Shown: piece by piece, positions 1 through 37,723 of the stretch
How the letters are laid out: each line of letters begins with the position of its first letter
Position numbering within the stretch: the stretch's first letter is position 1
From: Alphaproteobacteria bacterium UBA2964
Lineage (GTDB): Bacteria > Pseudomonadota > Alphaproteobacteria > MPNO01 > UBA2964
DNA length: 37,723 bases
Assembly: GCA_905182615.1 (NCBI GenBank)
Contig: CAJJCG010000085.1
Span: forward strand, 1 to 37,723
Direction of reading: 5' to 3'
Notes under the pieces: model-generated
Database searches by the model: none
What the model saw: only the letters and a program-made list of their open reading frames with translations
What the model was told of the DNA's origin: nothing
Position numbers and translations under genes: made by a program

Positions 1-193
1 GCTGAGTGCCGCCCATGGTCTGCTTGCGCATTTGGACGCCAGGAGCGTGTTCAGAAACAGCTTTTGAAATTGTCGCCGTAATTTGCGACACGGCACCGGC
101 TTTCGTCGAACCAATACCGAAGGTCTGTGCAGATGCCGAAGCGGCCAGCCCAACCGCAGCAGCAGTTACGAGTGTCAAAGATACAAACTTCAT
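1..193 (-). CDS. TAXI-family TRAP transporter solute-binding protein, N-terminal part only
   Basis: This is the first 64 codons of a leftward gene that runs off the window. The start ATG at 191-193 follows an AGGGAGAG ribosome site. The product opens with a Sec signal peptide (MKFVSLTLV, then an Ala-rich stretch ending ASAQ, about residues 1-22). After it comes TFGIGSTKAGAVSQITATI, which resembles the start of the TAXI (TRAP-associated extracytoplasmic immunogenic) receptor fold, where a Gly-rich strand precedes the first helix. Such receptors bind a small organic acid in the periplasm and hand it to a fused TRAP membrane permease. The gene lies 97 nt downstream of the alpha/beta hydrolase on the same strand, so it may be the distal gene of that operon. 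The family call rests on about 60 residues only. Confidence 0.6.
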   Translation of the reverse strand, partial: MKFVSLTLVTAAAVGLAASASAQTFGIGSTKAGAVSQITATISKAVSEHAPGVQMRKQTMGGTQ

Positions 194-290
194 AACTCTC
201 TCCCTATAATTTAATGAAATGTTCTAATTCGCAATTGCCGGAATCTACACACCTGAGGCACTGCGTCAAACGAAACATCACGCTAAGAAT

Positions 291-1100
291 TTAGCTAACA
301 CCGCCCAGATAACTCGAAATTATTTTATTAAACAAGGGCGGGTTTTCTGTCGCCGAATAATGACCTACACCCGGAAGAAGACGGAATTGTGCATTTGGCA
401 GGGCGGCCTCTACCGATCGGCAAACTGGCTCCGGGGCAATGGGATCATCAGCGCCACATAAGACAAGAGCCGGAGCTATGATTGAGGTTGTATCTTCGAA
501 CAAATCTGCAGTGCTTAGCATATCTACGGCTTGGCAAAATCCAGCGGGATTGACCTTCGCCATAATGCTAACTGCCTTCTCTCGCGCCACTTCCGATACA
601 CTAGAACTCATGATTGCCGGCCCTTTTTCGCGGGCAAAGCGTTTCGGGCCCAAGGTTTTAAAAACTTCGAGCCGACCATTTTTCGCTATTTCTCTTGCTT
701 CGTCGTCGAGACCACCAAGGCCAGTCAGCCCATGGGCAAAAATGTAGCTTTTGATTCGGTCTGGATTTCGAACACAAAATCGCGCAGCAACTAGTGCTGC
801 AATCGATTGTCCCAAGACATGTACCTTTTCGACCGCGAGAACACCTAACAACGCCATCAAACTGTTGGCGTAATCATCAACGGTCGGAGCCGACGAATCG
901 AAACCATCCGATCCGCCATAGCCCGGCATGTCCCAAGCAATAACCCGATATCTATCACTTAATTGATCAAGCTGTTCCTCCCAGCTTTCCGAGCTACCAC
1001 CGATGCCGTGCAATAAGACGAGCGCATCACCCTCGCCTGCTTCACGCCAGGCGAGGACCTTGCCGGCTATCAGCGCAGTTTGAAGCGCCGGGGTCGGCAC
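291..1100 (-). CDS. Alpha/beta-fold hydrolase
   Basis: The 269-residue product has the full alpha/beta hydrolase layout. The oxyanion strand is LVLLHGIGGSSESW (28-40). The nucleophile elbow is G-Q-S-I-A with Ser99. The acid is at Asp219 (LCGADDP) and the catalytic His247 lies in GVGHYSA. No signal peptide is visible, so it should be cytoplasmic. The start is GTG at 1098-1100, five bases after the stop of the upstream dioxygenase-like gene, which implies co-transcription and translational coupling. The sequence resembles the C-C bond hydrolase / 3-oxoadipate enol-lactonase / esterase group, but substrate is not predictable. Its neighbours (PhyH-like oxygenase, TAXI receptor, UbiD pair) suggest breakdown of an ester, lactone or ring-cleavage product. 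Confidence 0.88.
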   Translation of the reverse strand: MPTPALQTALIAGKVLAWREAGEGDALVLLHGIGGSSESWEEQLDQLSDRYRVIAWDMPGYGGSDGFDSSAPTVDDYANSLMALLGVLAVEKVHVLGQSIAALVAARFCVRNPDRIKSYIFAHGLTGLGGLDDEAREIAKNGRLEVFKTLGPKRFAREKGPAIMSSSVSEVAREKAVSIMAKVNPAGFCQAVDMLSTADLFEDTTSIIAPALVLCGADDPIAPEPVCRSVEAALPNAQFRLLPGVGHYSATENPPLFNKIISSYLGGVS

Positions 1101-1105
1101 GACGA

Positions 1106-1930
1106 TCAGGCCACCGGATCCCGTTCTCCAGGGGCCTGCGAATTATACATCGTAGCCACCCGATCAAGTTCGGCCAGGCACACCGGATCCCAATCCTTCT
1201 TTGGTGTCATATCGACACCCCAATGCCCCTTATTATCTTCGCCGCGTAACACCATCGCCGATGCGCCGGGGAACCCCGTTTCTTTAATCGAGGGCGGCAC
1301 ATAATGAATGGACAGCCCAATCCGCCGGTCATCCGACTTGTTCGGCGCTGAGCCATGGACGCAGTCTTCCTTATGGAAAGAGAACTGTCCGGCTTTTAGT
1401 ATCATCGATTGAGATTTGGATTCATCAACACCAACAATGGTCTGCCCACGGGACAGCAGATTCTCTTCCGACTTCAATTCCACATGATTATAAATTCCCT
1501 GATTATGCGTGCCAGGAATAAAATCCATGCAGCCGCTTTCCAGATTGCTGTCGGAAATAGCGAGCCACGCCGTCAACGTATCCGGTGGCTCCAACCCGTA
1601 ATAGGTTGAGTCCTGATGCCAGGAAACAAACCCCGGGTCATGAGCTTCTTTCTGAAAGAAGCTCGACCCCCAGCAAAGAATGTCGGGACCAATTATATCT
1701 TCTACGGCATCCAACAGCTTGGGATGGGAAATGATGTCACACAAAAACGTAAACGGTAGATGCGCCTTTATCTTGCAGCGCTGCTGAATTTGACTTCCCA
1801 TTTCCACTTCAACTTCTTCGACCTTAGCACGTAATTGCGCCGCCTCAGCGGTCGTCAGCAGATCAATAGGCCCAACAAAGCCATCATTCTTATAGCTGTC
1901 GACCTGATCCTGAGTGAGGTTTTTAGGCAT
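1106..1930 (-). CDS. Phytanoyl-CoA dioxygenase (PhyH) family oxygenase
   Basis: The 274-residue product is an Fe(II)/2-oxoglutarate-type oxygenase of the PhyH family. The metal ligands are visible as the HxD pair in WHQDSTYYG (His105, Asp107) and a distal His192 in DCVHGSAPN. An arginine of the SDDRRIGLS segment (202-203) follows and would bind the 2-oxoglutarate carboxylate. The family hydroxylates or demethylates small molecules using O2. A GGAG ribosome site lies nine bases before the ATG. The gene is first in a leftward operon with the alpha/beta hydrolase and diverges from the UbiD pair across about 160 bp. The substrate is unknown; a role in the same catabolic route as the UbiD enzymes is inference from position. 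Confidence 0.87.
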   Translation of the reverse strand: MPKNLTQDQVDSYKNDGFVGPIDLLTTAEAAQLRAKVEEVEVEMGSQIQQRCKIKAHLPFTFLCDIISHPKLLDAVEDIIGPDILCWGSSFFQKEAHDPGFVSWHQDSTYYGLEPPDTLTAWLAISDSNLESGCMDFIPGTHNQGIYNHVELKSEENLLSRGQTIVGVDESKSQSMILKAGQFSFHKEDCVHGSAPNKSDDRRIGLSIHYVPPSIKETGFPGASAMVLRGEDNKGHWGVDMTPKKDWDPVCLAELDRVATMYNSQAPGERDPVA

Positions 1931-1992
1931 CCTTATACGCTCCGCAAAAAATTCTTAATTTTAATTTTCACACGCTAACCGCTTGGAAAAGA

Positions 1993-2003
1993 TTCTTCAA
2001 GAA
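1993..2003. promoter_or_regulatory. Small perfect inverted repeat in the divergent PhyH/UbiD intergenic region
   Basis: TTCTT-C-AAGAA is an 11-base perfect inverted repeat in the roughly 160 bp between the divergent dioxygenase and first UbiD genes. The location suits an operator, but a repeat this short can arise by chance and no regulator gene lies beside it. Confidence 0.2.
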
Positions 2004-2092
2004 CGCTCGGCTGGACGTCATGCGGTCGATGTTCTATCAGTATCCGCCCCTCTAATTTATTGAATTTCAGGCAACGAACGAGAGAACAGATA

Positions 2093-3643
2093 ATGACTGA
2101 GCAGACGGAATCTGGTGTAGAACGCAATCCTGTCGCCTTTGGCGATCTCCGGGGGTGGATAGACGCCCTGCGTAAGGAAGGTGAACTCGCCGAAATCGAT
2201 GCCGAAGTAAATTGGGACGTCGAACTCGGAAACATTATCCGCATGGGACAGGGAACCGGTCACGGTCCGGCCTTCCTATTTAACAACATCACGGATTATA
2301 ACGGCCCCGATGCTGTGTCCTCGCAAGTCTTCACCGGTGGACAGGGCAGCTATTCACGCCTCGCCATGATGTTTGGTCTGCCCCGTGACACGCCTGTTAA
2401 GGAGCTCGTCCAAGTCTGCCGGACCATTTTTAATAATCAAATCGCTCCCAACACGGTAAAAACTGGCGCCGTAAAGCAAAATATCCTTAAGGGTGATGAC
2501 ATCGATTTGCTGAAGTTCCCGATACCTAAATGGAACCGCGGCGATGGCGGGCGCTATGCCCTGACCTATGCAGGGTGTGTCACAAAAGACCCCGATAGCG
2601 ATGTCCATAATATCGGCATCTATCGCGGCATGGTTCACGACAAGGACCGGCTCGGCGTTTTGTTATGGCGGGCCCAAGGTTGGGGTACTCATTACGCCAA
2701 ACATATGGAACGTGGCGACAAGATGCCGGTGGCGTTTGTTATCGGCTGGGAACCCTCGATGGGCTTCACGGGTGGCGCACCAATTCCACGCTCGATTTCC
2801 GAATATGACATCATGGGCTCGATCCGCGGCAAGCCAGTCGATCTAGTCGATTGCGAAACCGTCCCATTACAAGTTCCAGCTGACGCTGAGATGGTCATCG
2901 AAGGGTGGATCTCAACCGACCCATCGACCTTTGAACCCGAAGGTCCCTATGCCGAGTTTACCGGCTATTATGCCCCTGACCGATCGCCGAAACATGTTGC
3001 ACAGGTCACCTGTATCACGCATCGCGACAAACCAATTTTCCGCGGATGCGTCGAAGGGGCCGTTCCGGGCAGCTATGGCGAGAATCCAATTATGAGCTCG
3101 GTCCAACGCTCAGCCACCGCCTGGAATGCTCTTGAGTCGGCTGGCGTCCCTGGCGTCGTTGATGTCTTTGGTATGCCCATACAGGCCTGCGTGAATACGG
3201 TTGTTTCAATCAACCAGACCTATCGCGGTCAGGCCAAGCAAGTGGCTGCCGCCTTGTGGGGCAACTCAGCATCTCACGTGCGCTACAAACATGTGACGGT
3301 CGTCGATGCCGATATTGATGTGCATGATTACGACGCCATCGACTGGGCAATGGCCTGGCGGTTCAATGCCGGAGAAGGCGATCTCCTTGTCTATCCGGAA
3401 AACTGGGGCGCCGGACTCGACCCCAGCGTCAGAGCACGGGACTCCAACGTTCATCTGTTCGGGACAGGCAAATGGCATCGGGTCCTCTTCGACTGCACGA
3501 TCAATCTGGATTACGAACCCGGTGAAGATGGGCAGCGCTATCCACCAACAGTTCACCCGGATGAAGCAGATGCCGGCCCGATTCGCGATCGCTGGGCTCA
3601 ACTTGGCATGACTAAGTGGGGCGATCCGCTGAAACCAGTATGA
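2093..3643 (+). CDS. UbiD-family prFMN-dependent (de)carboxylase, copy 1
   Basis: The 516-residue product belongs to the UbiD family, enzymes that use prenylated FMN to remove or add a carboxyl group on aromatic or alpha,beta-unsaturated acids. The catalytic triad is visible: Arg178 in HNIGIYRG, and Glu283 and Glu288 in PEGPYAEFTGYY. Length matches the family (about 450-520). An in-frame TTG at 2060 would add 11 residues. The ATG at 2093 is preferred because an AGAGA-type site (CGAGAGAAC) precedes it and the paralogue begins similarly. A second copy follows 85 bp downstream on the same strand. No UbiX prenyltransferase is present in the window, so cofactor must be supplied from elsewhere. It is not clearly the ubiquinone UbiD; its transporter-rich context points to catabolism. 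Confidence 0.9.
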   Translation: MTEQTESGVERNPVAFGDLRGWIDALRKEGELAEIDAEVNWDVELGNIIRMGQGTGHGPAFLFNNITDYNGPDAVSSQVFTGGQGSYSRLAMMFGLPRDTPVKELVQVCRTIFNNQIAPNTVKTGAVKQNILKGDDIDLLKFPIPKWNRGDGGRYALTYAGCVTKDPDSDVHNIGIYRGMVHDKDRLGVLLWRAQGWGTHYAKHMERGDKMPVAFVIGWEPSMGFTGGAPIPRSISEYDIMGSIRGKPVDLVDCETVPLQVPADAEMVIEGWISTDPSTFEPEGPYAEFTGYYAPDRSPKHVAQVTCITHRDKPIFRGCVEGAVPGSYGENPIMSSVQRSATAWNALESAGVPGVVDVFGMPIQACVNTVVSINQTYRGQAKQVAAALWGNSASHVRYKHVTVVDADIDVHDYDAIDWAMAWRFNAGEGDLLVYPENWGAGLDPSVRARDSNVHLFGTGKWHRVLFDCTINLDYEPGEDGQRYPPTVHPDEADAGPIRDRWAQLGMTKWGDPLKPV

Positions 3644-3691
3644 CCTCCAAGCGATACGGTTGACGAATAGCCGTCGCGGAATTATTACAAA

Positions 3692-3709
3692 CCATACGGT
3701 AGCGTATGG
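3692..3709 (+). promoter_or_regulatory. Perfect 7-bp hairpin between the two UbiD genes
   Basis: CCATACG-gtag-CGTATGG forms a perfect stem with a four-base loop, ending 19 bases before the second UbiD start codon. There is no T-run, so it is not a classic terminator. It could be an intercistronic RNA stem that sets relative expression or stability of the two cistrons, or a protein-binding site. Confidence 0.4.
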
Positions 3710-3728
3710 AAATTGAGAGAGTAGGATT

Positions 3729-5282
3729 ATGGCCGGACCAGACAACGATGTTGATACATTTGGTGGTGTTTCAAACAGACTGCAACCCAAAGCCTATGGC
3801 GATCTCCGCGAATGGATCGCGGCATTGCGGGACGAAGGTGAATTGCAGGAAATTGAAGCCGAGGTCGACTGGGATTGCGAACTCGGCACGGTAGCCCGAA
3901 AAGCATTCGGCACTGGCGAAGGCCCTGCCCTGCTGTTTAAAAACATCGGCGGCTATAACAGTGATGATGCTCGCTGCAGCCAACTCTTTACCGGCGGCAT
4001 GTCAAACTTCTCACGTATTGCCATGACACTGGGTCTGCCCAAGGACGCGTCGATCACTGACATGGTTCAGGCCACGCGTTATTATCTCGGCCAACGCGTG
4101 CCCCCTGTCGAAGTCGCCACCGGTCCGGTTAAAGAAAACATCGTCACCGGCGATGAAATCGACCTCTATGATTTTCCAATTCCGAAATGGCACCGTGAAG
4201 ACGGTGGCCGCTATATCAACACCTTCCAGGCCACGATCACGATGGACCCGGATACCGGCGTTCATAACCTCGGCATCTATCGCGGCATGCTGGGCCAGAA
4301 AGATACGCTGCCGGTTCTCCTGTGGCGCGCCCAGAACTGGGGCGTTCATTTCCAGAAATGGGCCGACCGCGGCATGAAAATGCCGGTTGCCCACGTCTAT
4401 GGCTGGGAACCCTGCATGCCTTACTGCGCTTCCGCACCCGTCCCGACTGGTGTTTCGGAATATGACGTCATGGGCGCTATCCGTGGCAAACCAGTCGAGC
4501 TCGTAAAATGCGAGACCAGTGACATCATGGTCCCGGCAAGCGCCGAACTGGTTATCGAAGGCTTTATCGATCCAGATCCCGCTACATTTGAGATGGAAGG
4601 CCCATTCGGCGAATATACCGGCTACTTTGGCGGCGATCAGGGACCAAAGCATGTCACCAAAGTGACGGCGATTACCCATCGCGACCAGCCAATTTTCCGC
4701 GGCACCCTTGAAGGTACTCTGCCTAAGATGCTGAATGAGAACAGCATCATGAGCTCGGTTCAGCGAGCTGGTGTTGCCTGGAATGTTTTGGAACGCGCCG
4801 GGGTCCCCGGTGTGACCGACGTGCATTGTTCCCCTGCCAATAACGGCACCACATTGTTTATCCAGCTCAACCAGACCTATCGCGGTCAGGCCAAGCAAGC
4901 AGCAGCAGCGATCTGGGGCTCAAACGCTTCTCATCTGCGTTACAAGCATATCTGGGTCGTTGATCAGGATATCGACATCCATGATTACGCTGCTGTCGAC
5001 TGGGCTTTTGCCTATCGTGTCAACGCTGCAGAAAACGACATTGTCTTCTTCCCGGACTCTTGGGGCTCCTTGCTTGATCCGTCTACACGCCTAAAGGATC
5101 GTGACCCAATGCTGTATGGGACTGGTAAGTGGTGCCGTGTGCTGATCGACGCGACGGTCAATCTCGATTTTGAGCCAGAAGAGCAATATAACGGCGAGCG
5201 CTATCCCGCCATGGTCACCCCACATAAGGAAGACATGGATAAGGTCAACGCACGCTGGAAAGAATACGGCTTCAAAGATTAA
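3729..5282 (+). CDS. UbiD-family prFMN-dependent (de)carboxylase, copy 2
   Basis: The 517-residue product is a clear paralogue of the upstream gene, sharing long identical blocks such as LNQTYRGQAKQ-type and GSIRGKPV-type segments. The catalytic residues are kept: Arg185 in HNLGIYRG, and Glu290 and Glu295 in MEGPFGEYTGYF. The ATG at 3729 follows a GTAGGA site. The N-terminal extension before the shared YGDLREWIAALR segment differs from copy 1. Retention of both active sites suggests either two related substrates or a hetero-oligomer rather than decay of one copy; the sequence cannot tell which. A weak stem-loop follows its stop. Confidence 0.9.
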   Translation: MAGPDNDVDTFGGVSNRLQPKAYGDLREWIAALRDEGELQEIEAEVDWDCELGTVARKAFGTGEGPALLFKNIGGYNSDDARCSQLFTGGMSNFSRIAMTLGLPKDASITDMVQATRYYLGQRVPPVEVATGPVKENIVTGDEIDLYDFPIPKWHREDGGRYINTFQATITMDPDTGVHNLGIYRGMLGQKDTLPVLLWRAQNWGVHFQKWADRGMKMPVAHVYGWEPCMPYCASAPVPTGVSEYDVMGAIRGKPVELVKCETSDIMVPASAELVIEGFIDPDPATFEMEGPFGEYTGYFGGDQGPKHVTKVTAITHRDQPIFRGTLEGTLPKMLNENSIMSSVQRAGVAWNVLERAGVPGVTDVHCSPANNGTTLFIQLNQTYRGQAKQAAAAIWGSNASHLRYKHIWVVDQDIDIHDYAAVDWAFAYRVNAAENDIVFFPDSWGSLLDPSTRLKDRDPMLYGTGKWCRVLIDATVNLDFEPEEQYNGERYPAMVTPHKEDMDKVNARWKEYGFKD

Positions 5283-5284
5283 AG

Positions 5285-5309
5285 TTTTTTCGCGATCTCG
5301 CGGAAAAGT
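5285..5309 (+). terminator. Weak terminator-like stem-loop after the UbiD pair
   Basis: A T-rich flank, CGCGA-tc-TCGCG, then GAAAA can fold into a short stem extended by a G-T wobble and T-A pairs, starting two bases after the second UbiD stop codon. The T-run on the 3' side is poor, so termination efficiency is doubtful. Confidence 0.3.
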
Positions 5310-5349
5310 TATCTTTAATTCAGAATTCGACCCCATATTCTGAGGCAAT

Positions 5350-5546
5350 AAGCATGCAATAGGAAGATTTGTAACCACCAAATTAAGCGTATGTCCGCTG
5401 CGCTCGCGAATTTCCTCAATAGCGACCTTTTGCGACCAATATTAGGTAAGCCAAAGTACAGCGCCGCTTATCACCACAAAACCAGCGACAACAATCGAAC
5501 GAACGATACGCCCAGACAGAGTCTGTCCTCTACCTTCTACAAAAGT
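5350..5546 (-). pseudogene. Remnant of a DctB-like sensor histidine kinase N-terminus
   Basis: The 338 bp between the second UbiD gene and tadA holds no intact gene, but the minus strand encodes a recognisable fragment. A hydrophobic helix (RIVRSIVVAGFVVISGAVLW) is followed by an in-frame TAA (plus-strand bases 5442-5444) and then YWSQKVAIEEIRERSGHTLN and LVVTNL. A membrane helix followed by an A-x-E-E-[IL]-R-x-R-S-x-x-x-L-x-L pattern is typical of the start of the periplasmic sensor domain of C4-dicarboxylate sensor kinases (DctB). No start codon remains, and all later domains are missing. I read this as a decayed, truncated kinase that may once have controlled the adjacent transporter genes. 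The assignment is by pattern only. Confidence 0.38.
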
Positions 5547-5620
5547 TCACCGTCCATCGCTATATTAGCCATCAACCCAGAACCGAGTTAGCCCATTCAC
5601 CGTCTAGTTATTCTACCGGG

Positions 5621-6091
5621 TTAGCGCCGCACTTCAAAAAATTCCTGCAACATTGTGCGGGACCGCAACTCATCAATGCCTCCATAGACATCAGGACGGT
5701 GGTGACAGGTCGGCTGGCTAAAGAAACGCGGACCACTCTCAACGCCACCACTTTTGGGGTCTGACGCCCCAAAATACAAACGTCTAATCCGGGCCATGGA
5801 GATAGCCGCAGCACACATGGCGCAGGGCTCAAGCGTAACATACAGATCGCAATCAACCAGCCGGGTCCCACCGTAGGTTTTAGCAGCCCCTTGCAAAACC
5901 AGCATTTCTGCATGGGCCGTCGCATCCCTCAGTTCTTCGGTCCGATTACCGGCCACGGCGAGGATTTCATTGCTCGTGGTATCCACAATGACAGCACCAA
6001 CAGGAACCTCCCCCCGCAACGCAGCTTCCGCCGCCTCAGCAAGGGCGATTTCCATATATTTTTGAGCGTGAGGAGGAACTGATCCAGTCAT
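5621..6091 (-). CDS. tadA: tRNA-specific adenosine deaminase TadA
   Basis: The 156-residue product is a zinc-dependent cytidine/deoxycytidylate-deaminase-fold enzyme that converts A34 to inosine in tRNA-Arg(ACG). The motifs are H60-A-E62 (zinc ligand and proton shuttle) and P89-C-A-M-C93 (two zinc cysteines), at the spacing seen in TadA. The reading frame stays open upstream to 6202, but MTGSVPPHAQKYMEIALAEA is chosen as the start because it gives the family's usual length of about 150-160 residues. No clear ribosome site was seen. It is separated from the upstream racemase-like gene by a hairpin that probably terminates that transcript. Confidence 0.88.
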   Translation of the reverse strand: MTGSVPPHAQKYMEIALAEAAEAALRGEVPVGAVIVDTTSNEILAVAGNRTEELRDATAHAEMLVLQGAAKTYGGTRLVDCDLYVTLEPCAMCAAAISMARIRRLYFGASDPKSGGVESGPRFFSQPTCHHRPDVYGGIDELRSRTMLQEFFEVRR

Positions 6092-6204
6092 GCGCGCAAG
6101 ATGCTGGCAGCGTTGGCAAGCGTCAAGAAAAACCGGTTTTTGATAGACGGGCGCTAGTTCAATGCATAGCCCTCTATCGAGGGCGCCGACCTCTGAAATC
6201 AAGA

Positions 6205-6229
6205 AAGGGCAGCCTACGAGGCCACCCTT
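6205..6229 (-). terminator. Probable terminator of the racemase-like gene
   Basis: Read on the minus strand, AAGGG-tg-GCCT-cgt-AGGC-tg-CCCTT followed by TCTT forms a two-part stem with a three-base loop. It lies about 57 bases past the stop codon of the leftward racemase-superfamily gene and before tadA. Confidence 0.5.
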
Positions 6230-6285
6230 CCCAAAACTGCTTTAAGCTCAAAGCAGACACTTACTTTATTACCTATTTAACCACC

Positions 6286-7023
6286 TTACTTAACCATCGG
6301 CGGCATTTCTTCAAGGAGCCGGCCATACCCTTCACGGGGTTCATTGATCGAAAGCCGTTTCTGGAACTCCCAGACCCGGGCAGTGACAGGAAAGACGATC
6401 GGAATACCGAGATCCTGTTCCAACATCGGAATAATCTTCAGAGCTTTCCAACCTGTCCCAAGCATATAGATGCCCTGAGCCCGTTTATGCTTTAGAGCCA
6501 GTTTTTTAATGAAGGAATATATCTCTTCGGACGACAGCGTCTGAACTTTATTGAAGGGCACATCGATGCCTTCCATGCCCAAAACGTCAAATCCTTCCTT
6601 TTTAAAATAATCTCCGAAGGTTTTGTTGATCTCACCTTGGAAATAGCTGGCGCCGACAAAGCGTTTGACCTTTAGAGCCTTTAAAGCCGCGACATGATTT
6701 GTGCCTGACGTAAATACCTGTGTCTTATGTTTACGTTCCCACCCACGAATTTTTTTGGCTTCTCCTTCATTGCCAAGCACCATGAACGGCGGCGCCCCCT
6801 CAGGATGAATAATGTCGCAGCCCTGCTCGGCGAGAATAGCGACCTTCTCGTCATAATCTTTCATCACCGCTTTGAATTCGGCTCGGTCACCGCGTGTAAT
6901 ATTGTTAAAGAGCGGGATAACCCCGATCCCTTCCGGCAATATCCGGATCATGTCTTCAAGACCACCCGGCCGCATGGTGGGTTTAATAATGCCTATAATG
7001 CCGCGCCAGCTAGAGAACGCCAT
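6286..7023 (-). CDS. Asp/Glu racemase / maleate isomerase superfamily protein lacking both catalytic cysteines
   Basis: The 245-residue product has the two-lobed layout of the maleate cis-trans isomerase / arylmalonate decarboxylase group (N-lobe GIIKPTMRPG; Rossmann-like strands ending DIIHPEGAPPFMVLG and GIYMLGTGWKAL). In characterised members the two loops carry a cysteine pair, or a Gly/Cys pair in arylmalonate decarboxylase. Here they read G-A-P-P (76-79) and G-T-G-W (189-192), and the only cysteine (Cys69) lies before the first loop. Either a different chemistry operates or it is a binding protein. A GGGGAGAG site precedes the ATG. It diverges from a TctC-type transporter gene across 193 bp, which suggests shared regulation and a small dicarboxylate ligand. 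Fold is confident, function is not. Confidence 0.72.
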   Translation of the reverse strand: MAFSSWRGIIGIIKPTMRPGGLEDMIRILPEGIGVIPLFNNITRGDRAEFKAVMKDYDEKVAILAEQGCDIIHPEGAPPFMVLGNEGEAKKIRGWERKHKTQVFTSGTNHVAALKALKVKRFVGASYFQGEINKTFGDYFKKEGFDVLGMEGIDVPFNKVQTLSSEEIYSFIKKLALKHKRAQGIYMLGTGWKALKIIPMLEQDLGIPIVFPVTARVWEFQKRLSINEPREGYGRLLEEMPPMVK

Positions 7024-7052
7024 GTCAAAACTCTCCCCTAAAATAATATTAT

Positions 7053-7065
7053 AATTGTTACAATT
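7053..7065. promoter_or_regulatory. Candidate operator, perfect inverted repeat AATTGT-t-ACAATT
   Basis: This 13-base perfect palindrome lies 30 bases upstream of the racemase-like start codon, in the divergent intergenic region shared with the TctC-like gene. TATAAT-like sequence overlaps on the minus strand (ATTATAATATTATTTT), so a bound protein could block that promoter. A second palindrome, GGTTAACC, lies at 7074-7081. No regulator gene is adjacent. Confidence 0.35.
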
Positions 7066-7171
7066 GTGCGAGTGGTTAACCGATGACGCAAGAGCTCACA
7101 AAAATTTATGCCCGCAAATTTAATTTTTTGACTATAATTTTAGCATTGCGATCCAGATCACAAGAAAACTA

Positions 7172-7186
7172 AGCGTCTGAGACGCT
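7172..7186 (+). promoter_or_regulatory. Perfect 6-bp hairpin in the leader of the TctC-like gene
   Basis: AGCGTC-tga-GACGCT lies 30 bases before the TTG start of the solute-binding protein gene and is followed by CTTAAT. It could be a short leader stem, an operator half-site pair or a weak attenuator. A TATAAT at 7132-7137 lies upstream and may be the -10 element. Confidence 0.3.
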
Positions 7187-7216
7187 CTTAATAAAAAATG
7201 ACTTAGGGAGATTACG

Positions 7217-8269
7217 TTGAAAACATTGGGTCGAATTGGCGCTGCCGCCGTAGCGTCCGCAATTGGATTAAGCGTTACCGCTGCCGCGCATGCAGATGCG
7301 GTATCAGAATTTTATGATGGCAAAACAGTCCGCTTTTATATCGGCGCCTCACCGGGCGGCGGATATGACGTGTACATGCGGACCCTAGTCCAGCATATGG
7401 GCAAACGTTTACCCGGAAAGCCGAATGCAATTGTCGTAAACATGCCCGGCTCCGGTGGCGTCAAAGCCTCCAACTATGTCTATAATGTTGCGCCAAAAAA
7501 TGGAACAACGGTCATAACGCCCTTTTGGACCCATCCTCTATTTCAGCTCATCCGACCGCGCGGCATTAAGTTCGACATGAGTAAGATGCGCTGGATCGGC
7601 AACATGGCCGCCTTGAACAGCATGGTTGTTGCGATGGGAAGTGTCGCCAAAACACTGGATGACGCGAAGAAAAAGGAAATTGTCGTCGCCGCATCGGGTA
7701 AGGGGTCAGAAACCTATATTTTCCCACAATTCCTGAACCGGTCCATCAATACAAAGTTCAAGATTGTTACCGGCTATCGCGGCACCGCCAAAATGACTAA
7801 TGCCATGGAAGCTGGTGAAGCCCACGCGCGTGGCGGCTCCTGGCAGAGCTGGAATGTCATTCGACCCAACTGGGTTGGAACCGACAGGATCAGTGTCCTC
7901 GTACAGGCTGGAATCGCCCCACACCCAGACCCGAATGTAAAAGGTGTGCCAATGCTGGTCGATGTCGTACCGGCAGAATACAAACCAATCGCGCAACTCC
8001 TGTCCGTACCCGTCGCCATGGCTCGGATTGTCGGCTCTCCTCCGGGGATTCCCCGTGATCGCCTGATGGCCTTGCGCAAAGCATTCGATGCGACGATGAA
8101 AGATCCGGCGTTCCTTGCAGATGCAAAAAAACGCAAGATGGACCTTAACTATCTTAGTGGCGCAGATGTCGAAGCCAATATCGCTTCGCTGATGAAAACA
8201 CCGAAAGATATCCTGAAACGGACATCAGATGTCCTCGGATACACCAAAAAGAAGAAAACAAAGAAATAA
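7217..8269 (+). CDS. Tripartite tricarboxylate transporter (TctC/Bug-type) solute-binding protein
   Basis: The 350-residue product starts with a Sec signal peptide (basic MKTLGR, a hydrophobic core, then AAAHA-D at about 27). It continues with FYDGKTVRFYIGASPGGGYD, the TctC/Bug family signature in which a strand and Gly-rich loop contact a ligand carboxylate. NMPGSGGVKASNYVYN is the matching second conserved block. Such receptors deliver carboxylates to a TctA/TctB membrane pump, but no tctA or tctB lies in the window, so this is an orphan receptor here. The start is TTG with AGGGAG six bases upstream; the nearby ATG at 7198 runs into a stop at once. The tail is very Lys-rich (KKKKTKK). A strong terminator follows. 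Confidence 0.85.
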   Translation: MKTLGRIGAAAVASAIGLSVTAAAHADAVSEFYDGKTVRFYIGASPGGGYDVYMRTLVQHMGKRLPGKPNAIVVNMPGSGGVKASNYVYNVAPKNGTTVITPFWTHPLFQLIRPRGIKFDMSKMRWIGNMAALNSMVVAMGSVAKTLDDAKKKEIVVAASGKGSETYIFPQFLNRSINTKFKIVTGYRGTAKMTNAMEAGEAHARGGSWQSWNVIRPNWVGTDRISVLVQAGIAPHPDPNVKGVPMLVDVVPAEYKPIAQLLSVPVAMARIVGSPPGIPRDRLMALRKAFDATMKDPAFLADAKKRKMDLNYLSGADVEANIASLMKTPKDILKRTSDVLGYTKKKKTKK

Positions 8270-8291
8270 TATTGGATGCGATGTTCTATTT

Positions 8292-8324
8292 AAGGGGTGC
8301 TCCTGTTTGAGCGCCCCTTTTTCT
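8292..8324 (+). terminator. Rho-independent terminator after the TctC-like gene
   Basis: AAGGGGTGCTC-ctgttt-GAGCGCCCCTT is an 11-bp stem with one G-T wobble, followed directly by a T-tract. It isolates the transporter gene from the puuD-like gene downstream. Confidence 0.85.
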
Positions 8325-8357
8325 TGACCTGACTCAACGGGTTTCTACAGTGGCCGT

Positions 8358-9068
8358 ATGAACAAACCTCTCATTGGAATAACGCTCGATTCAGAACAGC
8401 CAGGTGGATATTCAAAGTTCGCCTGGTATGCCGTTCGCGAAAACTATTGTGACTCTGTCGCTGATGCCGGTGGGCTCCCTGTCCCATTGCCCCATCAGCC
8501 CGAGATCGCGAATAGCTATCTCGACATGATCGATGGGCTAGTGATTACCGGTGGCGCATTTGACGTTGATCCCACCTTATTTGGCGACACGACACGACAC
8601 GAAACAGTCGTTACCAAAGATCGCCGGACCGCCTTTGAGCTTGCCGTTACAAAGGGCGCCATCCACCGGGATATGCCAATCCTTGGTATTTGTGGTGGCC
8701 AGCAACTACTCAATGTTGTACTTGGCGGCACTCTCATCCAACACATCCCCGATGAAATCGAAAATTCCCTGGCGCATGAGCAGCCTAATCCACGAGATGA
8801 ACCAGGCCACGATATCGCGGTCAAAACGAACACCTTGCTTCACCAGATAACCGGCACCGAAACAATGTCAGTCAACAGCGCCCATCATCAGGCCGTTAAA
8901 ACCATAGCGGGTCCGGTGACCATCAACGCAACGGCGCCCGATGGGGTCATCGAAGGCATTGAGTTGCAGAGCAAACGGTTTTGCCTGGGTGTTCAATGGC
9001 ATCCAGAATTTTCAATAGACCCCGGCGACAAACGCATATTTGCCGCCTTTATCGACGCGGCAACCTGA
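8358..9068 (+). CDS. Class I glutamine amidotransferase-like gamma-glutamyl hydrolase (PuuD/peptidase C26 family)
   Basis: The 236-residue product has the C26 catalytic set: nucleophile Cys112 in LGICGGQQLLN, and His215 and Glu217 in GVQWHPEFS. N-terminal ITLDSE and the VITGGAFDVDP block match the gamma-glutamyl-GABA hydrolase (PuuD) subgroup rather than synthetase-fused amidotransferases. It should act in the cytosol, releasing glutamate from gamma-glutamyl amides. No other putrescine-pathway gene is nearby, so the exact substrate is open. Its stop codon touches the ATG of rluB with no gap, and rsmD overlaps rluB, giving a tight three-gene unit downstream of a terminator. Confidence 0.87.
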   Translation: MNKPLIGITLDSEQPGGYSKFAWYAVRENYCDSVADAGGLPVPLPHQPEIANSYLDMIDGLVITGGAFDVDPTLFGDTTRHETVVTKDRRTAFELAVTKGAIHRDMPILGICGGQQLLNVVLGGTLIQHIPDEIENSLAHEQPNPRDEPGHDIAVKTNTLLHQITGTETMSVNSAHHQAVKTIAGPVTINATAPDGVIEGIELQSKRFCLGVQWHPEFSIDPGDKRIFAAFIDAAT

Positions 9069-9914
9069 ATGGCAGAACCTAAGAACAAAGGTGAGCGTAT
9101 TGCCAAACGCCTGTCACGCGCTGGGCTCTGTTCGCGGCGTGAAGCAGAACGGTGGATCGAAGCTGGCCGGGTCACCATCGATGGGACGAAGATTTCGACG
9201 CCTGCAACACTCGTCACCGACCAATCCGTTATTACCGTCGATGGTAAACGGATCGGAGAGCCTGAACAGCCTAAGCTGTGGCGATATCACAAGCCACGGG
9301 GCGTGCTCTCGACCAATAGTGATCCGGAAGACCGCCCTACCGTCTTCGATCATCTACCCAAAGAACTTCCCCGCGTGATGCTCGTAGGACGGCTGGACCT
9401 AAACTCAGAGGGTTTGCTGCTCCTGACCAATGACGGTGAACTCGCCCGGCAATTAGAGCTTCCTTCGACCGGCTGGGTACGACGATATCGCGTTCGTGCC
9501 TATGGATCACTGGATGGGTCCCGGCTTGAATCTCTGGCAGACGGGATTACCGTCGATGGTATTCGATATGGTGAGATCCAAGCGCAGCTTGAAAAGCGCC
9601 GGGGCGACAACTCGTGGATTTCAGTTTCCTTGCAAGAAGGCAAGAATCGTGAAATTCGGAAAGTGATGGAACATTTAGGCCTTCGGGTTAACCGGCTCAT
9701 CCGCATTTCCTATGGTCCGTTTCATCTCGGTGACCTGCATCGTGATACAATTCGTGAAGTTTCAGCACATGTCCTGAAAGAAGAAACAGGCTTTGGAACG
9801 GCAATATCAAAACAACTCTCCGCCAAACTTCCCCCCATGAAACCCAGAACTCCACCAACCGGCTCCGAACCACCTAAACGCAACAGGCATAAAAATGCGC
9901 ATCGTCGGCGGTAA
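9069..9914 (+). CDS. rluB: 23S rRNA pseudouridine synthase, RluB type
   Basis: The 281-residue product begins with an S4 RNA-binding domain (about 8-55, KRLSRAGLCSRREAERWIEAG). A RsuA/RluB/E/F catalytic domain follows, with the active-site Asp110 in GRLDLNSEGLLLLTNDG. The KLWRYHKPRGVLST block and the EGKNREIRKV motif are both present. The family isomerises a uridine near position 2605 of 23S rRNA. The C-terminal 35 residues are Pro/Lys/Arg-rich and likely disordered. It starts directly after the puuD-like stop and overlaps rsmD by 20 bases. RluB is preferred over RluF or RsuA from overall form; this is not proven. Confidence 0.9.
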   Translation: MAEPKNKGERIAKRLSRAGLCSRREAERWIEAGRVTIDGTKISTPATLVTDQSVITVDGKRIGEPEQPKLWRYHKPRGVLSTNSDPEDRPTVFDHLPKELPRVMLVGRLDLNSEGLLLLTNDGELARQLELPSTGWVRRYRVRAYGSLDGSRLESLADGITVDGIRYGEIQAQLEKRRGDNSWISVSLQEGKNREIRKVMEHLGLRVNRLIRISYGPFHLGDLHRDTIREVSAHVLKEETGFGTAISKQLSAKLPPMKPRTPPTGSEPPKRNRHKNAHRRR

Positions 9915-10455
9915 ACATCGCGGACAAATTCTCCTCGCGCCCTCAGGGCGGGAGCTACGACCAACCAGTGATCGGGTCCGTGAATCAGTGTTCAACATCC
10001 TTACCCAGGGCGGTGAAGCGCTCGGCGCCCGCAACTGGGTCCAGGATGCTTATGTGCTAGACGGCTTCGCCGGTACCGGCGCTATGGGACTTGAAGCGGT
10101 GTCACGCGGCGCAGCACACGCCACACTCCTGGATAATCAAAACGCTGCTTTGCAGTGCTGCCGCAAAAATATCGAGACACTGCAGGAAGACGACAATATC
10201 AGTGCTTATTATGCCGATTGTCTAAAACCCAGACCTGCCAACCAGCCCTGCTCACTTATATTTCTTGACCCACCCTATGGGTTAGGACTGACGGTTCCAG
10301 CTCTTGAGGCCTTGGTTAGCGCAGGATGGGTTGCCGACAAAGCTATAGCGGTCCTAGAGGTCGACAGGACCGATGAAATTGAGCCACCACCAGAGTTTAA
10401 TATTCTGGATGACCGTCACTACGGCAAAGCCAGAATTCTATTTCTAGGAAATTAG
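9895..10455 (+). CDS. rsmD: 16S rRNA (guanine966-N2)-methyltransferase RsmD
   Basis: The 186-residue product carries the RsmD signatures: start MRIVGGKHRGQ, RPTSDRVRESVFNIL, a SAM-binding loop D56-G-F-A-G-T-G62, and the N6/N2-methyltransferase motif D125-P-P-Y128. It methylates G966 of 16S rRNA during small-subunit assembly. Length matches the family. The 20-base overlap with rluB indicates coupled translation of two ribosomal RNA modification enzymes. Confidence 0.93.
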   Translation: MRIVGGKHRGQILLAPSGRELRPTSDRVRESVFNILTQGGEALGARNWVQDAYVLDGFAGTGAMGLEAVSRGAAHATLLDNQNAALQCCRKNIETLQEDDNISAYYADCLKPRPANQPCSLIFLDPPYGLGLTVPALEALVSAGWVADKAIAVLEVDRTDEIEPPPEFNILDDRHYGKARILFLGN

Positions 10456-10471
10456 CCGCAAATGTTCGCCA

Positions 10472-11188
10472 CTATTCCGCCGCTGCGGAATTCGTACCCG
10501 GCAACAATTCGATAATCTCGTCACTCGTAAAGACATCAGCGAAATGATTAAACATCGCACTTAGCGATGCGTTATGAGCTTCATCCGACCGGGTCGCTGT
10601 TGCGTCTGACGCAACCATCGTCCGGAAATTGAGCATATGCGCATCGCGCGTCGTCGACTCAACGCATACGTCGGTCGCAATGCCCGTCATTACCAATGTA
10701 TCTATACCGGCGGCACGAAGCTGATCCTCGAGATCAGAGGAACCGCGGATAAAAGCGCTAAACCGGGTTTTTGTAGTAATTTCATCTTCGGGTTGAACGT
10801 CCATACCATCCCAAATTTCGGCGCCGGGGCGGCCATCGGTCAGCCCGTCTAGCATACGCTCGACATCCGCTGGGCTGAGATATTCCATATAGGCGGACCA
10901 GGTTTTTGGCGCATCGTCGCCATAGATTGCTCGCACCCAATATACCTTGCTGCCCGCCGCCCGCATCGCTTTACACAGCTTGTTCGTCGCTGGTGCCGCA
11001 CCAGCACAATACGGCGAATAGGCCGCCATGCCTTCTTGCAGCCAGACATTTTGCATATCGATCACAATGAGTGCCGTCTTCGCTGGATCAATACTGTCAT
11101 AAGCATGGAGCTTGCCACCTCGCCGTCGGAGGATGTGCTCGACCGTTGACGGCGAAAGCTGAACGTTATGAAGCTTGGTATCGGTCAT
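10472..11188 (-). CDS. Isochorismatase-family cysteine hydrolase
   Basis: The 238-residue product shows the Asp-Lys-Cys triad of the isochorismatase-like hydrolases: Asp44 in LIVIDMQN, Lys140 in TKTRFSAF, and Cys175 in MTGIATDVCVEST. The family includes N-carbamoylsarcosine amidases, biurets and pyrazinamidases and hydrolyses amide or enol-ether bonds. The start at 11188 is chosen because GGAGAG lies just upstream (ACTGGAGAGAAAT); an in-frame TTG at 11206 would place that site inside the coding region. It converges on rsmD with 16 bases between the stops. The N-terminal 35 residues precede the core and resemble those of ureidoacrylate-type amidohydrolases, but the substrate is unassigned. Confidence 0.88.
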   Translation of the reverse strand: MTDTKLHNVQLSPSTVEHILRRRGGKLHAYDSIDPAKTALIVIDMQNVWLQEGMAAYSPYCAGAAPATNKLCKAMRAAGSKVYWVRAIYGDDAPKTWSAYMEYLSPADVERMLDGLTDGRPGAEIWDGMDVQPEDEITTKTRFSAFIRGSSDLEDQLRAAGIDTLVMTGIATDVCVESTTRDAHMLNFRTMVASDATATRSDEAHNASLSAMFNHFADVFTSDEIIELLPGTNSAAAE

Positions 11189-11233
11189 ATTTCTCTCCAG
11201 TTTCAAAGTGCCATTAGTCGCAGAGGAACGACC

Positions 11234-13042
11234 TTAGCGGCGGCCAAACAACCGTTCAATGTCAGCGAGGTTTAATTCGACATAGGTCGGGCGGCCATGA
11301 TTACATTGCCCCGAATGCGGAGTCTGTTCCATCTGGCGCAGGATCGCGTCCATTTCAGCTTGATTAAGGCGTCGGCCGGCACGAACGCTACCGTGACATG
11401 CCATCGTCCCGCAAACTTCTTCAAGTCGCTCCTTCAGCGTTAGTCCTTCACCAAGCTCGGCTATATCATCCGCCAAATCTTTGACCAGTCCAACGATATC
11501 CGTTTTGCCCAACATCGCAGGCACTTCCCGAACCACCACCGCCCCGGGACCAAAGGCCTCCAGCACAAGACCAAGCTCGGCAAACTGATCTGCCCGCTCA
11601 ACTAATCGCTGACACTGTGCTTCTTCCAGTTCTATGACCTCGGGAAGCAACAGGCCCTGTCGTGCTACGTCGCCCGACTCCAAGGACTGCTTCATTTTCT
11701 CATAAACCAGCCGTTCATGAGCCGCATGCTGATCAACGATCACAATACCTTCATTGGTCTGCGCGACGATATAGGTCTCATGAAGCTGGGCTCGAGCGAC
11801 GCCAAGCGGAAACGACTGAGAAACACTCTGATCCGCGTTGCCAAAAAATGGTACAACTGGGTCTTCAACCCCTGTAACGGACGGCTGGTCCATCCCCGGC
11901 AAGGGCGCGTAATAGGCCGCGGCGGATTGGGCTAATGCACCACCATGCGATCCAGGCCGGTAAGACGGCACTCCCCCCGTTGGCGATGCGCCCGGTCGGA
12001 ACGCCCCTAACGTTTGGGTTGATACTGTGGTAGATGCGCGATGACCGGCATCCGCCAACGCATGTTTCAGAGCTCCGACAATCAATCCCCGGACCAAACC
12101 AGCATCCCTAAACCGAACTTCGGTTTTCATCGGGTGGACGTTCACATCTACAAATAAAGGCGCAATCTCAAGATAGAGCGCCACCATTGGATGACGATTA
12201 CGCGCCAGAAGGTCCTGGTAAGCGCCCCGCACCGCACCGGTTAGCAACGGATCGCGAACAGGCCGCCCATTCACGAACAAATATTGTGATCGAGCGTAGG
12301 CTTTATTCAAGGTCGGCAGGCCCGCATAGCCCGAGAGATGAATATCCTCACGCACAGCGTCGATACTCAGAGAATTTTCCGCAAAGTCCCGCCCCATAAC
12401 ATCAGACAAGCGCGCCAACCTTGCATCGAGCAGGTCACCTTGTGTTGCATCAAGCCTCAACCGTTTTCCTTTTTCGTCCAAGACCGAAAAACCAACGCCC
12501 GGATTTGCCATCGCAAGCCGTCGGACCACATCAAGGATATGATTTAGTTCGGTTCGTTCGGTTTTGAGAAATTTCAATCGGGCTGGCGTCGCGAAAAACA
12601 AATCGGCAATCTCAATACGCGTCCCGGCGGTTAAGGAAACCGGGCGGACCGACTCCTTTTCACCGCCGATAACAGCAATAGACCACGCCTCATCAGAACC
12701 GCGAGCGCGAGTTTCAATCCTGAGACGGGAAACAGAACCAATCGACGGCAATGCTTCGCCCCGAAATCCAAGTGAAGAAATATGTAACAGATCATCATCT
12801 GGCAATTTGGACGTCGCGTGACGGTCTACCGCCAAGACCAGTTCATCGCGAGACATACCAACGCCGTCATCAGTGACTATGATCGAATTCCGCCCGCCCC
12901 CTTGTATCGCAATCTCAATGCGACTTGCGTCAGCATCAATGGCATTCTCAACCAGCTCTTTAACGGCAGATGCGGGACGTTCAACAACTTCACCAGCAGC
13001 GATCCGGTTGACGGTCCCTTCGGGGAGAAGACGGATTGTCAT
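11234..13042 (-). CDS. mutL: DNA mismatch repair protein MutL (endonuclease type)
   Basis: The 602-residue product has an N-terminal GHKL ATPase ([43 protein letters not shown]) and a C-terminal dimerisation domain. The C-terminal domain contains [12 protein letters not shown], matching the nicking-endonuclease motif DQHA-x2-E-x4-E. It also has ACHGSVRAG and QCNHGRPT (usually CPHGRPT), which complete the metal site. This fits an organism without MutH, where MutL itself nicks the new strand. The start at 13042 lies one base after the pgi stop and uses GAGGAAGGA inside the pgi end; an upstream in-frame start would overlap pgi and is unlikely. A Pro/Gly-rich linker of about 80 residues joins the domains. 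Confidence 0.95.
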
Positions 13043-13043
13043 A

Positions 13044-14348
13044 TCATCCTTCCTCACCCGCGAGATACTTACGGGTGAGAATCTTTCCCTCTTCTACGGC
13101 GGGCTGATCGAACGGGTCAACGCCAAACAGATGTGCCGCGATGATCGTCTCCAGCATAAAATGCATCATCAACGCCCCCATCACGGTTTCATCAAGACGA
13201 TCCAGCTGGATTATACGCGTTGGCCGTTTATTACGAATGAGGGTTTCCACCGTTGCACGCTGTTCCGCATCCATAAGATCGCCCACTGACTTGCCCGAGA
13301 GGTAAGAGAGAGCCTCATCATCGGCTAGTTCCGAGTCCACCGACGGACCGTCACCAACGCAAGACAACATGATGACCGTGAACATCTTGTCGCGTGGGCC
13401 ATCAAGATAGAGTTGTAATTGGCTATGCTGATCGACCGTCCCCAGGGCATTGATCGGGGTCGTACCCTTACCCTGCTTACCGAGGCTTTCCGCCCAAAGC
13501 TGACGAAACCACAGACCAAAATCTGCCAGCCGGTCGGCATAAGGCATCATAACCGTGGACAGGATATTATTGTCGGTCGCTAATCCTACTGAGATCGCCG
13601 CCCCCACCGCAGCGTCAATTCTTTCTGGGGCCTCTCCCTCAAGAACAGACTTTAAAATGCCTAGAGCGCCGTCACAAATCGCCCTAGCGTCAAGCCCCGC
13701 AATCATCACCGGCAACAGACCAACCAGCGACAACGCTGAATAGCGTCCACCAACGCCTGGGTCATGGTCTAGAACTACCATGCCATGACTATCGGCGAGC
13801 CGGCGTAGCAGATTATCGCCCGGCTCAGTTATCGCCGTAAAATGGCTTGCGGCCTTGTCTTTGCCGACGACACCCAGAACCGCCTTTAGACAAATCAAAA
13901 ACAGCATCATCATTTCAGCTGTCGATCCCGATTTTGAAATGACGAGGAACCCCGTCCGCTCCAATGCAAGCCGTTCGAGCATGACTGATATGCTGTGTGG
14001 ATCAACGTTATCAAAAAAGTGAAGACTTGGCGCACCATCTTGAGGTCCGAAGCCAAAATCAGCCAGCTGACACAAGGTCTGGCCGCCGAGACTCGAGCCC
14101 CCCACCCCGAGGATAACGACATCGTCGAATTGATTGCGATAGCGCGCCGCAACGGGCTCCAGTTCCGCAATATCATCTGTCAGTTCTGGAAGACGCAACA
14201 ATGGCAGGCTTCCATCAGCATGTTGCGCGCGCAGAGTTTTAAGCGCTGGCTTGGTATTTTCTAGAATCGCGTAAAACCGCCCACGATCAAGCCCATGCGC
14301 ACCGAGCACATCTGAGAAACAGGATGACGTTATTTGGACATAGGACAT
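13044..14348 (-). CDS. pgi: Glucose-6-phosphate isomerase
   Basis: The 434-residue product has the sugar-isomerase (SIS) signatures of [31 protein letters not shown] (phosphate-binding SGST), [14 protein letters not shown], and [23 protein letters not shown]-type active-site segments. It interconverts glucose-6-phosphate and fructose-6-phosphate. It is about 110 residues shorter than the E. coli enzyme, as is common for the compact bacterial form. The C-terminal His-containing segment [15 protein letters not shown] supplies the conserved Lys region. It is first in a two-gene leftward unit with mutL, with the two coding regions one base apart. Confidence 0.93.
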
Positions 14349-14518
14349 AAACAGGGCCTTTCACTTTGACTGTAAACCAGCTGTGCGAATCAGGAAAAGG
14401 AACACGGCAGAAAACCGGTGGATAGTTTACCGATCAAAACGACTTTTTGAGGGTGCTCTCGACATATTTCATCGTTCAGTTTAATCGAGGGACAGAATTT
14501 GATATTCGGGAGTATATC

Positions 14519-15259
14519 GTGGAACTATACGTTCTTGTAATAGTGGGCATCGCGTTTTTTTGCGGCGGAATCGTAAAAGGCATAACCGGCATGGGGTTGC
14601 CGCTCACGGCTATCGCCCTGATGTCGATTGTCCTCGATCTGCAGGTCGCCATTCCGCTCCTGATCGTCCCCATCATCGCAACCAATATTATGCAAGCATT
14701 TCAAGGCGGTCACTTCGGTGAGCTAATGCGAAAGTTTTGGCCAATGCTCATAGCAGCGGCAATCGGGGTTTTTGCTGGTACCTACGCGCTCTATAGACTC
14801 GATTCATCCTATCTGCTGATCGCGCTAGGCCTGCTGGTTTTCTTTTACTCGATAAACAATCTATGCGCTATCCGGCTAAGCTGCACCGAACGAACACTGC
14901 CTATCGTATCACCGGTGGTCGGATTTCTATCCGGGATTCTAGCCGGTACTACTGGAGCCATCGGCATTCCGGTCGTGATTTATTTTCAGGCGCTGGGCAT
15001 GACCAAAAACCTGTTTGTACAGGCATTAGGCATTCAATTCCTAATCACCGGAACATTTCTGACCCTATCGCTTATCCGGGAAGGCGGGCTAAGCATTCAA
15101 TACGCCACGATCTCGGCGCTCGCCTTGATACCCTCTGTCATCGGGATGCTTGCTGGAAAGAAGCTCCGTGACAAAGTTTCAGAAGAACGATTTAAGACCT
15201 GGCTCTATGTCTTGCTGCTACTGATCGGCCTGAACCTAATCCGCAAAGGCTTGTTTTAA
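14519..15259 (+). CDS. TauE/SafE-type sulfite/anion exporter family membrane protein
   Basis: The 246-residue product is almost wholly membrane-embedded, with about eight hydrophobic helices. It carries the family's GGIVKGITGMGLPL repeat near the N-terminus and its internal duplicate GILAGTTGAIGIPVVIYF in the second half. TSUP proteins export sulfite, sulfonates or other organic anions. The start is the GTG at 14519, six bases after GGGAG. An in-frame TTG at 14447 would add a hydrophilic 24-residue stretch with no ribosome site. It stops one base from the convergent M16 gene. No sulfur-metabolism gene is nearby, so the substrate is open. Confidence 0.85.
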   Translation: MELYVLVIVGIAFFCGGIVKGITGMGLPLTAIALMSIVLDLQVAIPLLIVPIIATNIMQAFQGGHFGELMRKFWPMLIAAAIGVFAGTYALYRLDSSYLLIALGLLVFFYSINNLCAIRLSCTERTLPIVSPVVGFLSGILAGTTGAIGIPVVIYFQALGMTKNLFVQALGIQFLITGTFLTLSLIREGGLSIQYATISALALIPSVIGMLAGKKLRDKVSEERFKTWLYVLLLLIGLNLIRKGLF

Positions 15260-15260
15260 C

Positions 15261-16610
15261 TTAGGGCCTCGGCTTAATGCCTTTTGGCTGACCAACAATC
15301 ACCACCGTCAGAGCCTCGGGACGCAATAATTTCTGGGCGACCCTTTTAATACCCCCGAGGGTAACCGCATTTATCAGGCTCGGGCGTTTATCGAGATAAT
15401 CTTTGCCAAGATTATTGACCTGCACCGCAAGCAAGAGACTCGCGATCCGACGTGTCGAGTCCAACCGCAACGGAAACGAGCCATTGATATAGGTTTTTGC
15501 AGCGGCGAGCTCTTTCGCCGTCACGCCCTTTTCCGCCATTTTTTTCCATTCTGCCCGAACAACTTTAAGAGATTCAGCAACTCGCGAATTCGCTGTCGCG
15601 ACACTACCCATATACAAGGCTGCATGATCGTAGGGGTTAAGATAGCTATACACGCCGTATGCTAATCCGCGCTTTTCCCGTATCTCTTCCATCAAGCGTG
15701 ACGAGAAACCACCACCACCAAAAATACGGTTCATTACCGAAGCAATGTACCAATCCGGATGATTTCGTTTGAGTCCGGAATGACCGAACATCACTATGCT
15801 TTGCGGAATTTTCCGATCAATAACGATGGTTTTTCCCGCTGCCGCGGGCGCTATTTCCGCAATTTTTTTCGTATCCCCCGATGCGGGCAATGTACCAAAT
15901 ATCTGATCGAGCCGTCGTGCCAACTCTGCCGACGAAATATCACCGGCAACAGCAACGATCAGCGAGTCCAGCACAACATGGCGCAGCATAAAATCGTTAA
16001 GATCCTTTGCGACCAGTGTCTTTATCGACTCGACAGTTCCATCACCAGGTCTCCCGTAGGGATGATTGGGAAAAACTGCTTTGTACCAGGCTCTTGTCCC
16101 GATCGTGTCAGGGTCCTGCGCACTCCGTTGAATGCTGACAATAATCTGTCCTTTAATCCTGTCGACCGGTTTGCCATCAAATCGCGGCTTGTTCAGTGCC
16201 AAACCGAATAGCCGGAATGCTTCATCCTTGTTAGCCGTCAGCGTCCGAAAAGATCCACGGAACTTGTCGGTCGAGGCAGAAAAGCTGAGCCGTGCTGCGG
16301 TATCTTGAAGCTGTGTCTGAAAATCCTGAGACTTCAGGTCACCGGCGCCTTCATCAAGCATGGCAGAAACCATGCGTGCGAGCCCTTCTTTCCCAACCGG
16401 GTCATAGGCTGTGCCGCCGGTTTTAAACGCGAAGTTCACTGAAATTACGGGAATACTTTTGTCCTGAACGAGCCAAGCTTTGATTCCGCCGGGACTGCGG
16501 ACTTCTTTGATATCAATCGCATAGGAAGGCGCAGCGATCAGGCAAAGCATGCCCCAGAGCGGTAGCTTGACGACATTGGCCCAAAATTTAGGGAGCAAGT
16601 TTTTCATCAA
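15261..16610 (-). CDS. M16 family peptidase-like protein, catalytically inactive subunit
   Basis: The 449-residue product has an N-terminal signal (hydrophobic WGMLCLIAAPSYA) and two M16 lobes. The zinc-binding HxxEH is absent: at the equivalent site the sequence reads EGLARMVSAMLDEG. It keeps the conserved Arg/Tyr substrate-holding segment of the partner subunit, GGGGFSSRLMEEIREKRGLA with YGVYSY after it. Active and inactive M16 chains commonly form a heterodimer that degrades peptides in the periplasm. The gene overlaps the active homologue by four bases (ATGA), so equal production is likely. Confidence 0.9.
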   Translation of the reverse strand: MMKNLLPKFWANVVKLPLWGMLCLIAAPSYAIDIKEVRSPGGIKAWLVQDKSIPVISVNFAFKTGGTAYDPVGKEGLARMVSAMLDEGAGDLKSQDFQTQLQDTAARLSFSASTDKFRGSFRTLTANKDEAFRLFGLALNKPRFDGKPVDRIKGQIIVSIQRSAQDPDTIGTRAWYKAVFPNHPYGRPGDGTVESIKTLVAKDLNDFMLRHVVLDSLIVAVAGDISSAELARRLDQIFGTLPASGDTKKIAEIAPAAAGKTIVIDRKIPQSIVMFGHSGLKRNHPDWYIASVMNRIFGGGGFSSRLMEEIREKRGLAYGVYSYLNPYDHAALYMGSVATANSRVAESLKVVRAEWKKMAEKGVTAKELAAAKTYINGSFPLRLDSTRRIASLLLAVQVNNLGKDYLDKRPSLINAVTLGGIKRVAQKLLRPEALTVVIVGQPKGIKPRP

Positions 16611-17965
16611 TCCGTCCCCACCTTTTGTTTCTTACGCAATATCGCTGTGACCGAAGTTTCAGTTCGAAAAATAGCGCGGGCGGCGGCGTTAACCTCATCA
16701 ACTGTGACCGCTTTTATACGATCCGGCCATGATTCAACGTCGGCGATTGTGCGGCCAGTCGATAACGCCCGCCCGATGATATTCGGTGCAACGCGCAATG
16801 AGTCTCTAGCGTAAACAGCGCTCGCCATCATGGACTTCACAGCCCGCTTAATTTCTTTTTCCGAAACGCCGTCTTTTAAAAGCTTTTTCACCTCAGCCTG
16901 CAACGCCGCCTCAACCTTCTCGAGTGACACTCCAGGGCGTGGGGAAGCTGAAAGACCAAACCTCCCATAGTCCAGCGCATCAGCGCTAAACCAAGCCCCA
17001 GCATTGGAAGCTATACCCTGATCAACCACCAAGCTTCGGTATAGCTGCGCTGTCGTGCCCCCACCAAAAATTTCAGCTAGAACGAGCAAGGCATAGGCTT
17101 GATTTCCTTTGGCTGTCGCATAGGACGACGCCAGGTAGGTTTGCGATATACTGGGCTGCCCGACCCGGCGGCTAGCCATCTCAACCCGTCTGCCAGCCCG
17201 ATGCGGCGGCTCTGTTATTCGGTTTCGAACGATCTTCCGACCGCGAGGAATAACTCCATAATATTTCTCGGCAAGCGGCTTTAGTTCTTTTGCATCTACA
17301 TCACCAGCAACAATCAAAATTGCATTATTGGGGACGTAATACCGCCTGTAAAAATCGAGTGCATCATTGGTTGTGAGTTGTTCAATCTCGTGCTTCCAAC
17401 CGATCACCGGAATTTTATAAGGATGATTCAAAAACAGGGCAGCTCGTGATGCCTCCCAAAGCTGCGAGCTGGGATTATTGTCGGTTCGCGAGCGACGTTC
17501 TTCCAGAACAACATCGCGTTCCGGCAGTACTTCTGCATCGGTCAGCACCAAATTACGCATCCGGTCAGCCTCGAGGCGCATCACAAGCCCGAGCTTATCT
17601 CGTGCAACGGTCTGGAAATAAGCTGTGTAATCCTGAGCGGTGAAAGCATTATCGCTCCCGCCATGACGCGCAATGATTTTGGAAAACTCTCCAGGAGGAA
17701 CCAATTTGGTTCCCTTAAACATAAGGTGTTCAAAGAAATGCGCGATGCCTGACTTTCCACGAGGCTCGTCAGCTGCACCGGTCTTGTACCAAACCATATG
17801 CGCAACCACAGGGGCACGGCGGTTCGGTATCACCACGACCTGCATACCGTTCTTCAGCACAAAGCTTTCGGAATTAAAGACCGCCGCGGATGACGGTGTC
17901 GCGAATACCGTTACCAATACCGTTGCGATGCCAAATACTGCCGTCAGTAGCCTTAGTGGAACCAC
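16607..17965 (-). CDS. M16 family zinc metallopeptidase, catalytic subunit
   Basis: The product (452 residues from this start) has a signal-anchor or signal peptide (VPLRLLTAVFGIATVLVTVF) and the inverted zinc motif H76-F-F-E-H80. The distal zinc ligand lies near Glu156 in the VVLEERR segment, about 76 residues on, as in pitrilysin and processing-peptidase relatives. It should be a periplasmic peptidase. The GTG at 17963-17965 is preferred since GGAG lies nine bases before it; an in-frame TTG at 17978-17980 would add five residues. It pairs with the inactive M16 chain directly downstream and continues the leftward block bamF, lspA, ileS, ribF. Confidence 0.92.
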   Translation of the reverse strand: MVPLRLLTAVFGIATVLVTVFATPSSAAVFNSESFVLKNGMQVVVIPNRRAPVVAHMVWYKTGAADEPRGKSGIAHFFEHLMFKGTKLVPPGEFSKIIARHGGSDNAFTAQDYTAYFQTVARDKLGLVMRLEADRMRNLVLTDAEVLPERDVVLEERRSRTDNNPSSQLWEASRAALFLNHPYKIPVIGWKHEIEQLTTNDALDFYRRYYVPNNAILIVAGDVDAKELKPLAEKYYGVIPRGRKIVRNRITEPPHRAGRRVEMASRRVGQPSISQTYLASSYATAKGNQAYALLVLAEIFGGGTTAQLYRSLVVDQGIASNAGAWFSADALDYGRFGLSASPRPGVSLEKVEAALQAEVKKLLKDGVSEKEIKRAVKSMMASAVYARDSLRVAPNIIGRALSTGRTIADVESWPDRIKAVTVDEVNAAARAIFRTETSVTAILRKKQKVGTD

Positions 17966-18070
17966 GTCTAGGGTCTCCAATTCCGTTACCTTAGGCTATA
18001 TGGATAATACACCGGCCATTACAAGCCCGTATTTCTCAACTCTTAGTGACCATGATTATCTGACGGCACA

Positions 18071-18649
18071 TCAGAAAATACCTTCAAGCCAACCTTTTTT
18101 CTTCCGGGTAATCACCGGCACTTCGCCCTTGGTGATTGAGTCGCCCTGCGCCGTAACCTGTTGTATACGCTTGGATTCCTTCGTGGCATCTAAAATTTTT
18201 CCCGGTTTTTCCGGGCCCTGCCAGAAAATCACTTTTTTGAGAACGCTCTTATTCGCATCGACCAACGCCCCGCTTTCAACATTGACCTGCTGTCTAATCG
18301 ACGGATCAGCATTCAAGGCACCTGCTCGCTTCAGAAATGCGACTTCACTGCTCGAAAACTTTCCAGACGTAACGGCGCCCGCCTGTCCGCTCCTACCTGA
18401 ATTGCGCAGCAAAATACTACGGGCTTTACTAGTCGGGGTCGTTTCCTGCGGCCTTGCAGCACCGGGCTTTGGAGAGCGTAAACCATATTGTGGCGGAATA
18501 CTCAGCGGCGCCCGGGTAACAATGGCGAATTCATCCGGCGCCTGTTTCGTCAGCCCAATAACCTCTTGGGCGTTTTCACACCCACCTAGGCCGATAGCGC
18601 CAATTATTAATCCCATTAGGGCGGGCAAAACTGACTTCTTCGTATTCAT
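18071..18649 (-). CDS. BamF-like outer-membrane lipoprotein (DUF3035)
   Basis: The 192-residue product has a lipoprotein signal with lipobox L-G-G-C24 (MNTKKSVLPALMGLIIGAIG before it). The conserved segment APDEFAIVTRAPLSIPPQYG with LRSPKP after it is the hallmark of DUF3035, the family assigned to BamF, which stands in for BamC in the beta-barrel assembly complex of alphaproteobacteria. The rest is low-complexity and likely disordered. It lies 35 bases after lspA, the peptidase that would process it, and ahead of the M16 pair, an order common in this class. The BamF role is by family membership. Confidence 0.82.
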   Translation of the reverse strand: MNTKKSVLPALMGLIIGAIGLGGCENAQEVIGLTKQAPDEFAIVTRAPLSIPPQYGLRSPKPGAARPQETTPTSKARSILLRNSGRSGQAGAVTSGKFSSSEVAFLKRAGALNADPSIRQQVNVESGALVDANKSVLKKVIFWQGPEKPGKILDATKESKRIQQVTAQGDSITKGEVPVITRKKKGWLEGIF

Positions 18650-18684
18650 GCGACGTAATCCGTATCCTGTCCGACACTCTATAT

Positions 18685-19167
18685 TTAAGTGTTTTCGGGT
18701 TTCGATTTCAAGGAGTCCAGTATTAATAGTATCACACCAATGGTGATCGCGGAGTCTGCAATATTAAAAGCTGGCCAATGCCAGCCACCGACGTGAAAAT
18801 CGAGAAAATCAACTACCGCGCCAAATCGTATACGATCAATAACATTGCCAACCGCTCCGCCAATCACCAGAGCCAGCGCCACGGCGAGCAAAGTTTCGTG
18901 GACCCGCCACATCCAAATCGCCAGCGCGATCGAAATCAAGATCGCAAAAACAATTAAGGCGATGCTCGCCCAACCTGGGGCGTCGCTAAAAATTCCGAAA
19001 CTGGCGCCACGATTATGAACCAAGACAAGGTCGAAGAAGCTAGTCACGGGAATAATGCGAGGCGGTACCATAGTGACATTCAAGATCCACCACTTGCTCA
19101 GCTGATCAAAGAGAATAGTCAGAAGGGCGATAAGTGTCCCTGCTCGGGTTGGTCCCATTTGCATCAT
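18685..19167 (-). CDS. lspA: Lipoprotein signal peptidase (signal peptidase II)
   Basis: The 160-residue inner-membrane aspartyl peptidase has four transmembrane helices. The two catalytic aspartates are visible: Asp120 in FGAVVDFLDF and Asp138 in AFNIADSAI. The conserved NRGASFG and GGAVGNVIDR motifs are present. It cleaves prolipoproteins before the lipid-modified cysteine. It starts 12 bases after ileS and precedes a lipoprotein gene. The exact start among Met1, Met2 and Met4 is uncertain. Confidence 0.95.
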   Translation of the reverse strand: MMQMGPTRAGTLIALLTILFDQLSKWWILNVTMVPPRIIPVTSFFDLVLVHNRGASFGIFSDAPGWASIALIVFAILISIALAIWMWRVHETLLAVALALVIGGAVGNVIDRIRFGAVVDFLDFHVGGWHWPAFNIADSAITIGVILLILDSLKSKPENT

Positions 19168-19179
19168 CGACTGGTTGAT

Positions 19180-22002
19180 TTATGCGGCCACGGGAGTATC
19201 ACCGACTGCGGATGCACAACGGCCACATAAGTCCTTATGAACTTCATGAGCACCTACTTCCGGCAAAACCTTCCAGCAACGACCGCATTTTTCACCATCG
19301 GCGGGAGTAATCACCACTCGTATATCCGCAACCTCAGAAATCAAGAACGCGTCGGCCGGCGCCTCACCATCATCGAAACAGGCCGACGACGTAATACATA
19401 AATCGGCTAAATCAACTTCTGTCAGTGCCGCCTGATAGGCAGCTGATGCGAAAACAGTTGCGCCAGCGCCGAGACTTGATCCAATCCGTTTCTCCGAGCG
19501 TTCAATTTCAAGGGCGCCGGTAACAACACGTCTCAGATTACGGACAAGTTGCCATTTCTCCGCTAACGCCTCATCCCGCCACTCAGCGGGAATTTCAGGG
19601 AATTGTCTCAGATGAATACTGCCGTCATCTGCCTCTTCCGGGAAACGTGTCAGCCACGCCTCTTCAGCTGTGAACGGAATGATCGGCGCGAGCCACGCTG
19701 TGAGAGACATATAAAGTTGATCCAGCACGGTCCGAGCAGCTCGACGATCGAGGCTGTCTACTGGGTCGCAATAAAGCGTATCTTTCCGCATATCGAAATA
19801 AAATGATGATAGCTCCACCGCACAAAAATTATGCAGCGCGGTAAACATCGCGTGGAAATCATATTTTGCGCAGCAATTACGAACCAGCACATCAAGCTCG
19901 GCCAAACGATGCAGAACAAATCTCTCAAGCTCTGGCATGTTTTGGACTTCAACACGCTCACTCTCTTCAAATTCGTGTAGATTGCCAAGCAGGTACCGAA
20001 ATGTATTACGCAGTCGGCGGTAGGCATCTGCCTGATGTTTGATGATTTCAGGCCCGATCTTAAGGTCCTCAGAATAGTCAGAAGCGACGACCCAAATTCT
20101 CAAAATATCGGCGCCAAAGTTTTTGATAATTTCCTGCGGCGCAACGGTATTGCCCTGCGATTTTGACATTTTCACGCCTTTCTCGGCGAGAACAAAACCG
20201 TGCGTCAAAACACCTTCGTAAGGTGCCCGACCACGGGTGCCACAGGATTCGAGCAAAGACGAATGGAACCAACCACGGTGCTGGTCAGAACCTTCGAGGT
20301 AAAGAGTCGCCGGCCACTCAAGGTCATCGCGATCTTCCAGGACAAAATTGTGCGTCGAGCCCGAATCAAACCAGACATCTAGAATATCAAAAATCTGTTC
20401 GTAATCGTCAGGATTGTAGTCATCCCCAAGGAAACGGGCGGGGTCGCTCGCAAACCAGCAATCAGCGCCCTCCTGCTCCACAGTTTCCGCAATCCTGTTC
20501 ATCACGGCTTCGTCGCGCAGCGGCTCACCCGTCTCCTTGCTTACAAAGACAGTGATCGGCACACCCCAGGCACGCTGGCGCGACACGCACCAGTCTGGCC
20601 GGCTGGAAATCATACCCTGAAGTCGATTTTTACCGCTTGCTGGATAAAATTCTGTCTCATCGATCGCCGCGAGTGCTTTTGCGCGTAGATCGTTGGTTTC
20701 CATCGAAATGAACCATTGTGGTGTCGTCCGATAGATCAAAGGTGCCTTCGATCGCCAGCTATGCGGATAAGAATGCACGAGTGTATCGCTGGCAATAAGA
20801 TCGCCTGCTGCAGTCAACGCCTCCTTGACAGGACCATCCGCCTTATAGACATGTTGTCCGGCAAATAGCGGAACGTGCTGGTAATAACAGCCATTTCCTT
20901 CAACGGTTCGCGGGACTTCAATCCCGTAAGCCTGCCCAACGATGAAATCCTCAACACCATGACCCGGTGCTGTATGGACCAGCCCGGTGCCATCCTCTTC
21001 GGTCACATGGTCTCCTGGCAGGAGCGGCACATCGAAATCGTACCCTTTGCCATGCAACGGGTGATGACAAATCGTCCCCTGCAGATCAGCGCCCTTGATG
21101 TGAATAATCGTTTTTGAGTCTCCGACTCCACAGGCCGCCATAACACCCGCAGCAAGAGAGTCAGCGACAAGCAATTTGTCGCCAGCCTTCAGCGTTCCAT
21201 TTTCACCGGGATCAACAATTTCTACGACGGCGTACTCAAGGTCGTCCCCGAAGGCGATCGCCCGATTGCCAGGAATGGTCCAAGGTGTTGTCGTCCAGAT
21301 AACTGCATAGACATCTTTAAGGGCATCAATGTCAGTGTTAACGATGGGAAATCTAACCCAAATCTGAGTCGATTTATGATCGTGGTATTCAACCTCGGCT
21401 TCAGCCAGTGCCGTTTTCTCAACCGGTGACCACATAACCGGTTTTTCACCGCGAAACAGGCCACCATTTAGAAGGAACTTGCCAAGTTCCCGGACAATGC
21501 GGCCTTCGGCTTTATACGCCATCGTTGTATAGGGACTTTTCCAATCACCAATGACACCAAGACGTTGGAATTCTTCAGACTGCACGCCGATCCAATGACC
21601 CGCAAAATCTCGACATTCCTGGCGAAAGTCTGCTACCGGGACCTCGTCTTTATCTTTGCCGTCCTTGCGGTATTTTTCTTCGATCTTCCACTCGATCGGC
21701 AAACCGTGACAATCCCAACCCGGAACATAATTAGCATCCTTGCCGAGCATTTGCTGAGAACGATTAATGACGTCCTTGAGAATCTTGTTCAGAGCATGGC
21801 CAATATGCAGATTGCCGTTCGCATAAGGAGGGCCATCATGCAGGATAAATTTTTCTCTGCCCTTGGATTCTTCGCGAAGCCGATGGTAGAGATCTATTTT
21901 TTGCCAACGCGCCAGCGTTTCGGGTTCACGTTCCGGCAAAGATCCCCGCATGGGAAAATCTGTGGTCGGTAAAAAGACGGTGGATTTATAATCAGCACTC
22001 AT
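19180..22002 (-). CDS. ileS: Isoleucyl-tRNA synthetase
   Basis: The 940-residue class Ia synthetase has the HIGH motif at 66-69 (NLHIGHALNK), the editing CP1 domain in the middle, and KMSKS (VKMSKSQGN) near residue 611. A C-terminal zinc-finger-like end carries four cysteines (C-G-R-C ... C-G-R-C). That layout is the bacterial type 1 enzyme, typically mupirocin-sensitive. It overlaps ribF by four bases (ATGA) and is followed closely by lspA, the conserved ribF-ileS-lspA order. Confidence 0.97.
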   Translation of the reverse strand: MSADYKSTVFLPTTDFPMRGSLPEREPETLARWQKIDLYHRLREESKGREKFILHDGPPYANGNLHIGHALNKILKDVINRSQQMLGKDANYVPGWDCHGLPIEWKIEEKYRKDGKDKDEVPVADFRQECRDFAGHWIGVQSEEFQRLGVIGDWKSPYTTMAYKAEGRIVRELGKFLLNGGLFRGEKPVMWSPVEKTALAEAEVEYHDHKSTQIWVRFPIVNTDIDALKDVYAVIWTTTPWTIPGNRAIAFGDDLEYAVVEIVDPGENGTLKAGDKLLVADSLAAGVMAACGVGDSKTIIHIKGADLQGTICHHPLHGKGYDFDVPLLPGDHVTEEDGTGLVHTAPGHGVEDFIVGQAYGIEVPRTVEGNGCYYQHVPLFAGQHVYKADGPVKEALTAAGDLIASDTLVHSYPHSWRSKAPLIYRTTPQWFISMETNDLRAKALAAIDETEFYPASGKNRLQGMISSRPDWCVSRQRAWGVPITVFVSKETGEPLRDEAVMNRIAETVEQEGADCWFASDPARFLGDDYNPDDYEQIFDILDVWFDSGSTHNFVLEDRDDLEWPATLYLEGSDQHRGWFHSSLLESCGTRGRAPYEGVLTHGFVLAEKGVKMSKSQGNTVAPQEIIKNFGADILRIWVVASDYSEDLKIGPEIIKHQADAYRRLRNTFRYLLGNLHEFEESERVEVQNMPELERFVLHRLAELDVLVRNCCAKYDFHAMFTALHNFCAVELSSFYFDMRKDTLYCDPVDSLDRRAARTVLDQLYMSLTAWLAPIIPFTAEEAWLTRFPEEADDGSIHLRQFPEIPAEWRDEALAEKWQLVRNLRRVVTGALEIERSEKRIGSSLGAGATVFASAAYQAALTEVDLADLCITSSACFDDGEAPADAFLISEVADIRVVITPADGEKCGRCWKVLPEVGAHEVHKDLCGRCASAVGDTPVAA

Positions 22003-23015
22003 CGTTCATTTCCAGCTTCAGCAATTTGCCTGGGTGTCGTGATATCATCGCGAGCCGCAGCGTCAAGGATTTCTCGCGCGACCACACAATCGGCTGCAAT
22101 TTGGGCTTTGATTGCTTCAAAGCCATCAAACTTCATTTCAGGGCGAATAAACTCCACAAACGCGACGCGCAAAATTTTGCCATACAAATCATCATCAAAA
22201 TCAAAGAGATGCGTTTCAACCGTAATCCCCTCACCGTCAAAAGTCGGGCGACGCCCTACATTGACCACCGCCTTGTGCCAAACAGTATCAGGACCGTCTG
22301 TCACTCCGACCCAAACGGCATAAACGCCGAGTGCTGGCATAACATAAGAACCCGGATCAACATTCGCGGTAGGAAAACCAATTTGACGACCTCTCTGATC
22401 GCCGGTCATAACCTCGCCTTCGATTTCCCAGGCTCGACCAAGCAGTTCGGCGGTCTCACGTGGCCGACCTTCCTGAATATGCTTACGTATTACAGTAGAC
22501 GAATAGGTTGTACCGTCCTCAGCCTGTACAGCAGGCACAATGGTGACGCTAAAACCATGTTCCGCACCACCTTGCTCAAGAAGGCTGACATCGCCTTTCC
22601 GGCCTTTTCCAAATACGAAATCATATCCGGCGACGATATGGCGGGCACCAAGCCCATCAACCAGCACATCTTCGATAAACTTAGTTGCTTCCAGGGACGA
22701 AAAACTCGGATCAAACGGCATTACATAATGAATATCCGTTCCCAATGCCTCTATATGCCGCGATTTAGCACCGCCGGGCGTCATTTCGAAAAGCGGAGTA
22801 TCGGCTTGAAAATACCGGCGAGGATGCGGATCAAACGTCATTGCCGCCGACGAAACGCCCAATGATTTCGCGATTTCCATCATCTCGCTAATAACGGTCT
22901 GATGGCCACGATGAACGCCATCGAAATTACCGAGGGCTATGGCCGCTCCCTTGTCCGATTCCAGCAGGTCTGAATATGTCCGAATAATACGCATGATGGC
23001 CGTTGTCGTACTCAT
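21999..23015 (-). CDS. ribF: Bifunctional riboflavin kinase / FAD synthetase
   Basis: The 338-residue product has an N-terminal nucleotidyl-transferase domain (ALGNFDGVHRGHQ, then FDPHPRRYF) and a C-terminal riboflavin-kinase domain (RGRQIGFPTANV, VVNVGRRPTFDG, ETHLFDFDDDLYG). It converts riboflavin to FMN and FAD. FMN is also the precursor of the prFMN cofactor required by the UbiD enzymes, though that link is general. The ATG at 23015 follows GGACG; an internal Met8 is possible. It is the first gene of the ileS-lspA block. Confidence 0.95.
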   Translation of the reverse strand: MSTTTAIMRIIRTYSDLLESDKGAAIALGNFDGVHRGHQTVISEMMEIAKSLGVSSAAMTFDPHPRRYFQADTPLFEMTPGGAKSRHIEALGTDIHYVMPFDPSFSSLEATKFIEDVLVDGLGARHIVAGYDFVFGKGRKGDVSLLEQGGAEHGFSVTIVPAVQAEDGTTYSSTVIRKHIQEGRPRETAELLGRAWEIEGEVMTGDQRGRQIGFPTANVDPGSYVMPALGVYAVWVGVTDGPDTVWHKAVVNVGRRPTFDGEGITVETHLFDFDDDLYGKILRVAFVEFIRPEMKFDGFEAIKAQIAADCVVAREILDAAARDDITTPRQIAEAGNER

Positions 23016-23206
23016 CAGCGTCCATCAAGTCAAACGGCAAGTAACGCAAATAAAATCTGTGATAATAGCCAAACAGGGCGTCATTTCTCATCCCCACATC
23101 AACTTTACCCTGCGTTAATCCTAACAAGGCACAATAAGTACCGAATCCGGATTTGCTCGTTCAGGCAACAAAACCCGTTCTAATTCGTAGAAAAAGGGAA
23201 GGAATT

Positions 23207-23455
23207 GTGCGAAATCTAGGCACCTGGGCACCGCCAAACCGCAGCATGCCGAAGATTACAAAAATTCGCGAATACGCCCAGGTAAAGATGAGCGACGGCT
23301 CTATCTTGACCGGGTACGTCTTTGTTGAAGCAACGTCTCGTATTCAGGACGTTCTTAACGGCGCTACCCAGTTCATTCCCTTTATCGACGAGAATGAAGT
23401 CACTCTGTTACTGAACAAGGCTTCAATTGCACATCTTCGTCCGTTCGACGCTTAG
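23207..23455 (+). CDS. Small conserved-looking protein of unknown function
   Basis: This is an 82-residue soluble protein with a central beta-rich segment, REYAQVKMSDGSILTGYVFV, then EATSRIQDVLNGATQFIPFI and LLLNKASIAHLRP. The pattern (strand, Gly turn, strand, then a short helix before D-V-L-N and F-I-P-F) looks like a small barrel that might bind a nucleotide or ligand, but I do not recognise the family with certainty. The GTG start is chosen for the strong GGGAAGGA just upstream; an in-frame TTG at 23153 gives 18 more residues without such a site. It sits 46 bases before the broken diguanylate cyclase gene on the same strand, so a link to c-di-GMP signalling is possible but unproven. Confidence 0.6.
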   Translation: MRNLGTWAPPNRSMPKITKIREYAQVKMSDGSILTGYVFVEATSRIQDVLNGATQFIPFIDENEVTLLLNKASIAHLRPFDA

Positions 23456-23501
23456 TATGTTGTCACCACAAACTAACCAACAACTCGATTGGCGGTGAAG
23501 C

Positions 23502-24554
23502 TTGATATATTCAGAACCCACACACAAAGCAGCCAAAATAGCTCAGCAGGTGATGGAAGAGTTGACTGACGAGAGCATTGCGCACAATCCGCAAAATTTT
23601 ACTATTTGGTTTGATCACCTTTCAGGCCGAAATCCCGCTCTCATGAGATTCATTGATCGTGCCAAAGAGAAAGGGGTCGAGTTCTCGCCGGAGCGATTGC
23701 AGGAAATTTACACTCGTTTCATCACGTCGACAGACAATAACGTTGATCCAGTTGAATGGAACCAGCGTATAGTAGATGTCGCTTCAAAAATCACCACAGC
23801 TCTCGGCGATATTGGTGACGGTATATAAAAATATGGAGCGGCCCTCGAAGATTTTTCAGGCCATTTAAGTGGCACGGCAAGTAGTGCAGATCTAACCAAT
23901 TTAATCTCAGGTATTCTCTCCGAAACCAAATCGATGGATGGGCAGGTCAATAATCTTCAAGGTCGCGTCCGTGAATCCAGCGACGAACTGGAAGCATTAC
24001 GGCGCGAGCTTGCCGAAACCAAGCGGGAGGCCATGACCGACAAGCTTATCGGCCTGGCCAACCGGCGCTGCTTCGACGAATCACTGCTCCAGCTGACAAC
24101 TGAGGCCCGCGATAGTCGAGAACCTCTGTCGATCGCCCTATGCGACGTCGACCATTTCAAGAATTTTAACGACACTCACGGGCATCAGGTTGGCGATCAG
24201 GTTCTGCGCCTCGTCGGCAGAATCCTTTTCTAAAACGTTAAGGGCAGTGACCTTCCAGCGCGCTATGGCGGCGAGGAATTTGTTATTATTTTACCAGAAA
24301 CGCCGCTCAAAGGCGCTTCAATCGTTGCCGACCACCTGCGCGAGAAACTTGCCCGCCGCAAACTTGCCCGCAAGGGAACTGATGACACCTGCGGAAAAGT
24401 CACAATGTCCGTTGGTTTCACCGAATATATCTTCGGTGAAAACATGGAAGGACTCATCGAACGCGCCGACGGGCTGCTTTACAAAGCAAAACAAGAAGGT
24501 CGCAACCGTATCTGCGCTTCCTTGGCGCAGCTTGGGCTCAAAAAAGCCAGATAG
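23502..24554 (+). pseudogene. GGDEF diguanylate cyclase gene interrupted by two in-frame TAA codons
   Basis: One reading frame encodes about 350 residues of a cytosolic GGDEF protein but holds TAA at 23826-23828 and 24231-24233; there is no frameshift. The N-terminal part (IYSEPTHKAAKIAQQVMEEL; NPQNFTIWFDHLSGRNPAL) is a helical domain common in alphaproteobacterial cyclases, followed by a coiled-coil linker (LQGRVRESSDELEALRRELA) and the GGDEF domain. In the GGDEF domain, DKLIGLANRR, CDVDHFKNFNDTHGHQVGDQ and, past the second stop, RYGGEEF with FGENMEGLIERADGLLYKAK are intact. The I-site RxxD reads KGSD, so feedback inhibition may be lost. Active-site residues survive, so decay appears recent. 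Separate short products or sequencing error are the alternatives. Confidence 0.82.
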
Positions 24555-24630
24555 CCGAACCGCAAGCCGCTCTTAGTTATGACCGCATTCAGTTGCTAAG
24601 TACGGCCCCCACGGACAATATTGCGTAAGC

Positions 24631-25359
24631 ATGATTGTACTTTTCACTGATTTCGGTCCGTCAGGTCCTTACGTTGGCCAAATGCGCACTGCCATCGCAA
24701 AATACGCGCCCAGTGAAATCGCAATAGACCTCTTGTCTGATGCCCCAGCATTCAACCCCAAAGCCTCAGCCTATCTATTAGCCGCCCTCGCACCGGATTT
24801 TCCCGACGGTGCGATATTTCTATGTGTCGTCGACCCCGGTGTCGGTGGTGATCGGTTACCGCTCATCGTAAAAGCCAAAAATCAAGTATTTATCGGACCC
24901 GACAACGGGCTATTCTCAATTGTGGCCCGACGTTCCTCGACAGCATCAGTACAAAAAATAACTTGGAAACCAGATTATCTATCGGCAAGTTTTCACGGGA
25001 GGGATCTTTTCGCGCCAGTCGCAGCAATGATCTCGACCGGAAAAACAGACATCAGCGAACCTATATCGAAGGACACGCTGGCAAAGCCAGACTGGCCCGA
25101 CGACCTGAAATCCATCATCTATATCGATCATTTTGGAAACGCGATGACAGGAATTCGGGCCAAAACATTATCAGCCACTACCAGGCTCGAATGGTGCGGA
25201 AATAAGTTTTCCTATGCCAAAACATTTTCTAGCGTGGAATCCGGCGCCGCATTCTGGTACGAAAACGCCAACGGGCTTGCTGAAATCTCGATTAATCAGG
25301 GACGAGCCGACGACCTCGGTTTGGCCGTCGGCGAACCTATATCAATTTTGGCGCCCTAG
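24631..25359 (+). CDS. S-adenosyl-L-methionine hydrolase (DUF62/SAM hydroxide adenosyltransferase family)
   Basis: The 242-residue product carries the hallmark motifs of the family that includes fluorinase and chlorinase: [14 protein letters not shown] at the N-terminus, [21 protein letters not shown], and [13 protein letters not shown] in the N-terminal half, then a C-terminal barrel ([27 protein letters not shown]). Common members use activated water to split SAM to adenosine and methionine. It is shorter than fluorinases (about 300 residues), so a hydrolase is more likely than a halogenase. It lies 26 bases before psd, whose ribosome site follows its stop. The physiological reason for destroying SAM here is unknown. 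Confidence 0.87.
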
Positions 25360-25385
25360 TAACCGCTACTTTCACTGGAGTGAAC

Positions 25386-26072
25386 GTGTCCACGATACCA
25401 CCCATCAAGATCAGGCCAGAGGGCCGCCCCTTTATCGCCATTTTCGTTGTCATAGCGATTATTTTGTTCACCGTTGCCCAATGGCTGGGCTGTATTGGTG
25501 TCATTCTAATTGGTTGGTGCATGTATTTCTTCCGCGATCCTGATCGCGTTACGCCCAGAGAAACCGGCCTGGTGATTAGCCCAGCTGATGGCGTCATCCA
25601 AATGGTAACCGACGCTGCGCCACCTCCGGAATTGGATATGGGTGATGCCCCGATGAGACGGGTTAGCGTTTTCATGAACGTCTTCGACTGTCACGTAAAT
25701 CGTAGCCCGTTGGACGGCCAGGTCGTTAAAAATGCCTACCGGCCAGGAAAGTTTTTAAATGCGTCTCTTAATAAGGCCAGCGAGCATAACGAACGTCGTT
25801 CGATGACTATTCGCACTGATTATGGTCTCGATATCGCCGTTGTGCAGATTGCCGGGCTGGTTGCCCGCCGGATCATCTGTTGGACAGACGAAGGAAAAAC
25901 ACTCCGTACAGGCGAACGATATGGCATGATCCGCTTTGGTAGCCGCGTCGACGTCTATTTGCCAATAGGCACGCGCGTTCTGGCAATTCCAGGCCAGCGG
26001 GCTGTCGCAGGAGAAACCCCGCTCGCTCAACTGGACGACAGCCAAGACGACCGAAAAGGAGAATGGCGCTAA
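25386..26072 (+). CDS. psd: Phosphatidylserine decarboxylase proenzyme (short form)
   Basis: The 228-residue product has two N-terminal membrane helices (about 16-48), [23 protein letters not shown], and the self-cleavage site F184-G-S in [10 protein letters not shown], where Ser186 becomes the pyruvoyl prosthetic group. It makes phosphatidylethanolamine from phosphatidylserine in the inner membrane. The GTG at 25386 has GGAG five bases before it; a GTG at 25380 lies inside that site. The following pssA starts on the last base of its stop (TAATG), giving coupled synthesis of the two consecutive enzymes. Confidence 0.93.
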
Positions 26073-26893
26073 TGGCTCGAATTCCCAGCGAAAGACTATC
26101 ACGCAACGAAAGACGTCAACTTAGGCGGGATCGGCTGAACCGACTTCTACCGAATGCCCTGACAATGCTGGGACTGTGCTGCGGCCTTACGGCAGTTAGG
26201 TTTGGTCTGCAGGATAAATGGGAAATTTCAATTCTGCTCATCGCGGCAGCCGCCCTTCTTGATACGCTGGACGGACGCATGGCGCGGCTGATGGGTGGCC
26301 AGACAGAGCTGGGTGGTCAGCTTGATTCTCTTGCCGACGCCATTTCGTTCGGTGTTGCCCCGGTGATGCTGATTTATCTGTGGTCGCTTAATAATGCCGG
26401 CGGTATTGGTTGGGCCATCGCGGTTCTGTTTGTCGTCTGCTCGGTCCTAAGGTTGGCTCGCTTCAACATCGCCTCTGCTGAAACCGATTTACCTGCCTGG
26501 GCGGGTGGCTATTTTAGTGGGGTTCCCGCTCCTGCAGCAGCCGGCATGGTCCTGTTACCTCTCGTGCTCGGGGTGGAGACCAATTGGGAGTTTTTAAGCT
26601 CAGCCTGGCTTACTCTGCCTTGGACGATTGTTATTTCCGGATTAATGATCGCACCAATTCCGACCTATTCCTTCAAGCGTATCCGAGTTCCAAAGAACCT
26701 CGTCACTGTGTCCTTGGCCGGCGTTGCCCTTTTTGCAGCGGCGCTTATCACTGAACCTTGGCTGGCCTTGGCCGCCCTGATCATTGCATTTTCAGGGTCG
26801 ATCCCGTTTGCCATTCTCTCGTTCCAGAAAAGGCAGAGGAAAAAAGAGATCAATACTTCATCAAACGATACGGATACAAACGACGCCACTTAG
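26072..26893 (+). CDS. pssA: CDP-diacylglycerol-serine O-phosphatidyltransferase
   Basis: The 273-residue membrane protein has the complete CDP-alcohol phosphotransferase motif D-x2-D-G-x2-A-R-x8-G-x3-D-x3-D (Asp64, Asp67, Gly68, Ala71, Arg72, Gly81, Asp85, Asp89). Several hydrophobic helices follow. It joins serine to CDP-diacylglycerol to give phosphatidylserine, the substrate of psd just upstream. The ATG at 26072 overlaps the psd stop and has AAAGGAG about ten bases upstream; an in-frame ATG at 26063 is too close to that site. It converges with the ion channel gene with a four-base overlap of the ends. Confidence 0.95.
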   Translation: MARIPSERLSRNERRQLRRDRLNRLLPNALTMLGLCCGLTAVRFGLQDKWEISILLIAAAALLDTLDGRMARLMGGQTELGGQLDSLADAISFGVAPVMLIYLWSLNNAGGIGWAIAVLFVVCSVLRLARFNIASAETDLPAWAGGYFSGVPAPAAAGMVLLPLVLGVETNWEFLSSAWLTLPWTIVISGLMIAPIPTYSFKRIRVPKNLVTVSLAGVALFAAALITEPWLALAALIIAFSGSIPFAILSFQKRQRKKEINTSSNDTDTNDAT

Positions 26894-27738
26894 GGCTTAG
26901 GGCCGCCTAATTCGGACCTCAGCTCTCGGATTTCCGCGCGAAGCTGGGCGATCTCGTCTGAGACCAATCGTGTATCCGTATCAACGACTGTTTCGATAAG
27001 TTCGACCGTGCGCTCTTCTTCATCGGCATGCAGAGATTGCATCGAGTCAACAATGATCGCGATGAACAGGTTGAGAACGGTAAAACTCGAGACAATGATA
27101 AAAGGAACAAAGAACGCCCAGGCAACGGGAAACTGTTCCATGACCGGACGAACAATTCCCATAGACCAGCTTTCCAGTGTCATAATCTGGAAAAGCGAAT
27201 ACATCGATTCTCCGATAGTTCCGAACCACTGCGGAAAAGCACCACCAAACAGTTTGGTCGCGATGACCGAGAAAACATAGAAAACCAGCATTAAGAGCGC
27301 CGCGACCGAGCCGATGCCCGGTATAGCATGCAATAATGCTTCAACCACCCGACGCATACGCGGCACGCCGGAGATAAGACGTAACGCCCGCAAAATTCGA
27401 AGGGCCCGCAAGACACTGAATTGCTCACTCGCCGGAACCAAGGCAATCGTCACAATTAGAAAATCAAAAACGCCCCACGGGTCCAGAAAGAACCTTGGCC
27501 CATGAGCATACATTCGCAGGACAAGCTCAATGACAAAAATCCAGAGGATGATTTTATCAACCAGATGGAGTGTGTCCCCCACCAATACCATCACACCCGG
27601 AGAGGTTTCCAACCCCAAAATGACCGCATTGATAAAAATTATGGCTAAAACGGTGTACCGAAATAGTGCGGATTCCACCCATTCACGAAGCCAAGCCCGG
27701 TGCCCTAAGTTCTCAACGGTTTCAGTAGTATCTGCCAT
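26890..27738 (-). CDS. Voltage-gated sodium channel, bacterial NavMs/NaChBac type
   Basis: The 282-residue single-domain channel has six membrane helices. S4 carries arginines every third residue (Arg111, 114, 117, 120 in VLRALRILRALRL). The pore loop has the sodium selectivity filter T187-L-E-S-W-S192 followed by MG, the sequence I associate with NavMs of Magnetococcus; NaChBac has LESWA. S6 is FTVLNLFIAIIVDSMQ. The tail (DTRLVSDEIAQLRAEIRELR) is a predicted coiled coil that holds the tetramer. Such channels support sodium-dependent excitability or motility in marine and alkaline habitats. GGAGAG precedes the ATG at eight bases. Confidence 0.93.
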   Translation of the reverse strand: MADTTETVENLGHRAWLREWVESALFRYTVLAIIFINAVILGLETSPGVMVLVGDTLHLVDKIILWIFVIELVLRMYAHGPRFFLDPWGVFDFLIVTIALVPASEQFSVLRALRILRALRLISGVPRMRRVVEALLHAIPGIGSVAALLMLVFYVFSVIATKLFGGAFPQWFGTIGESMYSLFQIMTLESWSMGIVRPVMEQFPVAWAFFVPFIIVSSFTVLNLFIAIIVDSMQSLHADEEERTVELIETVVDTDTRLVSDEIAQLRAEIRELRSELGGPKP

Positions 27739-27891
27739 TTAGCTCACTCTCCTGCGGGCCGTTATGTAGCTATCGAAACCCGGCGTGACAAGGGTTTCAT
27801 CGCACGAGCTACCTCCTGAAACAAAACAGGATTAGAGTTCTCCCAACAGGAACAGCAAACTAATATGCTGACCATTCGGGGGAGACGTTTT

Positions 27892-28386
27892 TTGACCTAT
27901 ACACCGCCAGCGGTTATTGATGCCGATGCTCATGTTATTAAGAGTAATTTGACATAGGACTACCTGGAGCCCTCCGAAGAAAAATATCGGCCTAAAATTG
28001 TTGGTGATAACAGTAATCCCAACGTCAAGAAATTGGATGTAAATGGTGAAGTTCGCGCCTTTGTCGTGGAAACTGTCGAAGCGCCAGACAGCATTGGTAA
28101 GACTGTCGGAAAATCAGACCGCAATGTCGGCACCCCGGCTAGGACCTGCCAGCTCAAGGATATTGCAGGCCGCCTGAAACACATGGATGCGCTCGATATT
28201 GACATCCAGATCTTGCATAACTCGCTTTGGCTTTATTCGCTAACAACCGACCTTGACGCCGAAGCCGCCTTAACCTTTGTCTGGCCCAGGTGGCTGGCAG
28301 CAACCTGGGCCAAAAGCAACGGTCGCCTGCCCTGGTCCGGTCTGGTGCCAACGCTAATGCCTGACGAAGTAATACGGCAAATGCGG
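27892..28386 (+). pseudogene. Amidohydrolase (metal-dependent hydrolase) pseudogene, nonsense-mutated and 3'-truncated
   Basis: A TTG start with a strong GGGGGAG site opens a frame encoding TYTPPAVIDADAHVIKSNLT, then TAG at 27955-27957, then DYLEPSEEKYRPKIV and a further 130 residues to GLVPTLMPDEVIRQMR. VIDADAHV is the N-terminal metal-binding strand (D-x-H) of amidohydrolase-2/aminocarboxymuconate-semialdehyde decarboxylase-like enzymes. The TAG stands where the pattern T-W-D-Y-L-E-P would place Trp, so one TGG to TAG change suffices. Family members run to about 350-400 residues; here homology stops at the 3' end of the convergent esterase, so the C-terminal half, with the other metal ligands, was deleted. 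Non-functional. Confidence 0.78.
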
Positions 28387-28388
28387 TG

Positions 28389-29207
28389 TCAGTCCGCCTG
28401 TGCCAAGACAAAGGCAATCAATTTAGCGACAGCATCCTTGGCGGCCGGATCATCGGGGTTATTGGCGGCAAAGGTATGTGGCTGATTGGCATATTTATGG
28501 ACCTCTATACTACCGCCCGCTTCCTTGTAGCGTTCAGCAAACATATCCGCGCGGAAATGATCAACATTGTCGTCCGCCTCACCCTGAATGATTGCCGCTG
28601 GTGGCATGTGGGTCGCTTCACCGCGATCCAGTACCATAAACGGATTACCAGCGGACATCAGCGCTTCATTGGTAAAGTAGACGTTATGGGCCTCCACCAA
28701 CCGATCCTTACCGCTCTCCTGAGCCATCTGATACCGGGCCAACGGGTCGAGGATAGGCCAACAGCCAATAAAGAAATCGATTCTGGCATCTGTGCCTTCA
28801 AGAGACGGTTCATCGACGACATAGGTCGGCTCGTTAGGCTGCAGAGCGACCAATCCCATCTGCTGACCACCGCTGGACGAGCCTAAGCCACCGATGATTG
28901 ATGCATTTGCGCCAATCGACGCCGCGTTTTTCTTGAACCAGCGCACACCGTAATTCGTATCCTGAACCGGGGCCGGGTAAGGTGCCTGAGTCGATAGCCG
29001 AAAATCCAGGGCAAACACGCCAACGCCGGCAGCTGCAAACTGTTGATGCATAACCTGATTATTCATCCGGTCGCCATTGCGCCAGGCACCACCATGTACA
29101 TCAACAACATAAGGGAAAGGCCCATCGCCTTCAGGACAATACAGGCGACCCAAAAGTTCGAGATCGTCGATTGTACGATAGCTGATATCTTCTTCTGTCA
29201 CGGCCAT
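28389..29207 (-). CDS. Alpha/beta hydrolase, esterase/lipase (HSL-like)
   Basis: The 272-residue product has the hormone-sensitive-lipase-like oxyanion motif H38-G-G in VVDVHGGAWRNGD. The nucleophile elbow is G109-S-S111-S-G113, with the acid at Asp212 or Asp213 (IIQGEADDNVDHF) and His244 in NQPHTFAAN. No signal peptide is seen. It probably hydrolyses a small ester or amide in the cytoplasm, as carboxylesterases and kynurenine-formamidase-like proteins do. GGGAG lies seven bases before the ATG. Its stop lies beside the broken end of the amidohydrolase pseudogene, which suggests a deletion brought them together. Confidence 0.87.
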   Translation of the reverse strand: MAVTEEDISYRTIDDLELLGRLYCPEGDGPFPYVVDVHGGAWRNGDRMNNQVMHQQFAAAGVGVFALDFRLSTQAPYPAPVQDTNYGVRWFKKNAASIGANASIIGGLGSSSGGQQMGLVALQPNEPTYVVDEPSLEGTDARIDFFIGCWPILDPLARYQMAQESGKDRLVEAHNVYFTNEALMSAGNPFMVLDRGEATHMPPAAIIQGEADDNVDHFRADMFAERYKEAGGSIEVHKYANQPHTFAANNPDDPAAKDAVAKLIAFVLAQAD

Positions 29208-29301
29208 GACGGCGCTCCCTGATAATGATTTTCTGCATCTTCCTACCGGTTACAGCAACGGTCAATTGCTATCGGACTTTCAATAGAAACTATCGAAATG
29301 C

Positions 29302-29329
29302 TTGACTCTTTTCCTTGAATCAATATAAG
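29302..29329 (+). promoter_or_regulatory. Sigma-70-type promoter of the imuA-imuB-dnaE2 operon
   Basis: A -35 TTGACT (29302-29307) and a -10 TATAAG (29324-29329) are separated by 16 bases. The -10 element touches the LexA box, a layout in which LexA binding blocks RNA polymerase. Confidence 0.65.
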
Positions 29330-29343
29330 AACAAAATAGGAAC
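29329..29343 (+). promoter_or_regulatory. LexA (SOS) operator, GAAC-N7-GAAC
   Basis: GAAC-aaaatag-GAAC is a perfect match to the alphaproteobacterial LexA site (GTTC-N7-GTTC on the other strand). It lies just upstream of the imuA-imuB-dnaE2 genes, which are LexA-controlled in other alphaproteobacteria. DNA damage should therefore induce this operon. Confidence 0.88.
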
Positions 29344-29399
29344 ATTATGGACCCGTATACTTGTTTAGAACGGGCAGACACCAAGAAGAAAAGGTCTTC

Positions 29400-30224
29400 A
29401 TGCCCCGGGACACCCTTTCACCGGACGCTATCGATCCCCCTTTTTCTCGCCACCGTGCGTCAAAGGGAGCCCAGCAGATGGAAGATTTGCGCGCCCACAT
29501 CCGGGCGCTCGAACGCCCCGGCTGGACGGGGGAAGAGAAGCTATTCTCATTGGGAATTCCGGAAATTGATCGCCAACTTCCTGCCGGTGGTTGTCCGCCG
29601 GCAGCATTGTATGAGGTTCTCCCCGATCAACCTATCGATGCCAGTGCGGCAACCGGGTTTAGCATCACCTTGCTCGCAGCTCTAACCAATTACCGCAAAG
29701 GGCGGATACTATGGTGTCTGAATGATAACGCCACCGATGCCGGTGAGATTTATCCGCCGGGCATCAGCCAACATGGATTAGATCCCTCCCGCCTCACTAT
29801 CGTTAAGACCACACGCGATACAGATGTCTTATGGGCAATGGAAGAGGCGCTACGGAGCAATGCCTTCATTGCTGTTTTGGGCGAGGTCAAAGGAATACCC
29901 ATGACCGCCAGCCGGCGTTTGCAACTAGCCGCCGAGGAAAATGACGCTCTGGCGTTACTCCTCCGCCCAGCGACGCAAACGCCCGGCCTCTCCGCCGCCG
30001 TACAACGCTGGCGGGTTAAAGCTGCTCCCAGTCACCCCAGAGGCTTTGCAGCTGTTTTGAATGAGCCAGGAGCGGCTTGCTGGCACACCACTTTATTCCG
30101 AAGCCGGGGCGGAACGCCCGGCACCTGGTTAATGGAATGGTGCGATGAGACGGATCATCTCGCTCTGGCTCCCCCGGTTTGCGACCGACCGGTTGAGCCG
30201 CATAACGCCAGCCTTACGGGATAA
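29400..30224 (+). CDS. imuA: ImuA, SOS-induced mutasome accessory protein
   Basis: The product (274 residues from this start) resembles ImuA, a RecA/SulA-like protein that works with ImuB and DnaE2 in damage-induced mutagenesis. Visible features are an N-terminal MEDLRAHIRALE helix, FSLGIPEIDRQLPAGGCPPAALYEV at the site where RecA has its first strands, and a C-terminal segment in which the serine/valine-rich core RILWCLN and AFIAVLGEV strands are kept. No good Walker A is present. ATG at 29400 follows AAGG; an in-frame ATG at 29478 is an alternative. It lies just after the LexA box and overlaps imuB by 80 bases. Confidence 0.85.
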   Translation: MPRDTLSPDAIDPPFSRHRASKGAQQMEDLRAHIRALERPGWTGEEKLFSLGIPEIDRQLPAGGCPPAALYEVLPDQPIDASAATGFSITLLAALTNYRKGRILWCLNDNATDAGEIYPPGISQHGLDPSRLTIVKTTRDTDVLWAMEEALRSNAFIAVLGEVKGIPMTASRRLQLAAEENDALALLLRPATQTPGLSAAVQRWRVKAAPSHPRGFAAVLNEPGAACWHTTLFRSRGGTPGTWLMEWCDETDHLALAPPVCDRPVEPHNASLTG

Positions 30225-31677
30225 ACCGTTTGTTCTGGTTCAGGAGCGTCAGGCCCGATTATGTCTGAGTGCTCTTAATAATCTCGCCGAACGGGCCGGG
30301 CTGGCCCCGCACATGGCGTTGGCGAATGCCCGTGCCATCATGCCTTCGATAACCGTTCATCCAGCAATGCCCAATGCCGATGGGAAAATGCTGGCGCAAC
30401 TCGCTCAATGGTGCGGTCGTTACAGCCCCTGGACCAGCACCGGGAAGGAGAATGACCCGGAGCTATCACTCGAGGGCGCAGGTGGCGCGGGAATATGGCT
30501 CGATGCCACTGGCTGTGCCCACTTGTTTGGCGGCGAAGATGCCATGTTGGCCGATATGGTTGGTCGTCTTGAGAAGCTTGGCTTTACCGCGCGCGCCGCG
30601 ATGACAGATACACTGGGCAGCGCATGGGCAGTCAGTCGATTTTCTTCAAACGATGCCTGGAAAATCGTGCCCCCTGGAGAGATACGTGCCGCTCTCGCAC
30701 CGCTGGCTATCGCCGCCCTACGCCTGCCACCCGCTACTGTTCTCGCCCTGCATGAAGTGGGGCTACGCTATATCGGCGACCTCATCGATATGCCACGAGG
30801 ACCGCTGGCAGCGCGATTTGAAAAGGAGGTTCGTTTACGTCTTGATGCCGCCCTCGGTCAAACAGCCGAACCGCTCTCGCCTATCCTCCCGACAACGCCA
30901 CTGATCGCCCGACTAACCTTTGCCGAGCCAATCGGGCACCGCGACGACATCGCTGCCGCCACCGGTAAATTACTCGACAAATTATGCATAACGATGGAGA
31001 AACTCGGTCAAGGCGCGCGACGGCTCGTGCTTTCTGTCTATCGTCCGGATGGCAGTACAGCGCGGATTACAATTGGCACAGCACGGGCCAATCGGGAGCC
31101 CCGACATCTTCTACGCCTGTTCGCTGAACATCTCGACGAGATCGACCCCGAATTTGGTATAGACGAAATGACACTGTTCGCTGCCATTGCCGAACCAATG
31201 ACCGCCAACCAAAGTAATCTTCAACGCGGTGCCGCGGCCCAAAGCACAGACAGCTATAACGCCGTGATCGACCGGCTGACCAACCGGCTTGGCACTCACA
31301 ATGTGCGGCGAACACATTTCCGGAAAAGCCATATCCCAGAACGCGCCGCAGGATTTATTCCGGTTGGTAAAGCCAAGCTTGTCCAGACGGACCAACGAGA
31401 CGCTGACACACCTCGTCCGCTTCGACTTTTGCGCCCGCCTGAACAGGTCGAAGCCGTCGCCGAAAGCACTAACGGACCGCCTGTATTATTTCGCTGGCGT
31501 CGGATTTTGCATCACGTCACAAGCTACGAGGGACCGGAGCGGATCGCCCCAGAATGGTGGCCAAGCGATGCGGAAAGCCCACGCGATTACTACCGGGTCG
31601 AGAACGAAGTGGGACAGCGTTTTTGGCTCTACCGTAATGGCGAGACATCATGGTTCCTGCATGGGGTGTTTGGATGA
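30145..31677 (+). CDS. imuB: ImuB, inactive Y-family DNA polymerase homologue
   Basis: The 510-residue product is a Y-family polymerase homologue whose catalytic acids are missing. At the first site the sequence reads SLWLPRFATDRL instead of a D-x-D motif, and the usual SxDE site reads IWLDATGCAHLFGGE. That is the ImuB pattern: a scaffold that bridges the beta clamp and DnaE2. A little-finger-like domain and the ImuB C-terminal tail (PERIAPEWW, RDYYRVENEVGQRFWLYRNG) are present. The 80-base overlap with imuA and four-base overlap with dnaE2 imply one coupled operon under LexA control. Confidence 0.93.
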   Translation: MRRIISLWLPRFATDRLSRITPALRDKPFVLVQERQARLCLSALNNLAERAGLAPHMALANARAIMPSITVHPAMPNADGKMLAQLAQWCGRYSPWTSTGKENDPELSLEGAGGAGIWLDATGCAHLFGGEDAMLADMVGRLEKLGFTARAAMTDTLGSAWAVSRFSSNDAWKIVPPGEIRAALAPLAIAALRLPPATVLALHEVGLRYIGDLIDMPRGPLAARFEKEVRLRLDAALGQTAEPLSPILPTTPLIARLTFAEPIGHRDDIAAATGKLLDKLCITMEKLGQGARRLVLSVYRPDGSTARITIGTARANREPRHLLRLFAEHLDEIDPEFGIDEMTLFAAIAEPMTANQSNLQRGAAAQSTDSYNAVIDRLTNRLGTHNVRRTHFRKSHIPERAAGFIPVGKAKLVQTDQRDADTPRPLRLLRPPEQVEAVAESTNGPPVLFRWRRILHHVTSYEGPERIAPEWWPSDAESPRDYYRVENEVGQRFWLYRNGETSWFLHGVFG

Positions 31678-34600
31678 CGCCCTACGCCGAACTGCAAACA
31701 ACCAGTAATTTTAGCTTCTTACGAGGCGCCGCCCACCCTGAAGAATTAGTCGCCCGTGCTGCCGAGAGGGATCTGGAAGCCATCGCGATCACCGACCGCA
31801 ATACCCTGGCCGGGGTTGTCCGAGCTCATCTGGCGGCCCGTGAAACGGACATAAAACTGATTGTCGGCGCCCGGCTGGACTTTACCGATGCGCCCAGCCT
31901 GATCTGTCTGCCAATGAACCGGGATGCCTATGGCCGTCTATCGCAGCTTATTACGCTTGGCCGCCGCCGAGCTCCAAAAGGTGAATGCCACTTAGGAGTC
32001 GATGATTTCATCGTTCAAGCTCATGACCAAATAGCCATCTCTCTGGCCAATGACAGGGAACCATTGCTCAAACTCGGAACTGCCCTGCCCGAACGCTGTT
32101 ATCTCGCTGGACAAAACCTGATGACTGGCGGCGATCAACGGCGGCTTGCCATCCTCGCAGAGCTCTCAGAAGCGACTACTGTCCCGCTTATCGCCACCAA
32201 CGATGTCCATTATCACGACGCCAGCCGCCGCGATATCCAGGATGTTTTGACATCAGTCCGCGAACACTGCATCGTCGAGAAAGCTGGCTACCATTTATTC
32301 GCCAACGCCGAACGTCACATCAAGTCCGGTGATGAAATGGGCAGCCTATTCCAGCACTACCCTGATGCCGTCACCCGCACGGTAGAAATAGCCGAGCGCT
32401 GCAAGTTCTCACTGGATGAGCTGGTCTATGAATATCCTGATGACGAAGCCCCGCCTGGCGTCTCACCGCAGGATCATCTCGAGACGCTGACTTGGGAGGG
32501 GGCGGAAGGCCGTTATCCCGACGGCATTCCCGGCAAGGTCAAAAAACAGATCATCCACGAGCTCACATTGATCGGCGAGTTGAGCTACGCCAACTACTTC
32601 CTCACCGTCCATGACATCGTCAACTTTGCCAACCGGGAAAATATTCTATGCCAGGGCCGTGGCTCAGCCGCCAATTCGGCCGTGTGTTACTGCCTTGGCA
32701 TCACTGCCATAGACCCGGCCCGAATTGATCTTTTATTCGAGCGTTTCATCAGCGCCGAACGTGGAGAGCCGCCCGATATCGATGTCGATTTTGAGCATGA
32801 GCGCCGGGAAGAAGTGATCCAGTATATCTATAGAAAATATGGCCGCGACCGAGCGGGGTTGGCCGCCACAGTCATTCATTACCGTGGTCGCAGTGCCATG
32901 CGCGAAATTTCGAGAGCCATGGGCCTCACCCGTGATGTCGAGGACGCACTGGCCAGCACAATTTCAGGCCGCCGATCAGGATCAATAGATGACGATCATG
33001 TGCGGGAAGCGGGGCTCAACCCGAAGGAGAAACGACTCGGCCATGCATTGCGGTTAGCGCGTGAGATCACCGGCTTTCCCCGCCATCTCTCCCAGCATGT
33101 CGGCGGCTTTGTCATAACCCGCGGGCGACTGGATGCGATAGTGCCCATTGCCAACGCCGCCATGGACGACCGGACCACCATCGAATGGGATAAGGATGAT
33201 CTTGATGCGCTTGGCATTCTGAAAGTCGATGTGTTGGGACTCGGCATGTTGACCTGTATCCGCAAGGCTTTGTCACTATTGAACGTGCATCATGGCAGGA
33301 AGCTCGAACTTGCGACTGTTCCTGCCGAAGACCCCGCCGTCTACGACATGCTGTGCAAGGCGGACTCTGTTGGTGTATTTCAGGTTGAAAGCCGGGCCCA
33401 GATGAGCATGTTGTCACGGCTCAAGCCACGTAACTTCTATGATCTGGTGATTGAGGTCGCCATCGTCCGACCCGGGCCGATCCAGGGTGACATGGTGCAC
33501 CCCTACCTGCGACGGCGGAATGGCGAAGAAAAGGCCGAGTATCCATCTGAAGCCTTACGCGCTGTGCTGGAGAAAACCTTTGGCGTGCCGCTGTTTCAGG
33601 AACAGGCGATGAAGATCGCCATCGTTGCTGCCGGGTTCACCCCTGCCGAGGCCGATGGTCTACGCCGCGCCATGGCCACTTTCCGGCGGCTTGGCAGCAT
33701 CCAGAATTATCGCGACAAAATGATCAACGGGATGATCCAACGTGGCTATGAACAGGACTTTGCCGAACGCTGTTTCAAACAGATTGAAGGATTTGGCGAT
33801 TATGGCTTTCCCGAAAGCCATGCGGCGAGCTTTGCGCTGCTGGTTTATGTCTCATCCTGGCTCAAATGCCACTACCCCGCAACCTTCGCCTGCGCGCTGC
33901 TTAACAGCCAGCCCATGGGGTTTTATGCGCCCGCCCAGATCGTCCGCGATGCCCGCGAACATGGTGTGGACATCCGCCCCGTCGACATCAATCACAGCGA
34001 ATGGGACTGCACGCTGGAGCCCGACCGGGAAAACTCACTCGCCCTCAGACTTGGGTTTCGTCAGATAAAGGGATTAAAGCCAGATGCTGCTGAGGCATTA
34101 CTGAAGGCCCGCAAATCAGGCAACGCCCGACCTTTTTCAAGTCCAGAAGACCTTTGGTTACGTAGCAATCTACAACCCTCGGCGCTTGAACGTCTTGCTA
34201 AAGCCGATAGCTATGGCTCTGTTGGCCTGTCCCGCCGCCAGGCACTCTGGGAGGTACGTCGTATAAACCCCGGCCAGTTGCCACTGTTTGCCGAAGCCGG
34301 AGAGAATATTGTTGAGCCAGAAGTGACCCTACCAACCATGGCACCTGGCGAAGAGGTCTCTCATGATTACGCGGCTATCAGGCTATCGCTTAAACATCAC
34401 CCGCTTGAATTGCTACGTGATCAGCTTGCCAGTGAGGGCGTTATACCGGCGGCACAGCTAGCCGAGACTAAAAGTGGCAAGCCGGTAACCGTGGCAGGCC
34501 TCGTAATCACCCGTCAGCGTCCCGGCACTGCCAGCGGCGTTATCTTCGCAACACTCGAAGATGAAACCGGAATCGCCAACGTAATTGTCTGGTCCAAACT

Positions 34601-34838
34601 GTTTGAACGCTATCGTAAGGAGACGCTGGCCGCCCGCCTACTCTGCGTCACCGGCGAGCTACAACGCGAAGGCATTGTCATCCATGTTATCGCCAAACGG
34701 CTGGTTGATATGACGGACAGGTTGATGGCGCTGATGGAATCACCACAGCGATTCAAAACAGAAGTTACCGCTGCTGATGAAAGTGCACCCCTCGGTGAAG
34801 GCGGACAGGTTATGTACCCATCGCGCGACTTTCATTAA
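31674..34838 (+). CDS. dnaE2: Error-prone DNA polymerase III alpha subunit DnaE2 (ImuC)
   Basis: The 1054-residue product begins with a PHP domain (MTPYAELQTTSNFSFLRGA; AIAITDRNTLAGVVRAH) and has the C-family polymerase active site with acidic P-D-I-D-V-D-F near residue 365. An ILKVDVLGLGML segment and a C-terminal OB domain (PVTVAGLVITRQRPGTASGV) follow. It lacks the final tau-binding domain of replicative DnaE1, and its length (about 1050-1100) fits DnaE2. It carries out mutagenic translesion synthesis with ImuA and ImuB. The start at 31674 overlaps the imuB stop (ATGA); an ATG at 31650 is in frame but would lie further inside imuB. Confidence 0.96.
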   Translation: MTPYAELQTTSNFSFLRGAAHPEELVARAAERDLEAIAITDRNTLAGVVRAHLAARETDIKLIVGARLDFTDAPSLICLPMNRDAYGRLSQLITLGRRRAPKGECHLGVDDFIVQAHDQIAISLANDREPLLKLGTALPERCYLAGQNLMTGGDQRRLAILAELSEATTVPLIATNDVHYHDASRRDIQDVLTSVREHCIVEKAGYHLFANAERHIKSGDEMGSLFQHYPDAVTRTVEIAERCKFSLDELVYEYPDDEAPPGVSPQDHLETLTWEGAEGRYPDGIPGKVKKQIIHELTLIGELSYANYFLTVHDIVNFANRENILCQGRGSAANSAVCYCLGITAIDPARIDLLFERFISAERGEPPDIDVDFEHERREEVIQYIYRKYGRDRAGLAATVIHYRGRSAMREISRAMGLTRDVEDALASTISGRRSGSIDDDHVREAGLNPKEKRLGHALRLAREITGFPRHLSQHVGGFVITRGRLDAIVPIANAAMDDRTTIEWDKDDLDALGILKVDVLGLGMLTCIRKALSLLNVHHGRKLELATVPAEDPAVYDMLCKADSVGVFQVESRAQMSMLSRLKPRNFYDLVIEVAIVRPGPIQGDMVHPYLRRRNGEEKAEYPSEALRAVLEKTFGVPLFQEQAMKIAIVAAGFTPAEADGLRRAMATFRRLGSIQNYRDKMINGMIQRGYEQDFAERCFKQIEGFGDYGFPESHAASFALLVYVSSWLKCHYPATFACALLNSQPMGFYAPAQIVRDAREHGVDIRPVDINHSEWDCTLEPDRENSLALRLGFRQIKGLKPDAAEALLKARKSGNARPFSSPEDLWLRSNLQPSALERLAKADSYGSVGLSRRQALWEVRRINPGQLPLFAEAGENIVEPEVTLPTMAPGEEVSHDYAAIRLSLKHHPLELLRDQLASEGVIPAAQLAETKSGKPVTVAGLVITRQRPGTASGVIFATLEDETGIANVIVWSKLFERYRKETLAARLLCVTGELQREGIVIHVIAKRLVDMTDRLMALMESPQRFKTEVTAADESAPLGEGGQVMYPSRDFH

Positions 34839-34895
34839 CAAAGCGTTCGAATGCGCTAAGACAACAACGCTAGGCTAAGGCATTGGAGCTGGAAT

Positions 34896-34935
34896 CAAAA
34901 ACGGCCTGCAAGAAGAAAACTCTCCGCAGGCCGTT
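34896..34935 (-). terminator. Rho-independent terminator of the VOC-GST operon
   Basis: A 10-bp perfect stem, AACGGCCTGC and GCAGGCCGTT, surrounds a 16-base loop. On the minus strand it is followed by TTTTTGATT, so it terminates leftward transcription from the GST gene just before dnaE2's end. It may also act on rightward transcripts as a barrier. Confidence 0.85.
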
Positions 34936-34952
34936 AGATCGAAATTCAAGTC

Positions 34953-35573
34953 TTAAGCGAAAGGCGTCCAGGCTCTCTGAACGGCCGGGCGTGCTTCGAT
35001 ATCAGCATGCCAGCGCTTGATATTTGGGAACTCATCCAACCCAACATCATTAACGCCATGACCGTGGATATCCGGATAGACGGTAATATCGGCAATCGAG
35101 TAGTTGCCCGCGATATATTCGTTTTCGCCAAGATGCTTGTCATACATTGTCATCATATCGCGGAGAACACCGGTATAATGTTCCTGCGCGCGCGGTACAT
35201 CTTCGCCCAAACGATGCATAAACAATCCATATTGCTGCGCCAAAGTCGTCCATGTCGCCGAACCATAGATGAACCACTGATCGACCTTAATCCGCTGAAC
35301 CGGGTCTGCCGGGTAAAGCGCGGGAGCGTAATATTCGCCAAGGTATTTTAGGATAGCGCCCGACTCACAAAGCGTAATCCGATTGCCGCCCGGTCCGTCA
35401 GGGTCAACAATCGCCGGAATTTTATGGCCGGGACTAATCTTGAGATATTCCTCATCAAACTGTTCTTTATTACGCAGATTGATAGGTTTCAGATCATATT
35501 CGATACCGGTTTCTTCCACCATCTGGCGGGCTTTGTAGCCGTTATCGGTCATCCAAGTATAAAGTTCGAGCAT
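34953..35573 (-). CDS. Glutathione S-transferase
   Basis: The 206-residue product has an N-terminal thioredoxin-like domain, with the glutathione-binding cis-Pro in GHKIPAIVDPDG and the Glu-Ser pair of LCESGAILKYLGEY. An all-helical C-terminal domain carries the capping-box region NYSIADITVYPDI. It resembles the Nu/Ure2p-like bacterial GST group. The start Met at 35573 follows GGGAG and lies five bases after the stop of the VOC gene; an in-frame Met at 35606 would overlap that gene. A strong terminator follows. It likely conjugates or reduces an electrophile produced or handled by the VOC partner; substrate unknown. Confidence 0.9.
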   Translation of the reverse strand: MLELYTWMTDNGYKARQMVEETGIEYDLKPINLRNKEQFDEEYLKISPGHKIPAIVDPDGPGGNRITLCESGAILKYLGEYYAPALYPADPVQRIKVDQWFIYGSATWTTLAQQYGLFMHRLGEDVPRAQEHYTGVLRDMMTMYDKHLGENEYIAGNYSIADITVYPDIHGHGVNDVGLDEFPNIKRWHADIEARPAVQRAWTPFA

Positions 35574-35578
35574 CCTTC

Positions 35579-36475
35579 TTAACTCCCTGTTGCTGACGCC
35601 AGCCATGGTTGGGTCTCATGCCCTTTGGCAAATAGCGCGTTAGATTGATCCGGGTTGCGATTAATTTTCGAGCGACCATACAACGGATGCGTCATCGCCC
35701 GCACCTCATGATCCAGTTTAAAGAGAAGTTTTCCATCATCGGGGTCAACGATATCGATGAACCTGTATTGATGCTGATTGGATTCCTGAACGATCAGCCC
35801 CCGGTCGAGCAGTTTTTGGTATGGGCCGGAAAAATTCGCAATGTAGATCTGCAGATGGTGCCCATCAAATTCCGGAATCTTCTTTTTGGTCTCGCTAAAA
35901 ATCAGTTCCTGACGATGTCCGGCACAAACCCGCGCTGCGGGCGCCTTGTCCCAACGACCCATGGCTACATCTGCACCCATAATCTCACGATAAAACTTCG
36001 CGATACCTTTGACCGTACCAACCGGGACGTTGAACTGATTATAGCTCATGCCCAAGACAATCGGCGAAGTGGATTTTCCAGCACCATAGCAGCGGAATTT
36101 ATTCCCCCAGGGACAGGTCACCTCAACATATGTAGCGCCCTTGGGCGTTTTAAAGCCAAACTTGGTTCCAGAGAGATCTTTCTTCACCAATTTCAACCGC
36201 TCTACCAGTTTCTTCAAATCTGGCATGACCAGTCCAACACAACCCCGCAAAACCTGCGTCCCTCGTGTCGGGAGATGGAACTGACTGTCCCCAACATTGA
36301 TCCACATATTACCGAGACCGGTCGTCATATAAGGATCACGCGTTAGACCCAGCCCGCCAACATAGAATGTCATTGCGATCTGCTGATCAGGGATCAGAAG
36401 ATTCAAATGCTCAAGACCTACTATATTCCCCAAGTCTTCTTCTGTTCTGTCAAATTTTGGCTGTTTTTCTAGCAT
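35579..36475 (-). CDS. VOC-superfamily protein (glyoxalase/extradiol dioxygenase fold)
   Basis: The 298-residue product shows two vicinal-oxygen-chelate modules: LEHLNLLIPDQQIAMTFYVG and GLGLTRDPY in the first half, and YNQFNVPVGTVKGIAKFYREIMGADV with HHLQIYIANF in the second. The fold binds a divalent metal and serves glyoxalases, extradiol dioxygenases and fosfomycin-type transferases. Metal ligands are plausible at His in EHLNLL and His in GHHLQIY, but the full set is not certain. It is translated just before a glutathione transferase, so a glutathione-linked reaction is likely. The upstream 60-base leader has GGGGGAC as a distant ribosome site. The specific reaction is unknown. Confidence 0.82.
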   Translation of the reverse strand: MLEKQPKFDRTEEDLGNIVGLEHLNLLIPDQQIAMTFYVGGLGLTRDPYMTTGLGNMWINVGDSQFHLPTRGTQVLRGCVGLVMPDLKKLVERLKLVKKDLSGTKFGFKTPKGATYVEVTCPWGNKFRCYGAGKSTSPIVLGMSYNQFNVPVGTVKGIAKFYREIMGADVAMGRWDKAPAARVCAGHRQELIFSETKKKIPEFDGHHLQIYIANFSGPYQKLLDRGLIVQESNQHQYRFIDIVDPDDGKLLFKLDHEVRAMTHPLYGRSKINRNPDQSNALFAKGHETQPWLASATGS

Positions 36476-36546
36476 ATTATTTAAGTCCCCCGTGCTAAGT
36501 TAGGCTCATTCTTTATTTAATTGTATCATGGATATATCACGATGAT

Positions 36547-36750
36547 TTGTTAGCAGATAAAATTACAGGCCATAGAGTTAGGCCTAGCAAAACTTCTACT
36601 TCTGGTTATGCACATCGTGATGTAGCTGAGAATTTAAAATACTTCATGAAGATCGATGATATTCTCAGTGGAGATGAAGAATATCAAACTGAGGAGTGGA
36701 CTGAAGAAGAAATGGAGAGAGCATCCGTAGAACGAAGTTTAGGACGATAG
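36547..36750 (+). CDS. Doubtful small ORF in a lower-GC stretch
   Basis: A frame open from 36499 to a stop at 36748-36750 encodes a hydrophilic, Glu-rich peptide (MKIDDILSGDEEYQTEEWTE and EEMERASVERSLGR). No ATG lies in frame before codon 34; TTG at 36547 would be the start and has no ribosome site. I do not recognise the family. The acidic tail and the lack of a start suggest either the truncated end of a larger lost gene or a chance frame. Confidence 0.25.
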   Translation: MLADKITGHRVRPSKTSTSGYAHRDVAENLKYFMKIDDILSGDEEYQTEEWTEEEMERASVERSLGR

Positions 36751-36986
36751 ACTTAGTCTTTTATCTCTAATGCTGTTGTTTTAAACATGCGTTAAAACGG
36801 CCACACAGAGCCACTGAGAGTCATGGGCTAGAGCTAGGGCCCTGCCCCCTCACTTAAATACACTCCAGATGAGTCTGTATGAGTCTCTGTGTCGCTGTAT
36901 GGCCTCATGCAGATGCAGTACTGTTGTCACGGGACTGCATCAAGCTGCGCTTCCCACGATAGATGAAGCCTGTCAGACTTCCCTGT
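36751..36986. other. Non-coding stretch before the histidine phosphatase
   Basis: No gene was found here. It contains a short tandem (ATGAGTCTGT/ATGAGTCTCT around 36869-36890) and an 8-bp perfect inverted repeat GATGCAGT/ACTGCATC at 36912-36919 and 36934-36941 with a 14-base loop. The sequence from 36970, CTGTCAGACTT, recurs at the same distance before the second phosphatase copy, so it probably belongs to the phosphatase leader. Confidence 0.5.
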
Positions 36987-37556
36987 ATGAAACGCCTGAC
37001 CACCACCATATGCCTGATGATTGCCGTGCTTCTTGGAAGTGCAGCGATTGGGTATGCAGATAACCTTTGGGGTGCGTTGAAGACCAATAATCATCTTGTC
37101 TTGATCCGCCACGCTCTCGCTCCTGGGTTAGGCGACCCTAATTATTTTCATGTGGAAGATTGCAAAACACAACGCAATTTGAACGATGAAGGACGTTACC
37201 AATCAAAAAAAATTGGTGACCTATTTCGGTCAAATGGTATTGGCAAGGCAGCAGTATATTCTAGCCAGTGGTGCAGATGCTTAGATACTGCGAGGTTGTT
37301 AGACCTTGGAGAGGTTTCCGAATTACCTTCCCTCAACTCATTTTTTGAACATTTTAAAAGAGAACAATCCCAAACCGAGCAAACGATGCGTTGGATTCAG
37401 AATGCGCCGTTGGATACCCCTACAGTTCTAGTCACTCATCAAGTTAATATCACTGCCTTAACAGGCTACTACCCAGAAGAAGGGGAAATTGTTTTCGTCC
37501 GAAGATCGACTGATGGTCAACTTTCGATAATTGGAAGCAAACAAATGCTACATTGA
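36987..37556 (+). CDS. Exported histidine phosphatase family protein
   Basis: The 189-residue product has a signal peptide (MKRLTTTICLMIAVLLGSAA, cleavage near YA-D25) and a phosphoglycerate-mutase-like fold. The catalytic R41-H42 lies in LVLIRHALAPG, an arginine in the SSQWCRCLDTA segment, and a second catalytic His151 in VLVTHQVNITALTG. It should act on a phosphate ester in the periplasm. The start at 36987 is supported because the next paralogue begins at the matching point. Another in-frame Met eight codons upstream is less likely. Codon use and GC look lower than in the neighbouring genes. Confidence 0.86.
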   Translation: MKRLTTTICLMIAVLLGSAAIGYADNLWGALKTNNHLVLIRHALAPGLGDPNYFHVEDCKTQRNLNDEGRYQSKKIGDLFRSNGIGKAAVYSSQWCRCLDTARLLDLGEVSELPSLNSFFEHFKREQSQTEQTMRWIQNAPLDTPTVLVTHQVNITALTGYYPEEGEIVFVRRSTDGQLSIIGSKQMLH

Positions 37557-37607
37557 ATCTTGCAACAAGTTGATCTTCGGTCTTCTGCCCCTTCCTAAAA
37601 ATTTACG

Positions 37608-37653
37608 GGTATGGGGTCAGAAACACTCACACCCTATTCCTTCTACCCATACC
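37608..37653. repeat. 8-bp inverted repeat upstream of the second phosphatase copy
   Basis: GGTATGGG (37608-37615) and CCCATACC (37646-37653) are perfect inverted arms with 30 bases between. They lie between the first phosphatase gene and the start of its tandem copy. A different inverted repeat occupies the corresponding region before copy 1. There is no T-run beyond, so it is not an obvious terminator. Confidence 0.35.
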
Positions 37654-37679
37654 GAATATTATCTGTCAGACTTTGCGGC

Positions 37680-37723
37680 ATGAGAAACCTGACCGCCACC
37701 ATCTGCCTGATGATTGCCGTTCT
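37680..37723 (+). CDS. Second histidine-phosphatase-like gene, first 14 codons only
   Basis: ATG at 37680 begins MRNLTATICLMIAV, nearly the same as MKRLTTTICLMIAV at the start of the complete phosphatase gene. The DNA is also alike: both are preceded by CTGTCAGACTT ending at the same distance before the ATG. The gene runs off the window, so only the signal peptide start is seen; that the mature protein is also a histidine phosphatase is inference. Confidence 0.6.
   Translation, partial: MRNLTATICLMIAV

Follow-up and report, generated by a model that had tools for sequence, protein, structure and literature searches.

In the 37,723-nucleotide stretch of DNA analyzed here (the window), which comes from a 73%-complete metagenome-assembled genome (MAG) of Alphaproteobacteria bacterium UBA2964, we found two adjacent genes, UbiD1 and UbiD2. 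We read them as an ancient pair of prenylated-flavin (prFMN) decarboxylases that acts on an aromatic or heteroaromatic acid and belongs to a repertoire kept by the whole lineage, and we put the probability of this account at roughly two in three. An earlier note on this DNA had reported two UbiD proteins. Both are present, and what could not be seen from the window is that the genome encodes 33 UbiD proteins, so the tandem would be one member set among ∼33 old, separately conserved UbiD genes. Our current hypothesis is that the single UbiX of the genome supplies the pair with prenylated flavin and that the pair most likely decarboxylates an acid that is either free or CoA-activated. In the window's family, the acid would probably be imported by the adjoining TAXI-TRAP transporter and processed by the divergently encoded hydrolase and PhyH oxygenase; for related families, the oxygenation step may instead fall to a benzoate-dioxygenase-like Rieske enzyme. 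What the data show are the identities of the genes, their catalytic residues, conservation and selection, the copy numbers and the single UbiX. We infer the uptake role, the order of the reactions and their direction, as we do the substrate class.

Gene content and active-site residues

The features of the region are collected in Table 1. Pfam searches bore out most of the gene calls of the earlier note, namely the UbiD pair, the PhyH protein and the hydrolase, together with the Amd fold. UbiD_N, UbiD and UbiD_C all score above the curated cut-offs in both UbiD proteins, which are 56% identical to each other; UbiD1 has an alternative TTG start upstream, at 2060. The hydrolase lies far under equivalog cut-offs (129 bits against the NCBIfam PcaDC model, cut-off 390). 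The PhyH protein has 6zyk as its best PDB match (133 bits), and its translation contains WHQDSTYYG; with His-x-Asp present, it is of the hydroxylase type rather than the halogenase type. The Amd protein has no catalytic Cys in its alignment to 2dgd, where IACTAL is matched by MLGTGW and the Cys stands opposite Gly. The TctC-like protein matches tricarboxylate receptors in the PDB (E 1e-5), but its Pfam score is weak. The TAXI-TRAP receptor begins in the window and only its first residues are encoded there, but a full orthologue and a TRAP permease adjoin the UbiD set in relatives.

Table 1. Features of the region around the UbiD pair
Feature	Coordinates	Strand	Remarks
TAXI-type TRAP receptor, N-terminal 64 aa	complement(<1..193)	-	reverse-strand translation; contig edge cuts rest
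Alpha/beta hydrolase, PcaD-like	291..1100	-	Pfam Abhydrolase_1, 91 bits
PhyH-family Fe(II)/2-oxoglutarate oxygenase	1106..1930	-	Pfam PhyH, 97 bits
UbiD1, prFMN-type decarboxylase	2093..3643	+	UbiD_N, UbiD, UbiD_C
UbiD2, tandem paralogue of UbiD1	3729..5282	+	UbiD_N, UbiD, UbiD_C
tRNA adenosine deaminase TadA, housekeeping	5621..6202	-	start probably 6055
Arylmalonate decarboxylase / Asp-Glu racemase fold protein (Amd)	6286..7023	-	Pfam Amdase, 58 bits
TctC-like periplasmic receptor	7217..8269	+	Pfam TctC 22.4 bits, under 27-bit cut-off
Class-I glutamine amidotransferase-like peptidase C26	8358..9068	+	ancestral flank, outside UbiD module

The catalytic Arg/Glu/Glu described in the earlier note is intact. 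In the numbering of Aspergillus niger Fdc1, Arg173, Glu277 and Glu282 are kept in UbiD1, UbiD2 and every relative tested. The residues read N R G E E E in UbiD1 and N R N E E E in UbiD2, and the His found at position 191 of Fdc1 is absent from both, with Gly in UbiD1 and Asn in UbiD2. His191 of Fdc1 is a metal ligand, but the family is not defined by a His at this position; just 34 of 70 UbiD paralogues from two genomes carry one. In UbiD1, Gly191 is confined to the window's family and His occupies the position elsewhere in the order. The window genome gave one UbiX match above cut-off (TIGR00421), and a single match above cut-off was likewise found in 22 of 27 genomes of the order.

Conserved and variable neighbors of the pair

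A comparison of gene neighborhoods, as the earlier note had proposed, gave a conserved core with changing partners. The UbiD1-UbiD2 tandem occurs at 21/21 informative loci across the order. Because it recurs at all of these loci, and every one of the 33 UbiD proteins of the window genome has an orthologue in a closed relative, we do not regard the tandem as a chance arrangement. Such adjacency could also indicate that the two proteins form an obligate hetero-oligomer with one catalytic and one structural or substrate-selecting subunit, as in phenylphosphate carboxylase. The duplicates are older than the sampled families of the order and the exchange at UbiD1 position 191 is family-specific, both of which fit this reading. 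We nonetheless consider it unlikely: most UbiD2 relatives from outside the order lack a tandem partner, both proteins keep the catalytic triad, and UbiD enzymes are homomeric as a rule.

At most loci of the window's family, the hydrolase and PhyH genes diverge from UbiD1-UbiD2 and TAXI-TRAP adjoins; these three partners accompany the pair solely in this family. A TAXI orthologue (84-90%) lies beside the same genes and a TRAP permease at loci L009, L010 and L042, and a receptor with a fused permease is found at L009, L010, L011, L016 and L042. In other families of the order the PhyH/hydrolase slot is filled by a benzoate-dioxygenase-like alpha/beta pair, with BenAB-like Rieske genes divergent from UbiD1 at eight loci. 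Further out, a benzoate-CoA-ligase-family gene adjoins the UbiD2 relative at five loci (L026, L028, L030, L031 and L033), and at L028 Mo-hydroxylase subunit genes lie directly upstream of UbiD2. Partner genes that depend on the lineage weaken any fixed pathway.

These observations bear on the proposal that positions 1-8269 form a single island for organic-acid uptake and decarboxylation. Each of the families it names acts on carboxylates, and the TAXI, hydrolase, PhyH and UbiD genes cohere within the window's family, so the left part of the proposal is plausible. One pathway across all 8.3 kb is improbable, however. The pair is separated from Amd and TctC by tadA, a gene the earlier note omitted and which, with C26 and RsuA, makes up an ancestral flank present at most loci of the order. 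Amd and TctC are patchy (at four and three other loci, respectively) and are missing from L009-L011, L042 and other families of the order; judged by this distribution, they appear to be a module separable from the UbiD pair. In addition, on the closed chromosome TctC, PhyH and TAXI genes are no commoner near UbiD genes than under circular shifts. The same test gave a modest excess of Mo-hydroxylase genes within 3 kb of UbiD (6 against 2.0 expected, reached in 0.8% of shifts), which was not significant at 6 kb.

Comparison with characterized UbiD enzymes

The pair has the three-domain architecture of the structurally solved UbiD enzymes (7pda, HmfF, HudA/PA0254, Fdc1 and E. coli UbiD) and shares with them the Arg/Glu/Glu triad and a genome-encoded UbiX. 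It differs in the metal-ligand position, Gly/Asn instead of the His191 of Fdc1, and in the phylogeny against characterized members suggested by the earlier note it branches as a clade of its own. UbiD2 is 31-39% identical to Fdc1 and HudA and 39% to 7pda, and UbiD1 ∼29-30% identical to Fdc1 and HudA. The isolate Propylenella binzhouense L72 encodes relatives of both, at 77% for UbiD2 and 63% for UbiD1. Because 7pda, the best PDB match of both window proteins, scores no more than 259 bits with UbiD2 and 229 bits with UbiD1, we leave the substrate unassigned; the pair constitutes an uncharacterized subfamily, probably for an aromatic or heteroaromatic acid. Two roles are filled elsewhere in the genome. 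The pair lies outside the clade of the E. coli ubiquinone-biosynthesis UbiD, whose role falls to a UbiD on contig C45 (657 bits). It also lies outside the phthaloyl-CoA decarboxylase clade (8pmk, 8oz5; 57-59 bits), a branch of the same superfamily that includes a close orthologue on contig C40 (822 bits to 8pmk) and a UbiD on contig C53.

The substrate might be an aryl-CoA thioester, as for the phthaloyl-CoA and isophthalyl-CoA decarboxylases, rather than a free acid. This would fit the ligase genes that adjoin UbiD2 relatives at five loci, and it would fit isophthalate degradation in Syntrophorhabdus, where an isophthalate CoA ligase and isophthalyl-CoA decarboxylase share one cluster (PMC9516798), a likeness of gene arrangement. 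Syntrophorhabdus, though, is an anaerobe with the ligase in its cluster, whereas no ligase adjoins the pair in the window or at most loci of the order, and the pair is distant from phthaloyl-CoA decarboxylase (at most 59 bits). We thus regard a thioester substrate as a doubtful alternative.

The UbiD repertoire of the order

Most bacteria have none or one UbiD. In 25 of the 27 sampled genomes of the order we counted 22-37 each, usually with a single UbiX; for genomes from elsewhere in the class, the count is mostly 0-5. That the window genome is just a 73%-complete MAG could suggest that the high count is a binning artefact, or else a recent transposon-like amplification. We rejected both and give them next to no credence: the closed relative carries 37 copies on one 4.15 Mb chromosome, the 33 UbiD proteins each have a distinct orthologue there (88-96% identity), at least one neighboring gene family is common to 32 of the 33 pairs, and paralogues are only ∼27% identical. 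Across the 33 orthologue pairs dN/dS is 0.012-0.076 (median 0.024), and for UbiD2 it is ∼0.014 against the orthologue in genome G001. The set is therefore best read as an ancient, retained prFMN-decarboxylase repertoire of the lineage.

Such numbers point to a lineage specialized in decarboxylating aromatic-type acids. More tentatively, this uncultured marine and sponge-associated order may use ∼30 functionally distinct UbiD enzymes of ancient divergence, which share one UbiX and have expanded alongside Mo-hydroxylases, to decarboxylate many different refractory aromatic or carboxyl-rich compounds. Uncultured marine Rhodospirillales-like Alphaproteobacteria of the Arctic Ocean are rich in aromatic-compound genes, in a report that mentions neither UbiD nor decarboxylases (PMC9789639); they resemble the window's order in being marine and uncultured, and we do not equate their orders with it. 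No description of the UbiD expansion was found in a search of open-access journal papers.

A 2.5-4 Mb genome with more than 30 deeply diverged, strongly conserved UbiD genes is a catalogue for enzyme discovery, and nearly all of them lie in conserved gene neighborhoods that give substrate hints. UbiD enzymes are valued for reversible C-H (de)carboxylation, and about a dozen specificities have structures. It also becomes directly testable which organisms remove carboxyl groups from carboxyl-rich refractory organic matter, a question of long standing, and a cofactor puzzle arises as to how a single UbiX supplies more than 30 apo-enzymes. Large UbiD sets also occur outside the order: in a sample biased by its retrieval through relatives of a window protein, we counted 61 UbiD in a groundwater betaproteobacterium, 34 in a Sterolibacterium MAG and 32 in a Bradyrhizobiaceae MAG.

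The UbiD1-UbiD2 tandem and its neighbours

Pfam and NCBIfam matches confirmed the gene list of the earlier note (Table). The TAXI receptor is represented in the window by its first 64 residues alone, at the contig edge. The Amdase-fold protein (arylmalonate-decarboxylase fold, Amd) has Gly at the position of the 2dgd Cys, and the PhyH protein contains His-x-Asp and is therefore of the hydroxylase type.

Table. Genes at the UbiD locus of the window
Feature	Position	Strand	Basis
alpha/beta hydrolase	291-1100	-	Pfam + NCBIfam
PhyH	1106-1930	-	Pfam + NCBIfam
UbiD (UbiD1)	2093-3643	+	Pfam + NCBIfam
UbiD (UbiD2)	3729-5282	+	Pfam + NCBIfam
tadA	5621-6202, true start probably 6055	-	Pfam + NCBIfam
Amdase-fold protein	6286-7023	-	Pfam + NCBIfam
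TctC-like receptor	7217-8269	+	22.4 bits, under 27-bit cut-off
peptidase C26	8358-9068	+	Pfam + NCBIfam

Neighbourhoods were compared across 40 loci encoding UbiD2 relatives (L0xx), drawn from 84,980 species genomes. Every one of the order's 21 informative loci has UbiD1 immediately 5' of UbiD2, and a divergent PhyH and hydrolase pair is found upstream at eight of these (L009-L014, L016, and L042), all from the window's family. For this left part, the organic-acid uptake and prFMN-decarboxylation island proposed earlier for positions 1-8269 is plausible, but a single pathway across the whole of it is not supported: Amd occurs at four other loci only (L012, L013, L014, and L016) and TctC at three only (L012-L014), and the tadA-C26-RsuA downstream flank, which is housekeeping, is common to different families of the order. 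The island is modular. TAXI-TRAP genes come next after PhyH/hydrolase in L009-L011, L016, and L042.

In other families, a Rieske dioxygenase alpha/beta pair fills the PhyH/hydrolase slot at eight loci (L018-L022, L024, L027, and L043), with subunits 62-83% (alpha) and 60-71% (beta) identical to those of L022. The top NCBIfam models for this pair are benzoate 1,2-dioxygenase subunits, with scores under the equivalog cut-offs. A benzoate-CoA-ligase-family gene adjoins the UbiD2 relative at L026, L028, L030, L031, and L033; at L028, the ligase scores 378.9 against TIGR02262 (cut-off 375.25) and Mo-hydroxylase subunit genes lie directly 5' of UbiD2. Judged from neighbouring genes, the Rieske, ligase, and Mo-hydroxylase partners point to aromatic-ring metabolism for the UbiD subfamily of the window pair. 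Ligase-UbiD clusters are already known (PMC9516798), and aromatic-degradation genes are abundant in uncultured marine Alphaproteobacteria (PMC9789639).

L030 belongs to an isolate, Propylenella binzhouense L72, which carries UbiD2 (77%) and UbiD1-like (63%) genes and thus offers a culturable test organism. In G001, a closed relative of the same genus, a LysR-like regulator (3843164-3843958, judged from its translated start) sits between UbiD1 and UbiD2 in opposite orientation; no gene matching it lies between the two in the window.

Active sites and a proposed pathway

The Arg/Glu/Glu triad, described as intact in the earlier note, is kept in UbiD1 and UbiD2. At the position of Fdc1 His191, a metal-binding ligand, UbiD1 has Gly and UbiD2 has Asn; this position is highly variable among the 70 UbiD proteins of G001 and the window genome. 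Arg173 and Glu282 (as Glu or Asp) are each retained in 69 of the 70; the sole degenerate active site, on a very long branch, is that of G001 orf 1833735 (Tyr for Arg173, Thr for Glu282).

The UbiD family itself is already known. UbiX produces prFMN, and with this cofactor UbiD decarboxylates unsaturated, aromatic, and heteroaromatic acids in a reversible, non-oxidative reaction (PMC7976604). The window pair encodes apo-enzymes that carry the catalytic triad, is conserved, and evolves under purifying selection, and the genome also has a UbiX gene. In the putative pathway, an acid would be imported via TAXI-TRAP, prepared or processed by the hydrolase and PhyH, and decarboxylated by UbiD1/UbiD2. 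UbiD1 and UbiD2 may be parts of a single heteromer or two separate enzymes; since UbiD2 occurs by itself at the majority of loci outside the order, UbiD2, at any rate, can probably function independently of UbiD1.

An expanded and old UbiD repertoire

The window genome (a 2.45 Mb MAG, 73% complete) contains 33 UbiD genes, the closed 4.15 Mb chromosome of G001 contains 37, and G011, from the window's family (2.5 Mb, 99% complete), contains 28. Overall, 25 of 27 order genomes have 22-37, against 0-5 in the 34 genomes sampled from the remaining orders of the class. Among evenly drawn genomes (397 Pseudomonadota and 386 Alphaproteobacteria), none outside the window's family exceeded 16 first-look UbiD candidates, with at most seven candidates per genome scored. 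UbiX over the cut-off was found once in 22 order genomes, twice in three, and not in two. Mo-hydroxylases are co-expanded with UbiD in the order: outside its two low-count MAGs, scored matches number 22-38 per genome (about 37 candidates being scored at most, the top counts are at least these values) and first-look candidates 24-66, with 0-16 matches in other orders. Those two MAGs, G005 and G026 (1.3-1.4 Mb, about 70% complete), have nine and one UbiD and five and four Mo-hydroxylases, respectively, and G026 lacks a UbiX match; genome reduction is possible. We found no report of a UbiD expansion in the open-access literature. A groundwater betaproteobacterial MAG (G476, locus L040) encodes 61 UbiD genes, so the expansion is not limited to the order.

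The UbiD copies are old and under purifying selection. In a maximum-likelihood tree, the 70 proteins fell almost completely into one-to-one orthologue pairs, with long branches between the pairs; orthologues are 88-96% identical (paralogue median 27%). All 33 orthologue pairs have dN/dS of 0.012-0.076 (median 0.024), with dS, at 1.67, near saturation. Orthologous pairs share a mean of 4.55 neighbour families within four genes, versus 0.24 for non-orthologous pairs, and for 27 of the 28 G011 UbiD proteins the window genome or G001 encodes a counterpart at 63-90% identity. A wider tree places the window pair in a clade of its own; the duplication predates the split of the order's sampled families, and the nearest outgroup of the clade is UbiD proteins of a groundwater betaproteobacterium. 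Several G476 UbiD proteins share clades with the order, which suggests exchange between UbiD-rich genomes.

Elsewhere in the window genome, the canonical UbiD of ubiquinone biosynthesis is encoded on contig C45 (657 bits to 2idb), and C40 (L101:8323-9903; 822 bits to 8pmk) and C53 (L102) encode phthaloyl-CoA decarboxylase orthologues, the former a close one. Rieske dioxygenase genes lie close to the C40 gene, and the lineage carrying both is marine or sponge-associated. Seven paralogues, mostly of about 550 aa, form a clade without a close solved relative, as judged from one member. Neighbours of UbiD loci include oxygenases and hydroxylases (Mo-hydroxylases, TauD/TfdA, Rieske and VOC dioxygenases), SDRs, enoyl-CoA hydratase, thiolase with a ChsH2 OB-fold protein, and TRAP, TTT, and EamA transporters; an oxygenase- or hydroxylase-type gene lies within four genes of 21 of the 37 G001 UbiD genes. 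In a genome-wide circular-shift test (5,000 shifts), only Mo-hydroxylases were in excess near UbiD within 3 kb (6 vs 2.0 expected, 0.8% of shifts) and 10 kb (14 vs 5.7, 0.4%) but not 6 kb (9%), and TctC, PhyH, and TAXI showed no excess.

Judged from translated starts, three + strand genes at window 29478-34838 are an apparent ImuA-ImuB-DnaE2 mutasome cassette. A run of short + strand ORFs at 23553-25359, among them a GGDEF-like fragment, could represent a disrupted signalling gene.
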